Positions 1-64,000 of a stretch of DNA of 64,000 nt are shown here, piece after piece. The notes beneath the pieces are model-generated. The model ran no database searches. It saw only the letters and a list, made by a program, of their open reading frames with translations, and was not told the origin of the DNA. Origin of the DNA: Branchiostoma floridae (lineage: Eukaryota > Chordata > Leptocardii > Amphioxiformes > Branchiostomatidae); NCBI RefSeq assembly GCF_000003815.2, contig NC_049981.1:29769535-29833534 (forward strand). The letters run 5' to 3'. Position 1 is the stretch's first letter. Each line of letters starts with the position of its first letter. The translations under genes were made by a program, and so were the position numbers.

Positions 1-657
1 GGTGCTGGGTGGAAACAACAAGAGGATTGTAAATACACTAGGGATGTGTATCAAAACATACGAGAGGTTATCTCTAACACAGGGCTCTAGCCAGCGTCCG
101 TTTTTCCGTCAATTGACGGAAATTTGCTGCGAATGACATCCTTGGTGGAAGCTACAGGCGGCTTGGGGACGCCATCCACGGTCGGAAAGCCACACACTGT
201 TTGTTTTGCTATTGTTATTATTGTTGATGATGTGTGTCAGCGCTCTTTTGCATACGATTATCTCATTAAAAACCCGTTTTTCACAGTCTCAGTTCAGTCG
301 AAATTAGATCATTTTCACCGTTTTCGCGACAATGGGAATTGGCTGACGGATCAAAATTTCGAGCTGGCTACAGCCCTGCTCTAACATCCATAAATAATTT
401 CATCAGGTTGGTAAATACTCAATATATAGTACTATTTTGGTTGTGTTTCAAGAACCTTACTTAACTGTATATGAGAGGTGATCATTAAGTTCATAGCCTC
501 ACCCAGAAATAAGATGCATGATTAAAATTTTTGGACAATTCGCGGTGAAGGGGTCACAGCAAAAATGCTAACACACCTAAAATCAATGCTTATTGTGCAA
601 ACGGAATAATTCTAGCACCAACACAAGTATGACTATGATGACTGTGCAGTACCGTAC
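1..657. other. Intronic DNA of the helicase gene, no exon seen
   Basis: No collagen, helicase or other recognisable exon is seen. By position this is the intron following the GTC-GAG exon end at 658, whose donor reads gtacgg on the minus strand. The short open frame at 124-384 has no recognisable protein character. The stretch near 85-125 contains a small palindrome around tccgtcaattgacgga. Confidence 0.5.
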
Positions 658-3600
658 CTCGACTGTGGTGGCGCTCCTGTTCTGCTCAGTGCCGATCATG
701 TCCACATGTTTGGGCTCCGCCTTCATGTATTTCCTGGCGGCCTCGTGAACCCAGTTCGGCAGCGTGGCCGAGAAAAATAGCGTCTGCGGGTTCTGAGACT
801 TGTCGTCTGGAAAAAGGAGTGATCTGTTATTTTATCTTTAACTCTTCCACGCACTCTAGCGATATATATGCATACAAAACTTCTCCAAACATGAAACAAT
901 AAAAAAAACGGATGAACTTTCGAAATGAGCTGCCTAAAAGGGTGTCAAACACTATGGTCTTACAGTACAATCCTCAGATAGCATAATGGGTTCGGTTTGG
1001 AGCATTTCCTCAACTTTTCATCAGAAGAGGGAGCTCAGTGTCATCATAGGATTGTGATTGGTGTGCCCTAGGAACCTACCTTCTGTATATGTATCTATAT
1101 AGCTGCTGGTGTAACAGATAAAGCTACAGAAGCTGGTGTGTTATGGCAAGGGGCAGTTACACCGGCTATACAGATACAGAAGCTGGTGTGTTATGCCAAA
1201 GGGCAGTTATACCAGCCATACAGATATAGATACAGAAAAAAACATCTTATGAGGCTTGTAGGCTGCCAGGATTTCGTCCACTTGTTCCACCATTCCGATT
1301 TCCAACATGCGCTCAACAGGCAGTGTTCTACTTGAAAGTACAGTTCTATAGAAGGGCAGTGTTCTACAGTTCTATAGAAGGGCAGTGTTCTACAGTTCTA
1401 TAGAAGGGCAGTGTTCTACAGTTCTATAGAAGGGCAGTGTTATAAGGTCTATAGAAGGGCTCTGATTACCTTTTTTATAGGCGGCCTCCAGGATTTCGTC
1501 CACCTGTTCCACCATCCCCATCTCCAGCATGCGGTCGACCTCGTCCAACACGACATGGCGTAGCTCGGACAGGTTCAGCCGCCCGCTCCGAACGTGGTCC
1601 TGGATCCGTCCGGGCGTGCCCACCAGGATGTCCAGGCCTCTGTTGATGGCATCATCTGAGTGGGAAAATAGAGAAGATAAAATTAACTGCTCTTGCTGGC
1701 AAATGGTAGGCTCCACCAGGCCTTACAAGGAGGTACAGTTACTTATCTTTGTCCTGAAACATTGCATTGGACACACTTAAGAACATTTTAAAGTGTGGTT
1801 AAGCCATGTTGATTTAATTATTTGGATGACATCCTCTGGGAACCCAAAAACTGATGCGAGCATGCAAGTAAAAAAAAGTTTGACAAAAAAATAAGTTGCC
1901 TTCATCATGAAATCTAAGTGGCGAGGAAGGTTTAACAAATGACTGAACACACAGAATATAGAACCAGTATATCGAACAAGAGATTTTTCATTTTTATTCT
2001 TTCTCATCTTCTTTGACCTAGGAATATCCTTTGACATTGGCAAAAGTTTTTCAATATTTCTTTTTGCTTTGTACGATTTATGGTATGGTTGAAAGCTTTT
2101 TGTTTTTAGAAATGGCTGAAAATTGGTGCCATCGGGCTGATGTCATCCATATAATCAAATCAACATGGCCTTACAGTAAAAACTATGTAGATGTGCTGCA
2201 GAACAAGGCACAATAGGTCTGTGCTCCGATCCAAGGCACAACATTTCCTCTGGCTGTATGTTAAACCCCACTGTCATCGATTCACACAATCAAGGGAGTC
2301 TGGGTGGGATAAATGAGATACAGCAACATAGATCAACACAACTGAGCAAAATCAGATAAATAACAAGCAAACTATGTAAGTAAAATTTACTGACGTGTGG
2401 AAAGAATAGTTCAAAAACGCAACAAGAAAATCATAATTGATGAACGCAGTCACAACAATATGAAATAATGTCCAAAGATAGATACAGTTAAAGGGCAGGG
2501 AAACACAGGGCTGGATAAGAGTTACAGGGGATGAAACAGGGTAAGGAATAGGATTCTAGCCAGGAGCTTATTTCAGCGTAACGGTAATGGCAAGGTAGCA
2601 AAGCATTCATTGGTGTGGAAGGGGGTCTTAGTCCTTTTGTGCGGATGAGATTTTGGAAATGGCATTGTAAGGGTACCCACGAGGGGACCTAAAATCTTTT
2701 TATACCACGTTATTAGAAGGATTTTCTGACATTTACATAGTACATTCTATTTTCAGAAGCAAAGAGGCAAGTCACAGAGGAGAGTACCAGCTTATTTGGC
2801 CTGTCGTCAAAAGAATCGACACCATGGCTGGGTCATTAATATTTCAAAAGCATCATAATACGCCACCCAAAGTCTGTCCATGACAAGATGAATGAAGTTT
2901 TCTTTGTGTGACTTACTCTGCGGGGGGTAGGGAGTCCCTCCGTACACACAAAATGAGGTCAGTTTGGTGCTGATGCTCTTAAAGTCTTCATAAACCTGCA
3001 ACAAACAGATAAACTGTCATAAGTCACCAACGAAGCACCTTTATCGTGGGTTAGGTGCATAGAAATTATGACACAAAAACATTGTATGAAAAGAGGGCAC
3101 CAGATATGCCAACAGCATGAAGTAAAGAATGCCCCCTATCAATTTGTTTGGAAACTGCATGGCAGAAATGTCCAACTGGATCTCTGCTGAAAGACCATTA
3201 CTAATTGTTTGTTTATTTGTTTATTTGACCAGGTGTGATATCTTCAAGTTACCACTTTTTAGTGTCAAAACTCTACTGTGACATATTACAATACAGTTGA
3301 ACAAAGTATACTGAAATGCATGAGTATACTAAGTGCCTTTCAATGTCAAACTTGAATGTTATGCATAATAGATACATTTATCCTTCATAAGATAGGACAA
3401 GCAGTGTTTTTACTTCAATAGGAAGCAGGCTGGATAAAAATTCTAACTGGAAGCTATGTGACTCTACTGCCCACCCAAAAAAAACGTTTAGGGTAAGCAG
3501 GTTTTTCTAGGGTAGGTACATGTGTAGGGAAACAGGAAACACAACATTTTTTCCTAGGCCTAAGGAAAAACAAAGAAGAACAGATTCTGTCCGTACCTGG

Positions 3601-6600
3601 ATGGCGAGTTCCCTGGTGGGAGCGAGCACGATGACCACCGGCGCCCGGCCGCGCTTGATGGACACCCCATCTTTCTGCAGCCGCTCCACAAGAGGGATGC
3701 TGAACGCCAGCTGCACAGAAAACAGAACAACTTAATAACGCCACAGTTGAAACAACCTAATGTTATGCATGCCAAGTTAATAGCCAGGTTGCACCATCAA
3801 CATTTCAGGTTGCCCCACTTCTTCAGTTATTACTTACTTCAAATCAGCAACATGTACATATCCATTATCTTTTCTTCCACTTAACGTTACATTGAACTAT
3901 TTATGTTCCATCTTATCGGGAAATAAATACAAAAGCTTGTGCACGTAGCTCACGGAAAAGCAGTGTTCCATCCGCAAAATGTCAGGTTGCGCACTGTACA
4001 CGTGCTACCTCAATGGGTTTACTTTAAAATTAAGTTGCACTAAGCAAAATGTGGTTGCAAGTGGCAAGTGGATATTTTGAGCACCATGTCGGACCACTCA
4101 CATTAATCTTAAAAAATAAATAAATAAACCAAAAGATCAGCTCACCGTCTTTCCTGTGCCCGTTCTTGCCTGAGTGATGACATCCCAGCCATCGTACACA
4201 AAGTCAAAGGTACTGTACTGAACTGGGAACAATTTCACTACGTTGCGGGCTGAAAAAAAAACATTAGCAGATTTATAAAAAATATATATCTCATCATAGT
4301 TAAATACAACAGTGGTGACTTTCTTAACCTTAAGGCCTTATTGTTGATTTCCGTGGTCATTTTAAGCTTACAAAAACTTGTCAGTTTAATGTCATGAAGT
4401 TCAGATTTTATGGACGGTTTGAGTTGGTCCCAACAAGCATATTTCTCTCCCAGGATAGAGGGACAGGTCCTACAGACAATCCTGATACATGTGAATATAC
4501 ATGTCACACTAGAGATTGCGATTCAGGACAATTGCTGATTGTCCTATGATAGACTGCGATCAGGATCTGTCCTAGGACAATTGGTGATTTTACTAGTACA
4601 GATTGCACTTGGGATTTGTCATAAGACAAACTTGTTATAATAGACAGATTATCACTGTACAGTACAAACCTTTCAGTTTGGTAACTGTCTGTGCTGTGAT
4701 GCGGAAGTTTTCGAAGTCTCCCTCCTCTTTGGTTATGGTCCCATTTTCGGCCACCCCGTTTTCAGCCACCCCATTCTCATTTGCACACTTGTGTTTGTAA
4801 GGGAAAAATGGAACAGTTACCATGAAAGCTCATCTGTGCAGATAAATGTAGGTTACTATAGTATTGAATCAGACAGAGACCCTGATGCTGCTACCCAATC
4901 ATTGTACTGTGTACATTGACATTGTGCTCAACTCTAGTCCAGTGGAACAAGAGGTCTTATTTCTTCAGGCGTCAGTTTCAGTTCTTAGAGAGCACACCAT
5001 AGTCAACATTCATATTGGACTATACATGTACTCTAGTTACACAGAGTGAATACTAACAGCTGTCTTACTCTTACTCTTGTAACACACTTAATCATGATCG
5101 AAATGCGTTGAGACCAAGTACTATCTAGTGTTCAAAATCTTTTGGTGTAAAAACCAGGGATATGCACTGAACATCAAGCCTGTCAAGGTACTGTTACTTT
5201 ATCTGAATAGACTTACACTCAACTTTTGTGACTTGATACTTAACTAAAAACATGCAGAAAATGTAGCACTGGGCATAGATAAAAACACTGTATGGTCACT
5301 GAAACCAGTGAAAATTTTATTAGAGATCGTCTTGAAATTATCTTTTCTCAGCCCAAGATACCTAAATTCTAAATCAACATTTTGTTAGAGTCCATTCCAA
5401 GACACCATGAGGGTTTTTAGGCGATATTTATAATTAGTCTGAATTATTTTGAATAAAAGAATATCTGAGCCACAATAATTAAATTATTTTTAAAAAATTG
5501 ACGGAGAAAGTACTCATATATTTGAATTCCTTTGAATATTTTAGAAACATTTTGAAAGTAACTGTACAAAAATATCTTTATTTAGAATAATTGTGAAACC
5601 TCTGTGTGATTATTTGATGTTTACAAATATTTACAAAAAATGGTAAACCTCGCCAAATGGTTAAATTAGTTTATTGCCCCCATAAAAGTAAGCCCCATTG
5701 TTGTATCTGTATATTTTTAGATTTCACTGCTGGGCAATGGTGGATCCTTTGTGGTGGGCCATTGTTGCATGGCACCCAACCATACTTTGCAAGGATGTGT
5801 GAATTGCTATCTTCCCAGCCCACTGAATCATTTACAAAAAATGGTAGAAAATGGTAAATAATGGTAGAATGCTGTTATCATTATTTAGAAACCATTAGAA
5901 GTATCCAATTCCACACGATGAATATTTCCAAAGTTTTACAGGACCAGGGAAATATTTATAAAGTTGAAACAGTGTTACAAATATTTCTGAAGTATCAAAT
6001 GTCCTAGACATATAATTACAAAACTTTAAAATCAATTCTAAACAATGGCCACAAACATCCGCATGGTGTCTTGGAATGGACTCTATCTTTATCTATCATC
6101 ATTGAAGACCACATGTTACTTTGACAAAAAATAGTTAAGGTACAGCTTCAGGTCTGGACCTGTATTAAACCTCTGTACTGGTAACTGTACTTGGTGCTAT
6201 GGTACCTTTTCCTAGTAAAACTGCTCAAGATTCAACCCTTACCTCCCCATCTGACCCAGAAGCACCATTCTGTACATGGCCATTTTCTTCTTTTGTTTTC
6301 TTTTCTTTGTTCTTCTTTTGTTTCTTGGGGGCGTCGCCCTCTGCTTTGGTCTTCTTTTTCTTCTTCTTCTCTGGTTCTTCGACACTTTTCACAGACTTGG
6401 CAGCCTCTGTCTCCAACTTCCTTTTCTTACTCTTCTTGTCCTTCTTCACTTTCTCTGGCTGTGAACGAGTAAAAAGTAGACAAAGTCCATAATTTTGGCT
6501 TAAGTTTCTTTGGCTTCTTTGGCTTAACGTCCCGCCCCAAATGGATCATGTAAGACGTGAAAGCATCCTCAAGTCAATAGACATAGCTGTGCAAAGGCTA

Positions 6601-7800
6601 AGTGAACGGTGTGACAGTTCATTACATGTAACATATTCAGCTGCTGCAATGTTGTGTGACGTTGGTGTAATGCAAAAGGACTGTCATACCAACTATACAC
6701 CAATACAGATACAGTATTACAAAGGTTATATAATGGCTAATGTGAAGGAACAAGTGCACAGTACAATCCTCAGATAGCATATTGGGTTCGGTTTGGAGCA
6801 TTTCCTCAACTTTGATTCAGAAGAGGGAGCTCAGTGTCATCATAGGATTGTCACTTTTATTGTATCTAATTTAAGTAGTGATGAGTAGAGTTCATTCTGC
6901 ATGGTAGAAGCGGCTGATGCCATTGGGCCGTTTCAAAAAATAACTGGGGGTGAGTTGAAGAGGTTAAATTTAACAATGGGGAGAGCAAATCTTGGATTTG
7001 GATTTTGTTTAAAGGGGTCGAACAGGGGTCGAATAAGTCTGGATTGGGTCGAAAAAGTCAAGAACTAGCATGTTCGCACTCTCAGACTTGCCGCAGCTTA
7101 TTTCCAAATATCAACCTCGTGCGGTTTTCACCATTATATTTGTAAGGAATTTATTGACACTTTGACATTAATTACCATTTTCAGAACCTAATCTATGTTG
7201 TCGTAATTTGCATAAGGGAAAATTCTCACAGGAGTCTGCCCATGCGAGAGTTGGATGCACGTGCAACGTGGGACAGACTATCTCCATTATAGACTTAGTA
7301 ACTTAGAGACAGCAGTAGCCTAAAATTAGCAAAAAAAGTGGATAGACTCATAGAGTAGAGTACTGTAAATGCAGAATTTTCGCGGTAGTTTGCGCTTTTC
7401 GCGTTGCCAATGTACCGCGAACAGTTCTTTTTTTCCCGCTACAGCAAAATTAAATCCCCGCGGACTTAAATGTATTTTACAGTAGTTTCAGCCAAACGTT
7501 TAAAAGGACACTAAAAATAATAACCTGATGGATGATCTAGAACACTGGGGAACAATAAAAAGAAAATGTCATGAATCACCTAATGCCCAGTTTGAAATGT
7601 TTCATGGATAAAACAAATTTCTGTAAAATTTACATAACTCTCCTAATCCTATGGAGTCCTGACGCAAAGCCAAACTTGCCCCAACTATCTCAAGAAATTA
7701 CACTTACAGTTCCGTCCATTTTCTCCTCACAAACCGATTCTTCGGACACCTCCATGTGCACCGTTTTCTTGGTCGTCTTTTTGACCACCTGTGCCGGCAT
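658..7800 (-). CDS. DDX21: DDX21/DDX50-like nucleolar DEAD-box RNA helicase, 5' eight exons (partial)
   Basis: Coding exons in order of translation are 7800-7708, 6458-6243, 4787-4670, 4249-4146, 3710-3597, 2995-2917, 1655-1470 and 806-658. All have AG/GT borders and compatible phases, giving 353 codons before the gene leaves the window. The protein starts [12 protein letters not shown], followed by a Lys/Glu-rich nucleolar-type tail (exon 2, about residues 32-103). The helicase core then shows a Q-motif region ([13 protein letters not shown]), motif I ARTGTGKT, Ia APTRELA, Ib TPGR, II DEVD and III SAT. The DEVD form, the YGGTPY segment and the QARTGTGKT context match DDX21/DDX50 rather than other DEAD-box families. 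Known role of the family: ATP-dependent RNA unwinding in rRNA processing and Pol II transcription control, in nucleolus and nucleoplasm. The C-terminal RecA domain lies to the left and is not seen. The gene is divergent from IPMK. Whether it equals vertebrate DDX21 or the pre-duplication DDX21/50 gene cannot be told here. Confidence 0.93.
950..1055. repeat. Dispersed repeat, copy 1
   Basis: About 100 bp beginning near 'cagtacaatcctcagatagc' and ending near 'catcataggattgt' recurs in the same orientation at about 6756-6853 with only a few differences. Both copies lie in introns of the helicase gene. No coding potential is seen. The element is unclassified. Confidence 0.75.
1115..1230. repeat. 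Two-copy tandem repeat with unit near 50 bp
   Basis: The unit beginning 'acagaagctggtgtgttatg' and including 'gggcagtta' and 'caccggctatacagat' occurs twice in direct tandem, with a degenerate start before it. It is intronic and lies beside the exon-fragment duplicate at 1251-1320. Confidence 0.65.
1251..1320 (-). pseudogene. Decayed duplicate of part of the helicase DEVD exon
   Basis: The plus-strand text 'ccaggatttcgtccacttgt' and the following 35 bases closely match the antisense of the true exon at 1470-1655 (around 1490-1545). Read on the minus strand it still encodes an [16 protein letters not shown]-like peptide, against [15 protein letters not shown] in the real exon. It lacks the rest of the exon and a matching splice donor, so it is probably not spliced. 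It sits 3' of the true exon in the intron, separated by a 26-bp tandem repeat. Confidence 0.8.
1320..1450. repeat. 26-bp tandem repeat, about five copies
   Basis: The 26-bp unit contains 'ttctatagaagggcagtg' and 'ttctaca'. About five copies run between the exon-fragment duplicate and the true exon, stopping about 20 bp from the splice donor at 1469. The last copy is diverged. Confidence 0.9.
1797..2174. mobile_element. TIR element, family 1 copy 1 (MITE-like)
   Basis: The termini are inverted copies of a roughly 35-bp sequence containing 'ggccatgttgattt' and 'ggatgacatc'. The left end reads 'aagccatgttgatttaatta'. The right end is its inverse, with 'aatcaaatcaacatggcctt'. The interior has no transposase. 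Related copies occur at 16798-17712 (inverted) and 60943-61348. Intronic. Confidence 0.8.
5386..6085. mobile_element. 700-bp TIR element in the helicase intron
   Basis: The left end 'tagagtccattccaagacac' and the right end 'tgtcttggaatggactcta' are inverted copies, flanked by TA on both sides, which fits a TA-target (Tc1/mariner-type) non-autonomous element. The interior is AT-rich and I recognise no coding sequence in it. Confidence 0.8.
6756..6853. repeat. Dispersed repeat, copy 2
   Basis: Second copy of the sequence at 950-1055, same orientation, with 'cagtacaatcctcagatagc' at its start. It lies between helicase exons 1 and 2. Confidence 0.75.
7057..7256. repeat. Dispersed repeat shared with 60242-60505
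   Basis: Scattered matching blocks include 'actagcatgt' with 'cgcactc' near its start and 'ttctcacaggagtctgccc' near its end. The same blocks occur in the same order at 60242-60505. Old, diverged, non-coding interspersed repeat. Confidence 0.6.
7361..7484. mobile_element. Short TIR element with tactgtaaatgca ends
   Basis: The left end 'tactgtaaatgcag' and the right end, the inverse 'tttacagta', bracket a GC-rich core containing 'tcgcggta', 'taccgcga' and 'ccccgcgg'. A larger copy of the same family lies at 45624-45817. Intron 1 of the helicase gene. Confidence 0.75.
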
Positions 7801-8096
7801 TTTCACCTACAATATTGAAGTAAAAACCAAAAGAAACGCAGAAAATTTTCCACCTCGAGCTCCGAAGTTTCCACGTGGTGATGAAATGTCCGGCTCACCT
7901 TTGACCTTACAACGCAATGCATGATGGGTTGAAGAGTCCAAAGTTTAAAGTTTAAAGGTGAACTTTTCAAGATTGAGCATGCGCACTGTCAAATTTTGCA
8001 CGGTCCAATTTTTCTGTCTCTAAAAATTATTCCAGTTGTGATTACGACTGTTTTATACCTGCTACAGAGTGTCAGGAATGAGACGGGTATCGTGGC
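7801..8096. promoter_or_regulatory. Bidirectional promoter interval between helicase and IPMK
   Basis: Only 296 bp separate the two start codons (minus-strand ATG at 7800, plus-strand ATG at 8097), so both 5' UTRs and core promoters must lie here unless a 5' non-coding exon is hidden. No TATA box is evident in either direction. Part of it is GC-rich. This is positional inference; start sites are not shown by the sequence. Confidence 0.6.
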
Positions 8097-11000
8097 ATGG
8101 CTGACAGCGGTGAGACTAACTGGAGAAACCATCCTGACTTTGGGAAAGCGAAAAGAACGCCGGAGAAAGGCGGAGCGCGAGAGGGGGTGTGCACCCCTCC
8201 CCTCCCCCGCCGGTGCCGCCCGCTCGCACACCAGGTCGCCGGGCACCGGTATGGGCAGGGCAAGACCAAGAAAGGTTTGTGATAGGCTAGATTTCCTATC
8301 AAGACTAACATCCGGTAGAAATCGAATGGTACACAGGCTATCTAGGATCTGTAACTGGAAATACTGAACAACGCCCCTTTCTTCTTCTTTCTTACTGCCT
8401 AGCCTCTAACGTTAAATTGAGAGATTATTGGCAGACTACGCATGAGTTAATTACAATACAAGTGACCGGTACAAATAGACAAGGGAAAATGAAGGAAAAA
8501 TGCTAAGGAAAATGAAAACAAACTGATTTTGTGTGTGCAAAAGACAGGACAGGTGAATTAAGTGGGTTAATAGAACATATATTTTATAATACATATATAC
8601 AAGACGTGTGGGGGTGGCTCAATGCAGCAGGGTCCTCCCCAGCTCAGTTTTGAACTGGGACTAGAGACCCCGCCTCCGCCACACCAGGCTCAAGTCCATT
8701 CCACTCTCTGATGGTCCGAGGGAAGAACGAGAGCCTGTAGTAGTTGTTCTTGCACGCGATGGCCTGCAACGTTTTAGAGTGATTGGTGCAGCGGGAGCAT
8801 CAAGCCACCGGGACAAGCATGGTCGTGTGAGGTACATACATGATGTTGTTGATGATTTTGTACAAAGTGACCTGGCGGGCAATCTTCCTTCTAAGTTCGA
8901 GGGACTGCCAACCAAGAGTGTGAAGCATGGTGGTAACTGAGCTTGTGCGTCTAATCATTAAATAATAAATACATATCGGGCAGCTCTTCATTGCACCATC
9001 TCTAGGCTACTCACCTGGGCCTTGGTGTGAGGATCCCAAACACTACAGCCGTACTCAAGAGCTGGCCTAACCAGAGCCATGTAGGCTCTCTCTTTGGCCG
9101 CAGTGCTGGATATCCGCAGGCAGCGTCGTAACATTCCCAATGTCCTGTTAGCTTTTGATGTGGTTTTTTCAACCTGTTTGCCCCAGGTCAAGTTGGAAGA
9201 CATATGAAGGCCAAGATATTTTGTGGAACTTACCTTGGTCAGGGGGTGTTGGTGGAGGGAGTAGGGGAATGTTATCGGGTTTCTGGAGGCTGGGACCGAC
9301 ATTACTTCGCATTTGGACGGATTAAAGGCCATAAGCCACGTCTTCTCCCATGAACAAATGCTATTTATGTCGTGCTGGAGTTTTTCACAATCGTTCTTTA
9401 TTGAGCCTTGAGGTAACGTTAAAATACCAGGGAATAGGTTCTGTAAATGATGTTGTTGTAAATGATTATACGCCAGGCGTTCTCCGTAATCAAGAAGGAC
9501 TGCGTAACTTTTACCTTTTGTTTCTCTCCCAGGCATGTTACAGCATGAGGACGGGACCCTACTGAAGCCCCTTCAGCCTCCGCCGCGCGGACAGAAGGAG
9601 CTTGGCTTCTACCAGAAGATTTTTGAGGAGGAGACCAACGATCAGGACCTTCTCACCCTGAGACAGTTCATGCCAAAGTACCTGGGCAAGTTCGTTCCTG
9701 AGGATGACCCGTCACGTATCCTTTCTTCACTTTTTCTCTCTTTCTTCCTTTTTAAGTGCCATGTTGATCATTATGGCACACTCTTTGTTTAACGTCATAC
9801 CCTAGCCAAAGCTAGGTACTAATTTTCACCTGAGCGAAGTGGGGAAAGTCGCGTTAAGTGCCTTCCCCAAGGGCACAAGATCGGTGGCTCAGCAGGGTTC
9901 GAACCAGGGACCTCTTGGGTCTGAGCCAAATGCGCTGCTGATTACGCCATGCAAATCTTGCAAAACTTTTATAAGACAAAGAAAGAAAGAAGAAAATTCA
10001 TATCAAATCATAACCAGGTATCTAGCCGTACTATAGCTACCAATTCTCTTTTTTTTGTCCACAAATAAGTATTTGTGGAGAGGACAGAAAAGACTCGGGA
10101 GATACAGCTATGATACTGCTGGATGCCAGGCTAGAAAATTCAATCCCTACAACTGCATATGATTTGGAGATTACTTTCAGACTAGAATTCTACTGATGCT
10201 GAAGAAGAGTGAAGCATGTCTCTCAGAATGTCCAGAAGTAAATCCAGATCTTATTATATCATAATTGTTTACCTGATTGTCTATACTGGATAAATGCATT
10301 CATGGAACACATAGTTGACCTTAACCTTGCCCAGAGGTTTTTATCAAGCTGGAGGACATCACCAGAAAGTTCCACCAGCCCTGCATTCTGGATGTCAAGG
10401 TGAAGTGTAGATCTATAGTAGTGTACTAGCCAGCCTGAATTTTTTTCTGTCCCGTGGATTTTGAATTTGGAAATCCTGTTCCCTCAGGAAAACCACTCAT
10501 GACTTTCTGTGTCTAAACTCAGGTGGGGAGACGCTGTTATGACCTGGAGGCCACGCCCGACAAGATCGAGCGAGAGAAGAAGAAATATCCGCCGATCGAC
10601 ATTGTGGGGTTCCAACTAATGGGAATGAGGGTAAGTCATTAGCTAGAAATTCTGTGAGTTATATATTATAGCTGACAAAAATTGAAGTACATGAAGTGGG
10701 GCTGACCTCTTTTTTTAATACCTTCCATTTTGGATTGACTGAAGCTGTCGACCGTCTCCTAAGACGAAAAGAGCTGAAGAGAAGGCTGAATATCTAAAAC
10801 TCATACCTGTGCCTGTAAAATTGTGTAGGTACAGGTCCCTATTTTAGCTGCCTTGGGTAGAATCTCAGAGCTATCCGTGCTACTGCACACAGAATTCTTT
10901 TTCAACCAAGCACACAGAGTCATCACACCCTATCTTTTTGATAAGGGCATTGGGTTCTTTCACATACAGAGATTTGATGCAGAGATGTAAAGCTCCCTAT

Positions 11001-12789
11001 ACATGGGGCTGCTAACTTTACGTCAACATCCAAAATCACAAATCCTTAACAACATGTACGAGCGGAGCCTTCTGATCTAAAAGTTACAGAAATTACTTTG
11101 ATTTTCATTTAACTGTTGCACATGTTTTCTTTTCTTTTCGTACAGATCTATAAGAGAAAAACAGGTGAAGTGGTGTACTATGACAAGAAATATGGGAGAA
11201 GCCTCGATGAAAACCATGTTGGCATGGGTGAGAAAGTTTATTTTCAATCCATTATCAAGCTAGTCATGAATTGTTAAGTTCTGTCTTTGTTTGTCTAATT
11301 CACTGGTAAAAGGAAGTTTAAAATGTATTGACAATAAGGCACATGGCGATCAAACTTTGAACCACTTCTCATTACCTGGTATCCATTCCCCTTCTATACA
11401 TAAAGATGGGTAATGTTAACCTTAATTGCTTTGGCACATTGTGAGTTTGATCCCCGGCCGAGTCATACCAAAGAAGTTTGAAAATGGTACATGCTGCTCT
11501 CTCTGCTTAGCACTCAGTATTCGGGAAAGGAGTATCAGGGCTCGAAATATTTTTCCTGCATACCTGCACCGGTGCAGGTAACATTGAACATTACCTGCAC
11601 CAGACAAATTTTACCTGCACCACTCTGAATTTAGGAAGTATGGATCATACTAGAATTGTTCAGAAACCATTCATTTGCTATTTCTTCTTTAATACACTAT
11701 ATGTGGTAACAGTCAATGCAGCTAATAACAATCCACATACACCTACATTATAGGACATTTATGTAAGTGTATAAAACCCAGTACATGGACCAGTGCAGGT
11801 TAGGTGTAAGTAGACACAGGAAATACCTGCACAGCTCCAATTTTACCTGCACTAACCTGCATATGCAGGTGGTATTTCGAGCCCTGCGTATGGTAATTGA
11901 ACACACACCACTACCAGTGGACTCGCCCACTGTTGAGCCAAAAATCGGTTACTCAAGCAACTGGATATGATTTTGACTATAATAAGTTGGTTCCATAGGA
12001 GACAGGTTTGGAATGATGCTCATATCTTTTCCAACAGGACTGACTAAATACCTGACCATGGACGGGACCTGTCCGCTGCAAGTCCGAGTGTTACAGGCCA
12101 TCCTGCGTCGCCTGGAGAGAATCAAACGGTTCATCAAGACCCAGTCTCAGATTTGCCTCTTCTCCAGCTCCCTCCTCATTGTTTATGAAGGAGAAACAGA
12201 GAACTCCTTGGAGAACTCCTTGGAGGAATCTACACCAAACTCCGGAGAGAACAGTACAGAGAACTCTACACATGAAGTCCTAACCGACACAGGCCGTTCT
12301 TTGCACTCAGTGGCTGTAGCAAGTGATGACATATCTTTTGATGACATGCAACACTTGTCAAATTACGCAGCATCACATTCCAAGGGAAATAAAAACGTTG
12401 AAGCTGTTTCAGAACCTAGATTGCGGCAATTCCCATCCCAGAATGCCATTGGGTTGACACAGGAGGTCCCAGAGGCAAAAAGGGTCAACGGACCACATAC
12501 GCACGTGTCGGGTCAAGGGGCAAAGGGCAAAGCAGGGTCAACTGAACAGGCTGTTGCAGCCACACGCCACTCAGGTTCACAGAGAGACGCTGATGCTGAT
12601 TGGTCACCACCAGTAGAGGATGGGCTATCCTGTCCAATCAGAAACAGTGAGACAGACTGTAGAGTTCAGACTAAGATTGATGTGAGAATGATTGACTTTG
12701 CCCATGTTTTTCCCTCTGACCATATTGACGAAAACTACCTGTATGGTATAAAGAACTTGATAAGCTATCTAGAAAGGATAGGTTCATGA
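8097..12789 (+). CDS. IPMK: Inositol polyphosphate multikinase, complete, six exons
   Basis: Exons are 8097-8274, 9533-9715, 10335-10399, 10523-10630, 11146-11227 and 12038-12789. Borders and phases all agree, and the product is 455 aa. Family hallmarks: HQVAGHRYG (exon 1), LQPPPRG and ELGFYQKIF (exon 2), the catalytic IPK signature PCILDVKVG (residues 136-144, split by intron 3), SSLLIVYEG (about 249-257) and C-terminal MIDFAHVFPSDHIDENYLYG (metal-binding Asp near 425). Between the last two is a Ser/Glu-rich, low-complexity insert of about 160 residues, as in vertebrate IPMK. The kinase phosphorylates Ins(1,4,5)P3 at positions 6 and 3 towards InsP5 and can act on PIP2 in the nucleus. The start was chosen because it opens the frame that carries HQVAGH. 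It is 296 bp from the divergent helicase start. Confidence 0.95.
8590..9420 (-). pseudogene. Decayed 3' fragment of a CR1/Jockey-like LINE reverse transcriptase ORF
   Basis: The minus strand encodes the C-terminal part of a non-LTR retrotransposon ORF2: CEKLQHDINSICSWEKTWLM, then FNPSKCEVM, STKYLGLHMSSNLTW, KANRTLGMLRR and ALVRPALEYGCSVWDPHT. It continues after frameshifts with YYRLSFFPRTIREWN and a stop near 8655. The catalytic palm and the endonuclease are missing, and at least one frameshift lies near 8988. It sits within IPMK intron 1, antisense to IPMK, and is clearly dead. Confidence 0.88.
9806..9960 (-). repeat. tRNA-derived SINE fragment (family A)
   Basis: On the minus strand there is a tRNA-like head with a B-box-like 'ggttcgaaccctg' and an A-box-like 'gcgtaatcagcagcgc'. 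It is followed by the body motif 'gtgcccttggggaaggcact'. Related copies lie at 20875-21015 (body only) and 55072-55335. It is in intron 2 of IPMK. A true tRNA is unlikely because no complete cloverleaf can be drawn. Confidence 0.65.
11420..11945. repeat. SINE family B copy, split by a later insertion
   Basis: The flanks (about 11440-11530 and 11887-11945) match the two halves of the SINE at 27245-27475: 'aatggtacat', 'tctctgcttagcac' and 'gagtat', then 'cacaccactaccag' and 'ggactcgccc'. The interruption at about 11538-11886 is a separate TIR element. It lies in the last intron of IPMK. Confidence 0.7.
11538..11886. mobile_element. TIR element inserted into the SINE at 11420-11945
   Basis: Left end 'agggctcgaaatatt' and right end 'ggtatttcgagccct' are inverted repeats. 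The interior is full of 'acctgcac' and 'gtgcaggt' palindromic motifs. The SINE text resumes directly after it, with 'gtat' repeated on both sides as a possible target duplication. Confidence 0.75.
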
Positions 12790-13067
12790 TCAAGACAGAA
12801 AACAATGGACTATTTTACAAAGAAAAGTTACATAATGTTGCTTTCATCCTATTGCGAGGGGTACTGGGTGATTATTTTTAATTCAAAAAGCCTAGGGTCA
12901 CATTTCCAAACCAGTGGCCAAGGACACAAGGTATGATGATACAAAAGACAACAAAAACAAGAAGGCATGATTTGTATATATTTCTTGGTATACATTTTTA
13001 TTTCTCCTGAAAGCCCGGCTAGGCCCTAGTTACATCTGAGGTCTCAGTGCCACAGGTGACCGTCAGG
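12790..13067 (+). other. Probable IPMK 3' UTR and unannotated DNA
   Basis: Follows the IPMK stop codon (TGA 12787-12789). No further exon or gene is recognised. The transcript end cannot be placed from sequence alone. Confidence 0.4.
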
Positions 13068-13679
13068 TAGCCTGTGTTTACACAAGCTCTCGCCGGCTGG
13101 GCTTAATGACCCCCTCCCCAATCGTAGGGCCGGCCGTAGGGGCGCGATTTTATTCAGGCTACCCGTCAGGGATATAGCCCTGATCCGGCCCTGAGGCCAT
13201 CTATTTGTTGCTAGGTCCCGGCTTCATTTTGAGTCCGACTTAAATTCAACCTGGGGCTCAGCCTGGCTAAGAAATGCCCCGGGAGCAACAAGTTGTCCCA
13301 CAAAGCCATGTAGGGGCCACGACCAAAAGTGCCAAAAAGGCAGACCATGCACCGGCAGGACCCTTTTTCCATTTGGGACTGTAGCAGGGGTTCTAGCCAG
13401 CATCCGAACTTGCTGCTGGGGACAGACATGAATTTTGCCTTGCCGTCCTCTATGATGGACAAAAAATCGGCACGTAAAGATATTAAATACTGATTAATTA
13501 CTGATGCCATGCAGAGTCTACAAGCAAAATTTGTCCCTCAATGCAGGAAATACATTTTTGAGGGTTCCAGGGGGAACACATAGCCTGACTAAAATCCTAG
13601 CGGCCAGCCCTACAATTGCCGCCGCCCTAGGAGGGGGTTATTAACACCAGCCAGCGAGAGCTAGTGTAAACACAGGCTT
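13068..13679. mobile_element. TIR element, family 2 (about 610 bp)
   Basis: Left end 'tagcctgtgtttacacaagc' and right end 'ctagtgtaaacacaggct' are inverted copies. The homology runs inward for roughly 90 bp (ccagccggcg, gggccggccg and their inverses). No transposase is visible. A diverged single end of the same family lies at 15985-16078. Confidence 0.8.
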
Positions 13680-14206
13680 GGGGAACACACTCCCAGACCC
13701 AATAGGATCGTTGTCCCTTGACAGGATTTCCAAACTCAAAATCCAGGGGACGGGGAAAAAAATTCAGGCTGGCTAGAAGGCTGGACTGTAGCCTTAGAAA
13801 TGTAATCCTAGCACAAGACTGGACTGATTGGTTAGCTGTATTCACACCATGGACGTACCATATTGATAAGCGTGGTACGTTGGTATCTCAATCTCAAGAT
13901 TATGTACTTGCCATATTCTCTTTTGCAAGTATTGAAAATGACGCAAACAAAAACACTAAATGTGTGGCATATATTATTGGTTATTCCACAGAGAAATCCC
14001 TAAAGATGTATAAAGTCAATGTTTGAAACCGTTTTGACCTCTTGTGTGATACTCATGCCAAAGTGTCTATTTTAGCAAAAAGCCCTATATAGAAGGCCAG
14101 CTATGTCAAATAGATAATAATGGTCTATTTTCAATGTTGTCCTAAATATTTGTAACAGTAATAGTGGTAGTCTGGTAAGCTATATTTATATCATGTGTGG
14201 TCCTCC

Positions 14207-14935
14207 CTATAGTCTGGTATCCAGACATGATAATTAGGTTAATCAAACCTAACCCAGAAAGACATCGAGCTTATGTTGTGGTCTTCTAGATGCATCTTGT
14301 ACAGGACTATTGTGATGTATCATGTTCAGAACTACCTGTTGTCACATAGGAAGAGATAGAAGACCAGTGTCACTTACCTGGATCTGTTAAATCTTAGGTA
14401 CACTGTATGTTCTTCGGCACTCAGTGTAAGCGCAAACTCGTCTGTCCGGGGCTGTAACAGGCCCCTCCTCGGAGATGTTTTGCAGGCTGCTATAAGTGGG
14501 ATTTAATCAGGCTATGGCCTTCGGCAAACCAAGTACATCCCAGTTTTTTTTTAAGTGGCGTAGTAAGTTAGAATAGGCATAGGTTTTCTCTTAGTCTGGT
14601 ATCCAGACATCATTATTGGGTAAATGAAACCTAGCCCCAAAAGACAATTGGGTCATGTTGTGGTCCTCTAGATGCATCTTATACAAGACTATTGTGATGT
14701 ATCATGTTTAGAACTACTTGTTGTCATACAGGAAGAGATAGAAGACCAGTTTCACTGTCCTAAATCCAGTCATTTTTAGGTACTTCGGCACTCTGTGTAA
14801 CGCAAACTCCACTGGCCTGGACTGTAACAGGTCTACGGAGGTTGTGCGGGCTGCTATAAGTGTGATTTAATCAGGCTATGTCCTTCAGTAACAAGGTACA
14901 TCCCAGTTTTTTTAAGTGGTGTAGATAGTATAGGT
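14207..14935. repeat. Tandem duplication, unit about 380 bp
   Basis: The unit starting 'tagtctggtatccagacat' at about 14208 is repeated from about 14592. Matching blocks in the same order include 'ctagatgcatctt', 'gactattgtgatgtatcatg', 'gaagagatagaagaccagt' and 'gctataagtg'. Both copies carry scattered differences, so the duplication is not recent. Non-coding. Confidence 0.85.
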
Positions 14936-15063
14936 ATTGTGCATAGAAATATGGAATTATACAGTGTGATTGTTTAAAGTATGCAATGGTGTCACTGTAT
15001 ACTCTACTCTTGGAACAAGACTCGAATTGTACCTCAGGTATTGCTTCTGTGTTTTTCCTTCTG

Positions 15064-15808
15064 CCTAATGAACCCATACTGCAGAAATAGTTACCTGATG
15101 AACCCATACTACAGAAATAGTTACCTGATGAACCCATACTGCAGAAAAAGTTAACCTGATGAACCTATAATGCAGAAATAGTTAACCTGATGAACCCATA
15201 TTGCAGAAATAGTTACATGATGAACCCATACTGCAGAAATAGTTACCTGATGAACCCATGCTGCAGAAATAGTTACATGATGAACCCATACTGCAGAAAT
15301 AGTTCCGTGATGAACCTATACTGCAGAAATAGTTACCTGATGAACCCATACTGCAGACATAGTGACCTGATGAACCCATACTGCAGACATAGTTACATGA
15401 TGAACCTATACTGCAGAAATAGTTAACCTGATGAACCCATACTGCAGAAATAGTTACCTGATGAACCCATACTGCAGAAATAGTTACCTGATTAACCCAT
15501 ACTGCAGAAATAGTTACCTGAAGAACCCATACTGCAGAAATAGTTACCTGATGAACCCATACTGCAGAAATAGTTACCTGATCAACCCATACTGCAGAAA
15601 TAGTTACCTGATGAACCCATACTGCAGAAATAGTTACCTGATGAACCCACACTGCAGAAATAGTTACCTGATGAACCCATACTGCAGAAATAGTTACCTG
15701 ATGAACCCATACTGCAGAAGTAGTTACCTGATGAACCCATACTGCAGAAATAGTTACCTGATGAACCCATACTGCAGAAATAGTTAACCTGATGAACCCA
15801 TACTGCAG
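15064..15808. repeat. 30-bp minisatellite, about 25 copies
   Basis: The unit is tandemly repeated; its core is 'aacccatactgcagaaatag' plus 'ttacctgatg'. A few units have one extra base (ttaacc), which shifts register. Because 30 is divisible by three and the unit lacks stops in several frames, long artificial open frames arise on both strands. These are repeats, not genes: frames break exactly where the register shifts. Confidence 0.97.
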
Positions 15809-15984
15809 AGATCCGTCAGACAAAGGGAAATGATAACCCTCTCGTGGAGTAACTGTCCAGGCCGACTGTTTACCCAGTGTTTTTGGCGAAGTTTTCAATT
15901 ACTGTCCGCACCCCCGTAAGAAAGGGCCGACGGTGAAGGCTACAATTTTGTCACGATGAAGCCAGGTAACGTTTGTTATCCCCA

Positions 15985-16078
15985 AAATCGCGCTCCTAGC
16001 GGCCGGCCTTACAGTTGCCGTTACCTTGAGAAGACGGTCATTAACCCCAGCCAGCTAGAAATTGTGTAAATACAGGCT
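15985..16078. mobile_element. Single end of TIR family 2
   Basis: The text 'ctcctagcggccggccttac', then 'agttgccg', 'cattaaccccagccagc' and 'gtaaatacaggct', matches the right end of the element at 13068-13679. No partner end is seen nearby, so it is truncated. Confidence 0.65.
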
Positions 16079-16585
16079 AACACACGCTATATTCATTGTT
16101 TGTTATTTTTTAGTGTGATTTTTGTTTGTTTTTAAACAGAGTTGTTAGTGAGATTCATGAAGTCAACGCAATATCTTCAAAATATTGCTTTTTTAAAAGA
16201 CCGCCCGCCAATTTGAAATAGCCCGTTTCTGAAAACAACGGACATAGGTTATCCAGCGGATAAAGGTGAACTATCATTAGTTTACAAAGTGGTACGTAAT
16301 TTGTATTCGTGTTAACTTAATGAAATAGAGAGTTGTAAGGATTGCACGTCAGTTTGAACAACAACAGCACGACCGCAAATGCCATGTTACAGCTCCGCGG
16401 GTGTGGCTAAAATGTGGGGAACCGGGTGAGTGAGAAGAGACATACCTTGAATTCTGAGCGATTTGTTATCAGATCGTTTCTGACCCACACCGCACCTAAA
16501 ACTAAAAGCGTGCCAAGCCAGTAACACAGTAGCCGACTCCCCTAGCGTACTATTGACTCAATTTGTCCACTTTCTACTATTAGAC

Positions 16586-16760
16586 TAATCTCCAAGCAGA
16601 TCCTGCGGTGTCATAAGATAGTATCAAAGCTGACCAAGGAGTATAGCCGGCCAAAGGGAGTCAGACGGGCAACTGTAGCATACACACTCTTAGGCCGGCT
16701 TTACTCCTCTGTCAGCTTTTGATACTATCTTATACTACCATAGGATCCGCTTGGAGATAA
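16586..16760. mobile_element. Foldback MITE with ctccaagcag ends, copy 1
   Basis: Outer ends 'taatctccaagcagatcc' and 'ggatccgcttggagataa' are inverted. The arms also share 'cataagatagtatcaaagct' and its inverse 'agcttttgatactatctta'. The whole 175 bp is a long hairpin with a short loop. Other members lie at 18194-18388, 18415-18592, 25936-26075 and 58887-58967. Confidence 0.85.
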
Positions 16761-16797
16761 CTATTAGACCACCGATCCACGGAGCCTGGTAGAGGCT

Positions 16798-17712
16798 AAT
16801 AAGGCCATGTTGATTTGATTCTATGGATGACATCCGCGCTCGCACCAATTTTCGGCCGTTTCCACACAAAAAAAAAGTTTTCGACCACACAGTAAATTGT
16901 GCAAAGCAGTTGTAAAATGAGAAAAAATGAGCACAAATATTCCGTAGATTGAAAAAAAGTATCAGAAAACAGATAACCAATGTCATAGAATGCCAAAATA
17001 AATATAAAGTCAAAGAATAAGATGTGAAAGGACAGAAAGAAAAAAATCTATTGTTGGTAGGGGAAGGTACCAGTACAGAAAATTCAGGTATAGGTCCCGT
17101 TCAGGTCCAGAGGATCATTTCCAGGTCCGGACCTGAACCTGGACCTGATTGTCTGTGGAAACTTGAGAACTGGCAATACTCAAAACAATGGTAATTGGTC
17201 AATTTTGCTACAAAGGAATCTGTTTGGTGGATTATTGGACTACCACTGGCATTTTAAAAATTCCATCTCCATGTAATAAAGGCTAACTGTCTCTGTACCT
17301 CTGACTGTAGAAACTTGGTACAATATAATTGACTATAAACTCTACTTAACTTCGCTATTGTTGTCTTCTTGGCCCGGTAAGACCCCAAATGCCTGCTGAC
17401 ATAGTGTGTCCATTTTGTAATTGGCGAAACCTGTTCCTCTGATTTTTTTTTTTTTCAGGTCTGTTTTTTTTCGGATTGTTCCAAGAAGAAAAACAAATGT
17501 TTTGCACCCGTATGATGTACTGGTCCCTACACCTAACTGTTGGTATGCCATATTATGTGTGTTTGTCCTATGTTCAACCTTCCTGGCCACTTTTATTTCA
17601 TACTGAAGGCAACTTTTTTTTTTGGCCAAACTTTTTTTTTATTCGCTCGCTCGCATCAGTTTTGGAGTTCACAGAGGATGTCATCCATATAATCAAATCA
17701 ACATGGCCTAAC
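16798..17712. mobile_element. TIR element, family 1 copy 2, containing a nested insertion
   Basis: The left end 'aaggccatgttgatttgatt' and the right end 'aatcaaatcaacatggccta' are inverted. Inner text is shared with copy 1 (1797-2174) in inverted orientation: 'caccaattttc' and 'gttgcc...' blocks. It is about 540 bp longer than copy 1, and the excess is the nested element at about 17053-17530. Confidence 0.75.
17053..17530. mobile_element. Nested element related to 42860-43250
   Basis: It shares ordered blocks with 42860-43250: 'ggacctgaacctggacct', 'actgtctgtg' or 'attgtctgtg', 'atactcaaaacaatgg', 'gaatctgtttggtgg' and a terminal 'caggtctgt' run. The ends are weakly inverted ('ggtaccagtac' and 'gtactggtccc'). 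It interrupts TIR family 1 copy 2. A related end may lie at 31745-31815. Confidence 0.65.
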
Positions 17713-18193
17713 ACAGAACATTGGGTTTTGGCAGATCATCTTACTAGTATTTCTTTCATGACCTATTAAACAGTAGTAACTTCATGAAAAAATGGAGTAC
17801 TGTTTCGTGTGTGTGCCTGTGCGTGTGTTTGTGTTTCCAAATTTTTTAGTCAGCATAACTAAGAACCTCTGGAAAGATTACGATATTTGGTACGTAGGTA
17901 GGTGTTGGGAAGACGAAGGTCAGGGTCGATTTTGGCCCCTCTGGTATGTGACCTTGGTACTGCAGCAGAAATGTTGTTTTCTATATCTTTTGACCTGGAC
18001 GTGATTTCTTGCTGAGAAATAGCTTGCGACGTAAGGAAGAAGTTGTGTATGTTTAGGCCCCCTAGCAGCTTGCTCTGGTTCTGAGAGTTGCCAACAATTT
18101 TCACGCCACCATTTTGGACATGACATTTCCCCAGAGCATTTCCCCGACCCTACTACGGCCCTGTCGAGTGTTGGCCTAGCTCTACTACTCTAA

Positions 18194-18388
18194 TACTCTC
18201 CAAGCAGAGGTTAGGCTCCTGCTTTTTTTTTTAAGTTTTTTTTTCAGTCGTCTTTATCGGGCTTTCTATTTTGAACTCTTTCTTGGTGTCTCGCGAACTC
18301 ACATCAAGAAAGAGTACAAAATAGAAAGCCCGATAAAACGACTAGAAAACGTTAAAAAAAACGGGGCCTAACCTCTGCTTGGAGAGTA
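18194..18388. mobile_element. Foldback MITE with ctccaagcag ends, copy 2 (near-perfect hairpin)
   Basis: The left arm 'tactctccaagcagaggtta' is matched by the right arm 'taacctctgcttggagagta'. Inner arms 'atcgggctttctatttt' and 'aaaatagaaagcccgat' pair too. The loop around 'tctcgcgaactcac' is very short. No coding content. Confidence 0.9.
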
Positions 18389-18414
18389 GGACTGTCCATG
18401 GCCGGCTTTACTAC

Positions 18415-18592
18415 CTACTCCAAGCAGATCCTACGATAGCATAAAATAGTATCAAAAGCTGGCAGAGAAGTGAAGCCTTTAAACGTGTGTTTCGCTACCA
18501 ACAAATTGGCACCTCTTGGCTGACTAGAACACTCCTTGGCCAGTTTGGTACTATCTTATGCCATTAGGTCGGATCTGCTTGGAGATTATTAC
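18415..18592. mobile_element. Foldback MITE with ctccaagcag ends, copy 3
   Basis: The inverted ends 'ctccaagcagatcc' and 'ggatctgcttggag' enclose 'agtatcaaaagctggc' and its partial inverse. It lies only about 25 bp from copy 2 and is closer in sequence to copy 1 at 16586-16760. Confidence 0.8.
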
Positions 18593-19256
18593 TCCCCGTG
18601 TACCCGACCGTTGTACCGCCGCCCACGGACTGCCATTCAGCTGACCGAACTGCCAACTTCTTTGTGTGCAGAGCCATCGAAAACAAACACTTTCTGTGGG
18701 AAAACATGCTGGGCTCTTTAAAAATCCGGGCTGCTTCGGAGTTGTGAGGGTAGGGGACGGACTGTCGGGTATCTGCACCATTTTCTGCCATTTTTAAGGC
18801 AAAATCGGGAAAATAACAACTTCGGAAAGGTCGGGGAACTCTTCTAGGTTCGGTTGACCATCACTGTGTTGAACAGTGATCCTCGGGAATTTTTATATGA
18901 TTTTTTGTTTCCAATTTTTTATTGACGGGGGAGCGGCATTCTTTAAGGCTATCCCGTGTCGTGAGCGCGGAGCTTTCTGATTGGTGGCGCGCTTTTGTGA
19001 ATGACTTTATTTATTATGCAGGACGACGCAAGCGACCGGTCGTCCAACCACACGAGAGGAATATCTGTGTTGCTTAGCTCGGACACACAAGTCGGCCTGC
19101 AATGGGGACCTCGTGTTGAAGAATATATCCCCTTGACAAAAATATATTTTCTGGCCAACCTTTAGTACACATTCTTACAACAACAACAACAACAACGCGC
19201 GAGACGCTGTCGGGGTTTCAGTCTGGTCTCACTTTACTTGACATCGTGCCAAGACG

Positions 19257-22200
19257 ATGTCTGGCTCCGTGGACGACCCCGTCTGCATTCACCGGCCCAA
19301 GCGTGTGAGGTCCTCGGACTCCCTGCGGCTTCGGCCCGAGCCCACCGCCACTGCCGGCCCGCTCAGTCCCAAGCGCTGCCTCGAGCTGGACGGAGTGATC
19401 GACGTGCTCCGAGCCTACGACTCTTACGAAGGAGGCGTGAACTGTTCGATTTGTGGTGAGTGTGGTTTCCTGTTTAAGGACTTCCATTTCCTATAGTGGC
19501 TTGCGGCATTATTAAAGCACACCACATACTTGGGTAACAATAGGGCTCGGTTGTTTTTCACAAAAGCTACTATCGGTACGCCACGAAAAATTTCCCCTAA
19601 CAGGGCTTCCCCGACCTTTTACCAAACGACACCTAGTGTATTTTGTGTCGCTTGTGTTCGTCTACCGCCACACGAAATTTCGTGCGCGAACGCCTTTTCT
19701 TACTATTTTTTCTCGATTTTTTAAGTATTTTTCTAGGCGAAAAATAACGCGAGCCACACATGGCCATTGAATATGTAACAGATAGCTTGTTTGCGTACGT
19801 GGCTCAGTGACCTCTGTGCTCGTAATTATGCCAACTTTTCCCGCCAAAATTCCTGGCGGTGTCCCACTAGCCTACTCTGCACAGGCTGGGTTCTGTCGTC
19901 TTTTTGAGCGTTTTTGTGGGGTTTTCAATTTTGTAGGGTTTCCTTTTTTGTTCCCCAGCTAATCAGAAAACCTCACAAAGTCGGAAAATGGAAAACCTGA
20001 CAAAAACGCCTGAGAAGAATACTAACGTTTACCAGACCTGGGAAGGACGCTTGTATAGGATACGGGTTATATCGGTATAATATATCGTTTTTTAGAATTT
20101 TAAATTTTAACGTAAATGTTGAACAGTTTGAACTTTTCTGTGTCGCCTGGTGTGTGCTTTCGTCTCGTAGAAACGTGTTGTGCGACTTGAACATTTTGCG
20201 CACGCACGCACGCACACAGACACACACACGTACACACACACTCACATACACACACGCTCGCGCCCGCGCATGGACACAAAGAAGAAGACAATGCCGATAG
20301 TGCAAAAAGCATTATCCCGATCAGCATTAGCAACAAATGAAATTTACCTGTATGTCTAACCTACTTCGACGGCTTAGCAAGATATGTTTTATGTTTATGA
20401 TTTCTGCATATTTACTTTCAGAAGATTCTCTCAGAAAAATGTTGGCTCGGTTTATGCTTTGTCGATCTATTGTTTTGTTGACACAGTTCTACATACCATT
20501 GCTATAGGATGCCTGGATAATTTCTATTTTAAGTAATGCCATGTCAATTTTGCATGCGGGACGACAAGTTAATTGTGCGTGAATTATTCGTCAGGTATTT
20601 TCGTAACCTTTTGTCAGCTGCATTTTTTCAATTACGTGTAAGGCAGGTTCAAATTATATATTCTGTCAACCTTCTGGTGTAAGGTTTCCGTTGTGTCTAT
20701 CGTATATATATAAGACTTTTAGAAATTTCCATTGCAGTGATTGCTTGCTGTAATTCTTAGCTTGCTTTAGCAATATGAATAGAGCAGTAACGTATACAGG
20801 CATAGAAATATAACACGACCAATGAAAAATGATCACGTAAATCAACCGAACATTTTTTTTTAAAGAAGGTAAGGTCTAGAACTTTCCATAGACTTTTTGA
20901 GACCGTAGGTCCAGTGGGTTGTTATCCACTGTGTCTAGGGCACGGTGTTGGAAGGCGGAGCCCATCCCTCTCACCGCCTTGTACCTCCCCAACCGAAGTC
21001 AGGTGCCCATTTTACACCTATTAAAGTAAAATAGCACATAGAATAGTTAACGTAAAGTTGTTAAGATATTGTTCCCATATAATTATCAAGTAGCCTTACC
21101 TTTTATCATGTGTGAATCTTATGCACATGGTATGGTTTGTATACGCGTTCCTGTGTGTCTAGTCACTAGTGGTTGTCCTGTTAAGTTGTTGAAAAGACCA
21201 CAGGAAGAATAGCCAGAATATACCTGTATATTGTGCTAAATGTGGATCTGAATAAAGTCAAGGTCAATCTGCGCGAAGATGCGTAGCGGAATTCGGCCAG
21301 GTAATGTTTGTAGTTCTATTTCTGTCTGGTACACTTTACCCCTCTCGTGTTTAACATTGATGTGATACAGCGACCCCTGTCTGTCTTCAAATAGCTTTCG
21401 GCAAAATATCTGGGCGAAGAATGAAGTTGCATCATGTACTGAATGTAAATACGTTTTCTTGTTGCACCAGGATACAAGAAATCAGCATACATGACAAACA
21501 CTCAATGACGATGTATTATCTTAAACGCTTTTCGTCCCTTAGTAAGGATTTTTTGTTATGACTGATTTGGCACTAACGTTAACTCAAGAGTGACCTAAAT
21601 AAGCTTTTGACAGACAATTGCTGTATTTATTGTCATATACCTTAATGATCCTTAATATTTGAAAAAAATTATCTGCCATGGTTTCTCATATTTCGCCCGT
21701 GTGGTGTGATGACGACAATTTTAAGCGATATGTATACATAACGCATCGTTAACGTTTGAGAGAAGACGATCATTTTTAGCCTGGTATATTACGGCTGGAT
21801 ACCAGGCTAGATCATTTTGGCAAATTTTTGGACAAAATCACGTGAGGAGGAGGAGGGGGCGGGTGACATGTCACGTGTGACTCATGTATCCCTCCGCCCC
21901 TGTGACCCCTCACCGCTCAGACTTCACAAAAACGTTTCCGTGAACATTTCTCACATTTCGTTGAAGAGATTCATTAGTCACGTATGAGCACTGTTCATAG
22001 AATTTCCATCTTTTTAAAGGTACCTCCAAATTTTAGATAGCTGGAAGCCTGGAACCTCTAAATTAATCTAGCCATCGAAAATTTGGATGGTGGATGTACG
22101 TGTGTATACCTTTTAATAGAAGTTTTCTGTTTATAGATGAAAATTTTATCAACATCTCACATTTCACAGGTACAAGCCAGGGTACAAGCGTTGTGAATAG

Positions 22201-24424
22201 TACCGAACCCTTGGGTCCCGACCACAAAGATGTGGGGGCCAAGAGTTCACTAGAGTTCACGGTGTTTCCGATCTGTGCGTCCCGTGAGGCCAACTTATTT
22301 ATCATTCTGAGTCGTGTAGAACAAGGACTACCTGACAAGTGTGTAATCATATTTTTCTTCGATGTATCGTTTTCAGCGAACATTCTTTTCCCTCGTCTGC
22401 CGAAGCCCTCTGGTCTCTCTGGTCTCCCTACTCTCAGGAGTTTAAGATTAAGAGACGAAACACGCGTGAAAATTTTGTTATTTTCTCATATGCTTTGATG
22501 ATACTTTCGATGTGACATATCATTTGAATCAACCACTCAATAAATCAAGCTCTGGCATAGCACGAGATGTCCAAAACGGAAGTTTTCTGTAGTACCGTAC
22601 AAAGGTGTTAGGAGGCCCATTATCGAACTTGACCTTCGTTTTCCCAAACCCTTCCCACTACTTGATATCATATCCACCCACGACGAAAATGATGAAAAAC
22701 ACTATAGAGGGCAGGAAAGTATATATTTTAATTTAGTTCTCCTGTGATATTAGACGATTATTAAAGAAGAAAATGCTTCTAATGCAACAAGACCAACAAA
22801 GTTCGTTCTGAAATGCTAGTTAATTACTCCACGCAACTATAAACTTCTCGTCAAGATTACGTCCCTCGCCTTCTTGACAGTAACGTTACTTAGCATGGCA
22901 GGATTTGTCTTCAGCTAGTAGTAGAGGTAGAAAACGCTTTTTCGGTGGTTGGTTTTTGGACAAGTAACCTGTCGTGGGTAGCTTGACATATCCCTTTTTC
23001 TTTCCTTCTTCTCTTGTATGTTATTTCAATTCAAATGTTGGAAAAAGTGTCTAGACTCTAGTTTTCCTTCGTTTTGATTTTGTTATACCTCAATTATAAA
23101 CGGGTCGTCAAGATTTCCAGATTGCGCCCCCAGCCTACTTGACAGTACTTATCTGTAGGCGGGATGTGNNNNNNNNNNNNNNNNNNNNNNNNNNNNNNNN
23201 NNNNNNNNNNNNNNNNNNNNNNNNNNNNNNNNNNNNNNNNNNNNNNNNNNNNNNNNNNNNNNNNNNNNNNNNNNNNNNNNNNNNNNNNNNNNNNNNNNNN
23301 NNNNNNNNNNNNNCCCCTTCCCTTCCCTTCCCTTCCCTTACCTTACCTTACCTTACCTTCCCTTCCCTTCCCTTCCCTTCCCTTCCCTTCCCTTCCCTTC
23401 CCTTACGAGTGTTTGTGTACCGCCCCTGCTAACCTAAGTCCTTGCCGCGTCGTTCTGCAGGTAAACTGAACAAAAGTAAAGTGAGCTTAACTAAACACAT
23501 GTGAGAGCACCTTACCTTACCTTACCTTACCTTACCTTACCTTACCTTACCTTACCTTACCTCACCTCACCTCACCTCACCTCACCTCACCTCACCTCAC
23601 CTCACCTCACCTCACCTCACCTTACCTTACCTTACCTTACCAGTGTTTGTGTCCCGACCCTGCTAACCTTGCCGCGTCGTTCTGCAGGTAAACTGTACAA
23701 GAGTAAAGTGTGCTTCACCAAACACCTGTGGGAGCACTCCGTGTACTGGGATCTCTTCGACGGGGAGAAAAACCACGACCGCGTGCTCTCCATACAGGTT
23801 CGTTTGTTTGTTTGTTGGCTTGTGTTTTTCTTAGTTAATCAATCATAACTGAAGTGACAACTAGTTAATGAAATTGTACTTAAATTAAATTGCAACTTGA
23901 TCTTAAGCGAAATAACAACTAGATGAGCAATTATTGCAAACAGTACTTCATATTATTTCCAGGCCGCCCTGATCCTCTATAAGAACTTCCAGCTCGCGGA
24001 TCGGGACCAGAACAGTCTGTCGTTCCTGCTGGTGACCGGCCCGCACAGCAAGGACGCCGCCAAGTCCGAGTCCAGGAGCAACAGCGCCTCCCCGAAAACC
24101 AAATCTCGACACAGGCACGACAGCAGGGGGAGGAACGACAAGAGCCACAGAGAATATGCACATTTTCGCGGTAACCATGACAACGGGAGTAAAGAACACG
24201 GGAGTTTCCATAGCAACGGAAGTTCGACTGATGAAAATACAGAACGCTGCTCGGGTGATGGGCGTGACAATATGACAACTTTATTTGGCGAGAATCGTTG
24301 CCATGGTGATGACTATGACGTACACCATCGATCGCCAGTATCGAATGGCGGGAGTTTCCATGGCAACAGCTGCCATGACAGTCGTTTCTATGGTAGTGGC
24401 AATAAAAGAATGAAAATGATTTAA
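19257..24424 (+). CDS. Single C2H2 zinc-finger protein, 256 aa, three exons
   Basis: Exons are 19257-19455, 23688-23797 and 23963-24424, with agreeing phases and AG/GT borders; the stop is TAA at 24422. The protein has one classical finger, C63-x2-C66-x12-H79-x3-H83, split by intron 1 directly after the second Cys. The finger context is NCSIC then GKLYKSKVCFTKHLWEHSVYW. It is followed by a helical stretch (VLSIQAALILYKNFQLADRD) and a Ser/Asn/His/Gly-rich disordered C-terminus. The N-terminus carries a basic RPKRVRSSDS motif. Function is not recognised. The conserved single finger suggests a nuclear or nucleic-acid-linked role, which is inference. The ATG is the first in frame and codon use is GC-rich. 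Intron 1 holds an assembly gap and a dead copy of exon 2. Confidence 0.85.
19456..23168. other. Intron 1 of the zinc-finger gene
   Basis: No additional exon is recognised. It holds a CA-rich simple repeat at 20190-20265 and a SINE body fragment at 20875-21015. A small inverted repeat lies near 21780-21810 (tagcctggtat and ataccaggcta). An unexplained open region at 22090-22500 is open on both strands. Confidence 0.6.
20875..21015. repeat. SINE family A body fragment
   Basis: The text 'agtgggttgttatccactgt', then 'aggcggagcccat' and 'aagtcaggtgcccatttta', matches the body of the SINE at 55072-55335 in order. The tRNA head is missing. Confidence 0.7.
23169..23313. other. Assembly gap (145 N)
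   Basis: A run of N directly precedes a pentanucleotide satellite, so the gap is probably collapsed or unassembled satellite. Any protein frame crossing it is meaningless. Confidence 0.95.
23314..23404. repeat. (CCTTC)n/(CCTTA)n pentanucleotide satellite
   Basis: Uninterrupted pentanucleotide units CCTTC and CCTTA run from the gap to the duplicated exon. A matching array lies on the other side of that duplicate at 23511-23640. Confidence 0.95.
23406..23510 (+). pseudogene. Dead duplicate of zinc-finger exon 2 with its 3' splice site
   Basis: The text from 'gtgtttgtgtaccg' through 'ccgcgtcgttctgcag' and on copies the acceptor region and the first 50 bases of the real exon 2 (23641-23740). 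It would read GKLNKSKVSLTKHM and then a TGA stop. The second Cys-equivalent position is changed to Ser and the exon is cut off by satellite repeat. The acceptor AG and pyrimidine tract remain intact, so it could still act as a poison exon, but no good donor is visible before the repeat. Confidence 0.85.
23511..23640. repeat. (CCTTA)n/(CCTCA)n pentanucleotide satellite
   Basis: An array of CCTTA units, then CCTCA units, then CCTTA again, ends 48 bp before the true exon 2. The change of unit in mid-array suggests homogenisation by slippage. Open frames through it are artefacts. Confidence 0.95.
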
Positions 24425-25140
24425 CATGCTTTTCCAGCAGCAACACATGATTCCGGAATCCTAGAGTCTTTTATTTAGAAGTTTATGATTCCTGGAGGAA
24501 AATGGAAGTTTTAAAATAAGAAAACTCTATGAGTGAATATGTTTTTCTCGACGGAAAGCCCTGGCCGGGACCATTTTATTCGCTAGTAAAACTAGCGATG
24601 AATTTTGAAAAAAATGTTGCAATGCAAATATGCAAGAAAAACAGATACTGTTGTGTAAAAAGACGAGAAGTTGTAAAGTTTGGCGCGCTTTTGTTCCATT
24701 GTATATAATGTTCAACACAAGCGCGCAAAGAAGGTAAGTACTAGTGTTCAATAGATTTAAAAAAAAAAAACGATGTAAAACAAGTACATTTCAATTTGTT
24801 TCACCATTCTGGTCATTTTTGTTGTCCCTTGTAGGGACCTGTACATGAGGATCCACGTAGCAGGCACTATAGGAAGAGTTTTCTTTTTTTTTTACCTTGT
24901 TTAGCCATTTTATACTGAAAGTTATGCTTTCGTTCATTTATAATTCTGTTCGTTTCGGGACTTATTGTTGCTGTATAATATCGACATTAAATCATATTTT
25001 CGAAAGTAACTGACCAATGTTGTCGTTGATGCGTGTCGTTTGTTAAAAGACTAGCATGGGTATGAGTGTTTGTGGTGTTTGTTTTGCTTTTTGTTTCTTT
25101 GTTTGTTAAAGAAAAAACGAAAAATTTGTTCAAAAGTGTG
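24425..25140. other. Probable 3' UTR and intergenic DNA
   Basis: AT-rich sequence follows the zinc-finger stop codon. No gene or element is recognised before the MITE at 25147. Confidence 0.4.
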
Positions 25141-25146
25141 CATTAT

Positions 25147-25330
25147 GCTAGCCTCCATAGCAGGCTCTCTCGGGCCTTTTTTGGCTCATCATACTTACAC
25201 TTTTGCTGGCCATTTCTTTTTGTACTGGGTCGCTGATTGCTGGCCTTATATGACTACCGGCCTCGCAATCAGGGACCCAGTACAAAAAGAATGGGCAGCA
25301 AAAGTGTATTATGAGCCAAAAAAGGCTAGC
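25147..25330. mobile_element. Foldback MITE with gctagcctcc ends, copy 1
   Basis: The left arm 'gctagcctccatagcaggct', with 'ttttttggctcat' and 'tttttgtactgggtc', is answered by the right arm: 'gacccagtacaaaaa', 'atgagccaaaaaaggctagc'. It forms a long hairpin with a loop near 'gactaccggcc'. A second full copy is at 32589-32829 and a fragment lies at 52860-52925. Confidence 0.88.
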
Positions 25331-25935
25331 ATTATGCCTACCGAATGATCAGGTGTACTGAAATCCCATATACAACCTAGGGCGTCAACTGAAGCTAAAA
25401 ATATCTAGTCTGTGTGTTTACCTGCTACATAAATAGCGCGGCGTCTTCTTATAGCTTTACGGCGAATGAGAAGCGTCGATACTTTATCGGAGAGCGTAAA
25501 GAATATTTGATGAAGTGATCGGTGTGAAATATTGTCTTTGTGGTAGGACAAATCCCATATGACGTTATCGTTATATTCAGAAAAAAAAGACGGCAACAAA
25601 AAAAACTGTTACAATTTGCACACAACTTAATAATTTTCTCTATGCTTTTCTTCGAAGCTTCGTACACGTCACGTAAAATTTCATGGCCCCCCTCAAATAG
25701 CCCCCACCTTCCCCCGTTGTAAACTGAACCTCCCCTCATATCTTCTTGAAAGAAGCACACACAGTGGAAAAGCTTGTTTGTCCGTGCCCAGTGTGCGCGC
25801 CAACACGCCCGAGATTTGTCTTGCCGCGGAGAAATGTGGCCAGGAATGTGCGTGGGCGGTGGTAGGACAGGCCTGATAGCCCCTGTGTGCTTTAGGTGAA
25901 AAAAGGATTTCATACTCACTCCTAGGAGGTTAATA

Positions 25936-26075
25936 ACCTACTCTCCAAGCAGAGGTTGGTGGGGAAAATCGTGACCTTCTCCTAAAATGCCTTTCCACCT
26001 TATAAACAGAAAAATATGGCAAATAAGAAAAGGGTCACGATTTTCCCCCACCAACCTCTGCTTGGAGAGTAGGTT
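25936..26075. mobile_element. Foldback MITE with ctccaagcag ends, copy 4
   Basis: 'aacctactctccaagcagag' and its exact inverse 'ctctgcttggagagtaggtt' flank arms containing 'ggttggtgggg' and 'aaaatcgtgacc' with their inverses. A solitary half of the same subfamily lies at 26635-26685. Confidence 0.9.
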
Positions 26076-26634
26076 GCCTTCTTACTCACTCAGAGTAGTG
26101 TTTGCTCACTACCATTCAAGTACCGAATAATGCTCGTTCGTGAGATACGTGTTAACAAAAGGATATATGTTGATCGATTTTGAACTGAATAGTTCGCTGT
26201 TATTATAATTAGCCTTGTTAGTATCATGTACATACGTCGTGGAGTTGCTGGATCATCGGGTTGGCATGTTTTCAAGTGCTTGTTCAAGGAATAAGGTCAA
26301 GGAATGGGTCAAGGAGAATCAAAAGAGGGCAAAAAATTAAAGCTACCAAAATTTGACGGGGTGATAGAAAACTTGGTCATCATCTTTCCGTGGAAATACT
26401 GTATGAATGTTAGTTTAGTATGTTAGATTTGGAATGCCAGAACATAAACAGATTTCGACAGTACACAACAGATGTGAAGCGTCATCTAGCGGAATATGAT
26501 TGAACTTTAACCATTGGAAAAATAACAATAAATAGGTGCAAAGTTAAGGTATCATAGTTATTCATCTACCTAGTATTAACCTATATATTGTCACCTTTGC
26601 AAAACACATACCTAAAGAACTGTGTGGATGTAAT

Positions 26635-26685
26635 TACTCTCCAAGCAGAGGTTGGTGGGAAAAATCGTGACCTTTTCCTTTCATA
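26635..26685. mobile_element. Solitary arm of the foldback MITE
   Basis: 'tactctccaagcagaggttg' followed by 'gtgggaaaaatcgtgacc' matches one arm of the element at 25936-26075. The opposite arm is absent, apart from a weak 'cccaccaac' remnant near 26703. Confidence 0.75.
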
Positions 26686-27004
26686 ATTTTTTTCGACCGG
26701 CCTTCCCACCAACGTTGAGACCTGAGGAGGACTTCAGGGGATTTTACTAAACTATTTATAATCTTCGTATCACTGAGGCAATGAAAATTTACCAGGCCTC
26801 CTCGCTTTTGTTCTCTTCGCTTCTGATTGTCCAACAGCAACGTCACTCCCAACGTGCATTGTGGACTACACAATAGAGTGAAATGTATACACCTCAGAGG
26901 ATAGAAAACAACAGTGTAGAATGACGCTTCAACTTGGGAGCAGAAGATTTCCTTGTGGTCAAAACTACACGTCTCCTTGGCCAGCGAGGAAGCATCTTAA
27001 CGTC

Positions 27005-29071
27005 ATGGCGTCGCCTTTTCTCTGTCTCCTGACGTTCCTTGTGACGTCTGTGCTCCTGTGCTCTGCCCAGCCGACGTCGGTCTGTAGGCCACTACCGTCA
27101 GAAGAGAAATGCGTGTGTAACCTTACTTGTGGGAACGTAAACTGTGGCAACGAGAACACTCTCAAAGCAGAGTTGGAGCAGATGAAAATCGCCATGGACC
27201 AACTCTCACAGAATATAGCTGTTTTGCCGAAAGGTAAGACAACTTGGTGGATTATTATATGGCGCAATGGCCGAATGGGCCAAGTATTCGCTTTGTATTC
27301 AGTAGGCCACGAGTTCGACCTCCGGCCGAAGACTTTAAAATGGTACATCCTGCTTTCTCTGCTTAGCACTTAGCACTGATGACGAAGAGTATGGGAGCTA
27401 AACACACATCACTACCAGCGGACTAGCCCCCTGTTGTAGTGGCTTCACAAATGTGTGGCCCAAGTACTGCAGAAACGGAGATGGGCGCTACCCTCTAAGC
27501 ATCTGTTACGCATGTACTGGCAAGTTTGACCTAATGTAAATTATATGTCTTAATAGCATTCAGAGGTTACCATATGATTATGATATAAATGTGTACTGTG
27601 CCATCTACCCCAGCTAACGCAAACGACACAGTAGCCGACAAGCCCCAAGACTGTCAGGACATCCTCGACAACGACGAGACGACGCCCAGCGGCGTGTACA
27701 TGATTTATCCACGGGACAACCTGGGCGGCTTCATGGTCTTCTGTGACATGGACACGGACGGAGGCGGCTGGACGGTAAGTCTGGTCAGCTATTATGAATG
27801 TCAGAAGCTACATTTGTGCATTCTATTTCCATAGAGACCAGAAGAGGAACGCCCACCTCAGCACATTTCATAAACTCGTGAACAGCCGCATTAATGACTA
27901 CTAGTTTACTTACACCAGCCCAGGGCGCACCTTAGGGAGACTGGAGTGGAACTCCCTGCCTGGCGCGGTCGTGACAGCCCCCACAGTTGGGTCCTTCCGT
28001 GCCAGACTGGAGGCCAGCCACCCCACCCCCTTACCCACACACACACTTTGCCCCTGATGGCGTTAACTGCCGGCAACTTTTTGTAGATTTTTAGCTATCA
28101 GCATTTCAGTTTTATTATGTACACTTACAGTTGTTCCAGAAACGCCAGGATGGAACAGTCTACTTCTATCGGGACTGGGCGGACTACAAGGCGGGGTTCC
28201 CTTCCAACCTGAACGGCGAGTTTTGGCTGGGGAACGGCAAGCTCTACCGCCTCGCCGTGCAGAAAGTCTACCAGCTCAGGGTGGATATGGAGGATGCGGA
28301 GGGGAACACGGCGTACGCGACCTACGACTCGTTTGCCATCTCGCCTGAATCCCAGAACTACAAACTCCACATCGGGACTTACACCGGTACTGCAGGTGAG
28401 GTTGACAGGTGTACCGACAGTGCACTACATGACCCTGCCTGTTAGTTGAATGTGAACGTGTTGCATAGATACATGAATATCGTAGATTCTGCTTGCTAAA
28501 CTCGTTTCTATGTTCACGGTGAAATCTCCGTTTTCCAAATGCGCATACCAAAATAAAATAGCTATTGTGGTATTGTGGAGTAGCTTCACACTAAAGGAAA
28601 ACAAATTTGGCATAAAATCGTAAAAAGGACATACAATTGCTTGTAGAAACATGGACATCGGAGCCTAGATCTGAAAGACACTGTGATACAGAAATGATAA
28701 AGTCTAACAAGCATTGTCAAGAACTAATAGCTCATTTCAGCTTAAAAGATATCAAATGATAAACCAAGCCATGTGCACCTCGTTTTGCTTTTGGGAAGTA
28801 ATTGTCTGTCTTTGTCACAGGGGATAGCCTGATGTCCCATGACGGAAATCCATTCAGTACCCTGGACAGAGACAACGACGAGTCCTCTTCCAGCTGCTCT
28901 GAGTTGCTGAAAGGTGCGTGGTGGTACGGTGATTGCCACAGCTCTAGCCTGAACGGCCTGTACCGCTTGGGTACTCACGAAGGTGTCTACGACGGTGTCA
29001 TCTGGTTCTACTGGAAGGGCCCCCACTACTCATTGAAGCGCGCGGAAATGAAACTCCGACCAGCTCCATAA
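27005..29071 (+). CDS. Secreted fibrinogen-related (FReD) protein, 301 aa, four exons
   Basis: Exons are 27005-27233, 27614-27774, 28131-28395 and 28821-29071; phases agree and the stop is TAA at 29069. A signal peptide ([19 protein letters not shown]) is followed by a short Cys-rich segment ([16 protein letters not shown]) and a brief helical, coiled-coil-like stretch. The fibrinogen C-terminal domain then runs from about residue 88 (DCQDIL) to the end. It shows [39 protein letters not shown], the calcium-site segment [19 protein letters not shown] and LNGLY. The domain is full length (about 214 aa). An in-frame ATG at 26921 exists, but 27005 was chosen because the signal peptide starts there. 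Family members are oligomeric lectins or innate recognition proteins (ficolin/FREP-like). The exact ligand is unknown. Confidence 0.93.
27245..27475 (+). repeat. tRNA-derived SINE, family B
   Basis: It starts with a tRNA-like head containing an A-box-like 'tggcgcaatggccgaatggg' and a B-box-like 'gagttcgacctcc'. The body blocks 'aaaatggtacat', 'tctctgcttagcac' and 'catcactaccagcggacta' are shared with the split copy at 11420-11945. It lies in intron 1 of the FReD gene. Confidence 0.7.
27829..28060 (+). pseudogene. LINE 3' tail remnant in a FReD intron
   Basis: The plus strand encodes a typical non-LTR retrotransposon C-terminal tail: [17 protein letters not shown], a stop, then [20 protein letters not shown] and [13 protein letters not shown] ending at a stop near 28057. 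The rest of the element is missing. Confidence 0.75.
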
Positions 29072-29795
29072 TTTTACACGTTTTGTTGTACGAATTACAT
29101 GACTTGTTGAGTGTTGTTATGTTTTGGATTTGGGTTTGCTTGCGGTGATAAAGAATTGCTAGTTGCGCCCTATTCTGTTCATAGAAATAAGAATGCAGTA
29201 AGTACTTTTTATTTGCTGTGATCATCATATCATGTTACAATCATTATTCGTTTAGATAAATTTGATAACACCAAAACATGAAATATTTTGAAGTGAGAAC
29301 ATATTCAAGTTGATAAAATCAACATTACATCATTGTGCATACATGTACATACTACAGCATGACTCTTAGTCGTGCGGCAACGTGCCTACAATGAAAATTA
29401 GGTTTAGTGTATGTCTATTGGTAATACATCACAGAGGGCTAACTCGAAATATACGTAATATACATGCATATGGGTGACAGGCTGAATAAAAGTTCTTAAA
29501 CGGGGACGATGCGACTCCAGATGTCTTAAGTACTGAGGGACGACTGCGGTGCGAAAGATGTCGGTACGCGGTAGCTTGAAAAAGAGTCCAATCTATTTTA
29601 CATTATACGTAATATACTAGTACACAAGTTACGCATACATATGACTGACTGATACAACAATATGCTACTTTCTAAGTAAGTTCTACTACTAAGGCTCAAA
29701 AAGGTTATTGGACTCCCTTCAAGTTAGTTAAGTAGACCTTTTTACAATGTTAAGCTATACATGTAGAAGTGACAGAAGGAAAATGGGGTAAATTC
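29072..29795. other. FReD 3' UTR and convergent intergenic DNA
   Basis: It lies between the convergent ends of the FReD gene (plus strand) and the small collagen (minus strand). No coding exon or named element is recognised. AT-rich. Confidence 0.4.
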
Positions 29796-31715
29796 CTAAT
29801 TTCGACGCCTGCACTCTGATGTTGGTAGTCCGTCAATTCCCTGGAGCCCAAAAAAGAGGAGCTTGTATGAGTTTTTGTTCTGCGCTTTGACCATACTATA
29901 TTATACAAACAAATCTCGTACTAAATTTATATGTTTAACATCAATAAAAGAAGCCGGAGTATTATAATAGTTTTGGAACCCACGCACCCTTCGCGAGAGA
30001 ACTATGAAAATTACCCCTTTTCTGCAAATGCATCACAACTATGTAACGTTAGTGTTCATAAGAAACTAAACTGCCAAATATGTTACCTACCACTGGACAA
30101 GAATGGCCACGCTTTCCCCGTTTGCCTCTGTTCCCCTGCTCACAAGAAAACATACACAAGAGGTGAAACAGCAAATAACAGGAGTAAGTTACGTCGATGA
30201 AGGTTAGACATCCAGGTAAAGTAATTACTCAAGCAACTGGATATATTTTGGAAACGGTCAGACGTTTCAGGTAACACCCACTATTGTTCGTCAGTGATAC
30301 TGAACAGATCTGTTGAGACCATGCAGCGGGGTTTGCGATCAAATCCACAGATCTACTCAATGTCACTGACGAAAGATAGAGGACGCTATCTGAAATTTCG
30401 GACAGTTTCTAAAATCATATCCAGTTGCTTGAGTAACTTCTATGTAGTGTATGCCGTGACTGTTTTAAGTAAATACTAGAGTCGAGAACCAACGCAATAA
30501 CTTGGTGAGGTTTTAGTTGCATATAAAGAGATTATATGAGAGCCCTTACCTTGTCTCCTTTTGATCCCTTCTGACCCGGTCTTCCTGGCGAACCCTTAAT
30601 GTGATATAAAAGAAGCACACTTGTGAAACGCATACTCTCTTTATGAGTCGAAAGTTCCCGCTAGCGGTCACACACTAAAAACTTAACGTGTAGCACATGT
30701 ACAGTGATAATATTGGATATTTCTTATTTATCTACTAGTATTTGTTTTGTATCATAGACAATGAGTCAACTAGACTAGAGAGACTACCCAACCATGCCAA
30801 GGGAAGTAAATAAGATATATAGACTCGCAATCAGCAGGTTTGGAGGCAAGGTTAATAAGGCCTTCACACTGACACCGAATCAGCAGGAATCAAGAAGAAC
30901 CAAACGGAATGAAGAATTTGCAAAACTCGTGCCACATTCGGGCGGGAATTCCAAATTTTCACACGAGAGGCGGAATGAGCTGGAATGCAATGCACCAGAG
31001 TCAATGTGTTAATATACATGAAGTGTTGATATACATAAGAAAGTGTACTTATAATGATACGACGTGTAAGCCAAAACTATTACAGGTATGGTTTGAATAT
31101 TTCAATTTTTAAAAAGATATGTCATGGTTTGTTACCTGTTGCCCAGGAGGTCCCGGGGGTCCGGAAGGGCCAGGCGGACCCGGGATCTACAGAGAAGGCA
31201 GAGCCAGAGAGAGTACAGGTAAAGTCCCTCTTACAGCCGGATGTTTGGCAGAGAGAATACAGGTCATATGTATGTCCATCTCGTATACATAAGGGCTCAG
31301 CAGGACAATGGTTAACTAAACTAACTACCGTACCAAAGCGGTGTGGAGTCGGTGTTGCACAAAATTGTGTGGCCTTGGGCTACAGAAACGGAGATGGCCA
31401 CCGCCAGATCGATGCACCATCTGGTACTTTGTGGGAAAAATCCAACTAGATACATAGGGTGATGGTTAACTAAACTAACTACCGTATCAGAGCGGTGTGG
31501 AGTCGGTGTTGCACAAAATTGTGTGGAAACGGAGATGGGCGCCGCCCGACTTAACTAACTACATAGGACAATGGTTAACTAAACTGCCATACCAGGGCGG
31601 TGTGGAGCCGGTGTTGCACGGCGCTGATCAGCTCCATGCGCGGGTCGGGCGCCTGCCGCATCACCCGGCTGGCTCGCCGCTTCTGGCTGCCGGGGATCCC
31701 GTTAGCGCCCTCGGG
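29796..31715 (-). CDS. Small collagen-like gene or alternative 3' end, five exons (partial)
   Basis: Minus-strand exons are 31715-31593 (41 codons), 31186-31136 (IPGPPGPSGPPGPPGQQ), 30594-30550 (GSPGRPGQKGSKGDK), 30135-30091 (GNRGKRGKRGHSCPV) and 29840-29796 (GIDGLPTSECRRRN, then TAG). All are phase 0 with AG/GT borders. The last two resemble the C-terminus of the large collagen to the right (KRGH, CPL, then [10 protein letters not shown]) but lack LDAP and the Trp after the final Cys. The first exon is mostly non-collagenous (QKRRASRVMRQAPDPRMELI) with a basic, furin-like site. No 5' exon with start codon or membrane anchor was found between 31716 and 38146. It could be a decayed paralogue, a short gene whose 5' end I cannot see, or an alternative 3' end of the large collagen. 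Confidence 0.7.
30225..30436. mobile_element. TIR element with ttactcaagcaactgg ends
   Basis: Left 'ttactcaagcaactggatat' and right 'atatccagttgcttgagtaa' are exact inverses, and homology continues inward for about 45 bp. A solitary end is at 11949-11972. It sits in the intron of the small collagen between 30135 and 30550. Confidence 0.88.
31303..31620. repeat. Tandem copies of a collagen exon-intron border
   Basis: A unit of about 60 bp, 'atggttaactaaact' to 'ggtgttgcac', occurs three times (31303-31370, 31456-31527, 31570-31620). The rightmost copy is the real 3' end and donor of the exon at 31593-31715. The other two are decayed copies in the downstream intron, keeping 'gcggtgtggagtcggtgttg' but with the donor altered. 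Confidence 0.85.
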
Positions 31716-32588
31716 CTGCAACACAACGAGCGGTGGACACGGTATGAAACAGGGGTGGGTACAAAACCAGTTTATCTTATTGGACCGGTCCAGAAAAACC
31801 GGACCTGAAAAAATGACCCGCATGTTGCACCTATTGGCAAAATGAATAGGTCTTTTGATCAGGCATTCACATATTTCGGGGCTTACCGGTCAAGGAAAAA
31901 AATCAAGAGCGGAGTAGAGTTGAGTCTATAGTCATTTCTACCAAGTTTTAAAGTCAATAGTACAGAGGCAGTTAGCCTCGTAGGATTTTAAAGCGCCAGT
32001 GGACACGGCATAAATGTATTTTCGACACACACTCTCTGCTGATTGTATCTCTTCAAATGTGACATGGACCTCAGCTCAGTAGTCTTTAAATTTAATCTTT
32101 AAAGTAAATTTGATAGTCGTTATTCAGATAAAATTCAGGTAAATAAAGATGCAGTGGGCTGCATAGATTTGCGGGTGAAAGACCATATCATATAGACGAT
32201 TCTTACATTCGTTGTGTTGGTACAATGTATGGTTTTGATAATGCTTCCTTACATACTCCCCAACTGCTTGTTTTCGGTCTTTGGGGGCGTTTTCGGCTTC
32301 TTTTTGTCCGTCGACCGGAGCATAACCGCTTGATAGAGTGTTTTGTCCAGCTTTGTTTCTTCATGAATGAATTATTAGGATATCCTTCCAGATTTAGTGT
32401 CTGTTCTTCTTCATCGCCCTATTTCAACTATGATTCCTGCAACCAAAGTGCTCTGGTGTAAACTATATATAAAGATAGCTATATTTTCAGCAGAAGGCAG
32501 CAGGAAATGTTAGTTGCTGGGTCTTTGGAATACAACGGTTAGCAGATGCTGCATGCGTGACAGAGTTTCCATCTCAGGCCACTTTCCA
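31716..32588. other. Intergenic or intronic DNA, no gene recognised
   Basis: Contains a possible truncated copy of the 17053-17530 element near 31745-31815 ('ggggtgggtac', 'ggtccag', 'ccggacctg'). An open frame at 32225-32461 resembles no protein that I recognise. Confidence 0.4.
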
Positions 32589-32829
32589 CTAGCCTCCATA
32601 GCAGGCTCTCTGGGGCCTTTTTGTGCTCATAACATACTTTTGCTGGGCATTTCTTTTTTTACTGGGTCGCTGATTGCTGGCCTTTTCTGACTACCGGCCC
32701 CGCGAAGCCTGCATGGAAACGGGGCCGGCAGTCAGAAAATGCCAGCAATCAGCGACCTAGTACAAAAAGAAATGCAAAAGTGTATAATGAGCAAAAACAG
32801 ACCCCAGAGACCCCTGCTATGGAGGCTAA
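32589..32829. mobile_element. Foldback MITE with gctagcctcc ends, copy 2
   Basis: Left 'ctagcctccatagcaggctc' and right 'ctgctatggaggcta' are inverted. Arms with 'actgggtcgctgattgctgg' and 'ccagcaatcagcgacctagt' pair over most of the length. Its arms are better preserved than those of the copy at 25147-25330. Confidence 0.9.
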
Positions 32830-33234
32830 CTTTTCACTGCTTTCCGTCAATCGCTGAGCGACCGTACAGTGATCACAATTGCATCTGTGTGTCAGTGTGA
32901 CACTTGATTTTCATAATTGGATTGTCATGCAAGATGCTTTCAAAGACAACAAAACACACAAAACGTAAAATAAGAGTTCCTTCTTTGTCGGTCACATTTG
33001 TTGAGCGACCTGTGAAATCCTTGGTCGCCCGGCAGCCGCAGTATTTACCAGCAGGAGCGTTTCACAGTATGAATTGTAGGTGTAGACCGTCCCTTCCACC
33101 TCTCCACCCTGAAGGTGTTTGGTGGTACTTCCCCTAGGCCTTGTACCGTTATGAAACTGCGGCGTGATCTCAGCCTTCGGGAATCTCCTGGCGCCCATGT
33201 AAAGGATGTCTGGGGTCGCGCATTTGCTTGAAAG

Positions 33235-33355
33235 ACAGGTAAAGCTCCGAGATGCCCTACCCAGACTTGAACAGGGGCCTCCCAGCTGCCAACTAATTGG
33301 CACCAGGAGTTTGACTGTGAGGCTTATACCAGTTGAGCTACAGGGATCTCCCTAC
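33235..33355 (-). repeat. tRNA-derived SINE, family C
   Basis: The minus strand starts 'ggagatccctgtagctcaac', with an A-box (tagctcaactgg), and ends with a B-box-like 'ctgttcaagtctggg'. The spacing between boxes is wider than in a functional tRNA, and the anticodon arm is replaced by 'aattagttggcagct' palindromic text. It is a SINE head or tRNA pseudogene. Confidence 0.65.
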
Positions 33356-33424
33356 AAGTGACAAGATGAAATGGTTTAGGCCTAAATTCTAAAAATAACC
33401 AACCTCGGAATCTTAAGTGTAATT

Positions 33425-34040
33425 GAAGGGACATAGTGCCATTTTGATGAACTGTGCAGGACCAAGGACAAACCACAGATCAGTTCTAAATTCAAGCCCA
33501 TTCTTAAATTGGTTGTTCAGCACCAAGGACAGATGTGACATGCTGTAACCCTAGTACTGATTGGTTTTTCAGGACCAAGAACAGATCTGTGATTGTTTGA
33601 AAGTTACGCATCGATTGGTTGTTCAGCACCAAGGACAGATCTGATTGGTTGCAACGTAAGCGCTGATTGGTTGTTTGCATCAAGGACAGATCTGATTAGT
33701 TGCAACGTAAGCGCTGATTGATTGTTCAGCACCAAGGACAGGTCTACGTGATTGGTTGCAACTTAAATGTTGCTTGGATGTTCAGCACCAAGGATAGATG
33801 TATGTTTAATTGAAACTTCAGCACTGATTGGTTGTTCAGCACCAAGGACAGGTCTACTTGATTGGTTGCAACTTTAATGTTGATTGGTTGTTCAGGACCA
33901 AGGAGATATATATGACATGTGACTGGTTGTTCAGCATCAAGGACAAGTCTGATTAATTGGGTGTAACTTAGCCACTCAATGGTTTTCGGGACCAAGATCG
34001 AAGTGATTGCATGGAACTTCAGCACTGAGTGTTTCAGCAT
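33425..34040. repeat. Degenerate minisatellite rich in CTGATTGGTT (CCAAT-type) motifs
   Basis: Alternating half-units 'gattggttgttcagcaccaa' with 'ggacagatct' and 'gattggttgcaac' repeat with a period near 60 bp for about 600 bp. At least nine exact ATTGGT cores (reverse CCAAT) are present. No coding sequence. Many units carry point changes and small deletions. Confidence 0.85.
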
Positions 34041-37000
34041 TCTTTTAATCTGACTATACTAACCAATCCCTGCAACTATGTTACAAAAGGTAGACCTATC
34101 CACTTAAGATTGTTCTCTAGCAGTTCGTTACCAGTCTTAGATTTGTTTGAATTGACATATTACATTGGTATTGGTAGTGTGACTCAACCGGCAGAGTGTC
34201 TTACTGTTTCACCATGCAAAATCGTATAGCTGTATCAATCAAGTCTGTATCTCAAGCTAGACGCATTACGGAGTATGCATTTGGCATGTTTTGGTTCCAC
34301 AACACTCGAGCAATTAAAACGAACACCAGACATTCGAACAATGATACAGTTTATTGTAGAAAAGAAACATTATCTCATTAACGTTAATGTTCAATACAGA
34401 GATACAACGTCAATACCGTTAGCTACATGTTTAGAGCTACAACGTGTCGGCAGTTTGAGTCTGCTGCAATTGCCTTACATGTATATTACCTCTATGGCTG
34501 GGTTTGGTTAACAACAGCACTAAACTGTTAACTGGCTATTCACAGTTCTGGTAGGCTAGACTCATCTTCAGACAATATACACTCTCGACGACAAAACATA
34601 GAAACATTCACACCGTAAATACAACATTCACAATCGTTACATTCACACTACGACCTCATGCGCTTGATGGTCTTCTGTCTGATCACCAAAAAATACAACA
34701 ATGTCTTGGAACTTCCATGTCTAACAAGTTTGCATGATTGAAAACAACAACATGTGACTTCAATATCTGTGTCTTTTTTCACAACCATAGAAAGCTTACT
34801 TCGTTATGCTGGTTGCGCATTACTACCACGAAGTAGTACATGTGGACAATCAAGAGCCACTCGCATTTTGCTAGACGGGATGGCTCTGCTTTGTTCTTTA
34901 TAAACACAATTAAGTATTGAAATACAATCAAGTATTTAAGTACAGATGGTCATCAGATTTCCATGAAATAACATCAGTTTGTCTGTTAAGCTGCTTCGGT
35001 TTTATTTCTTCTTCTTAAACCCAATCATAATAAGGAATGGCGAGTTGAATCTACTATCACCAAGAACACTACAAGCTCAGTTGACTGAGGGAACTCAGCA
35101 AGTTACCCAACACCTGTATTCTAGCATAACATTATGTCTACTTTCATCAGCACCATACTGTTCACTTTAAAAAGTACCATCTGCTCAACTCCTCTCCACA
35201 AACAGATAAAACCTGGCTGAACATGTGCTTCGCCTTAAAAATAAATACGAACTTCTTACGTATACATACGACAATGAAAGCTACGGTATGAACAGAAGCT
35301 ACACAAAGGCATCAGATTTCCTGATAAATAAGTTGAAATACAGGGTAAATGTAAAATGCTCACATCTTGAGCAATACACCAATAAAATCTTATGTACATA
35401 GATTATAGATGTATTCAATATGTTAGTTGATTCTACCATTTCGCACCTTCCTCCTAACTGTACGTAAAAAACACTACCGCAACTACCACTAAATTCTCCA
35501 TATTTACAAAATGTTTACAACTTCTTTTTTTTTTAGACATATCACGACTGGTCATAAAATTAGACCATCAAAGCCAGGCGTAACTCGATAAATGCTGCTT
35601 TTAAACAAATGCCATGTTTGTTACAGCTTACACTAGGTTAGGTATGGTTCAGTGAACTAAAATGAAAATTGGGTGCTGTTGCAAAACACTGGGCAATACC
35701 AGACCATAGGCACAGTTCATGGCCTCAAACATAAACATACATTGAAGTTGTGAATGTTGGGCATCAAAATGTCTACTCAAAGATAAATCATTTCCAATGA
35801 AACAACCAGAAATACTACCTCTGTAGTGCTTGTGCGTACGCCACAACATATGCGTCTCTGAGAAATTTACAAAGTCGATGCTGGCTAAAGTGCCAACATT
35901 ACCAATTTCAGATGGTCTCTTTAAATCAAAGTTTCAGACATTTTTGTGTGTGTGTGAAAAAAATGTCTTTTTTTCTGTGGGATGTTCAAGACCCCCGAGT
36001 CACTGAAGTTTTTCAGTGTTCAGACAACAGCAATGGAATGACCAAAAGAAATGTGTCTGGAGTCACAAAGGTGTCACAGGTTCAGCTTGATGCCCTTCAA
36101 GCTGTCGAATCTGCTGAAATGGTTGGTACTCTTTCAGAACACACATGTATACAGTGGAGTAACCATGGTTGCTGTTTCTAGTGTGTTCTTGCTGCTATGA
36201 CACCCGTGATGATCTTAATGTCGAGGAACAAACATGATGAGGGTGCTATACTGACATAATATGGTGCCATGATCATAAAAAAATACATAGGAAAACAGCC
36301 ACAAATCTACCAATGAAGTCCTGGATAACGTCTATCAACCCTGGGTGAGCTGTCATCGGTGCTGACACCAGCTGGAAGGTCCTTGTGCTGCTCTTGCTTG
36401 TCTTTTGCTTCCTCCCTCGGCCCCACAGTCCAGACCCTAACATACCTAACTTCACTGTCCATCACAGTTTCGGATCTTTCTTTCTCTCTTTCTGGATATC
36501 TTCTTGTGATTGTCAGATGCAACATCAGCAAAACAGCTCCCGTCATGCCACCACCGTTACACCATGAATATGCATGAGGGAATGCGATGAACATTGAATG
36601 GTGATTTTTTTTTTGCTGTAATATCTCGATATGTCCAGACTGAGGAATTTTGGGTTGGTGCACCGAAGTTTTCTCAAACTATGTACCTGTCTCCTTTCGT
36701 CTCAATTATAAAGAATCCCTGAAAAAATTACGGACGAAGGGAATTATTACTAAGTTACTTGACTACATTGTTGAGCTGTTTTCCTGTTAGTAATTTGTTG
36801 GAAGTACCATGCAGCACCAAATGTCTAGCCCCCTAGTTCCTAATGCCATTAGTACTTGGTCAGTATACAGAACTGCCACGTTATAACTCGGCTAGAAGAT
36901 ACTCAGACCAGACCAAAATGCCCAACCTTGTTAATCAGCGAAGGTCAATCAGATGGATCAACATTAGTTGTTATCCTTTTGGGAGTGACGTGGGGACAAT

Positions 37001-38146
37001 GAGAGAAGCCAATAAATAATGGAAAGACTGGCACGGTGTTAGTGTTGGCCATTTCACATCACGTAGAGAAACCTCCGTAAAAACTCGGGGAAAAAATATA
37101 TGTGTCTGCTGCTTCAATCAATAACCGGCTTTAGCATCAACAGAAGAACCATATATGGCTGCTTGCAAAGCCTTTCGCTAAAATTCATGCGCCACGAGTA
37201 CCAGTCCTCATTTTCCCAAGTTTGGACAAGCAAGATTGAACATTTTGGTCAGGTCGGCACCAACTGAAATAACTTAGCACATGGTATCGAGAACAGGTAG
37301 TATAAATAAAATCATCATTTCCTCTTTCCAGACAAAATATTGCTTTATACAGTTTTTGTTACGTATTGCTTCAAATAAAATAGAATAAAAATAGTCTCTT
37401 TTGGCATTCCACGTGCTTATATACATTCCTCATGCTGGGCACATCAGTATATTACTGCAAAAAAAGAACAGAGCATGTCTTGGTTAGACAATGGCACTGA
37501 GGACAACTTCACACATTCTTGGACAAAAAAGCAGGACTCGTTGGCGATGCAACCTTGAACATGACATTGGGCAGCCTTGCGGATAGATGCAACATTCAGG
37601 TAGTAACACGGGGTAGAGAGGTCTGGTGGTTTAGCGTTTATGTTGGATCACAAGATAACCTTATAGACTTGCATTATGGTCGTTTTGTTGCCTTACAAAA
37701 CACCAAATTTATCTCATAAGGTTGTAATTATTATGAACAATTATAGTAACTGTGTATTATGTAGGTAGTTGGTGGACTTACTGTAAACTGTGGTGATCAT
37801 GCTTCACCTTATACACCGCCTGTCAAAGGCAACCTTGCCTGGAGGCATGCATTAGTGTGCAACCATGACTCAAAATGGGATCATTAAACCAGGGGGGGAT
37901 ATCGATCGTACACCTGCAGCACATTAAACCTTATAGACACCTTTCTCCTGCCAGATACCATACAGTACATACAAACAAACACACCCAGAAATGGTCACCA
38001 TATATATGGGAGATGCTATAGCAGGAGGACAGTAGATGAAAAAGCACGGCTGATCTGGCAGCAAACTTATTAACGATCTATAGAGGTATAACGAAGCAAA
38101 GCAAAGGGAAGGTGGGGTGGGGGGCGAATGGGCAAGAAGGGAAGCA
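34041..38146 (-). other. Probable long 3' UTR or downstream DNA of the large collagen
   Basis: It directly follows the collagen stop codon (TAG, 38149-38147) on the minus strand and is free of recognised mobile elements over most of its length. A minus-strand AATAAA lies near 34347-34352 (plus 'tttatt'), which could end a long 3' UTR. This is inference; no gene is otherwise recognised. A minus-strand open frame at 36307-36663 has no recognisable similarity. Confidence 0.4.
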
Positions 38147-38197
38147 CTAACGCCGCACCTTCTGCCAGCACCCAGCCAGCGGCAATCCGTCTTCTCC
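38147..38197 (-). CDS. Terminal collagen exon (C-terminal NC domain)
   Basis: A 51-nt exon, 16 codons plus [19 protein letters not shown]. The acceptor 'ggttttcag' is at 38200-38198. The G-x-D-G-L-P-x-x-G-C-W ending is the diagnostic C-terminus of the XIII/XXIII/XXV group. The Cys pairs with the Cys of the APCPL motif in the previous exon in known family members. Confidence 0.92.
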   Translation of the reverse strand, partial: GEDGLPLAGCWQKVRR

Positions 38198-41100
38198 CTG
38201 AAAACCGAGAAAAAATAAAAGATGTACAAAAGAAAGGGGGCAACAATCTTAAAACCTGATGCCTGGGTTAATAAGACATGTAAAACATTCAAAATCATCA
38301 CCAACGACATGAAGTTAACATCACTGATACATTTATAATCAACACAAAATATAAATTTATATATATCTCAGACACATATTAACTCATACACACACACACA
38401 CATACAACACACACACAAGTTGACACAACATACATATATATATAACACAAACACATCATACAACACACACACCACATGCATATAACAAACACACACACAC
38501 ACACACACACACACAAACCACATACCCAAAATCATGCCCATCTCAATTTCTATGAACTGGATTGATTTATGTGTGTTTTGCAAATGAAATTGGCTTGAAA
38601 AAAATTGCAGATGTGAGTTTACTATCAACTGCTTTTGATGAAATCATGGTTTCTCCAATGAAAGATCTTGAAAATGCGCAATTAAGTTCACACATGCTTC
38701 TTTGAATATGAAAACTTCAAATGACATCCATACAAATGGACCCTGGTGCAAGCACATGACATTACAGAAAAGCAAAGCAAAGCAGGACGCAAGCATTAAG
38801 TGTGTCCAGCCTAATGTCTAACAAAATAACACGCTGTCAAAGAAAGCTTATTTCCTTCAAGAGCAGCTGTAACTTTTCCTTTATGTTGGTGTTGGAACTT
38901 GTTTTTACCAATTTGTAGACTTTGTAATAATACAAGAAGTGGTATGTCATTCCCTAATATACACATCTTTTTTTTTAAACGACAAACATTGAATTCATCA
39001 AAGACAATCCGTATACTGCAAGGCTCATGTTTGGGAAAATCGTACAAGATACTCAATATTTCAGGGATATACAATTTACTGCACATGCTTACATGTACAT
39101 ATTCCCTCATAACCAACCTGAATCATTTAAAACAGTATCTACACACTGAATATTCAAAGCAGGGCTGTTCCAGCTTTGGATTTTCCCGTCTACTCCTTGT
39201 TTGGAGCCAATGTTTTCTTTTTCTCTTTTATCAAATTCGTCATCTTAAGCTTCCAAAGATACATTTTCACCAAAAATCAATTCCTCAAGCATATCATAAA
39301 AGAGACAGAATGATACATATTGATTGCAACATTACCATGTATACTGCAAATTCAAAACACCAACGCAAAGGAAAAGTTCCATCTCGAACAACAAAAATTG
39401 AACATCTTGACTAAAAAAAAAATAGGCTGATTGCAAAAGGAAGCTATTAGGCCAAGTATTACTAGTGTCAATAAATGCATTAACAAAGGCAAGGGGAAAA
39501 GTGTAAAATGAAATGAAATTTTTTTAGCAACATTTTCCTTAAAAAGCAAATTACACAAAGAAACTGCATTGTATTGGTTATACATGTACATCGGCAGGGA
39601 TAGCTGTACAAGAAAAGAACAGAAAAGACACAGGGTTGTACAAACAAAAAAAGGAAAGCAACAAAGGAGACAGCTGAAATGATACTCATATGATTGGCAC
39701 TCAGCATTAAAGCCACACCCATTTAATCTCCTGGTTCTCCGATATTCTAATCAAATATTCGGTAAAATAAACAGAGGTTTGAGAAGAAAAGTGACTTCAG
39801 TCACATCCTGATATTGTGTGACAAGTGCTCCTCTGATATGTTTAATGTTGACATACAAATTCAGCATAATTCAGCAANNNNNNNNNNNNNNNNNNNNNNN
39901 NNNNNNNNNNNNNNNNNNNNNNNNNNNNNNNNNNNNNNNNNNNNNNNNNNNNNNNNNNNNNNNNNNNNNNNNNNNNNNNNNNNNNNNNNNNNNNNNNNNN
40001 NNNNNNNNNNNNNNNNNNNNNNNNNNNNNNNNNNNNNNNNNNNNNNNNNNNNNNNNNNNNNNNNNNNNNNNNNNNNNNNNNNNNNNNNNNNNNNNNNNNN
40101 NNNNNNNNNNNNNNNNNNNNNNNNNNNNNNNNNNNNNNNNNNNNNNNNNNNNNNNNNNNNNNNNNNNNNNNNNNNNNNNNNNNNNNNNNNNNNNNNNNNN
40201 NNNNNNNNNNNNNNNNNNNNNNNNNNNNNNNNNNNNNNNNNNNNNNNNNNNNNNNNNNNNNNNNNNNNNNNNNNNNNNNNNNNNNNNNNNNNNNNNNNNN
40301 NNNNNNNNNNNNNNNNNNNNNNNNNNNNNNNNNNNNNNNNNNNNNNNNNNNNNNNNNNNNNNNNNNNNNNNNNNNNNNNNNNNNNNNNNNNNNNNNNNNN
40401 NNNNNNNNNNNNNNNNNNNNNNNNNNNNNNNNNNNNNNNNNNNNNNNNNNNNNNNNNNNNNNNNNNNNNNNNNNNNNNNNNNNNNNNNNNNNNNNNCACT
40501 GAGCTGAGGTGGGCTAGTAGCACTGAAGTGGACGTTCACTTTACGTTAAAGTTCTGTAGGTCTCTCATGTCCCACAACTGAACTGTAGCAGGGATAAAGG
40601 TTCTTTTTTTTTGTACTAAGATACAACCGATCACCTTGATCTCGGAAGTTAAGTAACGCGCAGTCCGGTCAGTACTTGGAGGATGAGAGACCACCCAAGG
40701 ACAGAGACCACCCAAGGATGACCAAAAATTCACGAATTTGTAACAAAATTGTAAAACTGGGGTCTCATGTTCGAGGAGGTGCCTCAATCATGTAAATCAG
40801 CCTCATTACTTAAAAAAAATTGGGAACCTACTGGCTGCAAATACACCCGATATTTAAACAGCTACACTGTACAGTTATTCCTTCTAAATCAGACAACCAA
40901 GAAATTAAAGTGGAGTGAGTGAGTGTGTGAGTGTGGCCTGAGCCTTAAGAGTAAGGCCCGACTACCACCGAGGTCAGATTTATGACAGGGATAGGAGGGG
41001 TGCACCAGGGCCGCAGCAGACGGCACAACATCGGTCACAGATACGACTCACGACGACGACGACACGGGCGGAGGGGGGACACCAAACTTACCAATGGACA

Positions 41101-44100
41101 CGGAGCGTCCAAGCCCGGCGGTCCCGGCTCGCCCTTCTGACCCTGATGACCCCTCTTGCCTCTTCTACCTCTCTCTCCCTGCAAGCGTGTCACAACACAA
41201 GATAGGAAAGGATTGGCCGGGGGCACTTACCACAGGACATGGGGCATCTAATCCGGGAGCGCCGTGATCACCTTTTTCACCTTTTTTTCCTGATCTGCCT
41301 CTTCTACCTCTCACACCCTAGAGATGTCCACCAACACAGTGTAAAGAACACACCTCTTTCCCAACCACCTCGGACTATAGGACCATCCGATAATATGAAG
41401 CACTAATACTTGTAGGAGTTTGTTTTCTTGCTAGAACGTGGTGGGTGGGGGGCCAATCTACATTATGACAGAAAAGAGAGTTTTAGGACTACTTTGATGT
41501 CGTCCTTCAAGACCAATTTTAGGGGTATTTTCTTTTAAAAAGAGACAAGGACAATTTGATACTGCACATCTATCTTAGAAGTGCCACGTTCAAATTTTGA
41601 AACCACAAAGGAAACCAATTTGACAAGAAGTTGTACATGTTTGGACAACTTAAGTGTGCACTTAGATTTGCCTGTTAGCAACCGTTACAAAGAATGACCC
41701 AAGATAGAGCGACAGTCTACCTCATTCTAAAAATATCTTGCAAGAAACAGGGAAAAATTTAAACAATGCGATAAAATGGGAATTTTTTAGGCTTTAACTA
41801 GAGGGATTCATGTACGAGAAACGGGGAAAAATCAAAACAAAACGATCCAATAAAATGGAAACTTTGAAAAATTTTAACTAGGAGAGCATGCATTTCATCA
41901 AGGAATGGGATGATGTACCAGCAAAACAAACTCCATCAAGTATTGCCGAATGATATGATATGATGGTCCTACAGATGAGTAGTTTGTCCTGCCTTAGCCA
42001 CAGTACTTGTAGATGCCGGACGCCATGCCACGAGTGCATTACCTTCGAGGATACTCATCCAGTTTGCACAACTGTGTCTGATTCTCCAAGACATGAGTGG
42101 TACTGGGAAAGAGGTGTATGCACACAAAACATCTCAACCTCTTCCCTTACACCCAGATGTTTTGTGTACATTCAAACGTCACTTGCCTAACTAAGCTTCC
42201 GAAACTTCCACCCAAATAAATGTTTGTTTGTTTTTAAATTTCAATACATCACAAAATCGTGCAGAATATATCGTGAATCGTCATTTCGTTTCTGTTATCA
42301 TGGTTAGTATGTTAACTGTTGCAGTACATTTCATCACAGAGAAAAGATTTCAAGCCAAAGCTGGTCAAGTTCATTGCAGTGCCAAATGCTTCTTGACTAA
42401 TTGCAGCTAAAGTGATGAGCTAAACTTTCAGCTATTAATTTTCCCCATGATTTATATTATTTTGTGGAAATCTTCCATCATTTTCCAGTTAAGAATATCT
42501 ACAACTTGTGGTCATAATTTGGTGCTTGTGTTGTAAACTGCTGTCATACAAAAGTGTACAACCCTTGCACTTCTCAAGAAGCTTGGCACTGTTTCACATA
42601 TCCACACGTTATCATCATGCTCAAAGAGTTAATAGCTTGTTATCCATGATATAAGCAACACTGCATGAACCGTCAGTTACGTCATGCCCAAATATCCGTG
42701 CTCATAACATTTGGGCTCTGTTTCTATGGCTGGATAGATGGCTTCATTGAGTTGTAGTCAGAGTTTTAGAAAAAGAAACTGAAAAATCTTGACTGCAATC
42801 ATCAAGAGTTTGTTGGAGATTTTTTTCCACAAAGTAAACACTATTGCCTCCTAACTAGGGGTGGGTACTGGTACCAGAAATTCAGGTACAGGTACGGTCT
42901 AGGTCCAGAGAACCAGGTCCAGGTCTGGACCTGAACCTGGACCTTACTGTCTGTGAAAACTTGACTTACTTGTGAATGAGCGATACTCAAAACAATGGTC
43001 CATTTCACTACAAATGAATCTGTTTGGTGGTGTATCCTATTCCTACAGGCATTATATAAAATCCTATCTTGATGTAAACAACATGAATGCCAGTTTGACT
43101 GGAGAAGTCTCAAAACACATGATTGCCTGTATAATCTGTTCATTTTCTAGTAGGTCAATAATACGGTCTACTGATTTTTTTCAGGTCTGTCTTTTCCGGA
43201 CAGGTCCAACTGTTTCAAGAAAAAAGGGTTTTGTACAAGTGCACCAAGACATCAGGTGTTGCAGTAAATATCTTAGTTGTGTTTTTATGTCATATATAGA
43301 TATCTTGTATCCAGTGAACTCCAAAGCCACCTATCAGCACCTGGGATTGTTTTAAAGCCCCACATGTACAAGACTGTGAGGTTTTGAAACAACCCTGTTT
43401 GAACAACGGGACATACCTGATCACCCTTCTGTGCTGGAGGACCTGGATCTCCCTGTAGAAGTGTAAGAAGCAAAACTTTAGACACAAAAAAACACATGTA
43501 GGTATGAATGAATTTCAGCCTAAATGTAGTAACTGTTAGTATATTTTCAATTGTCATGCTGAGTTCTTTTAATATGAGATATGCTGGATAATTCCGTAGT
43601 CATATTTCCCAACTGGGGCCCAGCCGGGCTGTTTGGGGAAAAAAAGCCCATAAAAAAAGGGCATATAAAAATTAAGTTCATTATCACAACTTTTGTTAAT
43701 GTTTTTTTGTGTCTTCTAGTAATTTGTAACATACTTTCCGTTCCTGCTTGGCCAGACCACATTTTGGAAATAAGACCATAGCATAACTGAGTAAGCTCCA
43801 AGCAGATGTTGGAGAGGAATATTGTAAGTTTTAATGTAATGTTTTGTGACTGCCAGGTTTCTCTTACAGCTTAAAAACTTAGCATGACAATTTATTCTTC
43901 AGAAAATCCAAGAGCAACCAACACAATTTACAGTATCAACAAATTCAAACGGAATGGGAAATTCACATCAAAGAATACAAGTTAATGTTGTATATCCATT
44001 TAGTACTCATAGAGAATTGTTAGCAAAGTAGAAAGGTTAAGTAAGTATAACAATAGACAGCTCTCAGTTAGGTAAACGATGACAAGAAATCACAAGGATC

Positions 44101-47100
44101 CTTGAAGGAAGAAAGAAAGAAAGAAAGAAAGACAGTAGTTGTTGCACAAGTCATGAATTAATACTCATTACGGATTAGGACAGACATTCGCTAACACATA
44201 CTCCAGAACTTTAATACTTTTACTAATTTCTTTTCTATGGCTGCTGGCATATCATTTTCATAGTATTTCATGTATAAACTTTCAATTGGCCTATCTATTT
44301 CTCAGTTTAAATCAAGTATGACTGATTTCAAGAATGTACATGTACATAAAGATATCTTTTCCAGTTTGTTTACAGCATTCAACAAAGAGAACGCCTAAGC
44401 AACGGGTAACACGAAAATACGACAGAGATGAAATGGAATAGAGGAGATAGAGGATGTAACACAAGTTTACACATCTGATTACATGTACAGGGATGTCCAA
44501 TGCTATCAATTCTTTCATATCGTACAAAACATAGTTAAGTTACAATTTCTGCGGACTTAGCTGATATCTGCAAAGTTTAAAATACTTTAAGAGGGAAACT
44601 GGGGGCCATTCCAATTCAAAGTATGCTTAAATTGGTTCAACATTTGATCACAAGCCAGAACCTGACGATTTTTCTTAGCTAACATCATGATAAAGACCCT
44701 TGACATTATAAATGTTAGTCTTTTTAAACAATCTGAAAAATTGTCATTTTACCAGTGTTTTACCCATCTTAGTGGTATCTTAGCATGAAAGTTCATCTGT
44801 GTTGGTAAATGACATTACTAGTATAGATAAACTAAACTTTAACAAACCAACACTAAAATTTGGGGCTAGTCCCAATCAATTTGTGTTGGTTAGATAAAGT
44901 TTAGCTTATCCTTAATAAGTGGTATCTTGCATATTAATTTGGATCTAAAGTGGTGGCCTTTATTTACAGTTCTCTTTTTAGGAAGTTCAACACAGATTAA
45001 TGACTGAAAGCTTCACCCAAGATTTTTAGAAGAAGTGGAGAAAAAGTTGGTTTACTTTAATTTTGCAAGAAATGAAACTTGATAAAACTGGACACTCCCT
45101 GAGTTGAACAACGGACAAATGGATTGTTAGGTATGGTAACCAACGGTAACGGTAACCAAGGGTTACCACTACCTAACTTCACATTCGTACCTTGGGACCT
45201 GGAATTCCGTTTATCCCCTGGGAAAATAAAAATAATGGGTACCAAACTTAAGTTAATAGAAGCAACAAAAATATGCATTGCAAGCAAAATGTTAGTGTTA
45301 ACATTATCCATGCACTCAGGCACAGCCAAATGGCTACTTTTTACAATCATAAAAACTTGAAATATGTATATGAAGTAGCTGGTAATAATACAGTAAAAGT
45401 AAAGTAAAACATGCATTCTTCAAAAACATGCTACTCAAAACAATTCACATGAATGAGTTGCAACGTGCTGTGTAACGAAGCAAAACCATGCAATATCTTA
45501 ACCTCCGTCGGAGATTTCGAGCAGGGCTGCAGCCTTTAATTCTATGGGGGGGAGGGGGGCACTGGTTCGCGATTTTCAACGTTGGCTAGGTTCTCTTATG
45601 CCGGGAAAGGGAGATTGCCGAGATACTGTAAATGCAGAAATGTTCGCGGTGGATTAATGTTCGCGGTTTTCGCAGCGGCCGCTTCCCCCGGAATTTAAAA
45701 CCACCGCGAACACTTATCCTTAACAGTAAGAGACTACAGTGCATGGTGCTACCGCGAAAAGTTCATTTTCCCGCTACCGCGAAATTAATCCCCGCGAACT
45801 TAAATGCATTTACAGTAATAAAACCTAGTCAATGTTGAAAATCACGGACCAGCACTGCCCACTCCCCCCATAAAGTAAAAGCTAGCCCCGCTAAAGTCTG
45901 CAACAACAGGCAAAAACAGTCATTTCTTTTTTAAAATGGAGTTATGAAAAACATGCAAAAGCACCATGCAAAATGTGAGGTGAAAATCAAAAGTGAATAC
46001 GTGGCTAACAAGGGGTTTAAGGAGAGGGTGGAAATTAATTAAGAAAGGTTAGTTACGGGAATTCCAGGATCTCCTCTCTCCCCATTCAGGCCTTCATCAC
46101 CCTTTGACCCCTAATGTTCCGTTCGGGGGAAAAGAAAATATGACAGAAAATGAAATATACAAAAAAATGGGAAAAATCAAATTATAGAATGTACAACATG
46201 GAAAAAGAATAATATAAAATGGAAGGTGGTGGAATACTTTCGTTTCAGTTTGTCTCACACCGCTTAGTAGGTTTGTAGTAATTGTAGTACTTAGTAGATG
46301 TTACGTGGCAGGGAGGGGTGAAAATACCTTAGGTCCGACCATGCCAGGAGCGCCCTGTACAGAAAAAGAGAGATGGATCATAAGTACTTTACAGTATATA
46401 GATATAAATTCGGCCGTCGGGCGATCCGACCCACAGTCGGGCTGGTACCTCGGGTGACACGGAATACACCGTGTTGTATTTTATTTATGTCATACCCACC
46501 TGCGAAAACCCATGTTTTGATGCGAAATGCGCCAGAAGTTGAACAAATTTGGTGCCCTCGAACAAAAAGTGTTACAAAAGTAATGTTCTAACGTCCAAAT
46601 CCGGTATTCGAATTTTCGACGGCGCCCCACTTGTCCCGCTCAAAATAGTTCGATTTATTCGAATGGAGCCCGTGTGATACAACTTAGAGCCCGTCTGATA
46701 CGGAAGTTATCACCCGGTCCGGAACACCCTTATCGAACGTTTCCGCGCCACAGGTATGACACAATATGAATTATGACCATATATTCTGTATCACCCGAGG
46801 TAAAAGTCCAAATGAGGGTTGGATCTCCCAACGACCGAAGGGTGGACAAAAAGTTTTTTGTCCTTCAAGAAATTCATGACACGAAATTGACCAAAAAGTA
46901 TTTTTGTAAGCTTTAATAAAATCAGCTTATTTATACCATGCATGCCAATTTGTAGCACAAATTTTCAGTCAATGTCTGACATTTTCATGCAATCATCCTG
47001 CATTGGTAACTTTTCGTCGTGCGGATAAACGAAGTCACTAACAATGGAGTGAATGGGAGCCGGTTTGGGATATGGGGATTCTGTGCACTTGACCTAAGCG

Positions 47101-50100
47101 TGCGTTGTGCAATTAACTGGCTTCTACTGTATTAGTATTATCATCAGTACACAAGCAGTTTACATGCACATAATGTACTCACCGGAGGACCAGGGAGTCC
47201 ATCCTTGCCCTGAAGGAAAAGTAGTACAGGTCCTAGGGTTAGTAACCATGGCAACAACATCCCTTCACATTCCCTCAATCCGTCATTCTCCAGTTAGTTC
47301 CAATACCATGGCAACGGTAGCCATGGTAACAGCAACCATGGGAATAATATCAAATCCCAGTTTATCTATCCCGATTAGTAATTTATTCCCAAAAACTGGA
47401 TCATACATTGTAGGCAGTTTCCAATACGGATGATAAGAAATGACTTTTTGGGAAAAAAGTCCTGATAATCAAATACCGGCACTGACATGTGATGAAAGTT
47501 AGTTGAGTGAACATTTTCTACGGTGTAACGTAAAAAGGATAAAACGGTACTCAACAGGGTTTCGTGTTCAGGTTAGTGTATAGTATAGTGTACATGTAGT
47601 TGCCATCCTTCTGCAGATGGCATTTGTCAATGTTAGAGAGTTTTGCTACGTCATGCTCTGACCATGATGATAGGACCAACTGGCAACTGGACAATCATCC
47701 TGTCAGGACATACTATAGCAACTAAGTCAGGCCGGCTAGTGCATGGGGCAAGCTATCAGGCAGTCAGACAACCAGACTTTGTGTAGTGCTGCTGTTGAAA
47801 TGCTGCCAGATAGAGACAAACCTGGGGGCTAATTTCCATGTTTAAACCAGAACAATACATTTCCTTGGCTCTTTGACATTTTTAGGTGAAAGCTACAAAC
47901 AGAGGACAGGGAGGAAATCTTTGGTATGACTGTATTCGAGTGCATCAAGGCATAAACCTGGCCCTCAAGCAAGCTCTGTTTTCATCACGCTTTTCAAGTT
48001 GAGCATACTTTTAAACAATCCGGGCAACAAATCAGAGTTGTATTGTCTTATATATATGCTATGTCTACCTTGTTCCCCCAATAAGCTAAGCAGGACAGGT
48101 CAAGGGACTAGTGTTGAGCATTGTCAACCTGTTCGGTTTTTGTTTGAGTCTGTTTTTAGAAGCTACAATTTATAAATGAAGTCCACATGAGAACCACATG
48201 CGAGAAAAATGCCCCATGTACCGGCCAGCCTGCCTGTACGTATGTACGAGGATCATGTAGGTAATTGTAGAAGACAACCTCTAGTCAACCATACAAGCTT
48301 ACGCCACATCCTTAGACAGGATGCGGGAGCCACATGCATGTACATGTAGTTCCCGTTAAGAAACGTAATTCAAGCCCACTGCCCATATGGCTTCTTCATA
48401 GCCTGCGCATCATCCAAGTTAGTTTACTGGGGCTCTCATACTCCCCTGTTGTGTTGGTGAGAAGGGAGTACATGTCTATGAGAGCACCAGTTAGCTAACC
48501 CATAACCAGGATGGCATTCAGGCTGGCTTCTTTTGTGGTAAGGCTTGAACAGGGTCTCCAGTTTCAAACTTTTTTTGATCCCACCCATTATTGAATTTTT
48601 CGCTGTTAAATCTGTAATTTTGTGTGTAAGAAAATATTCATCCATTCTATGTCAACAAGTTCAGATTTTGGAAGGATGGGAGGGGTGGGGGGGGGGGGTC
48701 CTGGAGACAGCCCTGGGCTTGAATGATGGCACAAGCGTGTACGGTTGGCTTGATGTTGTCCACTACAACATTGCCCACGTATGTACGAGGATAATGTTAG
48801 GGGACATCATTAGTCTTACCGGTTGGCCAGCTTTCCCTATCCCAGCAGGGCCCTGAAAAGGTGGCAATGGTAGCACAGGCATCACAAAACAACATTCCAC
48901 ACTCCACACACAGGGAGACAAGGGGATCATCCATTACTGGCACCAAAGGGGTCTACTCATCAGTAGTAGTGGGCTTGTTTTCTTTTGCTGAGGTAAGTAG
49001 TCCACACTACATGAAGAGGGGTTTACATGGGGTTTGTATGACAGGTCACAGAGGCTACGCTAGAATAGGTTCAAATTTGATTAAACCACATACAGGCCCT
49101 TTTGTTCAGCCAGCCCCAATTTTAAGCTTGTTTAAAAGTGCCAAAGTCAAGCCAATATCATCGTGGACATTATAAAGAAAATACAGTCATTACAAAATTT
49201 AAAGGAAAACCAAATTTTCACTTCTCAAACTGGCACATGACATTACAGCTATTCTAACTTTCATAATTTCAGAATATTGCCACTAAATGCACACAGTTTT
49301 GACATCCATTACATAAATACACATGTGCATTATATTTATATTTATATTTACTGAATCTAAGACAAACATTATATTGCCTTTGACTCTCAACAACGCATTA
49401 TACAAAAATTTCACAAAAAGTTTTTTTTAAGAGTCCAATGCACAGTATCTAAGCCGTGCATTAACTCTTATGCCACAATTTGTTTGCAGCCAAAATAAGC
49501 TGATGGCATGTGCTAACTTATATGCAACACAAGCTAAAAAGCTTATCAAATGCACAAATCTACTAAAGACACTTCACGGCCTGCATTTTGTAAGAATTTT
49601 GATTCCTGTTTCCGCCGGTTTTCCAAAACTTTGTGTTCACACACACAGTCTGCAAAAGTTTGTGCCACAATCTACATTTTGTATGTGATTTCAGTGCAGA
49701 CAAAATTAATCTGCATTTTTGAATACCATTATAAAGTTGAGGTTGAATGAGTTAAACTTTTAAACTGTTAATCATTATAAAATTTCAATCACAAGGGAAT
49801 ATAGCCTGGGTACCATCCGATTTCTACCGGGGATCCTTGCACTTGCTACCAGCTACCAGCTCCCAGCAAGTGCCAGGAGCCCTGGTAGAAATTGGATGGT
49901 ACCCAGGCTAAATATATACTAAAGGGTATACACCAAATCCTTACAAAATGCAGTACGTATGAGTTTAAGATAATGCAAGTGTTACCTTATACATATGAGA
50001 CAAAAACACCCCCTATCCATGGCAAGCACAGGGGGAAGTGACCATTGGTTAGTATGGTGAATGGTTAGTATTGGTGCACAGCAATTCTGTTAGCAAATGG

Positions 50101-53100
50101 CAAGCCGTTGTTAGCTGTCAATCAAATCCACACTGATTTCAACCTGACCAATCGAAACATTCCAGTCGACTGGATGTAAAGTTCTGAGATAAATGTTTCA
50201 CTTCTGGATGAAGACATCGTCAATGTTTTAATTGATTGATTAATACTAATTATTTTGGCTACAAAAAAATACAAATGTAGGAAGGCAAAGAAACTAAGTA
50301 TTCAAAAATGTTTCTTAAATCTACTGTTTCTTAAAATTACTGTTTTTTTCTGCAATTTTTAAGTCTATTTGAGAAGCAAAGTTGGACAACTTGGGCACCT
50401 GCTTGAATCTCAGTTTGTTCTTAGCCAATCCTTAAATTTCCTTAAGAAAGTTGTATTGCTGCACCAGTCTCAAAACTTTCACTGCAAGTCACCCTGGCAT
50501 ATTTATCGCCAAGATCAATCCAATCATGAGTAAGCAAGGGAAAAAAATGTTAACGGTTATGGATTCATGGTAATTTTCACACAATATGGACATGATGTGG
50601 GGGAGGGGGGGAGGGGCAAATGGTCATCAACATACTTGGTCACATGACATGGGTATAATAAGTACATATATGCACATGGCTACTGATGTGTCAATAGTTT
50701 CTGAGGGCGCTTTTCACCTGTGTTAGCATGACTTTGACCTGTGATCCTGGACAAATAATTGAAAACTTGCCATGTAATCCTAGAAAAACTTTTTTTCATC
50801 AAATGAAACTGAAACTTAAACATCCTAATGTTACGCATGCTGGTAAGATGATATGATACTTAGACAGATGTTGTATTTTTCACATCAAATTATTGGTCAG
50901 CAAAAACGTTGTTGAAAAAGCACAAAAGTATACAGTGGACCAAAGTCAGGATTATTCAACAAAACTACTTAATCAATTTCAATGCTTATCATTATCAACT
51001 ACCTTTGTATTTTGTTTCATTCCTTTATCTACAAATGTAATTTAGCCAATCTATCCCTATATTTAAATGATTATGTTTAAATGTTATGCTAAATTTGCTT
51101 TCTTTTCATTGTTTACAAAAAGGCTATAATAATATCTGTGGTTGTCGTAATGACTACTGTACTTCACAATGAACTGAAAACCCACATACATGTACATGTA
51201 TATAACGCCATGTTTCAATAGCAAACACTCCATTTTCTCCTGCAGAATGTCATTCATTTCCTGCAGAACGTTATTCATTATCTTATTTCGAATTTCTCTA
51301 ATACCATTATGCAAAGACCGTCTTGATTTTATGTAAATTTGTCTTATACCTTTGTAAAGATATGTTATTTGGAGACCTACATGTATGCAATCAGCTGTGC
51401 TGCCTACAGGTCTGTGTAATGTACCGTCGCATTTTGAATAAATAAATTCTCCCTTCGCATTTTGAATAAATAAATTCTCCCTATTGCCAAACAAAATCTC
51501 CACAATACATTTCCTCTTTTACATTGATCTTCCATCTAGATGAGAGTGGTCAAACATCACAGGTAAAAGTTAAGCTGACAAAGGTTAAAATAGGCCCAAA
51601 CACATCAGTTTGTGCTATACCGAGTGCCATTGCATACCCAAAAGGAAGATGGGGGATGGGGATGGGAGATTTAGATGATGGTTAGCATCACGCCACACAC
51701 AGGTGAAGTCAGGCGGAAGTTTTGTGTGAACTTACAGGTAAGCCCATGGGTCCTCTGTCTCCCTTTGCCCCCGCTGGTCCCATTGCACCTGCCGGACCCT
51801 ACGAGTTGGGAATGTCAACGGCACTACTCACTACACTAGCAGTGTCACCACTACATCATTGCTACCTCGCTAAGGGAGAACCTTTGCGGCGCCACCAGTG
51901 TCATTAAACAGCATTAATCATCAAGCCATGGCAGAGAGTGGGGTTAAAGCCGAGAGTCTATATGGGCTAACGCTAGTTCACCTTTATCTGGGGGGTAACC
52001 TATATCCGTTGTTTTTAACAATCATGGTATCAAGGGATATATGTTTGCTTTAACCTTTGTTTATTCATGAAAGCTCAAATCGGCCTGCAGGCCACATTGC
52101 ATTGAGGTCACGAGGGAAGTGGTAAGGGTCATATAACAAAATTTGTAACAGAGCTAACAGTTACAATTTACATCATTATAAGTCCTAGTAAATCTATACA
52201 CATATTTTACACATACATGGTACGAAATACGTAATGGTGAGAGCTGCTGCAGGATTCGAGTCCATTTTTTCAGTTGTTTCTGTTACATTTTGCAATATTG
52301 CAATAATTTGAAAGCACTGTTACTGTATCTAATTTCTATCTGTCTACTTGTTCCCCTGAATACCATTTAAAAAACAATGGATATAGGTTACCCCACGGAT
52401 AAAGGTGAACTAGGGCTACACCGGTCAATCTAGAATGTAGTAGTGTCTCTGGGAGCTAGGGCAGTGCTATGTTTGTTACAATCATTACAGTACTACTATA
52501 ATAACATATACATTTTGTTCCTAACATTGTACAATTTTTTCCCTCACAGCAAAGTCTGATGTAGTTTGTTGTCTTGAAGAATGCATGAAGCTTACCATTG
52601 CTCCCGTTTTCCCTGTGTCACCTACGTCGCCCTGTAAGTGGTCAACAGAGGTCTGTATAACTGGCAGTCAAAACAATCATACAACATGTCGTGTATCCTC
52701 TTCTTTGTATACATGTAACAGGGTTCTAGCTAGTCCGTTTTAGTGCAAAGGGTCTTACCTTACCTAGTCCCATACTCCAAAAGGCCACCATGTCATGAAT
52801 AGATTTTCACCTAGATTACGTAGTGGTTCTTTGCAAGTATGTACTCCTGGAGTATAGCAATGTCTCATCATTTGCCAGCAAAATGAGCCAAAAAAGACAA
52901 CAGATAAAGGCCTGCTATGGAGGCTATTCTGAAACCACCTCCGGAGCAAATCCTAGTATGAACAGGGTAATATCTTCTTGATATAGCAGCTTCCCAACAT
53001 GTAAACATTGATACCTCTACTGCAACAGTACTGTATGCCATGAACAACATGTGAAGTAAATTGTACCTAATTAGGCTAATAACCTCGGCACAATTCAACG

Positions 53101-56100
53101 ACCCTACCTTAGGTCCTGGTTCCCCTCTTAATCCCTGAGCTCCCTGCAAATGACAAAAAAGTTACATTATATATATTATACCTGTATCTACATTTGTATA
53201 TCTATGCCTGAGAATTTTGTGTATAGCCAGTAAACATAATGTACATTGTAACTGCCCTTTGTCACAGAAAATTATCACCCGGTTCGGAACACCCGTATCA
53301 AACGTTATCGCGGCCCAGGTATGACATAATAGAAACTTACATAGGAGACATGTAACTCTCTTACTTTCTATTGGAGAGGAACCATGCAATAATTATTTTT
53401 TTCCTTTTATCTTACCATTGGTCCTGGTGGGCCTCTTGGACCTGGCATCTAAGATAACAGATGAAAACAGAAGAATTGTTAAAATTTGCCATTGTGACAG
53501 TACTATGGCACAATCCCTACAGAGTCTACTGAAAAGTCTGCAGCCCTATGGTAATCTATCAGAAGCAGTATCACTTTGATACAGACATTTTTTTCTGTTG
53601 TTGTTTTTCCATCTAATGTAAGGCTCACAAGATTTTGGCTAAAGAAGAGCTACTGTAACATGTATTACTGATGACCACTACATATATATCATCAATACAT
53701 TAGTACCAACCAGTATTTCAAAAAGAATTTTTCCCCATACTGATCATGACCTTTCTTTGAGATGTCAACCTACAAGACTACAGAGGAGTTAGAGAAAGTG
53801 ATGTACCGTACGTACTATAGCAGTTCCCTCTCCGGCATCACCCTATCGTTAGGAGAGACGACAGGTGTGAGTAACGAACATCCTAACGAGTTTAGTCTAC
53901 ATTGAACCCAAAATTAAGTCAGGATATGAACTCTACATTTTTTCTGAAACGTGGCACACCGTCTAAAAAAAATTAGTGACATCTTCAACATGCTTTAGCT
54001 ACTTAGTCACAAACTAGACATAACTACATGTATATGTTGTGTACCATACTACAAGAATGTAGTTAGGGGTAATACAAATTGACTGGCTACAACAAGCTTT
54101 AGAAAAGGACTGTTTGGGTAAAAATACCAAACTAGTCAGGAATAAATTTTAAATTAATTTGTGACATGTCACTCATCTTATCTTCAACTCTTTGATTGAT
54201 GAATCATCAGAAATCAAAAGCATTACTTTATTAAGAACAGTTAGCAGCAGACTACATTACAGCAGTTACTGGCCTTATGTCAGAAATAATAGTTTCTTTG
54301 GGGCAGCAGAAATAAAACCAATTACTTTGCACCTAAATTGGAGGGTTCTGGTATCCATTTGTTCTGGTATCAATGTTTTGTGCATGCCCAAAACCAAAAA
54401 TGAACTGTTTTGTACTCTTAAAATTTAAGAGTAGTGTCAAGCCAGTTTAATAACTGCAATTACTGATTCTTAAAGAAAAGAAGGTCACATACAGGTGAAA
54501 GCAAAGTGTGTGTGTGTGTGTGTGTGTGTGTTCGTGCGTGTGTGTGTATGTGTGTATGTGTGAGTGCACATGTGTGTGTGTGTGCGTGTATCCTGTGTGC
54601 ATTTCAGAAGAAACCACTTTTTCTGATTCATAAGACAACTTGGTGAACATTCAACCACTACATCACTAGAGGTGTGGGAGATGGCGAATAACATCTACGC
54701 AGCAGAAACACCACTCGGGAGGAACTATCTGTGAATTACCCGGTCTCCCTTTTTGCCATCAAATCCCTATGTCAAGAGTCAGACAGGCACAAGTGCAACG
54801 AGGAATGGGGTAGAACGACAAGAAGAGATGCAACAAGAAAAAAAGGGGGAGGGAGAGAAAATAAGTGAGACAATGTACCTGATAGGAGAACTTAGGTAGC
54901 ACATTGAGGTTGTTACACAAATGAAGATATGAAAATAGAGGGAAGAAAACAAGAGGACCAGTTCCAGTTGTAAGGCCATCGGACCCGGGGATGGTCGACA
55001 GTCCCTCTCACATGGGCAAACATGTTGTATAAATGTTGCAGCTGTAAATATCAGCCCTCGTAAAAGTACGCCCATAGACTTTTTTAAGGTCATGGGGGCA
55101 GTGGGTTGTTATCCACTGTCTATTGGGCATTGTATTAGAGGCCCAACCCTCTCCTCCTACTGCTTTTTACAAAGTCAGGTATCCATTTTTACACCTGGGT
55201 GGAGTGAGGAAAGTCGTGTAAAATGACTACCCAAAGGGCAAAAGTTTGGTCGCATGACAGTATTCGAACCCTGGACCTCTGGATGGTTCTGGGCTGATCA
55301 TGAATACCCTGTAGTTATATGGCCCACGACACCACCTAAACCAGTCCAATATCGTGCCGTTTTTTTTCTTCATGTCAGCATTTGCCCAAATGAGAGGGAA
55401 GAGAACAGATAAGGATACATGTACATACAAACAGAAGAATATTTGAGAAACAAACAGAAAGAAATACGCAGAAAAAAAGACTTTTTTTCAAACACAATTG
55501 ACAAGACAGAAGTCGTCTACTACTAAAATATGGTCAAGCTCTGTACCTTTTTCCCAGGAGCACCCTGAAAAGAGGCGGAAAAAAAGAAATTTTAGATTTG
55601 ATTGTCAGTGGATATACACATGTAAATACTAAACAATGATACCTTCAATGAACGAGTTAATATAAAGTCGATAAGTGTTACTTTTTTTTACCAGAACACA
55701 AATTCATGTAAATCAAGACAAGTCTATTAAGCAAATTGTTAGTGGAAGTTTCATTTATCGCTCTCCAAACAAATGTTCTTAATTGTTATTGCATGCAGTT
55801 GGCCAGGGAATACAGACATTGTTCTCTATGTAAGGATATGGTTACTAAGCAAAACATTTTATGGAAAATTTGTGGTTAGAAAGAAATGTTGGCAAGAGTT
55901 ATTGCTACAAAAAGTTGTCATAAATGCAATTACAATAAATTCTGAACATACAATGTCCATATCATTGACTTAACATTCAAGTTCAAAGCAAACATCTTAA
56001 ATTGTTTTATTTAAAGTCCAGAAAGACCTCTCAAAAGTTTACAGTCCCTAATGTCTGTCAACCTTACGACCCGTGGTTTAGTTGTAATAAAAGTCAGTAG

Positions 56101-59100
56101 AAAATCATGAACTGAAGAAATGATATCAAATTAAAAGATCAATTAAATCAAATAAACGTAACATCTATCCTTTGTTTTCTACGAATGTTAATGTTGGTGT
56201 GTTTGGCAGGTCTTTCTGGACTTGATTTAAAGAGTCTCAAATTTCGGCAAAAATAGCCAGAAGTGAAAATGTGTGAAAAGTCCCAATATTTCCCATATGT
56301 TCACTGCTGGCTATTTTTGGGACAGGGGAAGTACCGCGGGTCCGGGCGGGCCTTGTACGCCATCGTTGCCAGGTTCGCCTTTATCACCCTGGTTTGAATC
56401 AAGGTCGTGCAATTTGCGTTAGAACAAACAAGGACAAACGAACGAACAACACATTGTGTCACTTTCTAATCAAAATCTTCACCTTGTGAGGATACAAAAT
56501 GTAAGTGTCCAATAAGTAGTGCATAATCTTGTTAATGAGAGGATACCAAACCAAATCTTAACCAATAATGATAACGAGAACTAAATTCACCTATCACCTA
56601 CAAAAGATAGAAACTACGTTATTTTGTAAGTCACCTACAAAAGATAGAACGAAGATGTAATGACCGACATTTTCCTCACAAGGATGATGTTTCTTGATTC
56701 AAGTTTCTAGCTTGGGTTAAACTTTGTCCAAAACACAAATTGAATGATATGTTCTGTCTCATGTCTTCAACAGTGCTTACACTTGTCTCAAAGTCCTGTT
56801 GTTATACTTTATCCGCAGGGTAACCTATAGCCATTGATTGTATTGACGAATCCAGATATCAAGTCGACAGACAGTGGTTTCAAATTGCAATGTTTTGACA
56901 ATGTTGTAGTTTGAAACCACCGTCGATCGACTTGATATCCCCAGTTAATCTGTTTTTAATACTGGCAGACATAAGTTGCCCTGCAGATAAAAATAAACTA
57001 GCATGAACCAATATCACTAACACTAGCATGCTTTGAAACAGTATCAAACTGTTGCTTGTTTCTTTTCTGTGAACACAAGAGGGTTCTTACAGGTGGTCCA
57101 GGAAGACCCATCTCTCCTCGGTCGCCTTTCACTCCGATTCCGGGAAGGCCGGGCTGTCCGCGCTGGCCGGGGTCGCCATCTTTGCCGGGCGTGCCATCAG
57201 AGCCAGGGCGCCCCTGCAACAATCATACATTATACATACATGACAACAGTACTATAAGACGGCATATATAGAGTGCGCCAAAGGATACAATGCCTGTGAT
57301 GCTGACCAACCAAACTGAACATATTCTGCTTGCAAGTAAAGGGGCACTCCACTCAAGAAGGGAGTGTCATTTTCTGCATGTTTGCCAAAGGATAGAATGC
57401 CTGTGAGTGGGATGAGGACCAACCAAACTGAACTTAAACCTATGGGGTCTTGCTTGACAGAAAGAGCTGCTGCAAACGAATTCTGCTTGCAGCTAAACCT
57501 ATGGGGTCTTACTTGACAGAAAGATCTGTTGCAAACAAATTCTGCTTGCAGTTAAACCTATGTGGTCTTGCTTGACAGAAAGTATCTGTTTGCAAACAAA
57601 TTCCTACCACCTGCTTCGATGTTACCATCCAGATTTGTCCAACAATGAAGAGCTTTGTTTGTTAAAAGTATGACTTTTAGGTCGAAGTGACAACGACATT
57701 TTCTTCACAACAAGGTCAGAATCAAAGGCTGAATTGACAAGAAAAGACACCAACCTGCAAAGTTAGTTTGTACACTTGTAACATTATGTTCATCGATTTG
57801 AAAGAAGCAAGCCATGCCAATCTTGTTTAGGAATTCCTTGCATGAAATGAAGTTAAGCTGTACCTTAACCTGGTATTCTATCTTCTACCTACATATAACT
57901 TTATGTAACATGAAACAATACATCTGATTTTCTTCACCCTATAAACTATAATGTTAACGCTAGCTGACCTTTAACCGCGGGGTAACCTTTATTCGTTGTT
58001 TTCAATAACAGAATTCCCTATCTTTTCAACCATCGGATATACATTGTAAGTTACCCTGCGGATAATGGTCAACGAGTGTCACTTTTAAGGCAAATAGAAA
58101 GGTTGGGAAGCTACGGGCAAGGCAATGGAAGGCTGTTTGATATAAAATTTGAAATCTTCATCAAGTCTTGCCATTCGAGCATCTCACAGGAAAAAAAACG
58201 GAACACTGTTACAAATCAACGCAAATGTTTTTGAAACCCTCAAGAATCTGGTTCCACATTCCACATTCAACAGAATCGAATGAAGGCAGAACAGACTAGA
58301 AGATCTTCTTGGTGCAGGTCTCCCAGAAAGTGCAAACAAAATTTAACACTGCAGTGCCACATGCATTTCTGGTCTGGGAATCCATGTGCACTCCTCCATT
58401 CATACAGACTGTACGTACAATGTACAGCTAAGTTTATGTGCTAGCATTACAGCAAGGTGTTTGACATCCGGGGAGAGAGAGAGCCATGATGGTAGCTGTA
58501 CATGTGCACATGCAGCACTGTGGTACACTACAGTGCATTAATTCACACGATTCTGTGAGAGTTTTCTGAACCTATGGACACACAGTCTTTCCTCCATTTT
58601 AAGCAAACTAGAGGGGGCTAACTGTACATTAAAAAGTTGATTCTTTGCTCTGGACAAAGGTATTCAGTTCACTTTAAGAAATTCTTTTCATAGATTTCTG
58701 TGACGATCACAATCACAGTGACTTGGAAAACCTGTGTTGCTAAAGTGGGGATGTCAGACGCTTTGGCTCTCTATCAACTTGGCCTATGGCTTAAATCAGA
58801 CAAACTTGGCTCAAGACCTTTGTCAACTTGGCCCAACACTAACCCCTAACTAAGCCTAACCCTGGCCAAGTTGACCAGGGCATTGGTAACCTCCAAGCAG
58901 AGGAGCGCCCATGTAATTTTTCCGACTACTACTATATCTACGCAACTCAACCTCTGCTTGGAGAATAGGGTGTTGGGCCAAGTTGACTAGGGTGTAGGGC
59001 CAAGTTGAACAGGGTGTTGACCTCTAATGTTTTAGAGTACAAAAAATAGATATGTAATATGCTTTCGATATAGAATGGGTATTGTAGTGAAATTACCATG

Positions 59101-62100
59101 TAGCCAAACCTGTAGAAGATTTCAACTCGTTCTTTTTTGGCAACTCCTCAGGGGCTAAGCCTAGCCTAACATTTTTGGTTGTGGTGTCCATGTGCCTTAG
59201 GCAAACTGTCACAGAATCCTGGGAATGGTAATGTACTGGGTACCTACCCTTCTACCCCTTTCACCCTTGACCCCGGGTGACCCCTGGGGAGCACAAAGGC
59301 AAGGTGTAACACAAGTTCATGATCAAGTTCACTCCGTAGATGGACACTCTGTACGATAGTGTTCTGATTCTATTGCAGGATAACAGTCGCTGAAACAGCA
59401 TACCGCGTCTTGCCCTTGCTTTGCTTTGCACTAGTACATATATTATTTTGCACAAGGCAAAGAGTTCTCTGAGACAGTTGTTTTAGTGGAGAGAAAGGAA
59501 GGATGCACAATTCAATTTCTAGAGCATTTCTACTTCGTTACGACAGGTACCATTTTTAAAATTTGCATACGCAAGGCTTATTTATATTAGTCAAGCAAAA
59601 CAACTGCATTTCTTAAGTTAGAGGAACTCAAGCAACATTAAGGTAGCATGAGAAATAAATAATGATTGAAAAGGAAATCACATAGTTACATGTAATTCTA
59701 CTATCATTATGGGTAAGGAGTTTCAAGTATAAATAACTACTAACTAGCATTAGCAAATGTTGTACAAATATAAAAATAATTTTATCTTAAGGTAATAGTT
59801 TATAAAGCAGTACAGTATGTCAAGCTACAGCTTGCAATGGTTGTTCACTCTATAACTCACACATGCTTTTGATATAATTTTACATGTACCTTTACATTAC
59901 AAATTACATAAGCTCAGCAAACGTTAAGATTAGTTCCCTAAGTTTAATGTATCTTGGTTAGATTTTAGCGAGTTCCTAACAGTGCAGTTATCATGGAATT
60001 TGCCGAGTTATTGCACAAAGATTTCACGAGACTAGTCACTAGCATGTCAGTTTACTTCCCTTTCCTCTCGATCTTATTTCCTACTTTAGATGGCAGCGCA
60101 AATGCAGTGAATGACCAGCAAGGTCCATTCCAAATGCAATGGCTTTAGGTAGACCCCTGTGGCACGGGTAAACTCACTTCGTAGACCCTGTGAGAATTTG
60201 GTCATGTGCCACTGACTGTGCCACTGTCAATGGACAGGAATGGACTAGCATGTCCGCACTCATGGACTTGCCTCAGCCTATCTTTAAATGGTACTGCGAT
60301 TTTCACCAGTATCTTCATGAGAAATTTACCGATACCTACCTACCTAGTCCCTTGACCTCCAGGTCGTTGGGGGGACAAGGTAGCCATGAAGACAGAGAGT
60401 TGCCTCTACTTAGACATAAATCACTACTGCGTGCCTTTTTGAGAAATTAATCAAATGTCATCGTAAATTGCATAAGAGCAAATTCTCACAGGAGTCTGCC
60501 CGTGTGTGGAAGAGGGGTAGCCAAGATGGGCTGATGGAAAATGAAAGCGACAAGCAAAGGCACTTCTTCATGAAAGCTGCAAAAAGCATGTGACAGCAGA
60601 TGGATGGATTGGGACAATTCAGAATGTATGTCAATCACAGAGATTCATTATATAATATTGATATGCATATTATTACATACATAATGTGAACAAGGAAACA
60701 GTTAATACATGGAAAGATTAAAAAGCTTGATGTAAACCGTGGAAGAATTCACAGGAAAGAAGACTAACATAACAAAAAATCTTGAAAACCAAAAGAAATA
60801 TAATCATTGCAATATATGGGAGCAGTGTTTTAATTTCTTCCTACTACAACTTCTTGTTAGGACTCTTACAGAGTCTAAATCCAATATGCAATGATTAACT
60901 TTCTTGTCATTTTCAGAGACTACAGTGGGGTAGCCGTGTTTAACTAAGGCCACTCTGACTTTATTCTATAGATGACATCCTCTGGAGACCCTAAAACTAA
61001 TGTGTGAAGGCGAAACAAAATGCTGCTAAATTGTAGGATTAAACATTCAGTCCATTCTTTCCTAGGCTTGGTTTGTCTTAATATGTTCACCTCCAGTAAT
61101 CCTATAGATAATAGACAATCATTGCCATTTGAAAAATTTTGTATTTGGCATTCTTGTTAAAAGAAGGGAACAAGGGCGCTGTGGCCCATGCCCCGACCAT
61201 GTGCCCCAGATCCTTGGGCAAGCATGAATTTCTGATTGACCAGGGACGCCATTGGGTGACATGTGCCCACAGGTTTTTTGTTTTGAGAACTAGCGAAAAT
61301 CAATGCGCGACAGATGTCATCCATAGAATTAAGTAATTGTGGCCTAGACTAAGTTGGGAGCGGACAATATGTACCTTTCTGCCATCTATGCCAGGAGTTC
61401 CGGGCAAGCCCATATCACCCTAGGGATGGGTGGAAACAATAAAAACAAAAAAATGGAAACCAATGATGGAAAAAAAATGCCTGAAAGTAAAAACGAACCA
61501 ACCAGTCCTACAATACTCCAAATGGGACGTTTTGAATGCATCGGTCTGATGTCCATGACGAAAGAAATACACAAAAGTACATTAGGGTCGGTGCATACAC
61601 AAAAGTAAACGATCTTCAGCAAAAATGATTCTTTTTTCCAAAATTCTCTTTTGCCACCTTGATCACTTTCTGTTTTCTTACCTGTACAGTTGCTAACCTT
61701 AAGACATGTTCATGACTTTGGAAAATCTACAAGTTAGGAAAAATCAGGACAGCATGCATTATCACTATCTTTGACCGCAACTGCTTTTCGAATAGAGTCT
61801 ATGCCCAGTTGCTCTCATTTCTCTTTTCAAACCCGAAACATTTTTCATCCTTGACCTGCACAATCTACAAGGGTGTTTCTATACTAAGGACACATTCAAA
61901 GGCCATTGTGGAATATTGAAGGACTGGTTCATAATCAAGGAAATTAGAGAAGAAACAAGAACACTTCTGTGAGGTGGCAGAAATAAATACAATTGTAGGA
62001 TAGGCATGGAATGGGATGCTTCATGTTAGTGGAGGTGGTATGACTGAAAATTAGATACCAAGTTGACATGAAAGACACACGTAAGCAATCAGTCTATCTT

Positions 62101-63465
62101 CAACCTGGACTTTCAAATACATCTGCAACATACAAAGTGCATGTGAGGTTTTGTTCAAGAAGTTTAAATTGTTGTGAGTCATCTTTCATCTTATATATAT
62201 CTTGAAAGACATATTTGATAGACAGGATGTTTTGTGTGTAATGTTATTTTGAGGCTTCAGGTTAGGTGTTTTTTCCTTTTCATCAACTTGATATCCATTT
62301 GAAGAGGAGCTAGCAGAAGTCATGCAGGGAAGATAACATAAAGTCCACAGGGTTGGTAACACTACAACTCTGAAAACTCTCTCTTAAGACAGTCCTCTAC
62401 TACAGAACAGTAGTATACACTACAAGCTTGGCAGGCATTATGCTATCACTAGTCAAGTTGCTACTGACTCTAAACAAACCTAGGAAGAGTACGTTACTAA
62501 AGGCACATCACACCTCACACCATTTAGGAGGACTAAGTTTAAAAATGAGGGCTAACATTATATTGCAGTGCACACCCTTGCAGTTTCAGCATGTCAGTTA
62601 GGTTAGAAACAGAATTTTACCCCCTTAATATAGAGAAGAAATTAAAGATCCGGAATAAGATGGGATTTTAACTCTGACTTAAACAAGCATTGTTGCTGCA
62701 GTACATCACAGTGTTGACATCTTGCCACAAATCTTAACGACACATGAATTCTTCAGTCTGGAAGAGAGTATTTGGGGCTTACTGTAAACTTAAGGTGAAG
62801 AATTCTCACCTCACCTCCCCTTACCAGTCCCATAGTTATCATTACTTAATCCGATCACACCACTTCCAAAAGGGGGACTCATTTACTTAAGAGATTCATG
62901 AGTTTAACTTGTTAGATTTGTACCAAGATGTCTTCTTTTATCAAGAATAAAATGTAAGAAAAAGCAACACTTTTGTTTTCACCCAAGACATACTTAACCA
63001 CTGTGATATACTGTGCAACATAGCAGTTTACTATTAGCACAACTACACCAACAGACTCTACCACGGCTATACTTAGGCCACACCAATTCAATTTGTTGGT
63101 TCTCAGATTTTCAAAAATAAGCTTATCTGAAAAAACATAATGAAAACAAAGCCACAGGACCTGGTTTATAAATTATACCTTGGTGCACTCAGTTTTATGG
63201 AGTGAAGACAGCCACTTTCAAGTTTTCCCCCTGCCCTATGCTTTTATGATGTCCACTTGCTTCGTTTTTTATTTTTAAAAATCCAAGAACCAAGTACATC
63301 AATTGGCGAGCCCTTGGCATGGCATTACAGTTTATTTAAATGTTCCCCTATTTCTGCTACACAGCTAAATAAAGGCACACACACACACAGTAGTGCTGAA
63401 AATATTCCTTAAAACCATACCTTAGGGCCGGGTACTCCAGGGGGACCAGGTGGGCCAGGGGGTCC
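38147..63465 (-). CDS. Membrane-associated type collagen (XIII/XXIII/XXV-like), 3' 21 exons (partial)
   Basis: Exons in order of translation: 63465-63421, 61419-61375, 59283-59248, 57213-57091, 56388-56335, 55564-55547, 54766-54740, 53842-53807, 53448-53416, 53143-53108, 52631-52596, 51798-51736, 48852-48820, 47209-47183, 46354-46328, 46110-46057, 45217-45191, 43452-43417, 41317-41231, 41178-41092, 38197-38147. Every intron is phase 0, and most exons are multiples of 9 nt that begin with Gly. They encode Gly-X-Y repeats with short breaks (for example EGTAIVRT and PPAQKGDQ), ending GLDAPCPL then [16 protein letters not shown]. That ending is characteristic of collagens XIII, XXIII and XXV, single-pass type II membrane proteins whose ectodomain can be shed. 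The cytoplasmic and membrane segments lie beyond the right edge. Which of the three vertebrate paralogues it matches cannot be decided; a pre-duplication orthologue is likely. Confidence 0.88.
38383..38518. repeat. (CA)n-rich microsatellite
   Basis: Interrupted CA/ACAC runs, longest about 38480-38514. It lies in the last intron of the collagen gene. Confidence 0.9.
39878..40496. other. Assembly gap (619 N)
   Basis: A run of N within the last collagen intron. A small exon could be hidden in it. Confidence 0.95.
40625..40705 (+). repeat. 5S rRNA-derived fragment (pseudogene or 5S-type SINE)
   Basis: 'gatctcggaagttaagtaac' followed by 'ggtcagtacttggaggatga' and 'gagaccaccc' reproduces the internal control region of 5S rRNA (AAGTTAAGCAAC box A and TTAGTACTTGGATGGGTGACC box C) with changes. 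The 5' third is poor and the 3' stem is missing. 'agagaccacccaagga' is duplicated directly after it. Not a functional 5S gene. Confidence 0.78.
41092..41178 (-). CDS. Collagen exon A of a duplicated 87-nt pair
   Basis: 29 codons from [16 protein letters not shown] to [10 protein letters not shown], acceptor gcttgcag, donor gtaagt. It is homologous to exon B (41231-41317), which has the same length and phase. It joins in frame to the terminal exon at 38197. Only 52 nt separate it from exon B. Confidence 0.92.
41231..41317 (-). CDS. Collagen exon B of a duplicated 87-nt pair
   Basis: 29 codons from [16 protein letters not shown] to [10 protein letters not shown], acceptor catctctag, donor gtaagt. 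Same length, phase and motif order as exon A, including the LDAPCP motif that normally occurs once near the C-terminus of this family. It is probably an alternative to exon A rather than an addition. Confidence 0.92.
42860..43250. mobile_element. Interspersed element related to 17053-17530
   Basis: It begins 'ggggtgggtactggtaccag', has 'ggacctgaacctggacctt' inside, and ends near 'caggtctgtcttttccggac'. All these blocks occur in the same order in the nested element at 17053-17530. In a collagen intron. Confidence 0.7.
45520..45893. mobile_element. Foldback element with a second MITE nested in its loop
   Basis: Outer arms 'agcagggctgcagcctttaa', 'tatgggggggagg' and 'gattttcaacgttg' pair with 'caatgttgaaaatc', 'cctcccccata'-like 'actcccccca' and 'gctagccccgct'. 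The loop carries the TIR element at 45624-45817. In a collagen intron. Confidence 0.8.
45624..45817. mobile_element. TIR element with tactgtaaatgca ends, copy 2
   Basis: The ends 'tactgtaaatgcag' and 'tgcatttacagta' are exact inverses. The core repeats 'ttcgcggt' and 'accgcgaa' in both orientations. Same family as 7361-7484. It is inserted inside the foldback at 45520-45893. Confidence 0.85.
46452..46801. mobile_element. TIR element with acctcgggtgacac ends
   Basis: 'acctcgggtgacacggaata' near the left and 'tattctgtatcacccgaggt' at the right are inverted copies, with 'tatgtcatacc' and 'ggtatgaca' further in. A fragment of the same family lies at 53268-53335. In a collagen intron. Confidence 0.8.
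49802..49911. mobile_element. Short foldback element
   Basis: 'tagcctgggtaccatccgat' and 'ttggatggtacccaggcta' are inverted copies that enclose 'ttctaccgggg' and 'cctggtagaaa' and a small 'ctaccagctaccagct' repeat. 110 bp, almost wholly palindromic, in a collagen intron. Confidence 0.88.
51966..52417. mobile_element. TIR element with ctagttcacctttatc ends
   Basis: 'cgctagttcacctttatctg', 'ggggtaacctatatccgttg' on the left and 'aatggatataggttacccca', 'cggataaaggtgaactag' on the right are inverted. Related ends lie at 16230-16280, 56808-57002 and 57958-58078. Confidence 0.85.
53268..53335. mobile_element. Fragment of the TIR element at 46452-46801
   Basis: 'ttatcacccggttcggaaca' and the following 'cccaggtatgacataat' repeat the text at 46706-46770 with few changes. 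Truncated, no ends seen. Confidence 0.7.
54505..54592. repeat. (TG)n microsatellite
   Basis: A TG-dinucleotide run with interruptions such as 'tcgtgcg' and 'tatg'. In a collagen intron. Confidence 0.92.
55072..55335 (-). repeat. tRNA-derived SINE, family A, near-complete copy
   Basis: The minus-strand head (from about 55335) has a B-box-like 'ggttcgaa'-type 'gggttcgaatactg', and the body is shared with 9806-9960 and 20875-21015 ('cagtgggttgttatccactg', 'ccatttttacacctgggtgg'). It lies in a collagen intron, in the sense orientation of the gene. Confidence 0.75.
56808..57002. mobile_element. Foldback element related to 51966-52417
   Basis: Outer ends 'tttatccgcagggtaaccta' and 'gttgccctgcagataaa' are diverged inverses. 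The inner arms 'gatatcaagtcgac' and 'gtcgatcgacttgatatc', with 'agtggtttcaaa' and 'tttgaaaccac', are near-perfect. Confidence 0.78.
57091..57213 (-). CDS. Longest collagenous exon (123 nt, 41 codons)
   Basis: It encodes [19 protein letters not shown], continues [18 protein letters not shown] and ends LPGPP. There is a one-residue slip at PGIGVKG, where the Gly register moves by one, a typical interruption for non-fibrillar collagens. It is GC-rich compared with its introns. Acceptor gttgcag, donor gtaaga. Confidence 0.9.
57958..58078. mobile_element. Small TIR element related to 51966-52417
   Basis: 'ctgacctttaaccgcggggt', 'aacctttattcgttg' and the inverse ending 'gtaagttaccctgcggataa' with 'tggtcaac' mark a compact, diverged member. 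In a collagen intron. Confidence 0.65.
58770..59030. repeat. Tandem (t)ggccaagttgac(c)agggtgt repeat split by a MITE
   Basis: Units such as 'atcaacttggcc', 'gtcaacttggccca', 'ggccaagttgaccaggg', 'gggccaagttgactagggtg' and 'gggccaagttgaacagggtg' occur in both orientations on either side of the insertion at 58887-58967. This gives an imperfect inverted arrangement. Confidence 0.65.
58887..58967. mobile_element. Foldback MITE with ctccaagcag ends, copy 5
   Basis: 'taacctccaagcagagg' and 'cctctgcttggagaata' are inverted around a 45-bp centre. It interrupts a tandem 'ggccaagttga' repeat at 58770-59030. Confidence 0.82.
60242..60505. repeat. Dispersed repeat shared with 7057-7256
   Basis: The ordered blocks 'actagcatgtccgcactc', 'gacttgcc' and 'attctcacaggagtctgccc' match the helicase-intron copy. 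Non-coding. Confidence 0.6.
60943..61348. mobile_element. TIR element, family 1 copy 3
   Basis: 'aggccactctgactttattc' with 'tagatgacatcctctgg' on the left and 'cagatgtcatccatagaatt' with 'gtggcct' on the right are diverged inverted ends of the family at 1797-2174. It stops about 26 bp before a collagen exon at 61375. Confidence 0.7.
61420..63420. other. Collagen intron, 2 kb, no element recognised
   Basis: No Gly-X-Y exon, TIR pair or tRNA-like box is found on either strand. The largest open frames lack protein character. Ends with a short (CA)n run at about 63376-63390. Confidence 0.5.
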
Positions 63466-64000
63466 CTAAGAGACAAAAACAAAGAGTCACACATAAGAAC
63501 AGAGCCAGACTTCCTGCCAACGTAATGAGTAGTACAAACCTGTTAATTGCAACTCCTTTTGCTCAGCTTGGGTTGAGTACAACAAACAGTGCAGGAATTT
63601 AAAAGAAAAAAAGGAGGTTATTCTGCATTGCATTTTTGTGAACACCATGCCTTGCACATTTGATGGTGCTAAAACTGTTTTTGCGATGACACGGAAATTT
63701 CACTCTCAATACGGAGCGAGTATTGGTTAACACAAGTAACATAGCTTCTACGTGTAGAACACACAACCTTATAGGTTCCCTCTTAGCTTTCAACAAGTGC
63801 ATTTGTAAATAGCTGTCATCACATCGTTAGACCAAAGCCATTCAAAAGTACACAGAAAGTCAGTCCCACTAGTTAAGATAGAAAAGCACAAAGCAGACAT
63901 GTCTATAGAGGCAAGATATGACAGTTTACAGGTCTGAATATGTTGGTTCACTGTTTTTTTTACTTTGGCTATGTTCAATGTACATGCCTGCAAAGCATAT
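63466..64000. other. Collagen intron at the right edge
   Basis: By position this is the intron upstream of the exon at 63421-63465. No exon is recognised in it, so the next 5' exon lies outside the window. Confidence 0.5.

Follow-up and report, generated by a model that had tools for sequence, protein, structure and literature searches.

Near its 3' end, a collagen gene of the amphioxus Branchiostoma floridae contains two homologous exons of 87 nt, exon B and exon A, separated by an intron of only 52 nt. The best reading of this arrangement, to which we assign a probability of roughly 0.75 from the sequence, is that B and A are used as alternatives and that an intron of this size does not allow both to be included. 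Coordinates refer to the window, the whole stretch of 64,000 nucleotides that was analysed.

43417..43452, minus strand: upstream collagen exon, constitutive-looking, AG/GT bounded, phase 0
41231..41317, minus strand: exon B, 87 nt, phase 0 at both ends, open
41296..41312, minus strand: purine-rich stretch GAGAGGTAGAAGAGGCA in exon B, same letters in exon A
41179..41230, minus strand: intron between B and A, 52 nt, GT-AG, gtaagt...ttgcag
41092..41178, minus strand: exon A, 87 nt, phase 0 at both ends, open
41157..41173, minus strand: purine-rich stretch GAGAGGTAGAAGAGGCA in exon A, same letters in exon B
38147..38197, minus strand: terminal exon, acceptor score 8.0

A preliminary description of this DNA had reported two homologous 29-codon exons in phase 0 ending LDAPCP(L/V), with flanking junctions at 43417 and 38197; the exon coordinates proved exact and the junctions were correctly placed. 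Exon B ends in LDAPCPV and exon A in LDAPCPL. The encoded peptides agree at 19 of 29 residues and the DNA at 57 of 87 bases, and only 9 of the 29 third codon positions are the same, which shows coding constraint on the protein and saturation of the silent sites. Chance does not account for the likeness: when the common APCP tail was excluded, the X and Y residues of the eight Gly triplets agreed at 7 of 16 positions, a value equalled in 101 of 100,000 random triplet sets drawn from the same gene and in 400 of 100,000 shuffles of exon B's own triplets. A degenerate pattern for GLDAPCP had two matches in the 513-Mb assembly, exons B and A, while the reversed control had none. The purine-rich stretch common to both exons consists of five consecutive identical codons, which 393 of 100,000 shuffles equalled, and is possibly an exonic splicing enhancer or a conversion tract. 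The two versions have either 3 or 5 prolines and a different pattern of basic residues. The difference in charge that had been claimed for the two forms hardly exists, the net charge being +4 for exon B and +3 for exon A.

The same saturation of third positions bears on the idea that one of the two exons is a decaying duplicate that has gone out of use. The 3' splice site of exon B is weaker than that of exon A, as this idea would have it, but the frame, the Gly repeat, GLDAPCP and the GT/AG dinucleotides are intact in both. Neutral decay over that time is not expected to leave both copies intact, so that a dead exon is very improbable.

B and A have the equal length, preserved splice sites and frame, and sequence homology by which mutually exclusive pairs are predicted. 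In collagen genes, neighboring exons of like phase and sequence are usual and constitutive, and the general rule for predicting exclusive exons is weakened here for that reason. That rule, which takes equal length, phase, homology and adjacency as its criteria, also fits 90 of 16,180 annotated non-exclusive exons on the fly X chromosome, according to the part of PMC3228551 drawn upon here.

The adenines in the 52-nt intron lie at positions 3, 4, 17, 18, 28, 41 and 43, with another at 51 within the AG, and any candidate branch point for exon A, as predicted from these positions, falls within 43 nt of the 5' splice site of exon B. This is inside the steric limit of about 50 nt between a branch point and the upstream donor, and the earlier statement that the segment leaves little room for a branch point was borne out. 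In tests on human HBB and EMD, about 90% or more of splicing was lost when the donor and branch point were less than 47 nt apart (PMC11291888). Human introns of 43, 49 and 56 nt do get spliced (PMC4463651), so 52 nt is no absolute bar. Nevertheless, the joining of B to A is probably inefficient, because the branch point is no more than 43 nt from the donor and the shortest intron estimated elsewhere in the genome is about 111 nt.

That figure came from a sample of 92 introns, 59 in myosin and 33 in SLC6 genes of this genome, whose lengths were estimated; none of them is near 52 nt, and the figure describes the sample and not the limit of the species. The estimates were made from the coordinates of neighboring Pfam matches, with an error of a few residues, using 133 of 142 PF00063 rows for myosin and 78 of 103 PF00209 rows for SLC6, chosen by eye. 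They replaced a mutual comparison of 30 myosin loci, which had given overlapping segments in the wrong frame. The omitted rows (9 PF00063 and 25 PF00209), taken with their neighbors, gave further estimates of 130, 2433 and 5507 nt. They also gave an apparent spacing of 168 nt, but this separates two matches that cover one and the same part of the SLC6 model and is no ordinary intron. Five single Pfam rows contained an intron-like excess of 192 to 309 nt, and one SLC6 row had a 42-nt excess with an internal stop that, were it a real intron, would be a counter-example. In the collagen gene model itself, which has 20 introns, the second shortest after the 52-nt intron is 217 nt. No report on amphioxus intron sizes was found among the literature matches listed.

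These values weigh against the view that B and A are both present in one mRNA, the ultra-short intron being removed to give two successive GLDAPCP motifs. Joint inclusion would keep the reading frame, and the short human introns cited above show that such splicing can occur; however, the position of every candidate branch point and the intron sizes elsewhere oppose it, and a Cys-containing non-collagenous motif would recur within the helix. We regard this outcome as unlikely. Since B and A together remain in frame, enforcement of exclusion by the frame was ruled out and geometry alone would therefore exclude joint inclusion. Retention of the 52-nt intron shifts the frame, and the resulting stop ends 73 nt short of the end of exon A.

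The splice sites were scored with a home-made generic matrix of splice-site frequencies. The sites had been described as good, and this held for the 5' splice sites of the two exons (5.8 and 5.0) but not for the 3' splice sites, which are weak (-2.9 for exon B and -0.3 for exon A). Among 13 upstream exons, 11 had 3' splice sites scoring 0.5 to 8.9, and two scored -2.4 and -6.8. On inspection by eye, incompatible U2 and U12 sites were discounted as the reason for exclusion, both donors being GTAAGT and both acceptors ending in AG. A likeness upstream of both exons, TGTGTTG..GACA, was not significant (661 of 5,000 shuffles reached its score), nor was any likeness downstream of them (4,967 of 5,000).

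Weak 3' splice sites in both exons and the purine-rich stretch kept in each are what would be expected if B and A were cassette exons, included singly, both skipped or rarely joined, with regulation by weak sites and enhancers rather than by intron length. Extensive exon skipping in the worm and mammalian MACIT genes points the same way, but skipping of both exons would cost the tail its conserved first cysteine, a residue that is always kept in collagen XIII variants (PMC4678570, in the part consulted). Regulated cassettes appear quite unlikely. Mutually exclusive splicing, as first proposed, is still the best-supported reading on the homology and phase of the exons and the short intron, features from which we infer the exclusion itself.

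The events may be pictured as follows. The penultimate exon of a MACIT-like amphioxus gene would have been duplicated in tandem long ago, giving rise to B and A. The exon ending at 43417 would be joined to either B or A, and the chosen exon to the terminal exon. Exon B would not join efficiently to exon A, as the complexes assembling at its donor and at the branch point close by would obstruct each other. The result would be two membrane-distal collagen tips, possibly differing in function, both with a GLDAPCP-GxDGLPxxGCW end.

In tropomyosin, a donor and a branch point too close for joint use lead to steric mutual exclusion; a like principle is proposed for the amphioxus pair, in an unrelated gene. 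The let-2 gene of C. elegans has two alternative exons that are mutually exclusive. Its splicing, like that proposed here, is alternative splicing in a collagen gene, and is developmentally regulated; let-2, however, encodes a type IV basement-membrane collagen, a different region is affected, the STAR protein ASD-2 is the regulator, and the part of PMC3469465 consulted does not mention enforcement by a short intron. The vertebrate OGDH exons 4a and 4b are likewise homologous and adjacent, and in the human gene the choice is enforced by branch points that lie 25-41 nt away from the donor, below the steric threshold (PMC7969005). The OGDH branch points were located experimentally, far from the 3' end of a longer intron, whereas in the unrelated amphioxus gene the whole intron is 52 nt and the branch points are predicted only. 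Among the literature matches listed, no collagen case of short-intron exclusion was found and none reports the B/A pair; no match at all combined amphioxus, collagen and mutually exclusive exons.

The gene resembles the vertebrate collagens XIII, XXIII and XXV (MACITs), and the collagen family and conserved tail given earlier, APCP followed by GxDGLPxxGCW, were correct. The C-terminal motif conserved in the family, with its two spaced cysteines, is present as GLDAPCP(L/V) followed by GxDGLPxxGCW, by comparison with what we take to be the human MACIT tail. An interrupted triple helix is encoded by many short Gly-X-Y exons, one with the interruption GPPAQKGDQ, and the joined exon set has a Pfam Collagen match. 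Over some 64 kb preceding the first collagen exon, no exon for a type II transmembrane segment with a juxtamembrane furin site was recognised; the membrane anchor may be encoded at a greater distance or have diverged too far. The description of the tail as the trimerising end is unestablished, since in MACITs the juxtamembrane coiled coil is credited with assisting trimerisation and the role of the C-terminal region is called unknown, in the part of PMC4678570 consulted. The mammalian collagens and C. elegans col-99 share the C-terminal tail and the heavy alternative splicing of collagen exons, but their variants are exon deletions, and those of collagen XIII keep the conserved C-terminal peptide (PMC4678570); in the amphioxus gene, the peptide itself is encoded in two versions.

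Within the terminal exon and downstream of it, several further features were found.

38159/38158, minus strand: possible internal 5' splice site AAG/GTGCGG, after the K of ..GCWQK, donor score 3.7
34350..34355, minus strand: AATAAA followed by a G/T-rich stretch (0.72), consensus match only
31593..31715, minus strand: candidate exon PEGANGIPGSQKRRASRVMRQAPDPRMELISAVQHRLHTAL, AG 2.4 / GT 2.5, open
31136..31186, minus strand: candidate exon IPGPPGPSGPPGPPGQQ
30550..30594, minus strand: candidate exon GSPGRPGQKGSKGDK
30091..30135, minus strand: candidate exon GNRGKRGKRGHSCPV, diverged relative of A and B
29796..29840, minus strand: candidate last exon GIDGLPTSECRRRN-stop

The AATAAA, a consensus match only, likely serves the short form as its poly(A) site. 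The candidate exons include a diverged third terminal module, GHSCPV plus GIDGLPTSEC (30135-29796), located on the same strand some 8 kb downstream. The claim that the APCP motif occurs once in this family is to be qualified in view of this module. Tentatively, the choice of tips may be wider, with B or A as the penultimate exon and an optional longer C-terminus, reached through the internal 5' splice site and ending GNRGKRGKRGHSCPV-GIDGLPTSECRRRN. An assembly gap of 619 bases (39878-40496) could hide a further exon.

A 2015 survey found no member of the MACIT family in Branchiostoma (PMC4678570, in the part consulted), and the gene described here would place a MACIT-type collagen in the cephalochordates. 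The B/A pair offers a clean test of the minimum intron length in amphioxus, and two natural versions of the tip in one gene would be a direct handle on tip function. If such a choice of tips is real, the single conserved C-terminal peptide of the family would have been turned into a switchable module in the amphioxus lineage.

The minus strand of the window carries the 3' portion of a collagen gene, for which a model was built by eye that takes in the downstream candidate exons described below. When the positions of a homologous exon pair and its neighbors were re-derived on this strand, those in the preliminary description proved exact.

The exon pair and neighboring features
ends 43417, minus strand, preceding collagen exon, 5' of exon B
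41317-41231, minus strand, exon B, 87 nt, phase 0 at both ends
between B and A, minus strand, intervening segment, 52 nt, GT-AG
41178-41092, minus strand, exon A, 87 nt, phase 0 at both ends
41312-41296 (B) and 41173-41157 (A), minus strand, 17-base purine-rich stretch, identical in both exons
from 38197, minus strand, terminal exon, 3' of exon A, coding ends in VRR and a stop

The sequence from exon A to the last exon is interrupted by a 619-base gap (39878-40496), where another exon could be hidden.

Exons B and A agree at 19 of their 29 residues and at 57 of their 87 bases. With the APCP tail excluded, the X and Y positions matched at 7/16. When triplet sets were drawn at random from this gene, 101 of 100,000 reached that level, as did 400 of 100,000 when the exon B triplets were shuffled. 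A degenerate GLDAPCP pattern had two sites in the 513-Mb assembly, exons B and A, while the reversed control pattern had none. The DGLPxxGCW pattern occurred once in the gene and once on another contig, where the match has an internal stop and was taken as chance, and the 291-base exon-pair region had one match in the assembly. With two copies of the first motif, one of the second in the gene and a single copy of the region, the locus looks like one gene holding two copies of one exon.

The adenines before the final AG of the 52-nt intron are at positions 3, 4, 17, 18, 28, 41 and 43; since the last usable one is at 43, the donor-to-branch distance is at most 43 nt. Tests on human HBB and EMD reported that distances below 47 nt impaired splicing by about 90% or more (PMC11291888), and in human OGDH, branch points lying at 25-41 nt from the donor are reported to keep exons 4a and 4b exclusive (PMC7969005). 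Potential steric interference, at a distance under 50, was reported for 57 of 629 human exclusive clusters (9%; PMC5740500). Intron sizes elsewhere in the genome, estimated from gaps between neighboring Pfam matches, had a minimum of ~111 and a median of 204 in myosin heads (n=59) and a minimum of ~120 in SLC6 transporters (n=33). None of these 92 was near 52 nt, so that introns of about this size probably make up less than ~3% in the two families; the sole contrary hint among the estimated rows was a single SLC6 row, in which an excess of 42 nt contains a stop. The next shortest of the 20 introns in the collagen gene model was 217 nt.

It is thus likely but unproven, at roughly three chances in four, that exons B and A would be used mutually exclusively, as had been proposed, with exclusion enforced by the too-short intron. 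The mechanism itself is of a known kind. Homologous adjoining exons of equal phase are common in collagen genes, which counts against the exclusive reading. Joining B to A by removal of the 52-nt intron would keep the frame, so geometry alone opposes it, and splicing has been reported for human introns as short as 43, 49 and 56 nt (PMC4463651); we consider this outcome improbable.

Third codon positions of B and A agreed in 9 of 29 codons, and the synonymous distance was saturated and not computable (dN = 0.22). The Gly repeat, GLDAPCP and the splice sites were retained in both copies, and their retention despite saturated silent sites argues that both exons would be in use. The saturation was uneven, with agreement in 6/7 of the first codons versus 3/22 of the rest (Fisher p 0.001), or 5/6 versus 2/13 (p 0.0095) when only same-residue codons were counted, the split at codon 7 having been chosen post hoc after inspection of the data. 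Five identical codons in a row were attained by 393 of 100,000 shuffles. The shared stretch is purine-rich (GAGAGGTAGAAGAGGCA) and the 3' splice sites scored weakly on a home-made generic matrix (B, -2.9; A, -0.3), so a reasonable guess is that the stretch may be a retained exonic splicing enhancer that compensates for them. Local gene conversion is an equally good explanation.

Downstream, five in-phase candidate exons end in GNRGKRGKRGHSCPV-GIDGLPTSECRRRN-stop, which parallels the CP-G-DGLP...C of the main terminus.

Candidate poly(A) signal and candidate exons of a further terminal module
34355, minus strand, AATAAA with a G/T-rich stretch, candidate poly(A) signal
31715-31593, minus strand, candidate exon, in phase
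31186-31136, minus strand, candidate exon, in phase
30594-30550, minus strand, candidate exon, in phase
30135-30091, minus strand, candidate exon, in phase
29840-29796, minus strand, candidate exon, in phase, with stop

A usable donor (AAG/GTGCGG) lies inside the last main exon; it scored 3.7, within the range (2.2-6.0) that holds 10 of the 12 upstream donors scored. These exons possibly encode an optional long C-terminal form of the same gene, and the AATAAA could mark the end of the short form. They may instead be a separate piece, or a dying or partial tandem duplicate; no run of at least four Gly triplets was found on the minus strand at 38.1-31.2 kb, which would leave a separate gene with no evident start.

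Collagen exons run upstream beyond the window to ~79.15 kb (window numbering), the most upstream one found being GPPGRRGKRGRKGDTG. This exon and the C-terminus appear to match the equivalent segments of human collagen XXV. The MACIT family, the membrane-type collagens XIII, XXIII and XXV, is described as having type II membrane topology, helices with interruptions and a conserved C-terminus that carries two cysteines (PMC4678570). The conserved two-cysteine C-terminus and the interrupted helices were both found here, and by its sequence the gene fits with this family. No transmembrane exon was recognized in the ~64 kb upstream of the first collagen exon. The same 2015 survey did not find MACITs in Branchiostoma floridae or belcheri (PMC4678570).

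Other features in the window
~600-6540, minus strand, DDX21-like RNA helicase exons (best PDB match Nucleolar RNA helicase 2, E 1e-22)
1241-1320, minus strand, partial second copy of a helicase exon, lying ~200 bases downstream of the first copy and separated from it by a short tandem repeat (by eye)
8988-9572, minus strand, 194-aa open frame, by eye similar to the end of a reverse transcriptase from a non-LTR retrotransposon
14871-15898, minisatellite-like array, translated unit e.g. TISAVWVHQV or NSYLMNPYCR on the two strands
26882-29071, plus strand, convergent gene whose start resembles a signal peptide, with exons for a fibrinogen C-terminal domain (Pfam PF00147)

DDX21 and COL13A1 share a chromosome band in human, so the helicase-collagen linkage may be old. 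On contig C7 of the same genome, 214065-214190 and 214263-214349 both match one initial segment of the SLC6 transporter model; only 72 bases separate them within a single open frame, and they are possibly another close exon duplicate.

The two forms had been expected to differ in charge next to a trimerizing end. The charge difference is weak, because the net charge is +4 for exon B and +3 for exon A; B has 3 prolines and A has 5. The layout of basic residues differs more, as would helix stability. According to PMC4678570, trimerization is assisted by a juxtamembrane coiled coil, and the role of the C-terminal region is described there as unknown; the pair is therefore better read as alternative membrane-distal tips than as alternative trimerization seeds. 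No published case of such a choice on a conserved terminal peptide was found among the matches listed. The apparent novelty lies in the gene, in the lineage and in a choice that would fall on the conserved terminal peptide of the MACIT family.
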